Source of the DNA: Massospora cicadina
Taxonomy: Eukaryota > Entomophthoromycota > Entomophthoromycetes > Entomophthorales > Entomophthoraceae
Direction: 5' to 3'
DNA: 64,000 nucleotides
Assembly: GCA_022478985.1 (NCBI GenBank)
Contig: JAKSZP010014506.1
Coordinates: 183,147 to 247,146, forward strand
Of this stretch, positions 1 to 64,000 are shown piece by piece. Numbering within the stretch: the stretch's first letter is position 1; every line of letters starts with the position of its first letter. The translations under genes and the position numbers were made by a program. The notes beneath the pieces were generated by a model. The model had not been told where the DNA came from. It did no database searches and was given only the letters and a program-made list of their open reading frames with translations.

Positions 1-950
1 ATCATTTTTACTGTTAATATTTGAAAAGCAAAACTTTTCTCAGCTTGATCCTAAAATTTAAAGGGAAGATTCATTTTGATTTCAAAGCACATTAATGAAA
101 CCTGATTTGAGCTGTTAAATTTTCGTTTTTCAACGAAATTGATATTTAACAAATTTAGTCACATTTCATAACTTTGTAACACGTGTTTTTCTGGATTTTG
201 GGGTTGATTTATGCCGATTTTATGCCTCAGGTGAGATTTTTTCCTCATCCTGGCTAGCAAATCCAGAAATTATTTCTGGTCAATAATCTTATAGAGGGCA
301 TCAGTTACCTTTAAGGGTTCTGGCCCTGACTCCAAGAACTTATTTGACTTTGCTTTAGTGGGGCATTTGACACCAGATATGTCAAGACTGTACAGGTTTT
401 GCATACCAGTACCTTTGCTTTGTCATGAGTTACCCCATTGGTGGGACCGCCAGACTCCGCTGGAGTGGTAGATGTTGGTTCCCATTGAGGTTGAGATACC
501 TTCAGAGGGGTTTGGGCCCCCCATTCTACTAGTTGTTTCTATCTTTGTTGCATTGATTGTGGCATTTCTGGATGAGTCTCTTTGTCATACTCAGACATCA
601 TTGTCAACATTTTTATAGGTCAAGTTTTTTTTGGTTTACTTGAGCCTCATCGCTGACACATTTTATTAGCATCAGTGGATGTACCCCAACTGGTTGGGTT
701 GCCCATTAGTCAAAAGTTTTTTGTTTTTAAAAGGAAGCTACTGTAGGCTGTCAGCTTTATAAGCTATGCTCCGCCAGGCAGGATTCCTTTTGTAACTGTA
801 GCTGTAGAAAGTCACGCTTACTGCTCTGATTAGGGCAGTAGGCGTGAACTAAAAAGTGCTTTTTCTAAACTATACCAGGTCACTTTTCTAAAAAAGTGAT
901 ACTAATGCATAAAAGAAGTTTTGCAAGGATCAGTTTTTGTAAAGATTTTT
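1..950. other. Unassigned AT-rich sequence, no supported gene
   Basis: No open reading frame of useful length and no recognisable element end. On the minus strand, about 300-640 reads as a broken polar, Pro/Thr/Ser-rich peptide that could be a decayed gag fragment, but no domain supports this. A strong hairpin lies at 812-847 (separate entry). I treat the stretch as repeat debris. Confidence 0.5.
812..847. other. Perfect 13-bp hairpin with 10-nt loop
   Basis: Arm 812-824 (TCACGCTTACTGC) pairs with 835-847 (GCAGTAGGCGTGA), 13 pairs including one G-T wobble, around a 10-nt loop. A weaker hairpin follows at about 880-897 (CACTTTT...AAAAGTG). There is no T-run directly after, so it is not a Pol III terminator. 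It may be an element terminus or a transcript structure; the role is unknown. Confidence 0.6.
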
Positions 951-1519
951 TGTAAGGACTGGTCCAGTATCTGCCCATCAATTTAGTTTGTATTAAACTG
1001 GATTTGAAGCGATAGATGTCAATTGTGGTGATAGTTTATTTCTGGATAAACTTAATTCCAGTATTGGTGAACCAATAGCTTTAAACCATCATCTATTAAA
1101 ATGTATATGAAGCAATGATGGTCAATTGTGAGCTTAGTTCATTTCCAGATAAACTTAATTATAGAATTAGTGAAGTGATAGCTTCAAATCGACTATGTAT
1201 TCTTAAATTTATATTATTTTAATCTTGACATCTTTTTACATCTTGGTATGGCATATCCCACAGTTATCATTCTTAAATCGCTTCTATAAGTTGCATATGG
1301 AATTGAGTCACTTTTAGATTGCCTTATTAACTGACTTTGAATAGAGAAGGTTCTCAATTTGACCTATATATATATATATTTCTATAACTGTTTGCACATA
1401 ACTCTGAAACTACTGGACCAATTTTGATGATCTTTTTTAAAAAAGAGGATGCTCAAACTTAGGTCCCATTATATTTTTATAAGGATTGGTCCAATATCTG
1501 ACCAGTAATTTAGTATGTA
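950..1519 (+). repeat. Dispersed repeat block U (plus orientation)
   Basis: Contains the words GATAAACTTAATT, GTGATAGCTTCAAA and ACTACTGGACCAATTTTGAT. The same words recur reverse-complemented at about 16800-17090 and forward at about 39630-39790. The block therefore belongs to a multi-copy non-coding repeat. The stretch around ACTGGACCAATTTTGATGAT resembles sequence often found inside non-autonomous Helitrons. No coding potential. Confidence 0.6.
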
Positions 1520-1990
1520 CTAGCATTCACTACCCATGCTTTGCTATGGTGTCTATAGGATCTCAGATATTTAAATTTAAAAATTTAGATTCTATATTAT
1601 AGATATAGGATAACCACTCAGCCAGATCTAATTGCTCAATTGAAACAACCAAAACCACCAAACACTCAGCTAAACTAACTGAACTTATTAAATCAACTAA
1701 TAAATAATCACCCATAAATCTGTTTCATATCAATTTAACCAAAAGACATCAACAACTTGGCCTTACAAAATAAACCTATCAAATCAATCAAATAACACCA
1801 AACTGCTACCCAAAACATCTCTCTATATCTAAAATATTGTGTACATGACATGTCTTTCCAAACTACTAAATCAACTTCTACCAAACTTGCCATATGTATT
1901 TATCAATTAGTGGACCAATATTAAGCCGGTTATTTAATTCTATAAACCTGACATCCAGATACCCATGCTTTACTATGGCATTTAAATTTT
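1520..1990 (-). mobile_element. Helitron-like element, 3' end at 1520
   Basis: Read on the minus strand the left end shows a Helitron 3' signature: a hairpin at 1534-1549 (CCATAGCAAAGCATGG), about 10 nt, then CTAG followed by host T. The following 300 bp (Asn/Thr-type CCACCAAAC... runs) match the Helitron-like copy at 42593-43377. A second, weaker hairpin of the same type lies at about 1951-1966, so two ends may be fused. No RepHel protein is present; it would be non-autonomous. The right boundary is not resolved. Confidence 0.45.
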
Positions 1991-2182
1991 ATCAGATGAT
2001 AATCTCACACTGACATAGCCTATAGGCTGTGCCAGCGCTACTCTCAAGCCACTTGGATTAATAGCTTCACTGTTGCCCTCATGGCTGGTGAGCTGATTAT
2101 CATAACTTTACTTAATCTACTTAAGACCCTATTACTGATTTTATTTAGTTTCAGGTGAGCAATTTGGTAAATTATTTGATAA

Positions 2183-2325
2183 TATTTGTTAATTCTCACC
2201 CACTCACCCAGTATATTATACCTATCAGACTTGATAGTTTCAGATTTGAAAATATTTGCCAATTCTCACCCACATTTCTAAATAGATTGAACCTATCAGA
2301 CTCAAAGGTTTCAGATATCAGTCAG
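2183..2325. repeat. Two-copy tandem repeat, 70-bp period
   Basis: TATTTGTTAATTCTCACCCA at 2183 recurs at 2253 as TATTTGCCAATTCTCACCCA. CTATCAGACTTGATAGTTTC in the first unit recurs as CTATCAGACTCAAAGGTTTC in the second. The period is about 70 bp. Non-coding and inside the repeat debris left of P1. Confidence 0.6.
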
Positions 2326-2354
2326 TCAGCCAATGAATATGTTTATTAAGTAGA

Positions 2355-2470
2355 TAGTAAATTTTTTGGGAAAAAAGAACCTCCTTTAAAAATGCTTTAA
2401 AAAGTATGAAATAATTGAGAAATTTATGAATTCTCAATAAAACCCTTTTTGAAGTTGTCACCATACTTTA
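2355..2470 (+). repeat. Dispersed repeat block K (plus orientation)
   Basis: Marked by GGGAAAAAAGAACCTCCTTT, then TATGAAATAATTGAG and AACCCTTTTTGAAGTTG. The same series occurs inverted at about 16150-16350, forward at about 41215-41370 and inverted again at about 41505-41620. Part of the U-T-K repeat family described under findings. Confidence 0.6.
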
Positions 2471-2550
2471 AAACTGACTCATAATTGCCATTATAATATA
2501 TATACTAAGCACTGTATATTCTAATTTGCTTATAGTTTATACATGGACCC

Positions 2551-3028
2551 TGTTGGGAAGTTGATATGACTGGACAATACGCTACCCATATTGGTGGATT
2601 GGAGGGGGATTGAGACAAGTCTTGAGATTTATGAAAAAGGGATACACGAATTATAATTGAGCAAAATGAGGACATTTGGTGAATTGAGAGGATTTATGCC
2701 AAGATTTGATATAAATAAAAGTAATTTAAAAAGGAAGAAAAATAGAAGATTACTAAGCTGAGGGTGCATCCAGCTGGGGAACCAAGGTATAAAGAGTTCC
2801 ATGGAAGATTAAAAGGGGATAGCTTTTATGAGGAAAAGAGGAGCGCAGAAAAGTCTGTAAGTTATATTCAAAATAAAGAAGAAACAAGGGGTGATAGCTC
2901 CATATATATTTTGTCAAGTTTTATTAAGAAATTGGCAATCCTCTTATCATTCAATTTGGTTGCTCAGTGGCTAATACCCTGTTCAAATCCAACTCAGCGG
3001 AATAGGACCCAGACGCCAAGAATTAAAA
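2551..3028 (+). repeat. P1 5' LTR
   Basis: Begins TGTTGGGAAGTTG and aligns over its length with 15621-16099. It ends AATTAAAA where the other copy has the canonical AATTAACA. A reading frame of 102 codons inside it (2764-3072) is LTR sequence and not a gene. Confidence 0.9.
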
Positions 3029-3029
3029 G

Positions 3030-3047
3030 TGGTGCTCACTACAGGGG
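3030..3047 (+). other. P1 primer-binding site
   Basis: TGGTGCTCACTACAGGGG lies 1 nt after the LTR end. The same 18 nt follow the 5' LTR of N1, and close variants follow the 5' LTRs of E and the 46-47 kb element. It predicts a tRNA ending AGTGAGCA-CCA. Confidence 0.75.
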
Positions 3048-3119
3048 GCCACTTACCAACTATAGCTGTTAAAAACAATGACAAGTCCTCATTTGTTCTG
3101 ACATAACCTGATCATATTC

Positions 3120-5580
3120 TGAGCACAGTATGCTGAAGAAGCCTGGGAGGCACCTAACCCTGAACCAACATTATTTACTGTTACTGAACCAGAGGATGAT
3201 GAAGTTATTATTAATTTTCAATTTGAGAATTGTACAGAGCTGATGACCAACAAACAAGGATGCTCCACGAATGTGACTCCCCAACAACTGAGAAATATTA
3301 TGGAATGGTTGTTGCGTGGATATCGCCTATATGAGGATGAGACTGGGGAAAATGCCCTACATCTGTTCTATAACCAACGCAATCAAGAAAATTGATACAC
3401 GCTGTACATGTCTTTATTTGGATGCAACTACTACGGTGTTAGTTTGCCACCTTGGTACCCACATAATTGAGGAATATTTAGTCGCTTATGTGCAACCTTT
3501 GATTCGCCAGCTACTGCATGTTCTAGCTTGCCATAGTATTGAAATCGGAGATGTATTGCAGTTTGCACAAGCACAGCAGCACAATACTCACCTCCTGCTT
3601 GACCGCCTCAATCTTTTGTTTTAGGAAATACAAGGGGCGCTGGCACAGATGTATCATTATGTTGGGGATGTCCGCTGTTGATTATACATTCTAGTACCAC
3701 AGTTAAACTCAGAATTACCTTGAGTAATTAGAGAACTGCTGGATCAGCATGGCCTATCAGCGGAGTGGATTCAGGATGTAACAACCTTGGGGAATAATAC
3801 CAAGCGCTGTATGATGGAGCTAGCCAAATGGGCAGAAGCTCTTGAAGCCATGATTGCCCAGCTCAAGGAAAGAATGACCCTGATGGAACAGCAAGTGGCA
3901 GCCCAAGTCAGCTCTCTATTGACAGAAGTGAACCAACTCCATATTGAATGGAATACCCAGTGAATGACAGATAATGTGCTTATCCTTCAGTTAACATCTC
4001 CCAAGTATCTCCAGCTTATTTGTCAAGTTACACAACTGGAAGTCATTAGTCAGGCTGAGCGCCAATGAGCCTTTCCTCTTCCTATCAGTGAGACAAGAGA
4101 GTATGCAGACATGCAAGGGCGCCTTGATACCCTTCAATGGGCCAATGAGGAATCAGCGCAGGAATGATCCTCCCTTGTTAACCAAATAAACAATGCCAAC
4201 CAGCAAGCGGAAAATGCAAGCTGACAGCAAATCTGCCTGCAGAATACAATCAAGGAAGTTCTTTTGCAATTACAAACAATGGAACAAAAACTGAAGGAGG
4301 AAAGGGAATTCTGCTGGGAATTGCAACATCAGTATGAAACACTGCAACAGGAATTTCAGGATGGACGGTGTAAATGTTATTTGGTTAAAGTGGAGCAGTT
4401 TATTAACAAACAGTTTGCAGGGCGTACTGAAGCCGGGGGGAATGAGACAGTTAGTGGTGACTTGGGGAGGAATGTTATGGATCAGCAAACGAGTATCCAT
4501 TGGGTGGTACAATGGACCCCCTGCATGACACCACTTCTTCCAATTCCATTTCAACAGGTTCAAGCTCATCCGGTGGTGGTATGATAACACACCAAATGAT
4601 GGCTCCCATAGTCACTCTAAAAAAATTCGCCTGCCCCTTGCAGCAGGACCCTATAGCAAAGCAAATTCATTTGTAATAAAAATTACCTCCTTTCAGTTGT
4701 AATGGGGACCTACATGGTTACTTTAAATGTTTCAAATTTGCTTTGGAAGGGGCTACTGATCAATGAAAAGCAAAGTTGTTGCTGTCCTCTTTAGATGTGG
4801 AAAGCACTGATCAAGTGACCTGCTATCTTCCAAATAGCTCGGTGTCTTATGCACAAGTAAAAGTGATTGCTATCCAGCTGTTTGGAGGTGCTAACAAGAT
4901 GTCTCAACGGAAAGTCAAATTTATGACTATACAGTTTTACCAAAACAAGACCCTGTCAGAATTCGCTGAGCGATTTTCAGAAGAAGCACATGTTCTACTT
5001 AGGGGCTAATATTTTGACCACTAAGGATGTAGGTATAGCAATGACAGCGGCAGTCAAACCATATTGGGAACTATATAATGCTATGTCACATGTGTTGGAT
5101 GGGGATACCGGACTTTTTTAAATTGTGAACGCCTTACAGCGACTCTCTGCCATGAACAGCACCCCCACCATAGCCAAAAAAATCTCCGTTGCCCCCACTC
5201 CATCCCTTCCTGAATATAGGCTGCAGCGACTGGGTTATCAGCCACTGGAATGTATTAGTCCCTCATATGAGTCAGTAGACCCTTTCCAGCCCGTGTACAC
5301 TTCACCAGTTTGACTGCAATCTTTGAACCTTACCGGCAATTTTTGACCTGGTCCTTCTGGCCCAAATTATATATGTGCACCTTTTATGAACACTTGCTTC
5401 CAGTGCGGAAAAAAGGGCATTATGCAGCCAATTGCCCTAGCAAACCACAAGTGTACACAATGCCAACTAAGATAATTGAGCAGGGAAAATCTCGAGTGGA
5501 GAAGAGATGGGACGCTCTATCTCCGCTAAGCCCAATTCACTTGTCCCTAACAATTGCCAAACAACTTTCTGAGTAGAAAT
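3120..5580 (+). pseudogene. P1 gag, degenerate, with broken CCHC knuckle
   Basis: Structural protein of the virus-like particle. The frame is broken by many stops and shifts. The N-terminal part (about 3120-3360) is acidic. About 3840-4370 is rich in Gln/Glu/Leu with heptad-like spacing and would form a coiled coil, as in the gag of N1 and the 46-47 kb element. A retroviral zinc knuckle C-x2-C-x4-H-x4-C is recognisable at 5395-5435. Its first two cysteines (CFQC) and the GHYAANC half are in different frames, shifted at a run of six A at about 5409-5414. Ser/Pro-rich stretches precede the knuckle. Non-functional as it stands. Confidence 0.75.
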
Positions 5581-5859
5581 CAAACCTCAATTGGATGATT
5601 TGTTATACCAGCATCTTTTGTTGGATACCCCTGCTTCCGCTTCCAAGAGTAAGAGTTTACCCTATTTGGGCTGAGTTCCGCCAAGATGTGCATAAGCCAT
5701 ATGCATGGCAGATCCTGGAACAGACTGGAACCAGCAACGTGGATCCTTCGCTGAACATCACTCCTTTAGTGGGGGTTAACATAGCTATTCTGATGGAGAA
5801 AATCGCTAGTGAGTATTCTTAGGTCAGCAAAGGTATTTCTTCCTTCTTAAGTAACACAA

Positions 5860-6240
5860 AGCCCTTGAACGTACAAGTAATAAGCACTGATTGTTCTTCT
5901 TACTTGGAATGTGCTTATTGCAACATATTCGTTCAAAACACAAAAGTCCGCGCTATCATAGACACAGAAGCACCTGTGAACATAGCCTCCACCCAGTTGG
6001 TGGCTAAACTTATGTTGAAACTGGATGTGGACCATTGAGTAGTATATGGGACCATGGGAATGCATAGCACTGTGTCGGAAGGAGCATATAGCGTGTTGCC
6101 TCTACAATTCAGGTCAGTCCAGGTGTCCGCTCAGCGGTGGTTTTGCCAAATAACCACTACAATATGTTAATTGGTGCAGCTTTCATGTAGAAATTTGGTG
6201 TTGTGATAAATATGGCAGAAGAAACCCTTACTATGTTCAG
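5860..6240 (+). pseudogene. P1 aspartic protease, active-site Gly lost
   Basis: The retropepsin core reads V-R-A-I-I-D-T-E-A-P-V-N at about 5947-5982. The catalytic triad D-T-G has become D-T-E (codons 5961-5969, GGA to GAA). The corresponding segment of N1 has intact D-T-G-S-P-V-N, so the family register is clear. The frame is shifted downstream. The enzyme would have cut the Gag-Pol polyprotein; this copy cannot. Confidence 0.75.
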
Positions 6241-6814
6241 CCACCAGATTCCAGTATAATTTTCTATGGTGGAATCCCAACGGATTCAGTCCATTCCAGT
6301 CAGGTCAACTAGCATACAGTGATGGAGTGATTCCTGTTCTCTATCAGTGATTGAGTCAGTGGACCAAGATCCTCCCCAACCAGATATATGATTACAAAGG
6401 AATCCCACTTCAAGCAACGCGCGATTTAAGCCTACCATCTGGACACCAGAGCATAATAGGGACTGGGCTTGAAATTGAAGTACCTAAGGGGCTTTATGGA
6501 TAAATTATGGCGCCTCATCAGCACTTGCGGCTCAAACCACATGTGGCTCCAGGGTTACTGCTTCCTGGGAATGGGGAGGTGAAAGTGCTGCTAGCGAACC
6601 TACAGAAGGAGACAATAATGATCTGGCGGCACCAAGTGGTGGCTTACCTACACTTCGTCCCTATAGGGGAAGTATGTCATATTCATGATTTTGGCTCATG
6701 GGAGGATCTCAAACTACTGGCTCACTCCTCGTTTGGTGTACTGACTGTGGTTCCGCGGGAAGCACTCACAAGATTATTGGTGGATCAGCAAGATAAGGCT
6801 ATGGCATTATTTTA
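6241..6814 (+). pseudogene. P1 protease-RT linker
   Basis: Degenerate region between protease and reverse transcriptase, matching in position the linker of N1 at 11870-12385. It includes an open stretch at 6507-6815 of 102 codons in a frame that does not continue into either neighbour. No domain recognised. Confidence 0.4.
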
Positions 6815-7700
6815 AAAGTATCGGGATATTGTTGCAAATAATGATCATGACTTGGGGTGCGCTCAAGGGGTGGTACATCAGATAGATATGGGGGATCATC
6901 CTCCCATTCGTTTGCATCCTATTAGATGTTCAAAAGCAGCAGAAGTGGTTGTCTATGACGAAGTGAATAAACTTATTGAGTAAGGAATGCTAGAGCCATC
7001 AAACAGTCCGTGGGCATCACTTGTTTATTGTAAAGAAAAAGGTTGTCTCAAATTGGGTGGTTATTGACTATCATAAACTCAATAACATAACGAAAAAGGA
7101 TTCTTACCCTCTTTTGCAGATTGATGATGCGTTAGACTGATTGGGTGGGGCGAACTATTTTTCTGACATGGATTTGATCTTGGGGTACTGGTAGATCGTA
7201 TTGCCATTAATGGAATGGTAGAAATGTGCGATCATCACCTTGAGAGGGTTGTTCCAGCTGACACACATGCTGCAAGGGTTGTGTAACACTCCAGCTACAT
7301 TCCAGCATGCCATGGATACAATTTTAGGTGATTTAAAGCTGTCCTGCATCTTAGTTTACCTTGATGACATCAATGAGTTTTCACAGATGTTTACAGAGCA
7401 CCTGGCCCACTTGGAGCAAGTGTTTCAGCGCCTCGCTGCTGCTAATATCAAAATTAAGCCTCAAAAGTGCTATTTCTTTAAAGAGCAATTGGAATACCTC
7501 AGGTTTGTCATGGATTCAAATGGACTTAAACTGCAGCTGGTAAAAGTGGAAGCGATAATCAAGATGACTCAGCCAGGAAATAAGCGGTACATTCAGGTGT
7601 TTCTGGGGATGGTCAGTTATTACCAATGGTTCATTCCCAATTTTAGCTGCATTGGGGCCCCGCTTTTTGAGTTATTAAAGAAAAATGCTTTTTTTAATTG
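6815..7700 (+). pseudogene. P1 reverse transcriptase
   Basis: Copies element RNA to DNA. Visible Ty3-type blocks are the entry segment with N-S-P-W-A-S (about 7003-7020), D-Y-H-K-L-N-N-I, F-Q-H-A-M-D, and the catalytic L-V-Y-L-D-D-I at about 7350-7371, which is intact. In-frame stops at 7138-7140 (TGA) and 7192-7194 (TAG) stand where N1 has Arg and Gln, which fits CGA-to-TGA and CAG-to-TAG changes. The thumb segment with F-L-G-M-V-S-Y-Y-Q-W-F-I-P-N-F ends at about 7640. Confidence 0.85.
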
Positions 7701-8130
7701 AATGGAACAATGCCAGAATGCTTTCAATGTATTGCGTACCATGTTAGCAAGCGCACCCATTTTGCAATACCCCAACTTTGACAAACAGTTCATAGTACAG
7801 ATGGATGCATCCATCGCTGCTATTTGGGCAGTATTATCCCAGAAGGATGATGACAGCGTGGAACATCCTGTCGCATTCTGCAGTCATAGCTTGAACTGTC
7901 ATGAATGAAACTACACTGTAACCAAGTGGGAGTGTTTATCAGTGATCTACGCTTACAAACAGTTTTGGGTATATTTGCATGGGGTAAGATTTCAAGTAGT
8001 GACAGATCATGCTTCCTTGCGCTGGTTACAGAATCTGCATGAACTGGAATGATGGCTTGCACATTAGGCTCTGAATTTGCAAGCATATGATTTTGAGATT
8101 TTACATCAACCTGGAGCAAAACATCAAAAA
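7701..8130 (+). pseudogene. P1 RNase H
   Basis: Ty3-type RNase H that removes the RNA strand. Visible are V-Q-M-D-A-S at about 7795-7812, the H-P-V-A-F-C-S-H-S segment, E-C-L-S-V-I-Y-A, and T-D-H-A-S-L-R-W-L at about 8001-8027. Stops at 7906-7908, 8050-8052 and 8065-8067 replace Arg, Gly and Trp by comparison with N1. Each fits a transition, several at CpG. Confidence 0.8.
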
Positions 8131-8853
8131 CGTGGATTGTCTTTCTCGATTGCCCACAGTCACTATCACAGCGGATCTAGCTGATATAGTGTACAAAAAG
8201 ATGGTAGCGAACAAATACCAGGATGAGCCACTGCAGATGATCAAGGTGTTAGATGGACTCAGGGAGAATATCTTCATATGAGGGGAAGAATTATACAAGC
8301 AGATTGGATACTTGACGCTGAATTCTCCTAAGCCTTTGGCTAGACCCTCAATAATTATGGATGCTCATCAGGCTGTAGGCCATGGAGGATTGTGGAAGAC
8401 GCTAGAGTTTTTGTGACCCCAATACTTCTGGAAAAGCATGCATCACGATGTATTGGAAATGGTTAGCTGTTGCCATCAGTGTCAAGTGGAAAAACCTTTC
8501 ACAAGAAAACCACCTACCAACTAGTGAAACCCCAGTTTGCATGGCACACAGTTTCCATTGATGTAGTGGGACCTCTGCCAACTAGTGCTAATCAATCCAA
8601 GTATATAATTGTTGCCATTGATCATTTGACTTAATATGTGGAGGCCAGGTCTGTTAGCGACTTGGGCACAGTCACCACTGCCAAGTTTATTATGGAGTGT
8701 GTTATACAGTGGCACGGCTGCTTGCAGTTCATTCTGATGGACAACAAAACCAACTTCACTTCACATATCCTGCCAAAGTTAAATGAGTTGATGGCGATTC
8801 GTGGGGTTTTGACCACCCCCTATTATCCAGGATCAAATGGGATGGTGATAGTC
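8131..8853 (+). pseudogene. P1 integrase, N-terminal part, cut by N1
   Basis: Carries the zinc-binding H-x3-H part (D-A-H-Q-A-V-G-H, about 8357-8380) and C-C-H-Q-C (about 8468-8482). The core starts V-S-I-D-V-V-G-P with the first catalytic Asp at about 8557. The second Asp is in L-M-D-N-K-T-N-F (about 8738). The frame reaches Y-Y-P-G-S-N-G-M-V and then breaks at 8853, just before the catalytic Glu expected from relatives (E's integrase continues N-G-L-V-E-Q-V-N-G). Confidence 0.85.
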
Positions 8854-9189
8854 TGTAAGTTTTGAATTACACTTCCAATGGGGCAGGTGGTATCTCAAAG
8901 TTACACTGGGAGGATTCTCCAAAAAAGGTGATAAATTTAAAAGGAAATATAGGTTATAATTCAACCTAATCTTTATTTTTGAAAAGAGGGAATATTTATA
9001 GGCTTTTTTGGTTCATAATCTATCAGAGCGAATTAATCTCTGCGTGATTGAATCTTCAATCAATTGATTAGGATCAGATTGATCACTAACCTTGATATAT
9101 TGCAATATATTATTCGCTCCTTCCAATGATGTCAGGGGAATTGATGAAGTAGATTTTTTGAGATATGAGAATTTGGAGAAATCCTGACA
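8854..9189 (-). repeat. N1 3' LTR
   Basis: On the minus strand it begins TGTCAGGATTTCTCC and ends AAACTTACA. It aligns along its length with 14882-15221. Confidence 0.92.
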
Positions 9190-10389
9190 CTTCCCCCTCA
9201 AGATTTGATTGTGGTGGAGGATGACTTCTTAAAAACCTAGGATGAATATGATTTACCACTATACCAGTATCATTATGAACAATTGAATACTCTAATCCTT
9301 TACAAAATATAACTCTATAGGGACCAGACCAATTAGTTCCCAACTTTTCAGTCCGCCCACCAGGCTGAGAATGATAGTACATAATGTAATCCCCAATCTG
9401 GTATTCAGGTAAAACAGGTTTGTGTTGATTGCTCCTTTGAGTTTCTTTTTGTGTGGTTGTTTCAATTGAATTCATTGCTTGAGCCTGAAGATGGATAATC
9501 TCATCAGCCAAATTCCTCATAATTAAATCAGAATTTTCTGGGATGCTTTCCTCAAGGATTGTCTGAACACTAGAAGGGACTGAAGGATCCCGCCCATATA
9601 TACACTTAAATGGGGACATCTTGATAATGTGGTGGTAGCTTATCTGATAAGCAAACAAGGCACTAGGCAAATAAAATTCCACTGAGTCAGGTCAGTGGAT
9701 GCCATCTTTCTTAGAATCGAGACCAGAGTCCCATTAACTCGTTCAATTGCCCCATTTGTAGATGGATTATATGGGACAACAAATCGCTGAGTAGTATTAA
9801 ATAATTTGGATAACTCCTGTATAAGTTTCAAAGTGAAATTAGTCCCATTATCTGATATAAGAACCTTGGGACACCCATGTTGAGAAATGATATGCTGATA
9901 TAGGAATAATGCTGTAGTCTTAGCTGAAGGGGTAGCAATGGAAATGGCCTCAACCCATTTGGTTAAATGGTTGACAGCCATAATGATATACTGATGGCCA
10001 TGCAATCCCCGAGGAAAAGGACCTACAACATCAATGCTGACCACCTCAAATGACTTAGTCAGGGGAATAACTTGATGTTGATATGTAGGGTTGGTAGTTC
10101 CATGGCTTTTGCAGATAAGACATGAGTCAAGGGTCTCTTAAATTAACTCAGTCATGTTGTTCCAATAGTATAGTCTTCAACCATTCTTGATCTTCTTTAA
10201 GCTGCTATGACCAACTTGTTTGTGACCTTCCATTACAGCATAAAATCTAGAGTTGGGATGTAGGAAGGGCAACCACTTAGATTTGACTTTCTTATACAAA
10301 GCTCCATCTTGAATCATAGTATCTTTGGTAATTGATTTTAGAAAGGCGATCTTCTTCAGTTTCTCAATCCCATAACTCAGGTTGTCCAA
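9110..10389 (-). pseudogene. N1 integrase
   Basis: Inserts element DNA. The N-terminal zinc domain (about 10060-10389) shows G-H-K-Q-V-G-H-S-S and C-L-I-C, with in-frame stops between them. The core at 9640-10044 starts V-S-I-D-V-V-G-P-F (first Asp), has L-I-S-D-N-G-T-N-F (second Asp) and G-A-I-E-R-V-N-G-T (Glu), so the D,D,E triad is intact. The C-terminal ORF at 9110-9682 overlaps in another frame and has Y-G-R-D-P and a GPY-like W-S-G-P-Y-R-V. No chromodomain is visible before the LTR. The frame break near 9660 needs only a small indel. Confidence 0.88.
9190..9201 (-). other. N1 polypurine tract
   Basis: Minus-strand TTGAGGGGGAAG abuts the 3' LTR; this is the usual plus-strand primer position. 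Confidence 0.8.
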
Positions 10390-11102
10390 TAAGATTGTAT
10401 AAGCGTTCTTCTTTTTCTGGTTCCAAGGTCAGAATAGGCAGTTGAGACAGCCCATCAGCATTTTGGTGCTGAGCCCCTGAGCGATGAACAATAGAGAAAT
10501 CATAATTTTGCAACCTTAAAGCCCAACGGGCCAACCTCCCATCAGGATCCTTCATGTTCTGCAACCATTGTAAGGAGGAATGGTCAGTAATAACAGTGAA
10601 ATGGTTACCATATAAGAAGGGGCGGAAGTGCTTGATTGCTAGAATTACTGCCAAACATTCCCGCTCAGTAACACTATAATTTCGTTCAGCCTTTGACAAA
10701 GTTTTGCTATAGTAAGCAACAGGATGATCATTCTTCTCTTCATCACACTGAGATAAGATAGCCCCAATAGCGACATTGCTTGCATCAGTATGTAAAAAGA
10801 AAGGCTTATCAAATTGGGGATGAATTAGAACAGGTGCCTTGATCAAGGCAGTACGCAGAGAATTGAATGACTGTTCTTGAGCTGACCCCCACTCAAAGGA
10901 CACTCCTTTTTGCAACAGGTGAAATAAGGGTTCAGCCATATCAGCAAAGTTGGGAATAAATTGCTGGTAATACCCAACCATGCCAAGAAAGACTTGAATA
11001 TCCCATAAAGAAGAGGGAGGAGGCATTTGTTGGATGGCTTGAACTTTGTCTGAGAGGGGTCAAATCCCTTTAGCTGAGACCTGATGTCCTAAAAAGTCCA
11101 TT
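10364..11102 (-). pseudogene. N1 RT thumb and RNase H
   Basis: The ORF at 10364-11026 starts in the RT connection (F-L-G-M-V-G-Y-Y-Q-Q-F-I-P-N-F). It continues into RNase H with F-F-L-H-T-D-A-S-N-V-A-I-G, E-C-L-A-V-I-L-A and T-D-H-S-S-L-Q-W-L, then R-S-G-A-Q-H-Q-N-A-D-G-L-S near the end, where the family has N-x-x-A-D. All catalytic acidic residues I can place are present. It is separated from the palm domain by a frame break at about 11030-11100. Confidence 0.88.
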
Positions 11103-11869
11103 TCAGTTTTGAAAGAATGAGCATTTGGAGGGTTTGAGTTTTAAGGAAGAGCCCCAAATTTGGCTGAAAACTTCTTTTAGATGGTTTAAATGCTTGGTAA
11201 AAGTTTTGGAGAACACGGTAATATCATCAAGATATACCAGAACACAAGTAAGCTTTAGATCCCGTAGCATACTGTCCATGGCCCTTTGGAAGGTTGCTGG
11301 GGCATTGCTTAGTCCTTGAGGCATATGAGTTGGTTCAAACAACCCTTCACTTGATATCAGGGCACACTTGGCATGATCTTCTGGTGATAACTCGATTTGC
11401 CAGTATCCACTGGCTAAGTCCATGGCGAAAAATAGGTGGATCCAGCCAACAACCTAAGAGAATCATCAATCCTAGGTAAGGGATAACAATCCCATCGAGT
11501 GATGGCATTCAGTTGATGATAATCCATCACAACTCGATGAGAACCATCTTTCTTCTTAACCAATAACAATGGGGATGCCCAAGGACTATTGGAGGGTTTC
11601 AATAATCCAGCCTCCAACAATTGATGCAACTCCTTGGTAACCTGGGCTTCTTCTACTTTAGATTTATGATAGGGCTTCACATGAATAGGAAGGTGATCAC
11701 CAGTTTCAACAGTGTGCACTACTCCTTTCATCTTCCCAAAATCATAAGTATGCTTAGCAAAGATGTCAGAATATTCATCTAACAATTGAAGTACTTGTTT
11801 CTCCTGTTCACTAGAGAGGTGTTTTCCAATAGCAGGACCCACAGTAAGGATTTCCTGATTGGTTTCCAA
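11103..11869 (-). pseudogene. N1 reverse transcriptase palm and fingers
   Basis: Two overlapping ORFs (11414-11869 and 11103-11423) form one RT domain with a shift near 11415. Blocks in order: L-L-D-E-Y-S-D-I-F, S-N-S-P-W-A-S-P-L-L-L-V-K-K-K-D-G-S-H-R, Y-P-L-P-R-I-D-D, M-D-L-A-S-G-Y-W-Q-I, P-Q-G-L-S-N-A-P-A-T-F-Q, and the catalytic V-L-V-Y-L-D-D-I. A typical, nearly intact Ty3-type RT. Confidence 0.9.
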
Positions 11870-12385
11870 TCCAAAGTCTTGTAGACTCCCAAAGGGTTTA
11901 ACATCATAGATACAAGATAAGGGCAGTAACTTGACATAAGCAATTGGATGCTCTCAATCTACCAGTTTTGACTCATTGGTAAGGTTCACCAGTAAGACAG
12001 ACAATGATCCTGAATAAGCATAATCCAATACTCCAGGACAAGGCAAGAGCTCTTTAGCAGAAGGATTGACAGTGCCTTGGACTTGTAACAAATGTCCCTT
12101 GGGAATCAAAAAATGCAAAGAAGTGTTAATAATTACTTGTGATTTTGGTGGAATAACTAATTTCTCAGGGGAGAAAATAGGCATCCCCTCTTCAATATCC
12201 GCCAATGCAGGGGGTAATTTTACGTGAGAATCCCCAACATGATATTGAAGTGAATAAGACCTTTTGGTTCCTTCTAGCAGACATAACTGACGTCAGGTGG
12301 AAGCATAATCAGATAAAAGTAAGGGAACTCTATACCCCAAGAGAGACAACGACGAGTCAGGGTAATTGATAATTCCATCAAATTC
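11870..12385 (-). pseudogene. N1 protease-RT linker
   Basis: Contains an ORF at 11954-12205 rich in Pro, Ile and Leu. It continues the polyprotein between the protease and the RT. No catalytic motif. The same unassigned linker exists in P1. Frame breaks lie on both sides. Confidence 0.5.
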
Positions 12386-13378
12386 TCATAAAAATTGAGT
12401 CCCCAAAAGTAGGTCATAACTCAAATTATTGAGTACAATAGCTGGGATGGTAAAGGTTAATTTCCCAATTTTCAGGGGAAAAGATGAAAAAGCTCCAATA
12501 GACCGAGTACTCTGAGGTCCAGCTGTGCCATATTCTTCATAATGAGAAATATCAGGTGTTAATTTGATCCATTTGACCAATTTTGATGAGACAACATTCA
12601 CTGGGGATCCAGTATCTATGATAGCTTTGGCATTGACTTGATTCACTTGGAAGTCAATATGGGTAATGGTGCTTCTGAACTGAGAGGATAATGCCAATAA
12701 GGAGGGCAAGGAATAAGAAGAATGTTCATCTTTATTACACTCAATTGAACTTTGATGCTCTTGCTGCGCACTCATATCATTATCAAGGTGGAGAATCTTA
12801 TTGGGCTTATCTCTTTTCTTCTTCTCATCTGCTTCCTTTTTAAAACAATGATCCTCAGTATGGAAATAGCGATGACAGTAATTACACTGGATCGCCCTAT
12901 TGTTCTCAGGCATGGCGTAGACTTTGGGGCGACTAGGTCTAGGAGACTCATAAACTTGGGGTTTTTTGGAGAATTGAGGAGGCAATTCCAATAGGGCCTC
13001 CTTAATATCCAAAATACTTCGGAAATTCTTTTTGACACTGATTAGATAAACTTGCATTTGAGTCCTAGAAGTAAAAGCTGACAGAACTGTGGTAATTGCA
13101 TCATCCAAGTTTAACTGACCACAGGCTACTAGAGTTTGAGCTTCCCAATAGAACCAATGAGCAAAGTCTTTGATAGATTCATTTTGGTGGGGCTGTATAC
13201 CCATAAAAGCCTGCTTTTGCGAGGATAAGGTTTGCTCACTCCCAAATTCTTTGATCAACGCTTCTTTGACCTGAGACCAAGTAGAGCAAGTCATTAAGTG
13301 GGGAACCATAATATCTTGAGCCAATTGAGTAAGGCAATTAGGCAAGTAATTCATCTTTTGGTGATCCTGTGGCCTCAC
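12386..13378 (-). CDS. N1 gag C-terminus, CCHC knuckle and aspartic protease
   Basis: A 330-codon open segment, the longest undamaged part of N1. Residues 1-150 match the capsid-type Ty3 gag region: tryptophans, F-M-G-I-Q-P-H-Q-N-E-S-I-K-D-F-A and an amphipathic pattern. Residues 163-176 form the zinc knuckle C-N-Y-C-H-R-Y-F-H-T-E-D-H-C (C-x2-C-x4-H-x4-C). A Lys/Glu-rich linker follows. The retropepsin has A-I-I-D-T-G-S-P-V-N (Asp-Thr-Gly intact) and ends near Y-D-L-L-L-G-T-Q-F-L, the usual second conserved block. It is part of a longer Gag-Pol frame: the first Met is internal and upstream gag continues in another frame at 13338-13970. Confidence 0.9.
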   Translation of the reverse strand: MRPQDHQKMNYLPNCLTQLAQDIMVPHLMTCSTWSQVKEALIKEFGSEQTLSSQKQAFMGIQPHQNESIKDFAHWFYWEAQTLVACGQLNLDDAITTVLSAFTSRTQMQVYLISVKKNFRSILDIKEALLELPPQFSKKPQVYESPRPSRPKVYAMPENNRAIQCNYCHRYFHTEDHCFKKEADEKKKRDKPNKILHLDNDMSAQQEHQSSIECNKDEHSSYSLPSLLALSSQFRSTITHIDFQVNQVNAKAIIDTGSPVNVVSSKLVKWIKLTPDISHYEEYGTAGPQSTRSIGAFSSFPLKIGKLTFTIPAIVLNNLSYDLLLGTQFL

Positions 13379-14841
13379 TTAATGCCTTTTCATAAAGATA
13401 GAGAAAGGAGATAATGCTGCCTTCCCCTGGGGAGTATTTGTCCTTGAATACTGGCTTGAAACTCATGGGAGCATTGGTGGTCAAAACATGCACTCCAGGT
13501 TGTTCAGATTGAGTGGAAACATAAGAGGTGGAATCTGAAACTTGAGAAGAAAATTGAGGGTAAGGACCAACAGCTTCAGAATGAACTTCACTAATCTGAT
13601 GATTCAGATCAGCATGCCCTACTTTCTCATCTAATTGGCGAGATAGCTCAAAAATCTGTTCCTGCTGTGCGTTGTACTTGATTTCCAGCATCTCAATTTT
13701 CGCTTGGAGCATTTCCCCTTTTGATTCGCAAGCATGTAGTAAGATATCAGTATCCTTGGCCCATTTTCCCAGATTGATCAATTCATTAGATAATGACTGA
13801 AGTGATAAGAGGGGATCAATTGGTACCCCATTGGGGGTTAGGTTACACTCTTTGGCCAATTTAGAGAACTGTTCACGCAAGTGGTTCATCATGTTCAAGA
13901 GAGAATCAATTTGCTGGTAAGATCCTGAGTGCCCATTGGTGCCTGGTGGTCCCCTGAGGTCCATCTGCACCTGGGGGTCCCCGAGGCCCTACACTCCCTG
14001 GGGGTCCACAGGGCCCATCAGCTCTGGGAGGTCCACGGGGTCCTACACCCCCAGGTGGCCCACGAGGTCCTTCAACCCCAGAGGCTTTCTCTACTTCATT
14101 AACCCAAAACTGAATTCCTGAGTACATTTGTTCCAATTGGAAGAGTGGGTTCTAATTTCCTCCTCCATTGATTGACTACGCTCAGAGAGTTGGGAAATAC
14201 CCTCTCTCCATTCTCTCTGAATCTCCTGAACTTTCTTGGGAAACTGTACATCAACAAAATTGGACATCCCATAATTGAGCTGAATGAGCTGCTGATGTAC
14301 TTCATTGAGGAAAGCTCGATTATTAATGATAGCATCACAATTATCTCAGCTAAACTCAGAGGCTGAACTTGAAAAATTCGGAAATATAATTATTCAAGGA
14401 TTGGAGTCCTTCTAGTAAATTGAGCATCCCTTGATGGTGCATTCCAACTACAGGTAGCAAATGGTATAAGGTAGGATGTACGAGTTGGTGCAAATATTGC
14501 TCAGGGCCAATTCCTGGCATTTGAGAGGTTTGCAGCACTTCCCACAATATAGAAGGTACTGCATTAGATTGAGATCAGGTAGAACAGATTCCAGGGATTA
14601 AGGCCCCTTCAAGCAATTGATTAATAATATTTTGTAAAGCCTCAAGCGGTATTTGAAAGTCTGAGGTAAAACTTAAGTTAGGACCATAAAATTCCAAGTT
14701 AGCCCAAAATTCCAACGTGGAGGGTAATCTTGGGATTTGGGCTCCAGTTGAACAGACCCATCGTAAAATGCTGCCTTGCTCTTGGTCTTGAGCTTTGTCA
14801 GGAAAAAAATGAGAATCCATGGTAGTGATAGACGTTGTCAC
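13338..14841 (-). pseudogene. N1 gag N-terminal half with collagen-like tract
   Basis: The gag start is most likely the ATG at 14839-14841, 24 nt after the primer-binding site. The first 88 codons (14575-14841) run open, then breaks split the rest. Segment 13906-14136 carries a collagen-like run of about 14 Gly-X-Y triplets ([15 protein letters not shown] type). It resumes in the next frame at 13970 with [11 protein letters not shown] after a one-base loss near 13965. Segment 13338-13970 then forms a coiled-coil-like region with L/Q/E heptads. A Gly-X-Y tract is unusual for a retrotransposon Gag and could give trimerisation or disorder. Confidence 0.8.
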
Positions 14842-14860
14842 TGGTGCGTAACTCAGAGTG

Positions 14861-14878
14861 CCCCTGTAGTGAGCACCA
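14861..14878 (-). other. N1 primer-binding site
   Basis: Minus-strand TGGTGCTCACTACAGGGG, 3 nt from the LTR. Identical over 18 nt to the P1 site. Confidence 0.8.
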
Positions 14879-14881
14879 GTC

Positions 14882-15221
14882 TGGAAGTTTTGAATTACAC
14901 TTCCAATGGGGCAGGTGGTATCTCAAAGTTACACTGGGAGGATTCTCCTAAAAAGGTGATAAATTTAAAAGGAAATATAGGTTATAATTTGACCTAATCT
15001 TTATTTTTGAAAAGAGGGAATATTTATAGGCTTTTTTACAGTTTCATAATCTATCAGAGCGAATTAATCTCTGCGTGATTGAATCTTCAATCAATTGATT
15101 AGGATCAGATTGATCACTAACCTTGATATATTGCAATATATTACTCGCTCCTTCCAATGATGTCAGGGGAATTAATGAAGTAGATTTTTTAGAGATATGA
15201 GAATTTGGAGAAATCCCAACA
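14882..15221 (-). repeat. N1 5' LTR
   Basis: Minus-strand ends TGTTGGGATTT...AAACTTCCA. It is the partner of 8854-9189. Confidence 0.92.
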
Positions 15222-15607
15222 CTCTGCCTGCCTTGCTATATTTGTTTGTAGAGAACACTGGTGGGGTGAATCCTCAGCAATATCTGAATCAACTCATGGA
15301 TACATTGATCAAGTTGCAAATGGAAGCCTACTCCACCAGTTTAGCTAAAAAGATTTGTGACCAGGAGGCTGACCAGAAGCGCCAGAGTGGACTTATGTTG
15401 TTCGCTGTGGGGAACTATCTTTATTCCACAATCAGCATGGATTAAGATGAAAAATAAGCTCTCCAACATTTGGGTCAGCCCGTTTGAGACTATTGAGAAG
15501 AAAGGCATGGATGTTTACACAAGGAGCCTGCTGGGGGTCAGATTATCAAACAAGTTCATGTGAAGTTCCTTCAAGCATATAAACAGTAAGAGCCTATCAT
15601 CCAGTCA
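15222..15607 (+). pseudogene. P1 integrase C-terminal part, right of N1
   Basis: Resumes with L-P-A-L-L-Y-L-F-V-E-N and an amphipathic helix rich in Gln and Lys, matching the position of the integrase C-terminal region of N1 (after its Y-G-R-D-P block). A stop at about 15442 and a shift follow. The GPY-type segment is represented by I-W-V-S-P-F-E-T-I at 15468-15494. The catalytic Glu and about 55 following codons are absent from both sides of N1. Confidence 0.75.
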
Positions 15608-15620
15608 AAGGGGGGGGTAA
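15608..15620 (+). other. P1 polypurine tract
   Basis: AAGGGGGGGGTAA directly before the 3' LTR. Confidence 0.8.
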
Positions 15621-16099
15621 TGTCAGGAAGTTGATATGACTGGATGATAGACAACCCATATCAGTAGATTGGAGGGGGATTGAGATGAGTCTCAATATTT
15701 ACAAAAAAGGGATACATGAATTATAATTGAGCAAAATGAGGACATTTGGAAAATTGAGAGGATTTATGCTGAGATTCAATATGAGCAAGAGTAATTTGAA
15801 AAAGGAAGAAGAATAGAAGATTACCAAGCTGAGGATGCATCCAGCTGGGGAACTGAGGTATAAAGAGTCTCATGGAATATTAAAGGGGATAGCTTTTACA
15901 AGGAAAATAGGAGCGCAGAAAAGTCTGTGAGTTATATTCAAAATAAAGGTAGATATAAGGGGTAATAGCTCCATATATATTTTATCAAGTTTTATTAAGA
16001 AATTGGCAACTCTCATATCATTTAATTTGGTTGCTCAGTGGCTAATACCCTGTGCAAATCCAACTCAGCGGAAGCAGACCCAGATGCTGAGAATTAACA
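15621..16099 (+). repeat. P1 3' LTR
   Basis: Begins TGTCAGGAAGTTG and ends AATTAACA, followed by the GACCC duplication. Confidence 0.92.
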
Positions 16100-16464
16100 G
16101 ACCCAATATATATAAGCTTTAGTTTGTATTTTTATGAAAAATTTTATAAGTCAGGTTGGAATATGGCGTCAACTTCAAAAAGGGTTTTATTGAGGATTCA
16201 TAATTTCCTAATTATTTCATACTTTTAGAGCTTTTTTAAAGGAGTTTCTTTTTTCCCAAAAAAATTTCAAGAAAGTTTTTTTAAAAAACTTTACCCCCAG
16301 TTCTTTTCCCCCAAAAAATTAGTGCATTTTTAGAAGTGGCTCTTTTTCTTACTTTTATTAAAAGTTACTATCTCTATATATCCTTTTTGACCCCTTACTA
16401 TTTCTCTATAAAAATAAAACTCATTGTATATATATTATATATGGTATCTTATAAACAAATATAC

Positions 16465-16745
16465 TAACAATTTATTTTATAAAATTTAGTTGATTTTATT
16501 GGTCAAATTATACTAAATTTACTGATTGCCATTTACAATCATTTATCTTATTAAATTTAGGTGATTTTATTGGTCAAAATATGCTGAATTAACTGATCAT
16601 CATCTAAAATAATTCATTTTATTAAATTTGATTGCTTTTATTATTCAATCTATGGTAAATATACTGGTTGCTATCAAAAAATAATTCATTTTATCAAATT
16701 TAGATGAGTTTATTGGTCAAATTATGCCAAAATGATAGCCATCTA
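16465..16745. repeat. AT-rich tandem array, four units of about 72 bp
   Basis: Each unit contains TTTATTAAATTTAG-TGATTTTATTGGTCAAA, then ACTGATTGCCATCTA, then AATAATTCAT, repeated four times at about 72-bp spacing with moderate divergence. Further units in the same orientation lie at about 17990-18075, and inverted units at about 39895-40000 and 40999-41080. Confidence 0.75.
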
Positions 16746-16878
16746 TAATGATTTAAACTCATCCCATTATGATCTCATACTGCCTGGATTTTGAACATAT
16801 CCCCCATCCATAGGACATATATCATAACAAAAGTTGTTTCAAAGCTATCACTTCACCAATTATGGAATTAAGTTTATC

Positions 16879-16901
16879 TTTTTTTTGTACTAGATGGTTG
16901 T
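16879..16901 (-). mobile_element. 23-bp micro-insertion with 13-bp target duplication
   Basis: An eight-T run followed by GTACTAGATGGTTGT is bracketed by AATTAAGTTTATC at 16866-16878 and 16902-16914. Read on the minus strand it ends in A8. It is the same word as at 22455-22478 and in the 42.1-kb cluster. Interpreted as a very short retroposed 3' end. Confidence 0.7.
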
Positions 16902-17100
16902 AATTAAGTTTATCCAGAGTTATATTAGTCCCACAGATATCCATCACTTATGATCCATTTTAATATACCTAATAAAACCAAAGGTCAGATACTGGACCAA
17001 TACTTACAAATGTAAAATGGGACCTAAGTTGGAGCATCCTCTTTTTTGAAGAAGATGATCATCCAGATTGGTCCTGTTTTTAGAGTTATGCGCAAAAGAA

Positions 17101-17570
17101 ATAAAAAAATAATTCAAGTTTTACCTTATGGTAAAAAACTTAAGGTTATGATATATGCCTTATGGATGAAGGTTATTAGAAACTTTCTTAACATTTTATC
17201 TACTGTTATGATAGAATGTTATTATTGTGTTTTTTCATTTAACTTTTAAAAGAATAATACCTGAGATAGTTAAATTACATTAATAATTGTTGGACTAGCT
17301 TAACTAAAAGCTGTGTGTGACAGCCAGCAAGTAGTTGGTAGATAAACTCAAATTTATACAATTGATGTTAAATTAGGTAGCATTTTAGTTGTGGTGGTTT
17401 AGGAAATTATCTTATAAGTTAAACATTATAAATGAATGTTTATTTCAACTCCTACTTATAGACTATTTACCAATCTCAGATAAACTTGACACAGATATTC
17501 TATGAAATATATATAAATTTGTTCAGTTGACTTGATTAATCCAATATTTCAGGTATAATGTTGGCAGTTT
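17101..17570. other. Unassigned AT-rich sequence
   Basis: No element end, domain or open frame that I can support between block U and the SINE. Probably older repeat sequence. Confidence 0.5.
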
Positions 17571-17588
17571 TTACTTATAGTTTTTATT

Positions 17589-17890
17589 TTTAAAATTTTT
17601 AAATTTTTAAATTTTTATTTGAGGTGGGCCAACCTAGGTATGATACCACACCAATTAAGGGATTTGAAGAAATTGGAAAGGAGGATAAAACCCAGAAAAC
17701 CTCCATGCACAGCATATGATAGGACAGGAACTTCATGGACCACCTTTGCTATTTGCTATCTCAGTTTGGGGCATTGGTGCGCAATGCAAACAAGGTGAAA
17801 ATCGCCCCCTACCCAAATATCATCTACTAGGATCAAACTTGGGGAGGCATTGGTAGAGGGTCCATATTCTACCACTGGGGTATCCTCCCC
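17589..17890 (-). mobile_element. SINE 1, tRNA-derived
   Basis: A 302-bp insertion flanked by a perfect 18-bp duplication TTACTTATAGTTTTTATT (17571-17588 and 17891-17908). On the minus strand it begins GGGGAGGATACCCCAGTGGTAGA, where ACCCCAGTGGTAGA resembles a Pol III A box, and CAAGTTTGATCC about 45 nt later resembles a B box. A unique body follows. The 3' tail GGTGTGGTATCATACC...CCCACCTC is followed by an A-rich stretch (AAATAAAAATTTAAAAATTT). The same tail ends SINE 2. Transcription would be by Pol III, and retroposition by a LINE enzyme. Confidence 0.85.
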
Positions 17891-17908
17891 TTACTTATAG
17901 TTTTTATT

Positions 17909-18138
17909 CTTTGGTTAATTTTATCAGTCAATTATATGGTAAACTTTCAGATATATATATATTACCTCATCTTATTTATTTGGTTGATTTCTTTGTTTAA
18001 TATGTAGTAAATTTATTAATTGCCATCTACAATAATTCATTTTAGAATAGTTGATTTTATTAGTCAACCTATGCAAAAACAATAAACACCCATAATATAA
18101 GCTCATCATACTATGATCTCATACTTGAACATAGCCCA
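17909..18138 (-). repeat. Blocks T and U (minus), left target of element A
   Basis: Contains one or two 72-bp type units (GGTTGATTTCTTTG...TTAATTGCCATCTACAATAATTCATTTTAG) and then CTATGATCTCATACTTGAACATAGCCC, a block-U word. It is the left flank of element A and is continued at 39609. Confidence 0.6.
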
Positions 18139-19423
18139 TGTTAGATCCTGGTGGTTGACCCAAAAATAAACCCTTTGACAACTAACAGAATGGCCAATTA
18201 TACTCCTAATACTTGAGCTAATACTATAATATAAATCTTAAAGACTATTGCAACTACACAGCTTGGCTGACTATATCAACCTCAATTCAATCTGAATATT
18301 CTATCAAAAGCTTTTGCTGAATACACTTGTAGATTCAGGCTGATTGTTGCTGCACCAAAGCTCAGCAATTAGTCCCACCTAATTGGGACAAATATTATTA
18401 ATTATATATAAATCATTCAGAATGGACCTGAAGATAACGTTTACTAATCCCATGGACAAATAGACATTAAAACATATCAACTTCCTGCCCTAAGGCGAAA
18501 TTAATATGTTCATCTTCATAAATTGGCATGATAGAGCTTGCACATGGACCACCCAAATGGAAGTATCTATTGCTATTGAGAGGGCCAGTTGACATCCAAA
18601 CAAGGGAGTCTTTTCCATCAGCTGTATGATGAAAACATGAATTGAGCTGGTCCTAAAATAATTTCCCACCTATGGCAAATTTTGTACGTTGATCCCTTGC
18701 AACTAGCACAATAGCACTTGCACATGGAACACCCAAATGGGACTACCTAGTGCTACTGAGAGAGGCCTGCTGACGTCCTAATTATGGGTGCATAATTTTC
18801 TTTAACCAACGCCAAAATTTTACAGAAGATGTAATTTGTCAGCATTATGATGAAACAAAAATCAAGAGAATCCTAGAAAGATTTTGCATGTTCTTATTGC
18901 GATTTTTGTCCCTGAAATCCTTCCAATTTTGAGAGTATTTTTACATCAATAAACCTAGCAATAGGTCTCAGTCATATCAGTTCAAGGGCTGAACTGAGGT
19001 GGAAAATAATCTGTTGAGATTACATGCCCAAATGTTGCCAGGAGAAGGCCTAGAGGTATAAATACTGGCGCCTGGCCTAATGACTAATCATAAAATAATT
19101 TAGTCTTAATAAAATATTTATTTTATTTATTCTTCTTTCTGATTTTTATCTTAAGTCTATTTTGGAGAGTGTCAGCATGCTGTATCCTTGATATCCACAG
19201 TATGTACCCTTGCCTGCTTTGGGAGAAGTTCCCAAATATGAAAGGAAAATTAGGCAAAATTGATCAGAAGAGTCAGGGATATTTGAATACGCCTAGTGAG
19301 CTTCTGAACAGTCAAAATACCATAAGACATTGGCAAAATTGAGGATCAATTTTGGCTGAACTTTGTCCCAATTAAGCATGCAAGATTTTATTTCTCAAGC
19401 GAGTGAGTGAAAAGAATTAAACA
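18139..19423 (+). repeat. A 5' LTR
   Basis: Starts TGTTAGATCC and ends AATTAAACA. U3 contains a two-unit tandem repeat with 180-bp period (GCACATGGA-CACCCAAATGG at 18540 and 18720). A TATA box, TATAAATA, lies at 19057-19064, and AATAAAATA signals at about 19106 would set R/U5. The same arrangement occurs in the copies at 37504 and 24367. Confidence 0.88.
19057..19064 (+). promoter_or_regulatory. TATA box of A-family LTR
   Basis: TATAAATACTGGCGCC is conserved in all three A-family LTRs (also 39248 on plus, and 24722-24729 on minus). It is followed by an AATAAA-type signal within 60 bp. Confidence 0.7.
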
Positions 19424-19425
19424 AC

Positions 19426-19437
19426 TGGTGCTCACTC
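19426..19437 (+). other. A primer-binding site
   Basis: TGGTGCTCACTC, 2 nt after the LTR. It shares its first 11 nt with the P1/N1 site, though the LTRs are unrelated. Confidence 0.7.
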
Positions 19438-19459
19438 AAAATCAGTGACACTCTCTGAA

Positions 19460-19505
19460 ATGGACCAACATAACCAGTTCCTAGAAACATCAACTAGACA
19501 AGATT
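19460..19505 (+). pseudogene. A gag, 5' fragment
   Basis: ATG at 19460-19462, 37 nt after the primer-binding site start, opens a frame (M-D-Q-H-N-Q-F-L...) that runs to the insertion point of H. The frame continues at 36838 without shift once H and one AGATT are removed. No upstream ATG competes. Confidence 0.75.
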
Positions 19506-20367
19506 TTTAAGGAGAGTGTCTATAACTCTCCTATTACCAATGTGGTAGTGCATGGTGTACAGGGCCAACGCCAGGGAACTAGTCATTAGTAAAAAAAGTT
19601 ACTAGAATCCGGAAAGGGTTCTTAAGCAATAATAACTTAGGTCAAGGAGGGTTATCATTAGAGGGAATAACCAGACAGGAGCAACATGGTGCATGGAGTG
19701 GTAAGTTATAGGCGTCCTAGGTTGGAGGGAACCTGGGCGGCCCAACGGTGCATGGACTGATAGTTTTATCATAGTTAAAATTAAAAAATTAGTGTAGTGT
19801 GAGACCTCTGTGAAGAGGTCCACGCAAAGGATCATCCAAGATAACATAAATATAAAAACGGTGTACTATCAAAGGGGTTTATTATAAGGGAAGTCAACCA
19901 ATGGGAGAGATTGGTCTCAACATGAGGAATTTAAGGGATTTGGAAAAACAATCAATTGAAGGAAGTGGGTCTAAGCCAAGGCGCACCAATAGTCGCATGC
20001 TTCCATTGGGCAATACATTGTACTTTTTTAATCAACTAAACTTGGGTAATTGATTGTAGAAATGGCTGACCTGAGCTGGGAATTTCGAAAACTGAATAGG
20101 TTTCAAGACCCCGTTCACCTAAAAACCCAAGTGAACCATTTTTGTTTACTGCAAAGCTAGTTCATTTAACGCCCCTGCTGTTATACAGGGCTGAACTTCC
20201 CTTGCATCCTTAGGACCAACCTGGGCATACTTCACCTTAAACCCAGCGTTGATCTATGGTATGCTTGAGGTCAGGGAGGCCTGCCAACTTCACCTTCTTG
20301 GCCTCCTGACATGCTGCTTTGTCTTTAACGTTGGTCCCAATTATGATGTCATTTTCCAACCATGACA
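19506..20367 (-). repeat. H 3' LTR
   Basis: Minus-strand ends TGTCATGG...CTCCTTAAA. It pairs with 35406-36832. ORF 19602-19847 and ORF 20237-20446 lie in or across it and are not genes. Confidence 0.85.
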
Positions 20368-20439
20368 TTACCTTTCCTACTTTTGGGGCTCCACCCCCTC
20401 CTCCAGGGGCTTGCGCCAAGGAAAAGTTCTTGTGGGCTG

Positions 20440-20866
20440 AAGCCAACTTTATTGCGGCAACAGTTTGCTTTGACTGAGATCTGGCGGCCTGGGGAAAACG
20501 CTAGTGGAAAGCGTTGATCAGGTCCTGGGTATGTGATCAGTCATGCGCTGGTACCCAACTGTTCTTTGCTGCATCAGATCCCTTCTAAGATACCAGGTAC
20601 TTAAGTCTTCTCTTTACTTTACAGGAGGCCACTATTTTCTCCACTTTCCTCTCTGGCACCCCATCCACGAGATAAGCCTCAGGAGTCTCTGGTGGGGGGC
20701 CCTCAAACAACGTCAATTTGCTCTCATGAAAGATAGAAAAGATCTGAAACAAAGAGGGAATATCCAACTGGTATGAGGAGTGGCCCACCTTTCTAACCAT
20801 GCGGTAAGGGCCAATCCTCTTTGGTCCCAGCTTTTGCATGGCTGTTTGATAGGGATTTTATGTGCA
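20440..20866 (-). pseudogene. H integrase C-terminus and chromodomain
   Basis: Minus-strand reading: K-R-I-G-P-Y-R-M-V-R-K-V-G-H-S-S-Y-Q-L (GPY/F module, about 20760-20830). Then I-F-H-E-S-K-L-T-L-F, followed by a chromodomain-type stretch with Y-L-V-D-G-V-P-E-R-K-V-E-K-I and K-R-R-L-K-Y-L-V-S (about 20590-20680), and W-V-P-A-type residues near 20545. A chromodomain at the pol end identifies a chromovirus and would target insertion to marked chromatin. Confidence 0.75.
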
Positions 20867-21623
20867 TCAAGCATCATGAGATCTCTTCTTTGTATGCTGG
20901 ACCCACTCATTGCTTAACATCAGCATTCTCTTTATATACTTGCATTTCCTCCTCCAAATTTGTGGAAACCCCTGGTGTACTTTCTTGATAGTCTTTACAA
21001 AGTCCACCACCGCTTCAACTTTAGATCCATAGCTGGGCTCCATGTTAAAGGCGGGGTTAAACCATGGTTGGAGAAAATGGGGAACAACCAAAGAATGCAA
21101 AGTGTTGTTGTAGCTAAACTGGGCCATAAAAAGGTTAGAAACCCAATCTGAATGATCCATGGCAGTGTAACACTGCAGGATTTGTTCCGAGCACTGGTTC
21201 ACTCGTTCAGTCTGCCCATCTGATTGGGGGTGATAGGCAGTTGAATGGCAGGGGCGAATCTGAAGAGTTTTACACATTTCTTCCCAAAAGATGGAGGTAA
21301 ACTGGGGTCCACAATCACTAATTATTTCTTGAGGGACCCTATGAAGCGCAAACACATGAGTGACGAAGAGCTTAGCCATATCAGCTGTGATTATTGTTGT
21401 TCTGCAAGAAATAAAGTTGGCAAACGTCATAAAATGGTCATTACCACCATTTGGCATCATAACCATCAGAAACAGGTAATTAAACAATGAAATCCACTGA
21501 TAGGGAAAACCAGGGACCTTCATCCTATTGAACTGGTACCAACAACCCCACTAAAGGTTGATGATTTAATTTTATTTGATTGCAGATCAGACACTATTTA
21601 CAATACCGTCCCACCTGAACAGG
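20867..21623 (-). pseudogene. H integrase core and second half of zinc finger
   Basis: The 218-codon ORF at 20867-21523 has E-I-I-S-D-C-G-P-Q-F (catalytic Asp) and H-P-Q-S-D-G-Q-T-E-R-V-N-Q (catalytic Glu). The first Asp region is frameshifted near 21480. Upstream, 21540-21623 carries Y-C-K-stop-C-L-I-C-N-Q, the C-x2-C half of the zinc finger. The H-x-H half lies on the other side of E at 32720-32830. Confidence 0.82.
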
Positions 21624-22824
21624 TGTAAAAATTTATTTTTTTATGTTATTATCAGCAAGCAACCCCAATAAACTTATTACTGCACAGGTTTGGTCTTGTG
21701 CAATTTGTCTGCGTTGTATAGTATATGATATTATTGATTGATAATAGTATGACGACTATTATCTGTAGTTGAGTGAAATTCTTATATCTTGGCCCAATGC
21801 TCGGCCAGTATTCCCACTGGAAATACTTGAGATGTCTTGATATAGGGATTCATTCCCTCAGATTGTCCAACCCAATCTTCTCTGAGATTCCCTGGTGACA
21901 GTCTCTTTGGTTCAACACACAGTTGGAAGCAATTCTCAATTGTTTCTCCTTCTTCCCTAGATCCCCGCTCAGATCTTTACTCTTTTCCTTAAGAGTCTCC
22001 CAATTAGTGCACACAGCAATAATATCCTTGAAATGAATAGAACAATTGAAAGCTGATAATACTTTACTCTTAAACTATATATTGGATGAAAAGTATAGAC
22101 CTATTTATCTGTAATATGATCTAACTGTTTACTATAACCTGTTTTTTATTATGAGTGAATTCTAGGGAATTTATAGTGAGTATTTGGTCATCTAACCCTT
22201 GGTTGACACCTCTTTGGTAAAATGGCAGCCGTTGCCATTAAATCACCCATCCTAATCTCATCAGCGATGGTATTCCCCATCCTGGCTAAGATTCTAATGT
22301 TGTAGTCCCCAATACCTAAACAGAAAGAATCAGTTAATGTGTCCCTAATGTTTTCCTTTCAATCCAAGAAAACTAACCATATTTGGCTAGCGACCTGCCT
22401 AGGTAATGGGACTTATTACCCATTAAGTCAGGTCACAAACCAACTGATCTTTCTTTTTTTTTAGTACTAGATGGTCCCACCAACTGATCTTTCTCTAGTT
22501 GCAGGCTGCATCACTCACCTCACAACTTACTACTCATTCCCAATCAGTTGGTGATGAAACCCAACTGATCCCAATCGGTACACCTGATAGTTAATTTACT
22601 ACCAGATGCCACTATTTCGTTGGCAACTCTGCCTGACAAGATCTTAAGCATTCATATGGATCAACCCCTGATGGATCTGACCTAGAAAAATAACCTAAAA
22701 TCACCTGAACATTATTACCCTGAAATTAGGGTCCACCAATTCCAATTCACCTTGCATTAGAGAATTGTCCCCTAGCGATTCCTAGTAATCTAGTAGGCTG
22801 GGAATATGGGCAAAAATCCCAACA
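21624..22824 (-). repeat. E 3' LTR
   Basis: Minus-strand TGTTGGGATTTTTGCCC...AAATTTTTACA. The polypurine tract AGAGGGGGGTG lies directly inside at 22825-22835. It carries a 24-bp micro-insertion at 22455 that is absent from the 5' LTR. Confidence 0.9.
22455..22478 (-). mobile_element. 24-bp micro-insertion with 16-bp target duplication
   Basis: Eight T then AGTACTAGATGGTCCC, bracketed by ACCAACTGATCTTTCT at 22439-22454 and 22479-22494. The E 5' LTR (near 32378) has neither the insert nor the second copy, so the event followed integration of E. On the minus strand the insert ends in A8. Confidence 0.85.
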
Positions 22825-22867
22825 CACCCCCCTCTTGCCTAGATTTTCAGCGAGAAAAGGACTGGGG

Positions 22868-23166
22868 CATGAGAACACCACTTTGGACACTCAGTCAAAT
22901 ATTTCATTGGCTCAATTGGAGTACAATTGTCAATACTCAATGCTGCTTGGGACAACCTTTGGCATATAGCTCTCTTCCTCTTCCTCCTTGATACCACCTA
23001 CTCAAAGCGCGGTCCCCACAATCTACTGTCATACTGGGCTGATTGCTTTACTTGTGATGATATTAGTCCTGGGATCTGGGTTTCCCCGTCAGGGCATATG
23101 ACCCTCTGTCATATTCAGGATTCTTGGTCTGGAGTCCTTGAATTCCTGATTTTCTCTTCGTTATAG
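22868..23166 (+). other. Open stretch of uncertain status
   Basis: About 100 open codons on plus, including a hydrophobic run I-A-L-F-L-F-L-L-D, between the E polypurine tract and the antisense frame. It could be a decayed first part of that frame, or chance. No family recognised. Confidence 0.25.
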
Positions 23167-23635
23167 ACAGAGACTCTTGCTATCAATGTTTGTTTCATGG
23201 CAAATAAAGAATACTTATGTTCGCCCTTGTTATTTCTCTCATAACCTCCTGGCTCAAGTCATTCTTAATTCTACTCTTGGAGAGCTTATACCATTGATTT
23301 TGAGATTAGTTTCTCCAAAATTGGAGCTTAATGGATTGTAGAGTACATAATGTCAACTTCCATATAAGTCTGACATCCCCCTCTAGTCCAGCTCATATGT
23401 CAAATTCTGAGTCATGGTACCAGAAGCTTCTAAATAGTTTGTCTGATCAAGATCTTTGGCTCTTCCAGCAGCTGAGTCAGGATGCGTGATAGAACCTCTT
23501 CTATGGTCCTTCCAGGACTCATACGCCTAGTTTGGCGCCAGCGGCTAGTCCTTACATTAAATTACTAGAAATGGTAACCAATCCTTCCAAAACCAGGCTT
23601 GCGATTATTTCAAACAACTCTCAGCCAATTCTTCC

Positions 23636-24215
23636 TGTGATGGACCAGAAAAACCCCAGTTCCAACCACCTATATTTAAAGTTCCTTTGTCACACTGATA
23701 AGCAACCAAATCGTCCTAACCAAAGCAATAAAAAGCTTTGGGGCACTGACAGCACCAAACATTTCACCTACTATTTGCTACGCACATCCTTGTGATTGGT
23801 CTGACCCAACCACACGATACCTCCTTGGAACTGAACACCCAAAAAAGACCACAGGTATGCGAGGTATGTGAACCCTGAAACAACCTTTATTTTTTATTCA
23901 GGAACAATAAAAAGGGGCCCACCGACCAGAGCTCAGCTGAGGAGCAACTGACAATGCTCCCCAGGATGGGAATGCTAGGGTGAAAATTACAAACTGATCT
24001 TTGGAATGGGCAGGCGCGCTTTATAAAAGAAGCACTTTGGGGACCCCACCTGAGCTATCAATTAGGCTCACACAAGCCTAATTTACAGCTCAGGCAAGGC
24101 ACAACCCAGCGTCCAAGACAACCAAACCAAAAATGTTTCAAAGTAATCTGACTCAAATTCAGAAAATCCAAATCTGAGTTGGAATGTAACAAATGAGACA
24201 GACTCGTTCATTACA
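23636..24215 (-). repeat. F 3' LTR
   Basis: Matches 25876-26456 closely along its length. It contains TTATAAA-type promoter sequence at about 24022. Confidence 0.85.
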
Positions 24216-25875
24216 TCACCCCCTGCTTAGAGGAAAACCTCTCCCCAAAGAGGGGCTCCTCAGCGGAAGGCCGCCATGATGAGGGCTTCCTGGGGCGAGT
24301 TACCTTGAGCCCCAGAAAAATTAGCCTGGATAAACTCTGAGCCCCTCAAAGAAAACAGATGGTGGGTGTCAAAATCTGAGGATTGCTCGCTTGGAATTTG
24401 GTATCCCGCACGTCTATTTGGGCCAAAGTTCCAATAACTGATCTTCAATAGTGCCTGTGGTTTACAGGATTTTGACCATCTATTAACTTACTAGGCCTAT
24501 TCAATTTCGCCTTGACTATTCTGGCCAATTTTGGGGCATAATTTTCCCTATGTGTTCAGGAACTTCTTCCAATGCAGGATTAACTACAAACTGGGGATTT
24601 GATCCTTCCAGTTTGTCGACACTTCTCCAAAGTTAGGATCCATTAAACTAGGAAAAGGATAAAATAATAAGACTTTTATTGTAAGCTTCTTATTAGTTAA
24701 TGGTCATTAGGCCGGCGCTGGTATTTATACCTCTAGGGCATCTTCTTGCCACATCCAGCACAAAGTTTATAACATCTATTTTGCCACTCAGCTCAGCCTA
24801 TGACTGAAACCTTTTCTTAGGTTCATTGGTGGCAAAATACTCTCAAAATTGAGAGTATTTCAGGTACAAAAATTGTGATAAAAGCATGCAAAGTTGTCCT
24901 AAGATCTTCAGGATTTCAGTTTCGTCATACTGCTGACAAAACACACCTTCTGTGAAATTTTGGCCTCATTTGAAGAAAATGATGCACCCTTAATTGGGAT
25001 GTCAGCAGGCCTCTTCCTCGATAGCACTAAGTAATCCCTTTTGGGCAGCCCACATAAGTGCTATTGTGCTTATTACATGTATCGACATACAAATTTCGCC
25101 CTCAGGTGGAAAATTGATAGCATTGCTCGTTCTTTTAATTGTCCATGGGACTTTTAAATGTAACTTTGGGTCATCCCCAAATTATTTTGTATACAAATGA
25201 ATGGTTTGTGTTTCAATAATTGGGACCAATTGCCAAGATTTGATACATCAGAATTGGCCATAATATGTGAGCATATTTGGGCTGAGCGCCTGATAAATTA
25301 CTTAATTAATTTTCAATAAGATAATCGGCCTAAGTTGTGTAATTGCAATAGGCGTTAGCTCAAGCGTTGAAAGGATAATTGGCCTGATCTGATGGTTGTC
25401 AAAGGTTTATTTTTGAGTCAACCACCAGAATCTGACAGTGGGATCAAATTGCCACTGGGCTGCTGGAATCAGCCCACCTGGCACAAGAATGCATGCCCAG
25501 CACATAGCTGTGTTGCGCCCCCTCCCAGACTTCCATTGGCAATGAGCTTCCCATCCTGACCGGGAAGGTGCTTTTACCAAAGAAAATGTGAGAGGGGCGC
25601 ACAGTCCAGCGTGGCTGGACGTCCAACCCCTTTCTGGGCGGACCATCTGTGGGGTGAGAGAGCCCTGCTAGGACAGGTCCCCTCAATGCCGCCAAATCCC
25701 TGGTGAGTGGGAGGCCCCACCAGGAAAATTAACTAACAGTCACTTCAAATCCAGGGTTGGCCATCAGTCACCAGCTTCCACCGGTGCTGGTTCCTTGACA
25801 ACCGGGACCAAGTACCACTGAGGTCAGCTATACTGGGGACTGGCAGCGTGAAGAGCACATTTGAGTTTGTAATTA
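24216..25875 (-). other. F internal region with a short reading frame
   Basis: Two parts, 24216-24366 and 25438-25875, flank the solo LTR. They are GC-richer than the surroundings. Minus-strand open stretches (25444-25695, 25407-25646 and 24260-24448) hint at a decayed short Gag-like or accessory peptide, but the frames do not join cleanly and no motif is seen. The ORF 24260-24448 runs into the solo LTR. Confidence 0.4.
24367..25437 (-). mobile_element. Solo LTR of the A family inside F
   Basis: 1071 bp, minus-strand TGTCAGATTCTGGTGG...GATTTTGACA, perfect 5-bp duplication GTGGG at 24362-24366 and 25438-25442. It carries the A-family TATA box (24722-24729) and part of the 180-bp U3 repeat. 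So an A-family copy sits four insertion levels deep inside another A element. Confidence 0.88.
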
Positions 25876-26456
25876 TATAATGGACTGGAAAAACCCCAGT
25901 TCCAACCGCCTATATTTAAAGTTCCTTTGACACACTGATAAGCAACCAAAGCGGCCTAACCAAAGCAGGAAAGATGTTTAGGGCACTGACAGCACCAAAC
26001 ATTTCACCTACTATTGATTATGAACATCCTTGTGATTGGTCCGACCCAACCACATGATAGCTTCTTAGAACTGAACACCCAATGAAAGACCACAGGTATG
26101 CAAGGTATGTGAACCCTGAAACAATCTATATTTTTTATTTAGGAACCATAAAAAAGGGCCTGCCAACCAGAGCTTGGCTGAGGAGCAACTGACAATGCTC
26201 CCCAGGATGGGAATGCTAGGGTGAAAATTCCAAACTGAGCTTTGGAATGGGCAGGTGCGCCTTATAAAGGCAGCACTTTGGGGACCCCACCTGAGCTATC
26301 AATTAGGCTCACACAAGCCTAATTTACAGCTCAGGCAAGGCACAACCCAGCGTCCAAGACAACCAAACCAAAAATGTTTCAAAGCGATCTGACTCAGATT
26401 CAGAAAATATGAATCCAAGTCAGAATGTAACAAATGATACAAACTCATCCATTACA
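25876..26456 (-). repeat. F 5' LTR
   Basis: Partner of 23636-24215. Its inner end reads TATAATGG where the other copy has TGTGATGG. Confidence 0.85.
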
Positions 26457-27454
26457 CTTCCTCTGTCATCAATTCCAGAGTTAAATTTGAAACTCTCCTG
26501 GATTTGGCTCCTTTTGTAGATGCATCAACCATCATTGTGGATGCTCCTGAGATTATGCCTTTTGCTCTTGATTACTCTTTTCTTGCCAGGTCAGACTTTC
26601 TTCCTGATTTCCTCTTCCAACTTGGACAATACTACAAACCTGCTGTCTTGACTACCAAGCTCACCATTGGTAACAGTATTCATTTTGAGCTCCCCTATGC
26701 CAAACTATAGGCCCAAGTCACTCAGGCTTTATCTTTAGCGCCAAATCCCTCCAATCTTGAGAACATCCTAGATCAAGATATTGCCGCTTATGCTTTTCAC
26801 TTTGCCAGCCAAGTTCTTTGAAGTTAGTCCACGAAGCTTCCAGCCTCTCCTAGGTTTCACCATTTCTTCAGCTTTAGCTTCCAAGAAGCCCACAGTCATT
26901 GCTTTCAGGATGCCATTTGCTCCCTACATGACTATCTCATCTCCGGCGCTTCCCATCAGTATCTTCGTCTGATGGCTTTAGTAGGGGGAATGATTTGGCA
27001 ACCTCATCAAGCATCCCTTGTTTTCTGCCAGCCCATATGTATGGTGTCCTCAATGAAGCCCATTGGCAGGCGCTCAATACTTATCTTCTGGCTCCAGTGC
27101 CATATTGGGATTACTCAGGTTTATTCACTGACTGCCCCTTTCTATACTGTTGCTTTCCTCCCCGCTCCAGGGTTTTAAGATTGGCTTCTTCTGACATTTC
27201 AATTTCATATCCCCTAGTTGCTTTCTCGCAGAGATCTGCATCTGCTCAAAGAACTTGGTTTTGTGTAGGTCTAGCCCTCGCTAGCATCCAATCTCACATC
27301 AATTTTGATGGGCTATTCATTCTTACTGCGATCCATCCTCCCTCCCCCAAGAGGTGACATAGGTGGAATAATCCCCATATCAAGGACAATTAATAAAAAT
27401 TATAAAACTATATCAGTTTTTCTCTGCAGTATATAATCTCTTTTTCCCAATAAC

Positions 27455-27700
27455 TTCTATCAATCTCTTTATTTTTATTTTTCTTTTTTCCATGGGACTT
27501 GACCTTGTTTCGGTTCAGCAGTCCATCTTTCTTTATTTTTCCACCAAATAAGGTCCTAGGTACTTAAACCTACCAGTTTTCTATGGTTCAGAGGTCATTT
27601 TTGGATGTAACCATCTAGATTGGTTCAGGGCTCTTTTTTTCAGACTTGACCTAATCATCAGAACATGGCCAACTTAATGGTTCATCAATCCTTCAGGAAC
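27455..27700 (-). repeat. GGTTCA repeat block, copy 1
   Basis: GGTTCA at 27512, 27585, 27622 and 27679, each preceded by ACTTGACC- or AACC-type words. It aligns with 30500-30770 in the same orientation and with similar spacings. The two copies flank E's pol. Confidence 0.6.
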
Positions 27701-28780
27701 TCTTTTGTTTTTTTCATCAATCCATCGCTTCAAATACTTAGCATGGACTCAATTTACAACTCTTCCATCCAAGATATTCTTGATGGAATAGGCGTCAGTC
27801 GCCATATTAGTTCTAATCTCAAATGGATCTGACCACAATGCATCCAGTTTGTTTCATTTTCTGAAACCATGCATATCACAATAGGCTACTCTTTCACCTA
27901 TTCGATATTCTGCTAAGGATGGTCAGTTCTTATCATCCATCAATTTCGCTCATATCCTTTTCTTCAAAGTTGTATCAAATGCTTGCAATTGCATTTAAAT
28001 CAGGATATTCATAAATCAGTTCAGATACTGCTCGGCACTCATCCCCAATGTTGGTTCTATTACCAAATATTAAAATCAGTAGCAACGTGGCCTTCTTCCC
28101 CTATAACAACTCAAACAACGTTTTTCCCATCACTGTATGATGACTGATTTTGTAGGTGAATGTCACCAAACTCAGGTACGTTCCCCACGCAGAAGTTCTT
28201 CCTGCAACCAGCTTTCTCAGAGTTGTAGCCAGCGTTCCATTCACTTGTTCTACCAGTCCATTTGTCTCTGGCCAGTAAGGTACAGACATGACTCCTCTGA
28301 TCCCCATTATCTCATTCAATCGCGGGATCACATGAGACATGAAGTTTGTCCCATTATCACTAAGCAGGACCTGAAGAAATCCGTGTTGATATACTACTTA
28401 ATCCAGGATGAACTTTGCGGTGCTGGTAGCATCTACTTTTGCCAGGGCCTTCATCTTGATCCATCTTGTCAGATGGTTGATGGCAACTACTATGTACTTC
28501 TTCCCTTGTGCTCATTGTCAGTAGTCCCGTTATGTCAATGGACATCATATGCCAGGTAAATCCAAGGTGGACCAGTCAGTATCCAGTTGTATTCTTATGT
28601 GGCTTGTGCAGCTGGCACTCCACACAATAAGCTAGATAGTCAGCGACATCATAGTTGATTGACTCCCAGTAGTAGTACTGGCGAATATGGTCAGTCATTT
28701 TTCTCAGGCCTCTGTGCCTGACAACCTTATGAGTGGCTTTAATGATAGCCACTCATTCCAATGGCTTTGGGAATAGTGAT
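27701..28780 (-). pseudogene. E integrase
   Basis: Minus strand, from high to low: H-R-G-L-R-K-M-T-D-H and A-Y-C-V-E-C-Q (zinc finger, about 28600-28730). M-S-I-D-I-T-G (first Asp, about 28540). L-L-S-D-N-G-T-N-F (second Asp, about 28350). W-P-E-T-N-G-L-V-E-Q-V-N-G (catalytic Glu, about 28250). A GPY-like L-W-S-D-P-F-E-I lies near 27830, then K-N-I-L-D-G-R-V-V toward 27770. The triad is readable, but stops and shifts occur throughout. Confidence 0.8.
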
Positions 28781-29460
28781 CACTTCCCATTCCTTGTCTT
28801 GAAAACTTGTCCATATATGATCTCAGTGTTTTCTAACGCTTTCCAAAGTGCACCTTGGATTCCTTGGGGCTCATTCCCAATTTCTCCATCAACCATTCTC
28901 TGGAATAGCTCATCCGCCTGCAGGTATACCATCTGGACCTTTGTTAAACACAATAAGCCATCCACATTCTGGTGAGAAGCCCCACTTGGTGGACAATCCT
29001 GTAATTATAAGCCTGTAGCTTAAGTGCTCATTGGGCCAGTTGTCCTTTTGGTTCTCTCAAATTGTGGAGCCAATGCAACGAGGAGTGGTCCAACTCTAAT
29101 TTAAAGTCCATTCTGTGGATATACACCTGAAACTGCTTACAGGCGTAAATGACTGCAAGGCATTCACACTCAGTTACAGTGTAGTACCTCTCAGCATCTG
29201 AGAGTGTCCAGATCACATACGCCACCAGATGTTCATCCCCAAGTTCATCTACTTGGCTTATTATGGCGCCGATTGCCATCAACAAAGCATCAGTTTGTAT
29301 AATAAACTCTTGATTGAATTTGGATATTTCAAATTGGAGAATCTATTAGGTACCAGCATAGCTCATCAAAGGATTCCTGCACTTCTTCATTCCATACAAA
29401 TCCTTTTTTGGATCCTTCAACAGATGGAATAAGGGCTCAGCTATTCAGGCAAAGTCCTGA
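28781..29460 (-). pseudogene. E RNase H and tether
   Basis: ORF 29028-29285 has A-I-G-A-I-I-S-Q, V-T-E-C-E-C-L-A-V-I-Y-A and L-D-H-S-S-L-H-W-L-H (RNase H). The family T-D-H-S-S has become L-D-H-S-S. The segment 28780-28965 (Q-A-D-E-L-F-Q-R-M-V-D-G) continues toward the integrase. Confidence 0.78.
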
Positions 29461-30440
29461 ATAAATCTTCTGTAGTATCTGACCATCCCAAGAAACACTT
29501 GGATGTCTTAGACACTCTTCAGCACAGCCATCCAGCTATCTATGGCTTTGTATCTTCTGGGCTTGCAGCTGCAATCCACTAGAGTTGATCACAAATACCA
29601 GATATTCCAAACTTTTTTGAAGAAGTGACACTTCCTCAGCTTAATCTTTAGGTTAGCCATGGACAGTCACTTAAATACTTCTTTCAAGTGGTGTAGGTGA
29701 TCATTAAACGTCCTACTGAACAAATTGGTATTGTCCAAGTATACCAGGATGCACGACAACTTCAAGTCACTCAGTATAGTGACCATGGCCTTCTGGAACG
29801 TTGCAGGCGCATTGCATAGACCCTGGGCCATCCTCGTCAATTGGTATAGTCCCTGCGCAGTAATATTCACGAATTTTTCTTGGTCTTCTTTTGGCAAGTA
29901 AATTTGCCAATATCCCAAGATTAGATCCATCGCAGAAAAATACTTCGCTTCTCCCAATCAGTCTAGTGCATCATCAATTCTTGGTAGGGGATACAAATCC
30001 TTCTTCATAATCTTATTCAACTTTTGGTAGTTGATCACCACCCAGTTGAAGCCATCCTTTTTCTTCATGATTAGAATTGGACTCGCCCAGGGATTTGACA
30101 ATGGAACTAGAAGCCCATGCTTCACCGGTTTGCTGATTTCATTTTCCACTACTGCTTCAGCCACTTTTGATCATCAGATCGGTCTCATCCTGATCACAAA
30201 TTTTCCCCAGTGTTGACCTTGTGGATCACATCTCTCACGCATCCCAAATCATGGTCATCTGACTGAATACTTCCCAATACTTTTTGAACAAATTGAGCAC
30301 CTCCTCTTGCTGTCCTTCCGATAGATCAGCAAGTTGCTCTTATTCAACCAATAGGTTGATACTCTCAGTTACCCCAGCCAGTAATACCATCTCATCAAGA
30401 GTCCCAAAATTGTGGAATCTCCTCAATTCAGCTGTTGGGA
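29461..30440 (-). pseudogene. E reverse transcriptase, active site mutated
   Basis: Fingers: N-P-W-A-S-P-I-L-I-M-K-K-K-D-G (29958-30164) with Y-P-L-P-R-I-D-D. Palm: M-D-L-I-L-G-Y-W-Q-I, Q-G-L-C-N-A-P-A-T-F-Q, and I-L-V-Y-L-D-N-T. The last is the catalytic Y-x-D-D with the second Asp changed to Asn (codon at 29731-29733, GAT or GAC to AAT). The region upstream of the fingers reads L-L-A-G-V-T-E-S-I-N and V-F-S-Q, as in related polyproteins. An inactive polymerase. Confidence 0.85.
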
Positions 30441-30499
30441 TTTCTCATCACTTTTTATGTCTGAAACTCATAGACCATAAAAATTTGTATTTTATATCT

Positions 30500-30770
30500 T
30501 TTATATATTTTATATTTTTTGTATTTTTCTTTTGCAATGGGACTTGCAACCTACAATTAGGTTCAGAGGTCCTTATTTCCCCTTCATTAAACTGGTTCCT
30601 AGGTATACTTTGACCTATCAGTTATTATGGTTCAAAATCTTATCCTCTCAAGGTTTAACCATCCATTTGGTTCAGTGGTCCTCTTATAGGACTTGACCTA
30701 AATCTCAGGACATAACCATTTAATGGTTCAGAGGTCCGCTGGGAACATTGCAACTATTTTCTCTTAGGCT
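30500..30770 (-). repeat. GGTTCA repeat block, copy 2
   Basis: GGTTCA at 30560, 30629, 30669 and 30725, in a block aligned with 27455-27700. It occupies the place where a protease would be expected. Confidence 0.6.
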
Positions 30771-31540
30771 AAATACTTCTGATTAGTATTGACCTTCACT
30801 ATATGACAAGCAGCGCTGTCTCTTAACGTTTAGGCTACTCCTGCCAACTTTGGAAATACTCTTGAATATATTAGGCCTTTGATCCTGATTGGTTATTCGT
30901 CCAACAGGTTCTAATTTCATCTCATATTTCAGCTGATGCTTGGATCCTCATATCTCATTAGCCAACAGTTCTGTTTGATTGTTCAAATCGTTTTCTCCTG
31001 AAAATGATTTTTTGCATTTATTGCCATCCTTAATTACACAGGTCATTCTGGCCTCACTAGCTTCATCAATTTCTCCTTAATTAATGAACTCATCTCCAGC
31101 AACTTATGATCATTGGTTGAGTGTTATTATGTCAAATGATTTTCTCCATTATATTGGATCAATCATTTCCTGTTTTGGCTTCCTATCTTCATTGGTATGG
31201 CAATCCAATTCTCCTGATTGATTGCTTCCTATTTCACCTCATCTAAACACTCACTCCTCAGAATTATTTAAATTGGACCCAATTTCAACCTGAGTTAACC
31301 CTGCTAATACTCCAATATCAGTAAGATGTCCGGTGGAACAGGTTTCCTTGCAGCACTAGATAGTTCCATATCTAGGCTGCAAGTCCTTTTCCCTGGTAAT
31401 GAGTATATTCCATTTTCTTTACTTGGAGCTCCACTTCTGATCTGGGTGAAAGCCACTGAATGTGATTCACTTCACGTTCTGATTTAGAAACATCTTCATA
31501 GAACATCATGTTTCAAGTTCTTCTACTCAACTACACTCCT
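30771..31540 (-). pseudogene. E gag remnant
   Basis: A short degenerate minus-strand reading beginning near 31510 (M-F-Y-E-D-V-S-K-S-E-R-E-V). It is charged and Gln-rich, with several stops. Assigned only by its place after the primer-binding site. No knuckle or protease was found. Confidence 0.4.
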
Positions 31541-31553
31541 ATAATGAGCACCA
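31536..31553 (-). other. E primer-binding site
   Basis: Minus-strand TGGTGCTCATTATAGGAG, 3 nt from the LTR; a variant of the P1/N1 site with two differences in the first 13 nt. Confidence 0.7.
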
Positions 31554-31556
31554 AAT

Positions 31557-32719
31557 TGTAAAAATTTATTGTTTTAGGTTATTATCAGCAAACTTCCCCA
31601 ATATACTTATTACTGCACAGGTTCAGTTCTTGTGCATTTCATCCACATTATATAAAATATATGATATTATTGGTTGATAATAGTATGACAAATATTATCT
31701 ATAGCTGAGTATGATTCTTATATCTCAGCCCAATGCTCAGCCAGTATTCCCACTGGAAATACTTGCAATGTCTTGATATAGAGATTCATTCCCTCATTCT
31801 GTCCAACCTGATCTTCTCTGAGATTCTCTGGTGACAATCTCTTTGGTCCAACACATAGTCAGCAGCAATCTTTGATTGTTTCTCCTTCTTCTCTAGATCC
31901 CCACTCAGATCTTTACTCTTTTCCTTAAGAGTCTCCCAATTATTGCACACAGTAATAATATCCTTGAGAAGAATAGAACAGTTGAAAGCTGATAATAGTT
32001 TACTCTTGAACTATATACTGGATGAAAACTATAGATTTATATATCTTTAATATTATCTAACTGTTTACTATAACATGTTTTTTACTATGGATGAATTCTA
32101 GGAAATTTATAGTGCTGATTCAGTCATCTAACCCTCAGTTGACACCTCTTCGATGAAACAGCAGCTGCTGCCATTGAATCACCCATCCTCATCTCAGCAG
32201 CGATGGTCTTCCCCATCCTAGCTAGGATTCTAATGTTGTAGTCCCCAATACCTAAACAAAAAGAGTTGAAAAACGTGTCCCTAACGTTTTCCTCTTGATC
32301 CAAGTGAACTAACCATATTTGGCTAGCAACCTGCCTAGTTAATGGGACTTATTACCCATTAAGGCAGGTCACACACAAATGATCAATTCGCTAGTTGCAG
32401 GTGGCATCACTCACCTCGCAACTTACTACTCATTCCCAATCAGTTGGTGATGAAACCTGGTTAATTCCAATTAGTACACCTGATAGTTAATCACTATCAG
32501 ATGCCCCTATTTTGTTGGCAACTCCACCCGACGAGATTTTAGGTATACATCTGGATCAATCCCCAATGGATATGACCAGGTGAATATCCCAAAATCCCCT
32601 GAACATAGTTACTCCAAAATTAAGGTCCACCAATTTCCAATTTGCCTCGCATTAGGGAATTGTCCCATAGAAATTCCTGGTAATCTAGCAGGCTGGGAAT
32701 ATGGGCAAAAATCCCATCA
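31557..32719 (-). repeat. E 5' LTR
   Basis: Minus-strand TGATGGGATTTTTGCCC...AATTTTTACA, partner of 21624-22824. Confidence 0.9.
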
Positions 32720-33160
32720 GCAGGTAAGCCTTTCCAATTGTAGATGTGTCAAATTAACTCCAAGGTCTTTGCTTTCCCAGGATGACCAATGGTGATTCCA
32801 TCATGATGGTCCTAGATGATTTCCAGGCAAAGTAGTCCAGCAGGAACCCATAGGTGCCTTTGATGAACTCATAAGAAAATGCAAATTGGGCAAGGGTCTC
32901 ATGCCAATGAGTCTGCCACTGAGTTAATACATGAAGAGCGCGGTAGTACAGTAAGGCATGGTGATCTGTACTTATCTGGAAAGGTTGGGAAGAGCCATGC
33001 AAGTGATGACATAAATAAGTCAGCGCCTCCACCACTTCTAGTAATTCTTTGTCATAAACAGCTTAGTTTAACTTGGGCAAAGACATTTTTCTCTAAAAAT
33101 ATCCTACTGGATGCTCAATTCCATCTTTACCCACTTGTAATAAGGCAGCCACTATGGTGA
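32720..33160 (-). pseudogene. H RNase H end and first half of integrase zinc finger
   Basis: Minus strand. H-H-D-G-I-T-I-G-H-P-G-K-A-K at about 32765-32806 is the His half of the zinc finger, followed by Y-N-W-K-G-L at the E junction. The ORF at 32754-33035 ends the RNase H with S-T-D-H-H-A-L-L-Y-Y. D-A-S is found near 33160 in another frame. Several stops. Confidence 0.7.
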
Positions 33161-34050
33161 AGTTGGAGGCATCAGTAGAAAAAATGAACTCCTTTTAAGG
33201 ATCAGCATGGCGAAGGACAGACGAGGACAACAGGGTGCACTTTACTGCTTGGAAAGCATCCTCCAAACGGAGGACCACTGAAGCACCTTTACACCGCTAG
33301 CCTTATATAAGGGTGCTGCCACCTCAGAAAGATTGGGTGTGAACTTCTTGAGGAACGTACACGTCCCCAAAAAAACTCCTCAACTCCTTGACTGAAGTGG
33401 GGGTGGGCCATTCAAGAATTGCCTTCGCCTTTTGTGGAGTTATCATATGTCCTTGATCAAACATGACGTTGCCCAGAAAAGTGACCTTAGACTTGAAAAA
33501 TTCAACCTTACTAATCTTTAGTGTAAGCTTGCTGGCTGCCTTTAACCTATCCACCACTTGCTGAAGGTGTAATTCATGGGACTCATGATCAGGGGAAAAC
33601 ACTAATATTATCCATGTAGGCAACCGCGCATACCCCTCAGCAGGTCCGCCAAAGCTGCATCAATATGGCGTTGAAAGATAGCAGGTGCATTCTTAAGCCC
33701 AAAGGGCATGGCCTAAAACCGGAAAATCCCTTTTCTTGTATATAATGCGGTTAACCACTCCTATCCATTCTTAATCCAAATCTGATTGAAAGCATTGAGG
33801 CAATCCAGCTTGGAAAAGACTTTAGCCTTCTCCACATAGCGCACAATCTGAGAATCTAAAGGGATGGGATGGAGATCTGGTACAGTGACGTTGTTGAGGT
33901 TTCATAGTCTATGCATGGGTGTAAGGTACCATCAGCATTCTCTCCAAAGAGAAGTGGGGAACACACAGGTGAGGTTTTCTGAAAAATAGCACCCTTGGCT
34001 AACTGCTCCTTAACCCACACATCTAAGGCCTCTTCCTCTCTTACAGTCAA
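33161..34050 (-). pseudogene. H reverse transcriptase
   Basis: Fragments in order: E-E-A-L-D-V-W-V-K-E-Q-L-A-K-G-A-I (33856-34050) with C-S-P-L-L-F and L-H-P-C-I-D-Y. Then fingers and palm with frameshifts; the catalytic Tyr-x-Asp-Asp is expected near 33610-33620, where the frame is broken. Then H-x-x-H-L-Q-Q-V-V-D-R-L and F-L-G-N-V of the thumb (33324-33623). Heavily degenerate. Confidence 0.75.
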
Positions 34051-34409
34051 TGGGTAAATGGGGGAAGATTATGCACCAGATCAACAGTGAGCTTGAACTT
34101 GCAATCAAACTCTGAATGATCTGGTAATGCGTTAGCTGAAGCCATATCAAACGAAGATTCCAAATCCTCCAAACAGGAAGGTAGGGGAACCTTCACTGAG
34201 GGCTTCAAGAACGTGGAAATCCTGAAAGTGTGAATATTGGGCCAGTGGGGCAAAATGCCCTGGAAATTGGCTTCAGCCAAAGAGACAACCAACTTGTGAC
34301 CATTTTTATAAAGTTAGATATAGGGTATTATCTTTCAAGTTAGTCCTGACATCAAACTTTCGCCACCACTCTACACCCAAAATGATGGGGTACAAGAGTT
34401 TTTAGTAGC
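34051..34409 (-). pseudogene. H protease-RT linker
   Basis: An ORF at 34047-34292 rich in Pro/Leu between protease and RT, with F-K-L-T-V-D-L-V-H-N-L-P-P (the approach to the RT, as in chromoviruses). No catalytic motif. Confidence 0.5.
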
Positions 34410-34787
34410 TTAGAAGTGGTCAGATAAATGGTATTTTCCAAATTGATAATCCACTAACCTTATAACTTTCAGTGTGGGAATACCTTGGGAAGCCTCTCCT
34501 CTAACCATACCACCTGGAACGTAACTCAGCTCAAGGTAGCCAGCTAGGTTTTGGTCCATAAAATTATCAGAGGCTCCAGTATCCACCAAAATAGTGGTGC
34601 TGAATTTCCCTAAAGGGGATGAAAGAGTAGCAGTCATTAGAAAATAACCCAAATGATCTTTATTTAAAGCAGAAAACGCCAGCACTGCACCACCAAACTC
34701 TTCATCTGGCATTAACATGTCTCCCTGGTATGTCCTTAAATCATAAAATGAAGAGGTATAATTGGCCACACTTACTACTGAGGCCAC
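34410..34787 (-). pseudogene. H aspartic protease
   Basis: A 125-codon open segment. T-T-I-L-V-D-T-G-A-S-D-N-F-M-D (about residues 62-78) contains an intact D-T-G-A-S active site typical of chromovirus retropepsins. The downstream flap region includes Y-V-P-G-G. The Gly-rich second block is lost beyond the stop at 34410. The family acts as a dimer. Confidence 0.82.
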
Positions 34788-35405
34788 ATATTACACCATA
34801 TCTTCCACAGTTGCATAAACATTTTCATATTGTAAATGTAGTTCCTTTCAACCTCCTGAGTGCTGTGTATCATGTCAGGGTCAAGCGGGGGTTTCCTTGG
34901 GTAATTTGATACAAAGGAGTGGGTTTTACTTCTGAGCCATAAAAAAGTAAATATGGTTTGGTGGTATATATGGTATTTCCATTATAAAACGCATTTTTAT
35001 ATGCAAACGACCCTATTTTCTTTACTGCAGCGGGTTGTCTGATGTTATCTAAGGCCATTACCCCCAGGTCCACCTTTGAGGATTCTGCTGGTACTGTTCA
35101 AATGTGGTGCTGAAGTGAACCCCATTTATTTAGTTTTGATTTTATTATTTTTGGCGGAAAGTCAGTGAATCTTGAGTTCTGAACTGCAAAGCATCCATAT
35201 TCACCAGGTACAAGCAAGAAGGGTGGGTACTTTACAGTTGGAGATAACAAAAAGAATGCTGGATGCTCCACCCTTTGGGGAAAAAGAAAACAGTGGTAAG
35301 ACCTATCACAGCTGACGCTAACAGATGGCGCACACCATTTGTGCTTTGTGAAAGACCCACACAGAAAAAATTCATGCAAATAAAAGAAAATGGTTGGTCA
35401 ACTAA
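34788..35405 (-). pseudogene. H gag remnant
   Basis: Minus strand, with V-M-A-L-D-N-I-R-Q-P and N-A-F-Y-N-G-N (34870-35073). The same segment recurs in G2 as V-M-A-L-D-N-G-E-Q and N-A-L-Y-N-E-N (about 61850-61950). The stretch 35195-35240 (F-L-L-V-P-G-E-Y) recurs at 63930-63980 at the window end. No CCHC was found. Assigned to gag by position and by this parallel. Confidence 0.6.
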
Positions 35406-36832
35406 AGTAAGGAAAGTGTCTATAGCTCTCCTGTTCCAATGTGGTAGTGCATGGTGCACAGGGCCAAATCCAGGGAACTAGCCATTAATACAAAAGTTAC
35501 TGAAACCCAGCAGAGGGTACTTAAGCAATAATAACTTAGATTGAGGAGGGTTATCATTAGAGGGAATAACCAAACAGGAGCAATGCGTTGCACAGAGTGG
35601 TAAAGTATAGGCGTCCTAAGTTGGAGGGAACCTTGGCAGCCCAATGGTGCATGGATGGATAGTTTTATCATAGTTAAAATTAAAAGATTAATTTAGTGTG
35701 AGATCTCTGTGAAGAGGTCCAAGCACATGATTGTCCAAGATAACATAGATATAAAAATGGTGTACTATCAAAGGGGTTTATTATAAGGGAAGTCAACCAA
35801 TGGGAGAGATTGGTCTCAACATGAGGAATTTAAGGGATTTGGAAAAACAATCAATTGAAGGAAGTGGGTGTCAGGTTTCCCCAAGATGTGCTCGCTGATG
35901 CTGATGCAGGTGAACCCAACAAGTAGGCTGACTGCAAGGGGCTGGCGTCAGCCAAGAGGACAGGGGTGGCTCCAGACATGACAATGGATAAGACTCCATT
36001 CATTTTGATAAATTAAACTTAATAAAATATAAGATAAAATAAATATTATGAATTGAAGTGTTTTATTAGGATAATATTTAGGGATATTTATAGGGTATTT
36101 GAGGACACATGCCCCAAGGATCATCGTGGCCCCATCCAAGTAGGGTTTCTCCTAGCCTTCTGGATTGCCCATTGTTTTGATCCTTACTCAGATCTCACCG
36201 CCCTTGTGACCAGGTCAAGTGATATCCCAGGTCACATGTCCTAAGAGAAGGGAATGTACCATTTCCTCAAATTTGGGGTAATTTATACCAAGCCCTGAAT
36301 TTGGTATACTTGTAGATTTGACTCTTGTTTTCAAATCTAATAATCCATTTAGGATTTACACCTCTTGAAGGGGGATGTTGATCCTTCCTCTGGACAAGGC
36401 TTACACCTAACCCAGGGAAAATCCTGACAGTGGGTCTAAGCTAAGGCGCACCAATAGGCACATGCTTCCATCAGGCAATACACTGTACTTGGTAATTGAC
36501 CCAAACTCAGGTAATTGATTGTAGAAGCAGCTGACCCAAGATGGAAATTTCAAAAACTGAATGGGTTTTGAGACCCCGTTCACCTAAAAACCAAAGTGAA
36601 CCATTTTTGTTTACTGCAAAGCTAGTTTGTTTTAACGCCCCTGCTGTTATACAGAGCTGAACTTCTCTTGCATCCTTAGGACCAACCTGGGCATACTTCA
36701 CCTTAACTCAGCGTTGATCTATGGCATGCTTGAGGTCAGGGAGGCCTGCCAACTTTACCTTATTGGCCTCCTGACATGCTGCTTTGACTTTAACGTTAGT
36801 CCCAATTATGATGTCATTTTCCAACCATGAAA
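35406..36832 (-). repeat. H 5' LTR, interrupted by a solo LTR
   Basis: Aligns with 19506-20367 on both sides of the insertion at 35869-36429. Its outer end reads AA where the partner has CA. Confidence 0.85.
35869..36429 (+). mobile_element. Solo LTR in the H 5' LTR
   Basis: 561 bp, TGTCAGGTTTCCCC...AAATCCTGACA, with imperfect inverted ends and a perfect 5-bp duplication GTGGG at 35864-35868 and 36430-36434. The H 3' LTR is uninterrupted here. Orientation is not certain because the ends are near-palindromic. ORFs 35948-36139 and 36053-36244 inside it are not genes. Confidence 0.88.
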
Positions 36833-36837
36833 AGATT

Positions 36838-37234
36838 GTGACGATGAGATGGTTACTAGCTCTGATGCGGGTACCTCCTACTCCCTGGATCTTATCACAT
36901 TGGGGGAGCTCATGTGGATACAACAAGCCTAATTAACCTTACATATGAAAGCACAGAAAGTATCACCATACATGCCACTTTGGGCTAAAGTTAATGATTG
37001 GACTAAATTAAAAGCACAACAACTTTTAAAAACTATATTTGGACTGAGCTGGATACTCTGAGCAAAAACATTGAAGACCTAATCAGGCTTAACAATGTTG
37101 TTATAATGGCTGATTTGCATACCTTGACTAACATGAAGAAGACAACACATGTTAACAGAGAAGTTAGAGCTGATTTTATATACAACTGTGTCTACTTAAA
37201 GTTTATAAAAAGGTTCAAGATCTTGGCCAATTAA
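36838..37234 (+). pseudogene. A gag, main fragment
   Basis: Continues the gag frame as acidic, Ser/Thr-rich sequence (D-D-E-M-V-T-S-S-D-A-G-T), then a helical region with L-W-A-K-V-N-D-W-T-K-L-K-A-Q-Q-L-L. A TAA at about 36930 interrupts it. After about 37052 a one-base shift leads to E-L-D-T-L-S-K-N-I-E-D-L-I-R-L-N-N, ending at 37232-37234. The two Trp and the helix spacing are Gag-like, but I do not recognise the family and see no CCHC knuckle. The protein is short (about 140 residues). Confidence 0.55.
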
Positions 37235-37503
37235 AAATATATATAATATTAGCATTACAATATAAAATAAAATATATTAAATAGAATAAAATAAGAAAAG
37301 AAAAAATAAAAATATTAAAAAGTATATAAACTAAAATTACAAAAAAATATTAACCTATTTAATACTTTAGTTTGCACTTGAGGATGTGGAAAGGATCCAA
37401 CTCTAGACTTGTCAGAAGTTTGTGCCAAAATTAACAATTGGTGAAGATCAATGAAGGCTAATCAGAAACCTTAGGGCTTATGTTTGAGTCAAGTGGGGGA
37501 AAA
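37235..37503 (+). other. A 3' untranslated part and polypurine tract
   Basis: AT-rich, no frame. Ends with AAGTGGGGGAAAA (about 37491-37503), the polypurine tract directly before the LTR. Confidence 0.65.
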
Positions 37504-39608
37504 TGGTAGATTCTGGTGGTTGACCCAAAAATAAGCCCTTCAGCAACCAACAAATTGGTCCAATCTTCATCCTAATTCTTGAGATAATACTCTAATTCTC
37601 AACTTAAAGCCTATTTCAACTACATGGCTTAGGCTGACTATATCAACATTAATTCAAATGAAAATATTCTATCAAAAGCTTGGTCCAAATACACTTGCAG
37701 ATTCAGGCCAATTGTCACTGCACCAAAGCTCACCAATTAGTCCCAACTAATTGGGACCAGTATTATTAATTAGCAAAAAAAATTGTTTAAAAATTGATCT
37801 AAGATAATGTCTACTAATCCTATAGACAAGTAGATGTTACAACATAATTAATTTCTTGCCCTAGGACAAAAATTTGTATGTTGATCTTAATAATTGGGGG
37901 GTTAGATTGGTGTATCCCCCTTTAGGTTGGGACCACCTAGTGCAAAAAAAGATCTTCATAATTGGCATGATAGTACTTGCACATAGACTGCCCAAATGGG
38001 AGTACCTAGTGCTATTAAGAGGGCCAGTTGACATCCCAATTAGGTAGGTGTTTCTGTCAGCTATATGACAAAAACACAAATTGAGCTGGTTCTAAGAATA
38101 ATTTCCCACCTATGGCAAATTTTGTATGCCAATCCTCATAATTAGCATGATAGCACTTGCACATGGACCACCTAAATGGGAGTTCCTAGTCCTATTAAGA
38201 GAGGCCTACCAACATCCCAATTAGAGGTGCATCATTTTATTCAATTGATGCCAAAATTTCACAGAAAATCTATTTCATCAGCAATATGACAAAACTCAAA
38301 TTGAGGGAAGTCTAGAACAATTTTACACATTCTTATTGTTGTAACAAATGGGGCTCCCAAGGCCCAGCCCGCCGCCAGCCCTTAACCACCACCCCCATAT
38401 GTGGCTGTACCAACTCCATATGGTCCTGTCCAAATGGATGGCCTTGACAGGCATCCAGGCTGAGGTGTGGTGCACCAGTCTCTGTTGCCATGGGCCCCCA
38501 GGCTGAGGTGCATCCCTATGGTCTCTGTCACCTCAGGGTTATCTGGCCGAGGTGTGGTCATCCAGCCTCTGTCACCTCAGGCCACTCTGGCTCCTTCCCC
38601 TCTCACCAGGGCAAGGCCGCTCTCAAGAGAATCCTGGCGCATCCACCCCCTTCCCTCTCCTCCTCATCGCACTGCCATCTGCACCCCCAATCCTTGCTTA
38701 AATAAATAAAATTAAATAAATGGATCCAGCAAATTGCAGCCTTTATTGAGAATAGATTCAAAGTCAGAATAGAATTCCAAAGTGAGGTCTGATGGGCTGA
38801 CCTCACTTTGATATACTTTTTATTTAAATAGGCTAAATAAATTGGATGTAATGAGGGGCACAAAAGCCTCCAGAATTGATGGCATCCAGGCAACTCAATG
38901 GAGAATTGGAGGGGAACCTCAGAACGGACAACCAATCAAATAAATAATTTTATTTAATTTAATTTATTCCATTATTGACCCAAATAGGAAAATCCTACTT
39001 GGAATAATGGAATTGCAACTATCAATGCATACAAATCTCATAATTCCCAACTTTATGAGATTTATGTATGATTGTCAATTGTTACAATTGTGATTTTTGT
39101 CCCTAAAATTCTCCCAATTTTGGGAGTATTTTGCCACCAATAAATCTATTAATAGATCTCAGTTATATCAGTTCAAGGGCTGAACAGAGTTGGAAAATAA
39201 TCTGTTGAGATTGCATGCTCAAATGTTGCCAGGAGATGACCTAGAGATATAAATACTGGCGCCTGGCCTAATGACTAATTATCAAAATTAGTCTTTATAA
39301 AAGACTAATTTACTTATTCTTCTTTCTGATTTTTGTCTAAAGTCTATTTTGGAGAGTGTCAGCATGCTGTATTATTAGAATCCACAGTTTTTACCTTTGC
39401 CTGCCTTGGGAGAAGTCCCCAAGTATGAAGGGAAAATTGGGCCCAAAGTTGACCAGAAGAGTCAGGGCTATTTAAATATGCCTAGTGAGCTTCCAAATGA
39501 TCAAAATACCATAAGACACTGGCAAAATTGAGGATTATTTGGCTGAACTTCATCCCAATTAAGCATGTAGGATATATTTATCATGTGAGCAATCTGCAGA
39601 ATTTAACA
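37504..39608 (+). repeat. A 3' LTR, interrupted by a solo LTR
   Basis: Starts TGGTAGATTC, ends AATTTAACA. It matches the 5' LTR along its length, including the 180-bp U3 repeat, except for an inserted 747-bp solo LTR at 38340-39086. Confidence 0.88.
38340..39086 (+). mobile_element. Solo LTR (unrelated family) in the A 3' LTR
   Basis: Begins TGTAACAAATGGGG and ends CAATTGTTACA, with a perfect 5-bp duplication ATTGT at 38335-38339 and 39087-39091. The A 5' LTR lacks it at the same point. Its central part is GC-rich, with unusual (CTC)-rich sequence at about 38600-38700; open stretches there (38467-38709 on plus, 38603-38935 on minus) are not genes. The TGTAACAAA start resembles F-family LTRs. 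Formed by LTR-LTR recombination. Confidence 0.88.
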
Positions 39609-40009
39609 CCATCAGCCATAGAACATATATTATGTCAAAAAACATACATACAGGTTGAATTGAGAACCTTCTCCTTTTTCAAAGTCAGTTAAAAATAGAC
39701 TGGAAGTGATGAATTTCAGTTTTAGGCTAATACATCATTGGATAAACTTAATTCTGGCCTTAAAGAAGTGATAGCTTCAAATTAACTTTTGACATGTAAC
39801 ATCCTATAGCTGGGGAGTATATTTAAAATCCTGATAAGTATGAGATCATAGCGTGACAAACATAATTTTTATAGATACCCATTCTTTGTATAATTTGACC
39901 ACTAAAATCAACTCAAAATATGATATAATGAATTATTGTAGATGGTGATCAGTAACTTTTAGCATATATTGACAATAAAATCAACTAGATTTAATAAAAT
40001 AAAACATTG
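39609..40009 (+). repeat. Blocks U and T in plus orientation, right target of A
   Basis: Continues the sequence broken at 18138, then gives block-U words (TTGGATAAACTTAATTCTGG, GTGATAGCTTCAAATTAAC) and one or two 72-bp type units ending at the F-family solo LTR. Orientation is opposite to 16105-18138. Confidence 0.6.
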
Positions 40010-40996
40010 TGTAACAAACTGAGTTCGTAATTGTTACATTTCTACTTGGGTTCATATTTTCAAATCTGAAAAAATTGTTTAAATAAAAGCTTATTATTTT
40101 GGTTGGTTTTGGGCCTGAGTTGTGACTCTCCCAAAATTCTAAACTTGTATGAGCCCAATCAATGATTCAGGTGAGGTCTCCAAAGGGCAGCCATAATAAA
40201 ATAGAAAATAGTAAATGTTTTAAAAATGTTTTCATTTTGCAAAATTCACACTTTTCAGAATTTTTAATAGAATACTATATTTTCATTGAAGATACATAAA
40301 TGTGCCAAATTACAAAGCTTTAGCTAGCCTGAAAGGTAAACTTGAAGCTTTCAAATCAACTGAATATCAAACTTCTCAGCTGTAACTATAAACCAACTAC
40401 CATCAAAAATATATAGTATTTTCTTTTGATAAATATAAAACTTTATTTTGAACATGAAAATTAAATCTTTTGATGCATTATTGTATCATCATCCTAGACC
40501 AACATCTGTGCAAAGCTTTAGAATTTTTTTATCAGAAATAATTGTCTACAATAGCGCTTTTAAGATTTGATAACAGACAGATGTGACAGTGAGTTAAAGA
40601 ATAGTGTGTAAAAAATTGTGCCTGCCAATTCTGAAGATTACTTTAGAATCTTGTCCCTAACTTTCTCCCCTGGGGAGCATTCTCAGTTGCTCCCTAGACA
40701 AGCTCTGTACAGTGGGCCCTTTTTATCTCCTGAATGAAAACTAAAGATTGTTTCAGAGTTTGCTTACCTTGCTTACCTTATGGTTTTTTGAGCATGTGGC
40801 TTTAAGTAGTTTTCATGTGGTTGGGTTAATACTAGCCATAAATCAGTTTTGCATAACCAACATAATGTGGGAATATTTTGGTGCTGTCAATGCACCAAAC
40901 CTGTCCCCTACTTGATGTTAGTCTGCTTTGGTGCTGTTGGTGTATCAAAGCATTATTTATTTTATGGCATCAGAACTTGGATTTCTGACTGTTGCA
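40010..40996 (+). mobile_element. Solo LTR of the F family, itself interrupted
   Basis: Begins TGTAACAAACTGAG, ends GACTGTTGCA. Flanks CATTG (40005-40009) and CATTT (40997-41001) match at four of five bases. It aligns with the reverse complements of the F LTRs at both ends: left part to about 40204, right part from about 40632. The inserted 430 bp has an end (CAGACAGATGTGACAGTGAG) shared with the Helitron-like element at 43377. Confidence 0.65.
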
Positions 40997-40998
40997 CA

Positions 40999-41400
40999 TT
41001 TTAGATGGCAATCAGTAATTTAGCATAGATAACCTATAAAATCAGCTAAATTTAATAAAATGAATTATTGATATATTTGTTTATAAGATACTATATATTA
41101 TATATACAATATTTTTTATTTTTATATAGAAATAGTAAGGTTTTAAAAAATATATAAAGACAGTGATTTTTATTAGAAAATAGGAAAAAAATAAACACTA
41201 ATAAAAATACACTAATTTTTGGGAAAAAAGAACTGCCCTTATTTTTTGCAAAAAAGATTTTTCTTCAAAAATTGTGAAAAAGAACCTCTTTTAAAAAGGT
41301 GCTAAAAATTATGAAATAAAAAAGAAATTATGAATACTATTAAAACCCTTTTTGAAGTTGATGCCATATTCTAACCTGACTTATAGAATTGTGCTCACAA
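40999..41400 (+). repeat. Blocks T and K in plus orientation
   Basis: A 72-bp type unit at about 40999-41080, then AT-rich sequence, then block K at about 41215-41370 (GGGAAAAAAGAAC, ATGAAATAAAAAAG, AACCCTTTTTGAAGTTG). Confidence 0.6.
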
Positions 41401-41499
41401 ATAAAAATTAGATCACATATTGGATTAGATAAAGTATAAACTATAAGTAACTTAGAATATACAGTGCTGAGTAATTATTATATAAACAGGTATTATAAT

Positions 41500-41632
41500 T
41501 CAGCTTAAAATTGGTGCTGACTTTAAAAGAGGTTTTATTAAGTACTCACATTTTCTTGATTGTTTCATATTTTTTAGTGCCTTTTTAAAGGAGGTTCTTT
41601 TTTTCCAAAAAAATTGTCCCTTAATCCTGTTA
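41500..41632 (-). repeat. Block K, inverted copy
   Basis: Reverse complement of block K, 130 bp after the plus-oriented copy, giving an imperfect palindrome. The ORF 41500-41712 is an artefact of this repeat. Confidence 0.55.
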
Positions 41633-41803
41633 GTAGGTCTCTGCTTTAAGTTGACCTGTTTTAATATGAAATTAAAGTCAACTTGAGATTTATATATCAA
41701 TATTCTTCCCAATGAAGCTCAAATTTTGGTAAATTATAATGCTTTTGAACCTTTGATGTGGAGCTGTTTAAATATAGAAATTATGTTTTTACTTTTCTAA
41801 ATT

Positions 41804-41934
41804 AAGAGGGGTGGTTAGCCAAGCGGGTAAAACTGTTTCCACCCCTAGTGCAGGTTTCGAGTTTGGAATCTGTACTGGCTAGAAAACGTTCTCGGTGTGG
41901 TATATTTGTCCCAAGGTCAACCCACCTCAAATAA
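41804..41934 (+). mobile_element. SINE 2, tRNA-derived
   Basis: 131 bp flanked by a perfect 16-bp duplication TTTACTTTTCTAAATT (41788-41803 and 41935-41950). The head GTGGTTAGCCAAGCGGGTAA contains a good A box (TAGCCAAGCGGG). CAGGTTTCGAGTTTGGA is a B box with one extra base. The tail GGTGTGGTAT...CCAAGGTCAACCCACCTCAAATAA matches the tail of SINE 1 although head and body differ. It is not a functional tRNA: no cloverleaf closes and there is no CCA-adjacent acceptor match. Confidence 0.85.
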
Positions 41935-42084
41935 TTTACTTTTCTAAATTGATCACTAAATTTATATTTTATCAAAAAGCCTACCCTAAAGATTATACAT
42001 AAAAAGTATTTTTTAGAAATAATGGTTTAACTGCTTATATACCTAAAAGTTAAATGGAGTTTAGAATCAACTTTTTTAGCATTA

Positions 42085-42226
42085 TTGGTGCCCAACCCAA
42101 AAGGAGGAGCTGCCACACATCAGAAGCAGCTTTTTTTAGTACTAGATTCAGAAGCAGCTTTTTTTTAGTACTAGATGGTCCCAACCCAAGGGGGGGATTC
42201 ATCATGTCAGAAGCAGCTTTTTCAAC
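42085..42226 (-). mobile_element. Clustered micro-insertions of the AGTACTAGAT family
   Basis: TTTTTTTAGTACTAGA at 42131-42146 and a T-run plus AGTACTAGATGGTCCC at about 42159-42182 lie between copies of TCAGAAGCAGC (42120, 42148 and 42208). CCCAACCCAA also recurs at 42091 and 42181. This fits two successive insertions at one target, each with its own duplication. Confidence 0.7.
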
Positions 42227-42451
42227 TTTGAGATATGCTGTTTTAAAGGTTCTTACATAAAGATATGTATCAAGCTTTAAACTGTAACAATAAAAATATT
42301 ATGATGACAAAATAACCATTTAAATTAATTGAGGCACATCATTATTAAAACTAAAATATTAATTATTCTGGAAATTTTAAACAGCTTCTTTATTCTCTCT
42401 TATTCATATTACTTTAAAAATGAGTTGCAATTAGTTGGTTATTAAGTAGTA

Positions 42452-42592
42452 TCTATATTAATAAAAGCAAGTGTATGTGTGCGTAATGCCCAGTTAAAAC
42501 TACAGCATATAGAGCTTTGAAAATTTGGATATAAGTGGACGGGAAGGGTCCTTGTGCACCTTGAAGCCGGATTTTAACTTTTTATAATAAAA
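42452..42592 (+). other. Possible second Helitron-like 5' end
   Basis: A-TCTATATTAATAAAAGCAAG then TGTATGTGTGCG resembles Helitron 5' ends (TC start after host A). It abuts the 3' end of the next entry and lacks its own 3' hairpin, so it may be a truncated copy. Confidence 0.3.
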
Positions 42593-43377
42593 CTAGCGGA
42601 GTTCCCCGTGCTTTGCTACGGTGTCTATAGAATTTCAGGTGATTCGAATTGATTAATTTAGATTTTATATATAGTTAAGCAATATCTACTCGGCCAAATC
42701 TAATTGCTCAATCGAACCAAAACCACCAACCATTCAGCTAAAATTAACTGAACTTATCAAATCAACCAATAACTAATCACCCCAAAGCTAAACTGTATCC
42801 TATCGATTTGACCAAAGACCATCAACCACTCGGCCAAATAAAATAAACCTATCAAATTAATCAGAATTTAAGTTATTTTAGCCTTTATATTGGTAGATAG
42901 CTATCAATAAGTTCAGAAACCATTAAACCTATTAAAAATCCCAACCTCCAACCACTTAGCTAAAATTGATTAAGTCTGCCAAATTAATTAAACCATCAAT
43001 CTCTTATCTGAAACTATTGAGCCTATCGAATCAACCAAAAAATAAACCACTACTTAGCAAAAATCAATTATGAAACTTACAACAGCCAAAAAACATCTAC
43101 TAAAAAAAAAACTTACAACAGCCAAAAACCTATTATCAAAAAAATCGAATTAAATGAATATGAAAATACCACGCCAAATTACTATATAAATATATTAGAA
43201 ATATATGTTCTAGATCTTAAATAGAACTGATGTTTAAATTTATGATTATTTTAAATAATTACATATTAGCATTCTGTTCCCAAACTTTATAGATAAGTGT
43301 CTGAAATAGAGCTTGTAAGATTTAATTACAGACAGACAGAATTGACAGTGAGTTTAAGAAAAGTGTATAAAAAGTGA
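42593..43377 (-). mobile_element. Helitron-like element, 785 bp
   Basis: Minus strand: 5' A-TCACTTTTTATACAC with CTGTCTGTCTGTAATT nearby; 3' hairpin CCGTAGCAAAGCACGG (42606-42621), GGGAACTCCG, then CTAG and host T. Insertion between A and T without duplication holds at both ends. The body matches 1520-1800. It has no RepHel gene, so it would need an enzyme from elsewhere. Confidence 0.55.
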
Positions 43378-43444
43378 TTATGTCAGGATTCAAACAACTG
43401 AACTTTTATAGAGTTGAAGTTTAGAGCCAAAAGCTGAGCCAATT

Positions 43445-45100
43445 ATGCTAGAATTTTTTTAAAACTCCATACTTTATTAAATAAATTTAAGGGAAAGTAA
43501 GAGGGGAGGGCAGAATACAGACAATTTGGCCAAGGGTAAAAAAGACCAGGGATTTGGGCCGCTAGAGTTCTAGCACCTCCAACCATTGCTGATCGGTGAT
43601 CGCCATTGCTAGCCATGGTTCTAGCAGCGGCGGGCTTACAGGTCATACTATTATCAGATGATTAGTAGCTTCATCACATGCAATGAGCAATCTGGCGGGG
43701 AAAGCCAAATGTGTGGCCTTATAACATCTGGGGATTATGCATGAGAATTTTGAGATCTGGCAGAGCTGATTAGAGATAATCCAAATGGTCTTCAATACCA
43801 AACCTCTGTGATGGGGGCACTCATTGCTCATAACCTTGGTGATGAGCACACAGTGAATTACCCATACACAATAATGGTAAATGAAGGCTCATAGTTGTAT
43901 TGGAGCTATTCTCAGGTTTTTGTAAAGAATAGGTCCTGCAATAGATGTATACCTGGAGGTGAATGATTGCCTGATTGGATATATTATATTGTGGACCAGT
44001 ATTTTTTGAACATGGTGCATTCATAATAGCAATATGCTATGTCTGCTTTTGGTTTAGCATATATGGGGCATTCTTTGTGCTGGTAATATGGCCTGCTGTG
44101 CTTACCTAATTTGAATGCCTGATTAAGGATCTGCCATGTTACTGCCCAGTGTTTGGCTGTAACCAAGCAGGAGTTCAGGCCCAAAATCAACTCCTTCATT
44201 GGGTGGTTGGTGTCATGGCCTTTGGTAGTCCAGTCATTAAGGATTTGTGGGTGGGTGGGCAGATTGCACCCCAGTTTTGGGAGCAGATCCCTATATTCTA
44301 TCAGCATCAATTTGTACCTAATTCTGATCAACTTGGTTGCATATTTGTCAGCGATTCGGTTATGTTCCTCTCAGCTTGTTGTAGTAATCATTGCAGAATT
44401 ATGTTCTTCAACATCCCTTTGAATTTGATTGGCCTTTCAGTCCAATTTTTTGAATGACCACCCACCCTGGCGCATGGCCCAATTGCAGAGTCACCAGTAG
44501 TATGGGGCTTCTTTTCATGAGGTTATCTTTGGGTGGTTCACCATCCATTCACATAATGATCAGGGGAGACTGGCTCTTGGAGGCCTTGAGCCCTTGCCCA
44601 GTTCACACCCATGCTAGAGTTGGGCAGTGTATGTGCATCTGTGTTAGCTTCAAAAATGACTTCCCCCATATGTGTTGGGCGTGAGATTCAAAGTCCAGTA
44701 GGCCCATGCCTCATTCATTTTTTGGTTTTGACAGGGCTTCCAGTGGAATTGGTGCTTCCTTCACCTTGAACCACAGAAAAATTTGGAGCATTGACCTGAT
44801 TTTCTTCTCTAGGTTTGGGCTCATTGGCAGCACATGAGAAACATACCATAGCTTCAAGAAGATAAGATGTTTATTGCCTGCACTTTCTCCTTGAGGCATA
44901 GTCTGGCACTTTTCCAGCATGACATTTGGAATGATAAGCTTGTTAATACTTCTTGTTCAGTCTTCAGTACAGCTGGTCCCTTGTCATTGAAGAGTATTCT
45001 GAGGTATCAGACTGTCTGGGAGCTCATAATTGGCGTTGTATCAGTTGGTGGGCTGAAGTTCAGGTTGCCAACTGTCAGGGTAAATACTGACATTAGTGGA
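43445..45100 (-). pseudogene. 5'-truncated LINE, RT C-terminal region only
   Basis: Minus-strand fragments in order: V-R-Y-L-G-I-L-F-N-like Q-T-V-W-Y-L-R-I-L-F-N-D-K-G-P (about 45000); L-K-L-W-Y-V-S-H-V-L-P-M; G-M-G-L-L-D-F-E-S-H-A (about 44700), a block also present in the LINE at 56.6 kb as G-D-M-G-L-L-D-F-R-A-H-A; and a zinc-type C-P-I-x-A...H/Y-C-x-Y-E-C segment (43984-44080). The polyadenylation signal AATAAAGTATGG and an A-rich end lie at about 43450-43475. The RT active site is absent. No clear target duplication. Confidence 0.75.
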
Positions 45101-45179
45101 ATTACTGAGATTATAGATATTGTCAGTCAGATCAATATGATATGTGATAAAGTTAGATCAGATAATTGCATATCAAATT

Positions 45180-45553
45180 AATGATTGTAGTGAAAATATT
45201 CAATTAATCATTTAAATTACTTTATTTGAATAGTATTCAGCCAATTAATTGCACCAAAACAAATTTATGATGAGACTGAGATGATTCCCACTGCCTTTAA
45301 AAATCACATACAAATTTGTAATCCCATAAGCACTAGAGAAGAATAGTGCACTGTTTAAAATCAATTAAGCTTAGGTAAGTCCAGGAAGTTGGATGGTATA
45401 TAAAACCAAGGCATTCATTTGGTTGATCTTTGCGGTCAATAAAATTATTTTTATAATGTAAACACTATTAAGTTTATTTACTAAAGTGTTAAAATTACCG
45501 ATCTACCACCCCAGCCTACAAGAAACTCCTTCCAACTTTCTCCTTTTAAAGCC
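45180..45553 (+). promoter_or_regulatory. Possible LTR or promoter region upstream of the small ORF
   Basis: A TATA box GGTATATAAAACC at about 45396-45408 is followed by AATAAAATTA (about 45441) and a TGTTAAAATTACC word at 45487. This is the layout of an LTR R/U5, but no partner LTR was found in the window. Confidence 0.35.
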
Positions 45554-45991
45554 ATGTCTTTAAGCAACTCCCTTACCAGCTTACCCACCATTCCTTATAC
45601 CTGGACACCTCTAGTGTCCTTGTCATACTGGGCTAAACCCCTTGGTTATGCTAACTCATGGTTAGCTACCCCCAACCAGGTCATTAGTACACCAGCCCCT
45701 GACAATTTGTCTGCCACTATTTACAATAAATATCCCACCGCATTTTTATTATTGGGGGCTTTGATATATGCCTTTTTGATGGGAAGTTACCAATTGTTGG
45801 TGTGGATGTTTTCCCCAGTAAAGAAAGATAAAAGGAATAGCGGCGGAAGCCAGCGAGCACCCCTAAGCTGGAATTCTACATCCTGCATTGGAAACAGCAG
45901 ATTAATGATTTTTACGCTCATTTTTGAACTTCAGATTTACTTCCCATCACAATTCAACTTTCAGATTTTTCAGATGGTTTTTCGAATTTGA
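45554..45991 (+). CDS. Small ORF with one predicted transmembrane segment
   Basis: 145 codons from ATG 45554 in the context AAAGCCATG. Residues 1-55 are Ser/Pro/Thr-rich with several Trp and Tyr. About residues 61-85 (A-F-L-L-L-G-A-L-I-Y-A-F-L-M-G-S) are a clear hydrophobic helix, followed by a basic P-V-K-K-D-K-R cluster, which suggests a single-pass membrane protein with a positive inner side. Beyond about residue 100 the composition changes and the frame may be fortuitous. A TATA box lies 150 bp upstream. I do not recognise it. It could be an accessory protein of a truncated element, or chance. Confidence 0.35.
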   Translation: MSLSNSLTSLPTIPYTWTPLVSLSYWAKPLGYANSWLATPNQVISTPAPDNLSATIYNKYPTAFLLLGALIYAFLMGSYQLLVWMFSPVKKDKRNSGGSQRAPLSWNSTSCIGNSRLMIFTLIFELQIYFPSQFNFQIFQMVFRI

Positions 45992-46019
45992 CAATATTTT
46001 GAGCTTTTGTTTGGATTAA

Positions 46020-47071
46020 TTTAAAAGTGTGATTGGGAGCATCAAATATGGCTCCAAGCATCTTCAGATGGTCCACCATCTGCAAGGTTGTTATTTATGG
46101 GTTACTAGTGCCATTACCATAATCTGATGCAGTTCTCAGTAGGCTGAAGTGCCATCTGCATGGCTATGCGTGCATCAAAGTCAGTCAGCACATTCACCCC
46201 TGCCAAGATCTGAGATTCTTGGTAAAACCGATTGGAGAAACTAGCCAGAGTCTCATCCTTTCAGAATTGTATACCCATAAATTTCTTTATTTCAATTTGC
46301 CATCTGAGTAGTACTTCCAAACTCCAGCATGATTGCTGCTTTTGCTTCAGCGTATGCCTAGTTGTCCCCATTGAGGTGTGGTAGCACCAGAATCTGAAAT
46401 CAATGCTAAGACAGTTCATTACGTTAACAGCTTTCTGATGGTCTGCATATCTAAACATGGTCATCTTAAAGAGATGGAAAAACGCCTTGCGTTATCCTGG
46501 TGAAAGGTGGGCAACTTCAGCATATTTTAGATTTCCTTGGTCGCTCCACTCATAGGAGATTCTTTCCCAACAACTCAAGTAGCCATAGGAGTGGCTTTGG
46601 GAGTCATTTCCAACATATTAGCAAATGATTTAGGCATATTTTGGGGCATAGTGGTCTTCCCTATTGAAGTTTTGCATGCATTTTCATTGGCCTCATTTGC
46701 CTCAAATTGCGCACAATCAAATTTGTGATTTTCAATACTTCAATACACTTCGTCATTTTCCCCATATCCTCATGAAACCGCCAGATGCCCTCACGTTCTG
46801 CTTCATATTCAGTCTTTTGGAATAAAACTTTCTTATTAGGTTCACCCTCTTTCTGCTTCAAAGAAGAAACTTTTCCACACAGGTCATTAATTTCAGTTCC
46901 AACTTTTTTGAGCATCTCTTCCACCTTTATTACACGCTCCTCCAAGGTATTAACATCAGCTTGAGATGTTGAGCTAAACACATTCTGATTGAAGGCCTGT
47001 AATTCCATACAGAGTTTCCAAAGCTTATCCTTATAAGACTTTGTGGTTTGTATTAGATTTTGACAACTCAA
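46020..47071 (-). pseudogene. Gag of a truncated Ty3 element (call it I)
   Basis: The ORF 46661-47071 starts 22 nt from the primer-binding site and encodes a coiled-coil protein (L-E-E-R-V-I-K-V-E-E-M-L-K-K-V and similar heptads), like the gag N-terminus of N1 and P1. Further left, about 46100-46470 reads as a capsid-type stretch with stops (D-E-T-L-A-S-F-S-N-R-F-Y-Q-E near 46245). No knuckle, pol or 3' LTR follows; the element is cut near 46020. Confidence 0.65.
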
Positions 47072-47075
47072 CTAC

Positions 47076-47093
47076 TCCCTGTAGTGAGCACCA
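47076..47093 (-). other. Primer-binding site of element I
   Basis: Minus-strand TGGTGCTCACTACAGGGAG-type sequence, 17 of 18 nt as in P1 and N1, 2 nt from the LTR. Confidence 0.75.
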
Positions 47094-47095
47094 AT

Positions 47096-47284
47096 TGTTA
47101 AAATCTTGGCCGCTAGATGATTGCTCAATTCTGGCCCTGATTTCAACTGCACAGATCCTTGAGCATTTGCATTGATTGTTTAAACATTATATAAACTGGG
47201 GAAATAATAGTATGAAGAGTAACTCTCTTTACGCTAGTTGTAACTTTCCAAGCCAAATTACACAAATTTAAAATTAAACAAATC
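47096..47284 (-). repeat. Inner end of the element I 5' LTR
   Basis: Plus-strand start TGTTAAAATCTTGG. It resembles the E LTR in layout (CTGCACAG...CTTG, ATAATAGTATGA). It breaks at about 47285. Sequence resembling the middle of the E LTR reappears at about 49690-49950, so the ORF1-like segment may be inserted here. Confidence 0.5.
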
Positions 47285-47311
47285 ATATTTGCCCATGGTA
47301 GTTTTGCTCCA

Positions 47312-49030
47312 ATGTCCTCAGATTCTCCGCTGGCTGCTCCAGCGTGGGGCAGCGGCGAAACTCCCCCCACCATTTTCCATCCGGCAGGAAAACGCGCTAG
47401 GACTGGTTCACCCAGTCATTCCAAACCCATGGGCCAATTTGTTCCGCCCAAGGACCTGGACGCCCACCTTGCTCATACCCAAGTGGTACCACGCTACCCC
47501 TAGTGCTCCCCCGGAGCAACATGCAATACAGCCTAAGGGTCAAATATGGGAAACTATTCACATACCACGACCAAGCCATTATTGAAATGGCACAGGCAGT
47601 GATGATACCTACCAGATTTATTGATTTCCGCCCCTACAAGGGGTATTTCAACCTCAGCTTCACCTGCGAAGCTGACGCTGCCACTGCAGCAACTGTGCCC
47701 CTGGTATTCCAGGGCACCCCTTTCCCCACAAATTGGACTCAGCTCCCAGTGGACACCACTTCAGTGGTCCAATAGGCTAGCCTGCCCACCCACCTCCACC
47801 CTGAAGTGTTCCACCAGGAGCTGATGGCCGGTTTGGCAGCCTATGGCTCCAACCCCATCTTTTAAAATGTGGTCCCAAATGGGGCCACACAACTTGCTGG
47901 GCCTCTGGCATATGCCACAATAAGCCCTGAATTTAATAAAATTGCAGTGGCAATTCCGCCGTGCACTGTATTTCCTCAGCGCCCAACCATCTGTTTTGGG
48001 CCCGCGTCAAGGGTGGGTGGACGATCTGTCCGTCATGTTTCAAGTTATACCACTTAAAAAGCAAGTGCCTATTCTCAACCACTTCAGGTAGATCGGACAA
48101 TTCATCGCCAACCTCCAATCCGCTGCCCACCCTGTACAATTTCTGGCATGGGGCACAATCATACCTCCTCCACTCCCAAAGCCTGTTGCTGCAGCTGCAC
48201 CTGCAGCCACCAACCAGCCTCCTCCTCACCCCAATGCCATAAATAATTCCTTCAATCAAGAATCAGATTAGATCCCAGTTTGATCCCATGCTTCCTCAAA
48301 TGAATCAAACAAACCTCAACCATATGCTGATTCCCCAATCCAATTCAACCAAAACCCATGGGAATTATTGGCTGAAATTGATGAATCAGGTAAGTATATT
48401 GAAGAACCATTGCTGCAAGTTGAGCGGCTCTGTAACGCAGAATGGGACGCAAAATTTCTGCCTCAGAAATATGTCCCACAACCTATTGCCAAACCGTTCT
48501 ACAGTGACCACCAGCTTGTAGTAGAAGCAGCCACCACACCAGATTGCCATCCGCTCTGCAAAGCTGCCGCCAAATCTGTGGCTGTGCTCGCAGGAGGAAT
48601 TCCACCTCCCGTTATCCCCAAAAATCTTACTGCACAAAGTAAGATCAACATGAAAACTTTACATAAAAACGTCACTTAAGCCATCCAGAACGTAGTAACA
48701 GTAGCACGGAATCTGTAAGTAAAAATAACCCAAACCAACATTGTCACATTCATTAAACTCCCAGACGCCCACCTCAAAGCTGAAGATGCTTTGGGCAAAT
48801 ACATCGTTGGTATAATGGTGGCTGGCAACTATTCAGAAGTTCCAGTCATCAAGAATTTTGAACCCCACACCGCTGATGCCCTTACACCATTACTATCTGC
48901 CTTAACACGCACCCTACTCTGGGATGAGATGGATGCGGCTGAAGATGAGCCCACAATCCCCCCTCCCCATCCACCATGGAGGGATAGCAATATTTGCTGT
49001 CCACCTGGTTGGATATTTTGTTAGGTATGA
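47312..49030 (+). pseudogene. Gag/ORF1-like frame with CCHC knuckle, probably LINE ORF1
   Basis: Starts M-S-S-D-S-P-L-A-A-P-A-W at 47312. After a shift near 47500 it continues Y-S-L-R-V-K-Y-G-K-L-F-T-Y (47530-47775), with F-I-D-F-R-P-Y-K-G-Y-F-N-L-S-F-T like an RRM/ORF1 strand pattern. A further shift leads to V-K-G-G-W-T-I-C-P-S-C-F-K-L-Y-H-L-K-S-K-C (48012-48074), an exact C-x2-C-x4-H-x4-C knuckle. Then come a Pro-rich linker and an acidic C-terminal part (48368-48679). No EN/RT follows. The order RRM-like then CCHC fits LINE ORF1; an LTR Gag is the alternative. Confidence 0.5.
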
Positions 49031-49640
49031 TTCAATTGATCCATCCATTTTGGTCGTTTTGTTTAAATCGTTATTTTTTACAATGATTATTATTTTTAGT
49101 TTGGTAAAGACCATCCCCTGGTCATCTTACCTCGGTTAAATAAAAGAGTTTGAAGACTATTATTATGGTTGATTTCCCAAAAGCCACATTGAGTGCAAAG
49201 TCTAAAGCTAGACATGTGCTTCTTTATTGTGAAGATATTTTGATAAAGGTAGGGAACACTTTCCATATTCTCTTCTCGCAGAGCCAAGTGGAGATTTGAT
49301 AACAACCTAAGGATATCTGATCTTTGCACTTTTATCCCAATAGTAATGTTATACAACCAATGTAAAACAACTAAGTTATTATCAGGTTTGAATCTAATTT
49401 TATTAGGGAATATTTGGTGGTTTTTATAGTAAAATTGGAACACAACTTTTCAGCTGTCTGCTGGGAATTATTTGCTCTCCTATACTGGTTTGACCCTCAA
49501 TTTTAGTCACTGAATCTAATTGGGTATCTTTAACTTGATTTTTCTTAGGTAGCATAATCCTTGGCTGTTCAGAGACCAAAATATTGTTTTTTAAAATCAA
49601 AATAGTTGTGTTGGCTGATGACGATCCTACCATTTATCAC
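49031..49640 (-). other. Two short open frames, unrecognised
   Basis: Minus ORFs 49424-49633 and 49096-49443 lie in adjacent frames. The second has a C-x2-C (L-C-T-Q-C-G-F-W) and charged residues. They could be parts of one decayed protein. I recognise no family. Confidence 0.25.
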
Positions 49641-49691
49641 AAGCATTAGAATGCTTAGATAATTTCTGGTGACTCCCCATCCATTCACTAT

Positions 49692-49945
49692 GAACGATTC
49701 CCAATAATTTGACTATTGGGTGTTTCTTCCCTCACTTAATTCATTCTCAATATTGTTGGGGATGTTTCTTGATGAGAATATCTTTAGTTGGCAACCATTA
49801 CCAAGATATTAATTGTCCACTGCAGTTATTTGAGTATTGGGTATTGTTCCCTCATCAAATTTATGCTTAATATCATTGGGGATGATTCCTGACAATAATC
49901 TCTCTAATTAACAACTGTTGCTAAGATATATGATTGTAAATCCAA
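49692..49945. repeat. Two-unit tandem repeat, 121-bp period
   Basis: TATTGGG at 49714 and 49835, TTCCCTCA, TTGGGGATG and AAGATAT recur at the same offset of about 121 bp. The unit resembles the middle of the E LTR (TTCCCTCAGATT...GAGATTCCCTGGTGACA). Confidence 0.6.
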
Positions 49946-50574
49946 TTGTCAATTTAATTGGTCAATAGGCTATATAATGTGGTCAAATAAAATTTCAACA
50001 CATGAAAAGTTTGCAAACTTCGTCCACTGAGGAGAGATTATCTCCAAAAGCAAGGTCACATCCTGATGTCATATAGCATCCATAATGTTAGTAGACCCTA
50101 AGTGTCTACTATAACAGTACTCCTCACTTGAGTAGGGAGGGCAGCAGCATTGTATTATGGCCACTATGGTCTAGTTTTTATGTAGACTAAGAAAAATATG
50201 GCCCCTATAGTGGAGCAGCTATCAGATAAAGGGTGTAATTTGAAATGAGAAAAATCTGAGTGGAAGTTTGTTTACTGAAACAAAAAGTAGAAAATTGACT
50301 GATAACTGTATCTGTGGGGACAGTTTTCTTATGTGCTAGGGATTGAGGAATAAATAATTTTTGCATTAACCAAGGGTAACGCAATCACATTTGATTACAG
50401 TGGATTGACATTCAAAATCCTCCTGACGCTATATCAATCTCATTCTTGACTAGAAGACATATGCACATATTTTGCCCTCAAATTTCCATCCAAGCGCGAT
50501 TTCACTTAGCAGATTGGCAACGCTTTGTATGATGGTTGACTGGGTGATCCCTTAGCCAGGCCACATATAGGAGG
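49946..50574. other. Unassigned sequence
   Basis: Contains TATATAATG at about 49973 and no supported open frame. Possibly the rest of a divergent LTR. Confidence 0.4.
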
Positions 50575-51203
50575 TCACATTTGGGTATAAAATGTATTAG
50601 TTATGCCCAAACCTGTTGGGGCCACGCTTGCCTTTGATTTCAGAAGGATGACACATTGATGGAGTTTCAATTCTGAGCATTCCGCGGATGACTTAATTAT
50701 GCTGGGAATTGATTTATCAACATTAGTGGACCACTCATTGGGGCCTGGGATTATCAAGGGAGGGGAATGACCATAAACTTTCACTGACAGTGGCTTCTTA
50801 CCGTCGCCATCTCCAAACACCCCCTCAATTCTCTTTACCAACTCTTGGTGGTAAAATAGGGAGGTAAGGGTGCAATCATGAGGGGTAGGCTATCACCCAC
50901 CTTATATCCACCACATGGGCTAAATTGCCCTGGGAAACAAGAGTGACAGCCACCTTCTTCACCCCCTTTTTTATGAAACAGAAATTCCTCATAGTTGAGG
51001 TGCGGGGGGTGCTCCCTAGGACTTACATCTCCAATGCGTAACTCACAGCACCTTGGAACCAGTGGTGCCTTGTGGACTTTGGCTGGCCTTGTGGGTTCTG
51101 GCATACCCACAAAGGAAGCCAGCCCTTTCCCTAGCACGCTGGGTTCCCAACACTTATGGATTGTTTTAAGGGCCTTTGATATGTTGTAAAGTAGAATTTT
51201 CAC
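50575..51203 (-). pseudogene. Unrecognised two-part reading frame
   Basis: ORFs 50835-51203 and 50575-50841 meet with a frame change near 50838 and read through each other as G-x-W-R-W-R / G-D-G-D-G. The first part is Pro-rich with four Cys (C-H-S-C-F-P-G-Q-F-S-P-C). The second ends S-V-A-P-T-G-L-G-I-T-N-T. It may be a decayed gag. No homology is claimed. Confidence 0.3.
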
Positions 51204-51876
51204 AATTAACCCCTAGAGCATCACTTCCAAAAATTTATCAGGTCGTCTAAAACCCTGGCATACAGTGCCATCCACTGAGCATTGTCACACCTTATATGAA
51301 TGGCTAGTCCTCTTCAAATTATTTGTTACCCTGACAACATCATATAAGGCAGTAGATAATTCTTTTGAAATTTAGAGTGGTAATACCAGCTCAAATCATT
51401 GCAATCCTTTACAGAGTATCTCATTAATTTGGTATATACCCCAAACTCTACACTCAGATGGTCTATAAAATGCAGATATCAGCCCTTTATAGTAGCTTAC
51501 TTCCATTGTTACAATATTTTAGATGGTCTATATCATGATAGAGTAAGTATAGCCCTATTTTATGAATACCACTGTTATACTTATACTCAACCTTTTTACA
51601 TACTATAGGTAGATGAACATTTCATATGCATAAGAACTAATACATGAATATTTAGATATCATAGTTAGTATATGCTTTACTTTACTCAACCCCCTTCTAA
51701 TTGAACTTACACTTTTTAGGATTGTCATAAAAGCGGAAAATGAGATTAATACTGGCCTGTCAATTAAAATTTGTGATCACCCAAAAGGTAAGCCAGAATG
51801 GTAGAGGCACTGCTTTTCTAATGACTTGAAAGTGGGACGGAAGGCGGCAGACCACAAATGGCGACTCAAGATGATT
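51204..51876. other. Unassigned AT-rich sequence left of G2
   Basis: No recognisable element or domain. An open frame at 51777-52160 on minus overlaps the G2 LTR and is not a gene. Confidence 0.4.
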
Positions 51877-52760
51877 TTCAAGAGAGTATCTAGTTCCCTC
51901 TCATTCCCAGAAAGGTGGTGCGGGATACCCATCCACAACGCCAGGAAACTAGTCATTAGCAAAATTAGAAATAAGGCACTGCAGATGGCAGGAGCAAAAG
52001 GGACCTGGAGCAAAGGTATACAACACTGAATATTAGGAGATAACACATAAACAACAAAACTTGATTGGACTCCAAAGGGGAATCCATAACAAAGTGGAGA
52101 TGGTGTCAGGGTGCTTGGGTTCCTCAATCTGGAGGGGACCAGGGCGTCCCAGAGGTGCACTAGATACTGTCATTAATTTTTCAAAATGAAGTGGCCAATG
52201 TTGTTGGCGATCTCCTCAAAGAGATCCGTGCAAAGGTTCTCTCAAGGGACCATGCAAAAAATGGAAACTAATGGAGTTTTTTATATAGGAAGTTTACCAA
52301 CAAGGAAAGTTGGTCTCAAGGATAATAATTAAACTATGGGGGAAAGCCTTTGATCTGCAGGAGCGGTGCTAAGTATAAATGAACCGATAGACGCACACTA
52401 CCATCAGGAATGGTATTGTAACTCAAGATAGTCCAAATTTGAGTGATCAATAGCAACTGGATCTTACCTGACTTCATAATATTGTAAATATAATGGGTTA
52501 CAAAACGCGTTCCCCAAGCAACAAAACAAAACCTCTTTCATATATAATGTAGCTGGTGCGCTTTAACGCCATTGCTGTAACGCATGGATGAGCATCAATA
52601 ACATCCCCAGGACCAACCTGTGCATTTCTCGCCTGTACCCAGCGTTGGCCCAGGGTATGTCTTAAGTCTGGGAAGCCTAGCAACCTAACCTTTTCGGCCT
52701 CCTGACTTCCAACCTTGTCTTTAAAGTATGTGCCCTCAAATATGTCATGTAGCCATAACA
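51877..52760 (-). repeat. G2 3' LTR
   Basis: Homologous to the H LTRs over most of its length (AACGCCAGG-AACTAGTCATTAG; GGGAAG-TTTACCAACAAGG; CGCTTTAACGCC). Minus-strand start TGTTATGGCTACATG. The left limit is set by alignment with H and is approximate. Confidence 0.7.
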
Positions 52761-52799
52761 TTAACCTCTTGTTCTCTTGGGGCTCCACCCCCTCCAGGG

Positions 52800-53290
52800 G
52801 CTTTTGCCAAAGAAAAAGTCATATGGCAGGGTCTAGCTTCTTGGCGGCGATGGTTTTCTTTGACTTAGGTCCTGCAGCCTCCAGGAAACGCTTGTGGAGA
52901 ACTTCAATTAGATTTTAACCATGGGCACAGTCACGCGCTGATACACAACTGTTCTCCGCTGCATCAATCCCTTTCAGTATACAAGGTGCATAAGTCATCT
53001 TCTTACATGGCGGGAGGTTACAATCTCCTCAACTTTCCACTCTGGCACAACACCAACGAGATAAGCTCCGTAGTCTCGAGTAGGGGCCCTCAAAAAACGT
53101 CAACTTACTTTAATGAAAGCCATCAAAAGATCCATAATGGGGGGAACCAACTGATATTAGGCGTGGCCCACCTTTCTGAAAACAAGATAAGGCACTATCC
53201 TCTTTGGTCCCAGATTTTTGCATGGCTGCTTAATTGGGATGTTTCTAGCATCAAGCATCACGAGATCCCCTTCCTTGTATCAGGGCCTAC
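52800..53290 (-). pseudogene. G2 integrase C-terminus and chromodomain
   Basis: Minus strand, degenerate. Near 53180-53230 G-P-K-R-I-V-P-Y-L-V-F matches H's G-P-K-R-I-G-P-Y-R-M-V. Near 52860-52960 reads D-C-A-H-x-x-N-L-I-E-V-L-H-K-R-F-L-E-A, the chromodomain C-terminal helix and tail. Several stops. Confidence 0.6.
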
Positions 53291-54130
53291 CCATCATTTT
53301 CCATCAGAGTTCTCTTTATAAGCTTGCATCGCTGCATCCAAGTTCATGTTCACCCCCTGGTGTACTTTATTGGTAGTTTTCGCATAGTCCACCACCACTT
53401 CTACCTTAGATCCATAGCTGGGCTCCATGTTGAAGGCGGGGTTAAACCCATAGTTGACAAAAAATGAGGAACAACCAATGGATGCATGTTGGGCGTTGTT
53501 ATAGCTAAATTGGGCCATGGGAAGATGGGAAACCCAATCTAATTGGTCCGCGGCAGTGTAACATCACAAGACTGATCCAGGCACTGGTTCACTCGTTCAG
53601 TCTGTTCATCTTATCAGGGATTATAGCAGTTGAACGGCAGGGGCGAATATGAAGAGTCTTAAACAACTCTTCTTAAAAAAAGAAGTAAAAGGGGCCCATG
53701 ATCACTATATCTCCTGGGGCACCCCAAGAAGGGTAAACACATGAGATACGAAGAGCCTAGACATTTCTTCCGTGGTTACCATGGTTCTACAAGGAATAAA
53801 TTTGGCAAACTTCATAAAACGATCCACAATTACCATGATGACATCGTAGCTATGAGACGCAAGTAACTCCACAATATAATCCACTAATAATGAAGTCCAA
53901 GGCCCTTCAGCCTTCTAAACTGGTACCAGAAACCCTGCGAGTGGCTGGCAATTTGGCTTCATTTGGTTGCGGACCATGCACTCCTTACTATACCTGACAA
54001 CCTTCGCGGCTAACCCCTTCCAATTATAGGTGTGGCAAATTAGTTCTAGAATCTTATCCTTCCCAGGATGCCCAACGGTGATTCCGCCATGATGGTCCTG
54101 GATGATTTCCAGGTGAAGTGGTCCATTGGG
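53291..54130 (-). pseudogene. G2 integrase, zinc finger mutated
   Basis: ORF 53915-54304 carries H-H-G-G-I-T-V-G-H-P-G-K-D-K and Y-N-W-K-G-L, then K-E-C-M-V-R-N-Q-M-K, where the family has C-x2-C; the second Cys is Arg. The core (about 53520-53910) is very broken. ORF 53294-53518 follows with M-A-Q-F-S-Y-N-N and F-N-M-E-P-S-Y-G-S-K, nearly identical in motif to H at 21000-21130. Confidence 0.75.
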
Positions 54131-54880
54131 AACCCATAGGCGTCCCTTAAACCACACCATCTCATCCTTAACGTGGTAACCCTTGGTAAAATCCTCCTGA
54201 TTCAACTTGCTCTTGGTGAGGACCATAGTATATTCTGTTGACAAGGGCTGTGAAAGACATCTTTCTGAACATATCATATTCCTCCACATTTTCCAGATGA
54301 GCAAGCGTTGACCCGTGGGTCATGGGAAGGGATGTTGGGACACAATCTTACACAGCGGAATCTCATGTGGGTGTTGTGTACCTCTACCTCCTTAGGATCT
54401 GGAGCTAACGCAGGGTTTTGACTCAAAGCATCCGCCAAACCATTCTCTTTGCCCTTTGTATGCACACAAGAAAGCACAGATTGGTCCAGGGTCTCATGCC
54501 TAGGATTACCATGGGGTCAAGATATGAGGTGTGCGGTAGTACAACAAGGCACAGTGATCTGTATGAATGCAAAATGGTTGGGATGAACCATAAAAATGAT
54601 GACGCCAATAGGTAAGCGCCTCAACCACTACCTTTAAACTCTTTGTCATAAGCGGCGTGGTTTAACTCTGACAGAGATGCCTTCTGAAAAAGATATTCCA
54701 CCGCATGCTTTATTCCATATTTACCTACTTGTAATAAGGCCGCCGCTATGGAGAAGTTGGATACATCAGTAGCCACAATAGGCTCCTTTATGGGTCTACA
54801 TGACGAAGGACAGACTTAGACAACATGGTGCACTTTACCGCTTGAAAGGCATCCTGAAAAACGGGGACCACTGGAGCACT
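54131..54880 (-). pseudogene. G2 RNase H and tether
   Basis: H-T-K-G-K-E-N-G-L-A-D-A-L-S (54400-54450) is the usual end of RNase H (the A-D-A-L-S block). Upstream, S-L-C-L-V-V-L-P-H near 54540 and D-x-S-N-F-S near 54760 mark the rest. Frames change repeatedly. Confidence 0.65.
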
Positions 54881-55700
54881 TTTTCTCCACTCATCTTATG
54901 CAAGGGCGCCACTAACTCAGAAAGATTTGGATTAAATTCATTAAGGAACGTACACGTCCTCAAAACTCCTTAATTCTTTTCTTGAAGTCGGGGTGGGCCA
55001 CTCAAGAATCATTTTCTCCTTGTCTGGAGTTATCATGTGGTCTTGGTCAAACACTACGTTGTCCAGGAAGGTGACTTGGGACTTAAAGAACACACTTATT
55101 TAGTTTCAGCGTAAGGTTGGCTTCTCTTAACCTCTTCACCACCTGCTGAAGGTATACTGAATGGGACTCATGATAAGGGGAAAACACCAGAATATCATCC
55201 ATGTAGGCCACCATGCACACCCCCAGCAGGTCCTCAATGCCGCATCTATACGACGTTGGAAGATAGCAGGTGCATTTTTAAGCCCAAAAGGCATAATCCG
55301 AAACTGGAAAATGCCTTTTCTGGTTCTGAACGCGGTGAGCCACTCCTGGATCTTCTAAACCCAGATCTGATTAAACGTATTTAAGCAATACAGTCTGGTT
55401 AAGACTTCAGCCTTCTCTACATAGCGAGAAATCTGTGACTCCACCAGAATGGGATGTAAATATGGTACTGTGAAGTTTTTGAAAAACCCATAATCTATGC
55501 ATGGGCGTAAGATTTCATTAGCTTTCTTTATAAAAAATAAGTGGGGAACATACTGGAGAGGTACCTTGAAAAATTGCGCCTTTAGCTAACTGCTCTTTAA
55601 CCCACACATCCAAGGTGGCTTCCTCCAGCACAGTTAAGGTTTAAATGGGAGAAGATATATGTACCAGATCAACAGTGAGTTCATACTCATGATCAAACTC
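54881..55700 (-). pseudogene. G2 reverse transcriptase
   Basis: Minus strand. Parallel to H: R-T-F-L-N-E-F thumb near 54940, [11 protein letters not shown] near 55180-55215 with an intact Tyr-x-Asp-Asp, [11 protein letters not shown] near 55260-55290, and K-E-Q-L-A-K-G-A-I near 55580. Many stops and shifts in between. Confidence 0.7.
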
Positions 55701-56307
55701 TGATTGAGCTGGTAGTACATTGGCTGAAGCCGCATCAAATGAAGATTCCAGCCCCTCCAAACAGGAAGGTAAGGGTACCTCCAAAGTGTGCTTCAGCAAC
55801 GGAGAAAAACTAAGTGTGTGGACCTTGGGTCATTCGGGAATATTGCTCTGAGAGTTAGCTACAGATAAGGGACAACTAATTTTTAATCATTCTTTAAAGT
55901 TAATGACAAGGTATTGTCTTTCAAGTTGGTTCTGACGTAAAACTTTCACCACTATTCTACTCCCAAAATTATGGGGTATAAAAGGTTTTTGATTCCTTGG
56001 AAGCGGTCAGCTAAATGTTATTTGTCAACTAGATAGTCCACTAACCCCAGAACCTTTAGCGTGGGTATACCTTGGGAAACCCCTCCCCTAATCATACCAC
56101 CTGGCAAGTAATTCAAAATAAGATAGTCGACTAGGTCTTGGCAATAAGATTCTCAGAGGATCTTGTATTTACCAGAATAGTTGTGCTAATTTTCCCTAGA
56201 GGGGATGAAAGGGTAGCAGTCAGCAAAAAATATCCAGAATGGTCTTTATTCAAAGTAGAAACGCCAACACCTCACCAGAAAACCCTTCATCAGGCATAAG
56301 CATGCAT
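55701..56307 (-). pseudogene. G2 protease and linker, cut by the LINE
   Basis: Aligns with H 34200-34700: L-G-K-I-S-T-T-I-L-V-type residues near 56180, V-P-G-G-M-I-R-G near 56095, and L-K-V-L-G-L-V-D near 56040. The D-T-G site falls in a broken stretch near 56160. The sequence breaks at the LINE duplication and continues at 61607. Confidence 0.6.
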
Positions 56308-56618
56308 CCAAGATAAGTTTTAAATTTTAACTTTATTACGGGGAAGGCTGACCAGGGGACGGACACTTCTGAAAAAACACTAAACAGCTAAGCAGATTCA
56401 GCGAGAGGAGGGTACATCAGAGAAGCAAACGCTAACTCCTGTTGCCAGTGGGAACACCAAAAGAAGGAAGGGGGTTACGTGTGCAGGGGCATGCGCCACT
56501 ATTGAGCATGTGTGAAGGAAGGGGTCTGAGACGATGAGCCTAACCGGGAACCAGGAGGAGACCAACTGGCGGCGACGTGGTGGAAGGTACCCAAACATCC
56601 AGGCTTGAAAGTGGTCTT

Positions 56619-58010
56619 CTAATTGCGACCAGATCTGGCGTACAGCCTCTCAGAGGGTGGGGATGGAGCCAGAGATGGCATCCAAGACAACCGTGTGGTT
56701 AGTCCACATAGTGATTGTGACCACCAAGGCTCAGAGGGAGGGTGGGAGAGGGGAGGCCATGGATAGAGAAAACATGTCCTTAAATAGGCTGAAAGGCTGT
56801 GTCTGATCCTAGCAAAACAGACGTTGCACCTCACGCCATATCGCTTTAGATGGAGGGCACTCTTCCAGGCGGTGAACCAGCGTTCCATACTGGCCACACA
56901 CAACACAGGATGAGTGCAAAGCATTAGAGCGGTTGGCAGTGCAGTTACCCATCTCAAGCAGTGCCACGCATGTGAACGCACCTGTGGTTGTAAAAGAGGG
57001 TGGTGGGCATACTTCCAAATGGCTTTCTGGGTATCAAGGGGGTATGGGATGTCCATCATGTCCAGGTAGTCCACTCTGGCCATGGTAGGGGGTCTCATGG
57101 GTATCACTTCATTCAGAATGGGAAGTCCTTGTACCTCCAGGGTGAACTGAGGAGAGAGACGCCCCCTCTGGGCTGCATGCCCACATATGCGAATTCTCCA
57201 CTCAGCGCTCCACATGGAGAGGAGGATCCTTTTGAACTGGGGCGATGTCCCATGTGGGCCCACTGCAGAAGGATGTGAAGCCAGGTACTTTATCAGAGAG
57301 TTGGGGTGGGAAGGGTTGTTGAGGCTCAGGGCGCGGGAGAAGTTGGAGTGGGCTGCGCAGGACCAGTGCTGGGAAAAAATTGTAGGGTTAGTAACGGCAG
57401 CGATCCAGGTGCCAATAATTTGGGTTGCATGGGCCCTAAAGTCGAGCAGGCCCATATCACCACTATGGCGAGGGCCAAACATGACATACAGGTGCACGGG
57501 TGGTGGGCAGCCCAACCAAAGCCACCCTTGCAGAAGGGCGTATAGCGACCTGAAGAAAAATGGGGAGAAAGCGATGGCGTGGGCCCCAAACCAAACTTTA
57601 GAGAGGAGCATAGAGTTGGCAAGCACTACCCTGCTTGTAAGGGAGGTCTTATGGGCTTTGAGGGAAGCTATGCATTTTGTCACGTTGTCTAGGATATGGT
57701 TTTCCATCACCAATGCGGCGTACCCTCCTGCCTCCAGCCACACCCCTAAATGGCGGACAGGGCCAACGGTGGGGCTTGGCACAAAGGGGAGCACAAGTGG
57801 GGCGGTGTGGGGTGGGCAGGGCAAGCAAGCTCATGCGCTAGCTGACGAGGCGGGTAGGAAACAGGGCGCTGGGGCCCAGCGGGCTTGATACTGACCAAGG
57901 AGAACAATTTCGGTTTTGGATGCGTTGATTGCAGCATTACTTACCCTGGAGTAAACCTGGATAGTCTCTTAAAGGGCGCGTGCATCATGATTGTTAGACA
58001 CTCCAACCAC
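56619..58010 (-). pseudogene. LINE ORF2, RT thumb and C-terminal zinc segment
   Basis: The longest open frame in the window (56619-57824, 401 codons). It starts in the RT thumb (V-R-H-L-G-V-W-L, then M-G-L-L-D-F-R-A-H-A-T-Q-I-I-G). It follows the true frame down to about A-L-P-T-A near 56930 and is then out of frame. The real C-terminus is in the overlapping frame 56809-57018 with C-V-V-C-G-Q-Y-G-T-L-V-H-R-L-E-E-C, a C-x2-C-x7-H-x4-C zinc segment typical of LINE ends. One shift at about 56905-56945 explains both. F-A-D-D, the RT active site, is at about 58010-58021. Confidence 0.85.
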
Positions 58011-58950
58011 ACAATCATCAGCAAATGCCAACATCTTGACTGGGGTTTGGCCTTGCACGTGGACCCCAGTAAAGCGGGAATTCACATTTTAAAGAAGTGG
58101 GTCAAGGCTGAAGTTATACAAGATTGGGCTAAGAGGGTCTCCTTGGCGCAGTCCCCTCTGAGGGCGGACTACTTCGTGAGAAAGCCAGGACCACGCACAG
58201 CCATTGTGGCGGATTCCATAAGCAGCATCACCCAATTGATGAAGCGGGGGGTAGGCGGAACTTGTGAAGGAAGGCTCTGAGGTATTCCCAGTTGACTCTA
58301 TCATGCGCTTTCTGCTGGTCTAAGAATACAAGTGCTCCAGAGGCCGTGGACTGACAGACGTTGGCTACGGTGTGATATTGTCCCAAATTGACCTTCTGGG
58401 TATGAAGTTGAATTGTTCAGGGGAGATGAGAGCAGATGCAACAATCCCTAGACGGTTAGCCATGATTTTAGTAAAGATTTTTGTGTCAATGTTAATGAGA
58501 GAGATGGGGCGCCAGTTGGCCAAGTCCAGCTTATCCCCTTTTTTGTAAAAAGTAATCGTGAAGGCCTCTTGTCCTCCAGGCAAGAGGCGTGTTTCCAGAA
58601 GGCATTGGTTAAGAGAGGCAAGCAGCAAGGAGGATAAATCTTTAAAATACTTCTTATAAAACTCATAGGGGATGCCATCTGGACCTGGGTATTTCCTATA
58701 CATTGCACCACGAACAGAGGCCCAGAGTTTGTCTTGAGTAATCAAATTCATCAACTTCAGGATTTTGGAAATGGTGCAGATGTGTGCTCTTTCAAGGAAA
58801 TTTGCCATTTTTGCTGGCTGAATAGGATTGGATCGATACAATTCAGAGTAATAATTTTGTATTTTGATCGCCACATCGGCTGGCATGTCCACAACGGACT
58901 GGTCTGGCCTACACACCTGTGTGCAGGCCAAACTCTGGTGTGGCACAAAG
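58011..58950 (-). pseudogene. LINE ORF2, reverse transcriptase
   Basis: Minus strand: A-N-W-R-P-I-S-L-I-N-I-D-T-K-I-F-T-K (about 58480-58530), then L-I-S-P-E-Q-F-N-F-I-P-R-R-S-I-W-D-N, then Q-Q-K-A-H-D-R-V-N-W-E-Y-L (about 58290-58330, first catalytic Asp), V-V-R-P-Q-R-G-L-R-Q-G-D-P-L-S-P-I-L-Y-N (58100-58170), and A-F-A-D-D-C-V-V-G-V (58005-58030). All LINE RT blocks are recognisable; frame breaks near 58360 and 58090. Confidence 0.88.
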
Positions 58951-60130
58951 AATTTTCAAAAAAAGTAAGCAGAGCACGTGTCACCTGCTGTAATATGTTT
59001 AGCTCTGAAATGAACACAAACCCAATGCTTGTGTTGCCTCACCAGTGCGTTAAGGCGGGTGGCCACTTCTGCCCACTTGTGACCACAAGCCAGGCTGTAG
59101 CCTGCAGCGGGGACGTTGGACTCCAGGTGGTTCAACTCTGCCAGTGTGCACAAAATGATTGCCTAGGCAGCCTGTGAGTGGCGAGAGGAGAGGTGGCAGG
59201 CCTGGCAGATTGTGCACGCCTTGAAGGTTGACCAGGTGGAAATTGGATCTGTACATAACGGTGCAACAAACTCCAGAGCTGAGGTCTCAGATTCCATTCA
59301 CGAGGAAAATCTTGGCAACGCAATTTTGGCAGGGTGAAGTTTGTACCAAAATGGCGTCTGGGCTGCTGGGTTGGATAAGTGGAAGGAGATCGATACCATC
59401 CTGTGGTCAGAGAAATCAATTTTGGTCATGGCGAAGTGGGAAATTTGGGAATAAAATTTGAGCGGCGTGAGGATAAGGTTGATGCGGGTCATGGACCTTG
59501 ACTAGTTGTTGTCTACATGGAGTCATGACATGCTATTGAGTAGTGGATCATGGCGCGTCAAGGTATCATACAACCCTAGGGTGGCCTTGAGAATGCGAAG
59601 CTCAACGTGTCCCTGTGGGGGTGTACGTGACGCAGGCCAGCAGTCTGTGGATGTGTTCATCCGGAAGTTCATGTCTCTGACAACAAACAGGTCAGTGGGT
59701 AGTGGAAGGGAATTTACTGCTGAGAAAAATTCCCAATATTCTTGTGCTCAGGTTGGGGTGTAAATGTTAACAATAGTGTGCACTTCATCATCCCATGAAA
59801 AGGTGACAACAAGGATGCAACTGGTTAGGAAGGAATTTGATGAAATAATATATTATGATTGTTCACTCAAACAAGCACCCCACAGTGCTCAGACCAAAAG
59901 GAGAGGGAAGGGAGGATCATGGATTTCCATGATTCTTTAGAACTGTGTGGACAGTGGGTTTCCTGAATGGCCAGGATGTCCAAGGGTAGATTATTCTGTA
60001 AAAACTCAATTTGCTAGCCCAGGACGGCGAGGCCTTGAGTCCAGTGATGTTCAACGTCCCTAAAGTAAAGGCCCCCCCATTGCACCTTAGGTGCAAGGGG
60101 AAGGGCACCTGAGCCCTTCAGCCTTCTCAT
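58951..60130 (-). pseudogene. LINE ORF2, AP endonuclease
   Basis: Starts near the ATG at about 60139 (M-K-K-M-R-R-L-K-G-S-G) and reads G-T-L-N-I-T-G-L near 60050 (N-terminal endonuclease block). L-D-I-L-A-I-Q-E-T-H-C follows at about 59955-59985 (catalytic Glu in Q-E-T-H), then T-Y-T-P-T-G-T near 59610, and K-I-D-F-S-D-H-R-M-V (the S-D-H block with catalytic Asp and His) near 59410. These place the LINE in the APE-endonuclease class. Stops and shifts are frequent. It would nick the target to prime reverse transcription. Confidence 0.8.
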
Positions 60131-60182
60131 TTTCTTCATGGCGCTTGGTGGCGCCTCATTATGTGATGCTATAAAGTAAATG

Positions 60183-61503
60183 TCAGTTTGCAGCTTTAGC
60201 AGTGGGGTTTGCGTTGATCTTTGCCTTCACTTTTTTCCCTGCTGTGAGCCGAGTTTTTTGCAGTATGTGCATTTGCGGTGCACCATCACTTGGAGATGGA
60301 ATTTTGGCAGGATTTATGGTGAGCGATTCAGACCCAATTTGATGCTTGGGCGCGTTGGTCAGGTGGAACTGACTCATCCATTGGGATTTCAGCTTGGGCG
60401 GCCAATTGGCTTGGGCGTCCCAATCTGATTGGTTGAGAGATTTGCGAGCTGCTTCCACCGCAAAAGTCTCAACGTCCTCCTGGAGTTGGGCTGACGGGAT
60501 GGTGGACGCGGTCTTGGCTGCATCCCTGGCTGCTGCCTTGCGGCCTGTTTGGCCTTCTTCCACTCTTGTGGGGACACTGGCTTTACAAGAGTGTAACAGC
60601 CTTGTGCTCCCCATGGGAAGGCTTCGCTGGTGTCTAATGATGGTTCATAATGGGCTTCTGCTCCGCCCGTTGCATCTGAGATAATTTCTTGATGAGTAAC
60701 GCCCTCTTTGATAGGGCAGGTGTGGGCCTTGTGGCTAAAAGTGCGACAGAACGTTCAGATGGGAGGCGCGCTATCCACGGTGACCCTGAAAGGGTGGAAA
60801 TTTTGCCCATTGCTTATGACAAAAGCGGTGTGTGGGATTTGTGTCAAATCCTCCGCTATCCCTGTGGATGGGGTGAGGACTGCAATCACTTTACCTGTGC
60901 ATAGGTTTGGCATCAGCGTAAAGTGCTGCATTTCGAAGGATTTTAATTCTCTGTAAATGGTGAACCCAGCCTTCAGGTGGTGCTTGAGCATGGTGAATTG
61001 GACCATTGTGGGTAGGAAGTTGAAGGTCATGAAAATTTTATTTGTATTAGCCATTGGGTGCGTTTCATTTCAACTACCCACTGACTATCTGGGAGGTCTA
61101 CAACTACATGCACTTTTGCAGCTTTGTCCACTGCTTCTTTGGTTTTGAAGCCAAGATCCAGCCAACCGTGTGGCATGGAGTGGGGTGTGACATACACCGC
61201 ATTCAGGAAATGTGTGTGTACATCTCCACAGAACATTTCCCAAAGCGCCATTTGCTGAATATCCAGGAAAACACACACCCCATGTTCCACCAATGAAAGT
61301 GGTTGGGAGTGCGGCAAATTGATGAATTGGTTGCAGCGCGCTTGCCAGGCCAAAATTTCCGGGGAAATGGTAACTGCTGGTTTTTTATTAACTTTATCTA
61401 TTCCGCCAAACTCGCTGGGGCGTTTACAAAATTTGGTAGACGTGGGGCCAACACCTGTGCCCTTAACTTTACTTGCCCAACTGCTCCCTGACATGGGCGC
61501 CAA
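60183..61503 (-). pseudogene. LINE ORF1, RRM-like with degenerate CCHC
   Basis: Three open segments, 61027-61503, 60755-61054 and 60183-60614, form one protein from ATG 61501-61503. The first contains P-H-G-W-L-D-L-G-F-K-T-K-E-A-V-D, an RRM/ORF1-like strand-helix pattern. The second has G-K-V-I-A-V-L-T-P and similar strands. The third is Lys/Ala/Gln-rich. Before ORF2 reads H-R-K-C-T-Y-C-K-K-L-G-S-Q-Q-G-K-K (about 60215-60275), a C-x2-C-x4-H-x4-C knuckle lost by a short frame change. ORF1 would bind LINE RNA. Confidence 0.75.
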
Positions 61504-61592
61504 CTAATCTCCTCAGTGAGATTATCAAACTTTACCAGACTTGGATTGAATTTTGTTGCAAAAGTGTTTGTAATAAGAGAGAAAAGTTCCCT
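61504..61592 (-). other. LINE 5' untranslated region
   Basis: About 90 bp between the 5' target duplication and the ORF1 start. No promoter motif recognised. Confidence 0.6.
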
Positions 61593-61606
61593 CCAAAATA
61601 AGTTTT

Positions 61607-62736
61607 TGCATCATAAAATGGATAGTAATAATTGGCCGTTCTCACTACTGAGGTCACATATCCCACTATATCTACAGCCTTTACAAAAACATTTTTATAT
61701 TTCAGAAAGTAGCTCCTTTTCCACCTCCTATGTTCTGCAGATCATGGTAGGGATCAATCACATATTTTCCAGGGTAATTTGTTAAACATTAATAGGGTCA
61801 TCATCAGAGCCGCATGAGCTGACAATCAGGTCGTTTTTTGTATATAATTTTCATTATAAAGCGCGTTTTTGGGTGTCATAAACCTCATACCTGCTCTGAT
61901 AACCAGTTGTTCACCGTTATCCAGGGCCATCACCACCAAGCTCTTTGTTAATGCTCCAGACTGCACCGCAGAAATGCGGTGTAAAGCAAAAGAATTTATT
62001 TTTGTTGATTTGTTTACATTAAATTTGGGGCTAGACTCTTCTGAAACCTCAAATTCCACCAAAATGGGAAGGGAATCGGTGGGGAGCTCTGCCCCATTCA
62101 AGGGAAAAACAATAATCACAGGTGCCAATATATAAAGGCTTCTGCGGATGACATCATAGAGGCTGAACTGACTAAGACAACTTAAACTTAGGGCTAAACC
62201 CCTGCTCACTTTTGATTTCCACCAAAATCAAAGGAACGGAAGGATAAGTTTCTTCCCTTTTCAGGGGTATGCTCAAGTTTTGGAGCCCATATATAAAGGC
62301 CACCCCAGGTGAAATCATGATGGCCAGATTACCTGAACCTTTCCAGGTTGGGGCGGGATAAGCACCCCAAAAAGCTTAAATCAGCTGGTCAAAGCTAGGA
62401 GGAAGAGACTTCCCTACTGTGGCATTTCTTGCTGAGAGTCCAAGGTGGAATGGAGAAACGACGTTTTAACAACGTCAGACAAAGGTAGGGTATGGGCCTT
62501 GTCATAAAATTTATACAATAATAATTCCACTTGGCAGTCAGCCTGGTGCATAGCAAAGAACTCATTGAGGGCTGGGATAGATCTCTCCTCCAGGTGATGC
62601 TCCTTCAGGATACGCTCCAAACCTTCCCTAAATTTCCACAAAAGTGGCTGTGCATGGAACACTGAAACACCCAGTTGGCAGTCTCAGGTGACAGTCAATA
62701 CAGCAGATTCACCCCCCCACAAGGGTGGATGGTAAC
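61607..62736 (-). pseudogene. G2 gag remnant
   Basis: Minus strand, continuing from 56307. ORF 62414-62662 is charged and amphipathic (F-R-E-G-L-E-R-I-L-K-E-H-H). ORF 61826-62209 has V-M-A-L-D-N-G-E-Q-L and N-A-L-Y-N-E-N, shared with the H gag. No knuckle. Frames do not join. Confidence 0.6.
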
Positions 62737-63908
62737 TGTCATGGATTCAGCACACCAAAAAATCAGTAAATCCTCAACCTCTTGTAGAATTGAGATAATA
62801 CCAATTGAAGCACAAGAATTATTAAACTGAAATGAGTCTAGCTTTGAAAATGGTAATATTCCAAATCAATTTAACCACAAAAATGGTAATATTCTAAATC
62901 AAATTGGCTGCAGAAATGGTGACAGCAATAATGTCATGGAAAAAATAATAAACAATCCAATCTTGAAAAAAAGAAAAGCAGCGATTATGAAACTCCAAAT
63001 AGGATACACTCTCAAAATGAAAATATTTGTTATGGTAACTTCAAAAAGGAAAAGAACAATTTAGGTGCAGAACGGTGCACTGAAAAGTTAATCAAATGAA
63101 ACGAAAAGAAAATGGTGCCACCAAACAAACTAGAAATCAAGTCCACCAATGATATTAAAAATTTTGACTCCATTGAAGCTCACAGGAGCCATGGAGCTGA
63201 CGACCCAGATGCTGAAGGCTCCACACACCGCCGCAGTGCATGAATTCAGGAATTGGAAAAAATGAATGTCCAAGAGCGAAATCAATTGAAGAAGAGACTG
63301 CACCGAGGTTCCTGAAGAAGATACAATATTTTTCAATCACTATTCAATTTATCCCTCAATTTATTATTACATCCCAATTCTTTAGTATTTAGTATAAAAA
63401 TACTAAGTTTTTATCCTAATTAAACAGTCAATTTCACAGAATCCTAAGGTTGTCCTTTATTCAGTTTTTCACTTTAATTGGAAATAAGTGAAAAGTAGTG
63501 ACTGAAAGTAACCAATCTTGAGTGCACTACAGTTGAAGACACTAATCTGAGAAGCACTTTTTGTAAGGTTAGGCTTGCAAGGAAGGAGGTTGAGATAAGC
63601 TCCTTTGGGTCAAGGGAAGATTCCAACGTACAAAGGATTATTTATAAAGAAGATGCACAGTTGGCGTATGAGTGTCAAGTTTACAACTCTCTTGGGAAGT
63701 TTAAGCCAAGCTGGTTAGTGTCAAATCTGTGCAACAGATTACCCCTTTCAACGCCCCAAGCTCAAACACCCCAAAGTTAAGCGAGTAGAACCCAGGGTGG
63801 CGAGAGGAAGCATTCAATTATTATTATTAAAAAAAGCTTCAGGCAAGAGGGAAGCAAGAGCTGTTGAATTTCATAAAAATCTCAGGGGGAATTTGGGGAA
63901 TCGTGACA
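62737..63908 (+). mobile_element. Probable LTR insertion in G2 gag
   Basis: TGTCATGGATTC...GAATCGTGACA gives near-inverted TG...CA ends. GGATTATTTATAAAGA near 63640 offers a TATA box. The flanking sequence resembles the H gag region on the right (CCACCAGGTA-GAGCA-GAAGGGTGGG). The flanks show no clear 5-bp duplication, so boundaries are tentative. AT-rich, no supported gene. Confidence 0.4.
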
Positions 63909-64000
63909 ACAGGATCATGAAGTGTCTAAGTCCACCAGGTATGAGCAGGAAGGGTGGGCACTTCCCAGTTGGAGGTGGCAAGTATAACGCTGAGATTCAC
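63909..64000 (-). pseudogene. G2 gag start region, cut by window end
   Basis: Matches H at about 35195-35260 (GGAAGGGTGGGCACTTCCCAG against GAAGGGTGGGTACTTTACAG). Continues beyond 64000. Confidence 0.55.

What the first reader, a model, noticed from the sequence alone, without database searches (positions are those of the whole stretch)
22439..22494. A 24-bp insertion with its own 16-bp target duplication in the E 3' LTR
ACCAACTGATCTTTCT is repeated on both sides of T8-AGTACTAGATGGTCCC. The sister LTR at 31557-32719 lacks both the insert and the extra copy, so this is a dated, clean event. On the other strand the insert is CATCTAGTACT followed by A8, exactly what a retroposon cut back to its last 16 nt would leave. 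Insertions this short with a full-length duplication are rarely described.
Basis: partly seen in the sequence, partly recalled or inferred. Interest (0 to 1): 0.8.

Follow-up and report, generated by a model that had tools for sequence, protein, structure and literature searches.

The report
Ultrashort LINE stumps with target duplications
The 16-letter insert is a real, extremely short copy of the tail of a jumping gene (a LINE), and in this giant, probably fungal genome about nine in ten sampled copies of that tail are such stumps of 12 to 49 letters, which suggests that copying usually stops at one of two places near its start.

Summary
In detail: 22439-22494 is a 16-bp target duplication around T8-AGTACTAGATGGTCCC (minus strand GGGACCATCTAGTACT-A8). 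The sister LTR and five other copies of that LTR have the single, empty site. It is one of thousands: the 18-mer CCATCTAGTACTAAAAAA occurs 31,059 times exactly in the 1.47-Gb genome, its reversed control 0 times. The parent is a LINE ending AATAAA-CATCGATGAATCCCCCC-TTGGGTTGGGACCATCTAGTACT-A(n). Of the first 100 listed places, 90 match only 12-49 nt of it; 85 of those 90 have a target duplication; a swapped control gave 1 of 100. Matched lengths are discrete: 69 at 12-28 nt, 0 at 29-39, 21 at 40-49, 2 at 58-92, 8 at 500 or more. So most insertions end either inside the 3' arm of a predicted 3' hairpin or just after AATAAA. Best reading: target-primed reverse transcription by this LINE with two strong stop sites near the start; a short RNA template is the main rival. 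Single ultrashort Alu and poly(A) insertions are known in human disease; a family dominated by them I did not find in ten paper searches. The host is probably an entomophthoralean fungus, not proven.

The parts
22439..22454 (-). target-site duplication, copy 3' of the A-tail (minus strand AGAAAGATCAGTTGGT)
22455..22462 (-). A8 tail (T8 on the + strand)
22463..22478 (-). LINE-derived body GGGACCATCTAGTACT, the last 16 nt of the LINE
22479..22494 (-). target-site duplication, copy 5' of the body
21624..22824 (-). host LTR of element E (3' LTR; Ty3-like element, minus strand by inference)
   Evidence: integrase piece 20867-21550 with an rve match just under the Pfam cut-off (29.4 against 32.6 bits)
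31557..32719 (-). sister LTR with the empty site
16866..16914 (-). second stump: 13-bp duplication GATAAACTTAATT, 15-nt body ACAACCATCTAGTAC, A8; empty site in a paralogous repeat near 1045
37883..37965 (+). third stump: 46-nt body of a variant tail (CACCTAGTGC), A7, 15-bp duplication with one mismatch; empty site near 18512-18526
42148..42222 (-). fourth stump: 40-nt body CATGATGAATCC..ATCTAGTACT (42167-42206), A8, 16-bp duplication whose 3' copy shares its first A's with the tail
42120..42147 (-). second copy of the unit ATCTAGTACT-A(n)-GCTGCTTCTGA: more likely a tandem duplication than its own insertion
42072..42119 (-). probable older stump, about 42 nt, diverged; imperfect repeat of the target seen by eye
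43073..43128 (+). probable stump: body ACATCTACT, A-tail, 20-bp duplication

Best explanation
The insert is a 5'-truncated copy of a LINE (non-LTR retrotransposon) made by target-primed reverse transcription. Shown: it consists of the LINE's last 16 nt plus a short A-tail, flanked by a 16-bp duplication, with empty sites in related copies. Shown: about 90% of sampled copies of this LINE tail are equally short, and their 5' ends are not spread out but fall in two zones. Inferred: the LINE's reverse transcriptase starts at the A-tail, most often gives up while opening the 3' arm of a short hairpin (GAUG..CCCC / GGGG..CAUC) that ends the RNA, or else stops just after the AATAAA signal about 40 nt in; only about one in ten passes both and then usually copies 500 nt or more. 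The aborted cDNA is nevertheless joined and repaired like a normal insertion, which leaves a stump with a full-length target duplication.
For: Anatomy. Parent LINE: 8 of 100 places match 500 nt or more of one LINE 3' end; its ORF2-type C-terminal region matches the LINE frame of the window (31-34% in the main alignments) and Massospora protein P0121 (29-37%) by tblastn in L009, L011 and L020. Copy number: 31,059 exact 18-mers, reversed control 0. Lengths in the first 100 listed places: 12-16 nt 43, 17-24 nt 23, 25-28 nt 3, 29-39 nt 0, 40-43 nt 15, 44-49 nt 6, 50-499 nt 2, 500 or more 8. Duplications: 85 of the 90 short places (5 without: L034, L061, L065, L077, L081); within 80 nt upstream 85 of 100 with score 10 or more against 1 of 100 with another place's upstream, and 75 against 0 at 13 or more. 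Target starts with A in 80 of 86 and has A second in 76 of 86. In 209 kb of fetched DNA and window, 66 of 68 short A6-plus-duplication structures end in this motif, though the fetched DNA was chosen because it holds the motif. Hairpin: the variant copy at 37898 has GGTG..CACC where the others have GATG..CATC.
Against: Predicted folding energy of the tail is no better than shuffles, and only one compensatory change was seen. The 40-43 stop lies outside the hairpin and needs a second cause. The sample is the first 100 listed places on contigs C1-C8, exact matches with 12 nt plus A6, so bodies under 12 nt and mutated copies are not sampled. Of the 10 places over 49 nt only L013 showed a duplication; for most of the others the 5' end lies beyond the searched flank, but L021 (58 nt) and L068 (92 nt) simply have none. 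Measured by the duplication instead of by match, six bodies fall in the 29-39 gap (36-39 nt: L018, L031, L032, L044, L053, L100; three of them with perfect duplications), and two of these (L031, L100) are counted as 12-28 nt by match because they are diverged. The RT, the RNA and the process were not observed.
Confidence: 0.65

Rival explanations
1. Short RNA template: the LINE RNA is cut at or just after AATAAA (and further downstream), and the released 12-43 nt 3' fragments with their A-tail are themselves the templates; the 40-43 nt class would be end-to-end copies of such fragments.
For: The sharp 5' end at or next to (A)CATCG in most of the 40-49 class, and the fact that 12-28 nt from the 3' end is also about 12-28 nt downstream of AATAAA, the usual distance of poly(A)-site cleavage (general knowledge).
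Against: No RNA data; free 3' cleavage products are normally destroyed (general knowledge); ends of the first class fall in the 3' arm of the predicted hairpin.
Confidence: 0.25
2. The stumps are copies of an independent, very small SINE-like element and not of the LINE.
For: The 40-nt class has a nearly constant 5' end; a 276-nt SINE-like retroposon with a similar 3' end lies at 17615-17890.
Against: 8 of 100 copies continue into LINE sequence; a 12-16 nt body has no room for a promoter; Rfam gives no tRNA-like match around 37898.
Confidence: 0.05
3. Break repair that captured a LINE 3' end, or template switching, with the duplication made by the repair.
For: Extra nucleotides at some 5' junctions (for example L014, L015, L046).
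Against: Duplications of 13-18 bp in 75 of 86 scored sites, A-rich targets and the A-tail next to the 3' duplication are the marks of target-primed insertion.
Confidence: 0.04
4. Chance or tandem duplication.
For: Two other scan hits in the window (16606-16698, 62847-62898) look like tandem repeats that imitate the pattern.
Against: Empty sites, 31,059 exact copies against 0 for the control, 85 against 1 in the swapped test.
Confidence: 0.01

Closest known systems
5'-truncated LINE-1 copies (mammals)
   Same: Made from the 3' end, A-tail, target duplication (peak 14-16 bp for full-length human L1, PMC2912911, passages; here mostly 15-18 bp), A-rich target.
   Different: In mouse about 60% of L1 copies are under 400 bp and the short class studied is 100-400 bp (PMC11084082, passages); here 90 of 100 are at most 49 nt, in two discrete classes.
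Single ultrashort insertions in human disease
   Same: Truncation almost to the tail is possible: an Alu of 6 bp plus A40, four insertions listed as poly(A) without a named element, and an L1 of 90 bp plus A22 with a 21-bp duplication (PMC4859970 Table 1, passages and section 6 part 3).
   Different: For the 6-bp Alu the duplication is given as N/A and there is a 1.4-kb deletion; three of the four poly(A) cases have deletions and no duplication, the fourth a 6-bp one. Here full duplications are the rule and the stumps number in the thousands.
LINEs with a recognised 3' stem-loop (UnaL2 type; recalled, no call)
   Same: Short tail and a hairpin close to the 3' end that could be the RT's landing site.
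   Different: Here recognition was not tested, and the hairpin seems to be where copying fails.
SINEs
   Same: Short, A-tailed, duplicated target.
   Different: No promoter, no own 5' part; the sequence is a LINE 3' end.

Membership tests
LINE 5'-truncated insertion | sequence is the 3' end of a LINE | tested here: met
LINE 5'-truncated insertion | target-site duplication of variable length with an empty site in relatives | tested here: met
   this site; family
LINE 5'-truncated insertion | A-rich target at the first-nick side | tested here: met
   A first in 80 of 86, A second in 76 of 86 (the test lets the duplication reach into the A-tail); this site begins AGAAAG
LINE 5'-truncated insertion | RNA intermediate and the LINE's own RT and endonuclease | not testable with these tools
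   no RNA or protein data; the parent's endonuclease region was not examined
SINE | internal Pol III promoter and own 5' head | tested here: not met
   body is 16 nt of a LINE 3' end; Rfam scan around the 46-nt variant gives no tRNA-like match
MITE or other cut-and-paste element | terminal inverted repeats and duplication of fixed length | tested here: not met
   by eye the bodies listed have no inverted ends; duplications vary from 10 to 23 bp as scored
LINE with recognised 3' stem-loop | conserved 3' hairpin needed by the RT | tested here: inconclusive
   same predicted hairpin in three variants, one compensatory change, energy not better than shuffles

The most novel reading that the evidence does not exclude
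A class of micro-retroposons: discrete, cleaved 3' fragments of a LINE RNA, 12-43 nt long with an A-tail, are themselves efficient templates and have been inserted tens of thousands of times with full target duplications, below the length that repeat annotation detects.
Probability: 0.25. Interest if true: 0.85.

Novelty: new variant of a known kind. Interest (0 to 1): 0.7.

Why it matters
How LINE copying ends early is an open question; in mammals truncation points are spread over kilobases. Here thousands of natural stumps, most of them bounded by duplications in the sample, mark apparent stop points to the base near the start of copying, so the first steps of target-primed reverse transcription can be read from a genome. 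Inserts of 12-49 nt plus an A-tail are likely to be missed by usual repeat annotation (inference), so by this sample the true insertion rate of such a LINE may be about ten times the visible one; each event adds roughly 35-70 bp including the duplication.

Tried and rejected
Tried: scans for the tail in viral contigs and prokaryote genomes, and a related-locus search in viral contigs: all 0. Rfam and tRNA scans of the window: nothing. Rfam with E-value threshold on the SINE-like element and on 37898: only matches far below their gathering scores. Folding of the tail against shuffles: not significant. Early idea that the parent is the 276-nt SINE at 17615-17890: its 3' end resembles the 37898 copy (1 of 500 shuffles for the last 60 nt, 8 of 500 for the whole; 0 of 2000 under milder gap costs, but only fourth in a whole-window scan, query's own place and a sister copy included); the other two long copies gave no significant match to the SINE's last 60 nt; dropped when the LINE parent was found. 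Scan hits 16606-16698 and 62847-62898 dropped as tandem repeats, 27467-27540 as low complexity. A first check of the other LTR copies failed on orientation for most of them and was replaced. Paper some searches failed on wording. Answered paper searches, none of whose listings showed a LINE family dominated by ultrashort copies; the library lacks most subscription journals. Not obtained: genome counts of k-mers further upstream, the second tail type, a control LINE (tool busy).

Full report
What was claimed and what is there. The sequence is exactly that: 22439-22454, 22455-22462, 22463-22478, 22479-22494. On the minus strand it reads duplication, GGGACCATCTAGTACT, A8, duplication. The sister LTR (31557-32719; the pair is 83% identical over 1205 columns) has neither insert nor second copy. 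When the genome became searchable, 54 matches to the region were listed; of seven other LTR copies fetched, five matched my search expression and all five show the single-copy site.

Not alone in the window. The same tail followed by a run of A occurs at 16880 (-), 37898 (+, a variant), 42163 (-) and 42132 (-). A scan for A-runs followed by a repeat of upstream sequence found 9 structures in the window against 0 or 1 in each of 20 Markov shuffles. Of 113 runs of six or more A, the 5 with the tail motif all had a duplication, against 2 of the other 108 (the motif was chosen from these sites and one of the five is the tandem unit below, so the test is partly circular). Empty sites exist in paralogous repeats for 16880 (near 1045) and 37898 (near 18512-18526) as well. 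The 10-nt unit at 42138-42147 is more simply part of a tandem duplication of 28-29 bp. I count four firm insertions (16, 15, 46 and 40 nt) and two probable ones (42072-42119; 43073-43128).

The parent. The window lies in a genome of 1,469,884,898 bases in 16,968 contigs. The exact 18-mer CCATCTAGTACTAAAAAA occurs 15,453 times forward and 15,606 times reverse; the pattern read backwards occurs 0 times. I examined the first 100 listed places (contigs C1-C8; 30 loci, the others). Eight match one LINE for 500 nt or more. In L009, L011 and L020 its ORF2-type C-terminal region matches the LINE frame of the window at 56619-57830 (31-34% in the main alignments) and a Massospora cicadina protein, P0121 (29-37%). 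The frame printed for L009 ends, counted by eye, about 65 nt before the A-tail; the rest reads ..AATTCAATAAACATCGATGAATCCCCCCCC TTGGGTTGGGACCATCTAGTACT-A(n). The copy translated, L009, carries stops and was only described.

The length distribution. By match to the LINE end, the 100 places fall as follows: 12-16 nt 43, 17-24 nt 23, 25-28 nt 3, 29-39 nt 0, 40-43 nt 15, 44-49 nt 6, 50-499 nt 2, 500 or more 8 (long values are lower bounds set by the fetched flank). So 90 of 100 are at most 49 nt. Of these 90, 85 have a target duplication (five have none: L034, L061, L065, L077, L081), and 64 have a perfect one of 13 bp or more. A control that paired each 3' flank with the upstream of another place gave 1 of 100 at score 10 or more (own: 85 of 100 within 80 nt) and 0 at 13 or more (own: 75). 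Measured by the duplication instead, six bodies are 36-39 nt: L044 and L053 begin at CATCG with a short run of C, L032 begins at CGATG, in L018 the imperfect duplication is drawn over CATCG, and L031 and L100 are diverged and counted as 12-28 nt by match. So the gap is sharp in the element's own coordinates but not perfect. Of the ten longer places only L013 showed a duplication; most of the others run past the searched flank, while L021 (58 nt) and L068 (92 nt) have none. Only exact matches with at least 12 nt and six A could be seen, so shorter bodies and old copies are missing.

Anatomy of the stops. The first class mostly begins within TTGGGTTGGGA|CCATC, that is, in the 3' arm of a predicted hairpin GAUG-AA-UCCCC..GGGG-CAUC; few begin in the 5' arm (3 of 100 at 25-28 nt and 0 at 29-39 by match). 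The second class begins mostly at CATCG, ACATCG, AACATCG or AAACATCG, directly after AATAAA. Past that point 8 of 10 are long. This is not what a generally weak enzyme would give; it fits two strong local stops. The folding energy is not better than shuffles; the one support for the hairpin from comparison is the variant at 37898, where GATG/CATC has become GGTG/CACC. Duplications are 15-18 bp in 65 of 86 scored and begin with AA in most, and the A-run is 6-9 in 95 of 100 places, part of which belongs to the target. In 209 kb of fetched DNA and window together, 66 of 68 short structures of this kind end in this tail; the fetched DNA was chosen for this tail, so this says only that pure A-tails or other tails are rare around it.

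Mechanism. Best supported is target-primed reverse transcription by this LINE: nick, priming on the A-tail, early arrest, then normal completion with a full duplication. Which step causes the arrest is inferred. Arrest while opening the 3' hairpin explains the first class; the second may reflect a protein on AATAAA or the end of a cleaved RNA. The rival, short RNA templates produced near the AATAAA signal, explains the sharp second class better and is not excluded.

Known and new. Truncation nearly to the tail is known as single human events: an Alu of 6 bp with A40 (1.4-kb deletion, duplication given as N/A), four poly(A)-only insertions (three with deletions and no duplication), and an L1 of 90 bp with A22 and a duplication (PMC4859970, Table 1; passages and section 6 part 3 read). 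Duplications of full-length human L1 peak at 14-16 bp (PMC2912911, passages). In mouse about 60% of L1 copies are under 400 bp (PMC11084082, passages). In ten answered paper searches (listed under Tried and rejected) I saw no family dominated by stumps of 12-49 nt. If the 100 places are representative, the exact 18-mer alone stands for about 28,000 stumps; this is an extrapolation.

Host. Chitin synthase domains (PF01644) are present twice, and in 0 of 14 control genomes, which the answer does not name; one frame's best PDB matches by sequence are chitin synthases (that the top entries are yeast enzymes is recalled). The only protein match of the window LINE frame is from Massospora cicadina, 57% over half the query. 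The E. muscae genome paper reports 56.8% Ty3 and 6.3% L1 in M. cicadina (PMC11105155, passages). Against this, the named hits among the listed matches of two Ty3-like pieces are mostly arthropods and plants and none that I saw is fungal (120 of 301 and 120 of 389 listed, most without a name). An entomophthoralean fungus is therefore likely, not shown; contamination of either kind was not excluded.

Verdict.

Noticed in passing
17569-17908 (-): A 276-nt SINE-like retroposon with an 18-bp duplication and an A/T-rich tail (AAATAAAAATTTAAAA..); the head looks tRNA-like by eye (recalled motif; no tRNA match by ARAGORN or Rfam). Its 3' end resembles the tail variant at 37898.
   Followed up: partly
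42072-42222 (-): Two or three tail-bearing inserts stacked on the same 16-bp target, one unit probably a tandem duplication; suggests a repeated target or local slippage.
   Followed up: partly
56305-61609 (-): A LINE inserted in a Ty3-like element whose paralogue around 34719-34740 marks the empty place; its 3' end CCCCGTAATAAAGTTAAAATTTAAAA is a different tail and would be the natural control for stump formation.
   Followed up: partly
35870-36428: About 560 bp present here and absent from the paralogue at 19964-19970, with a 7-bp overlap of the two alignments: looks like another insertion with a short duplication.
   Followed up: no
8850-9191 and 14878-15223: A pair of about 346-bp repeats, 96% identical, 6 kb apart around pol frames: probably the LTRs of a young LTR element.
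   Followed up: no
50156-50210 (+): A 27-nt insert ending GACTAAG-A5 between imperfect 14-bp repeats; possibly an unrelated short retroposon.
   Followed up: no
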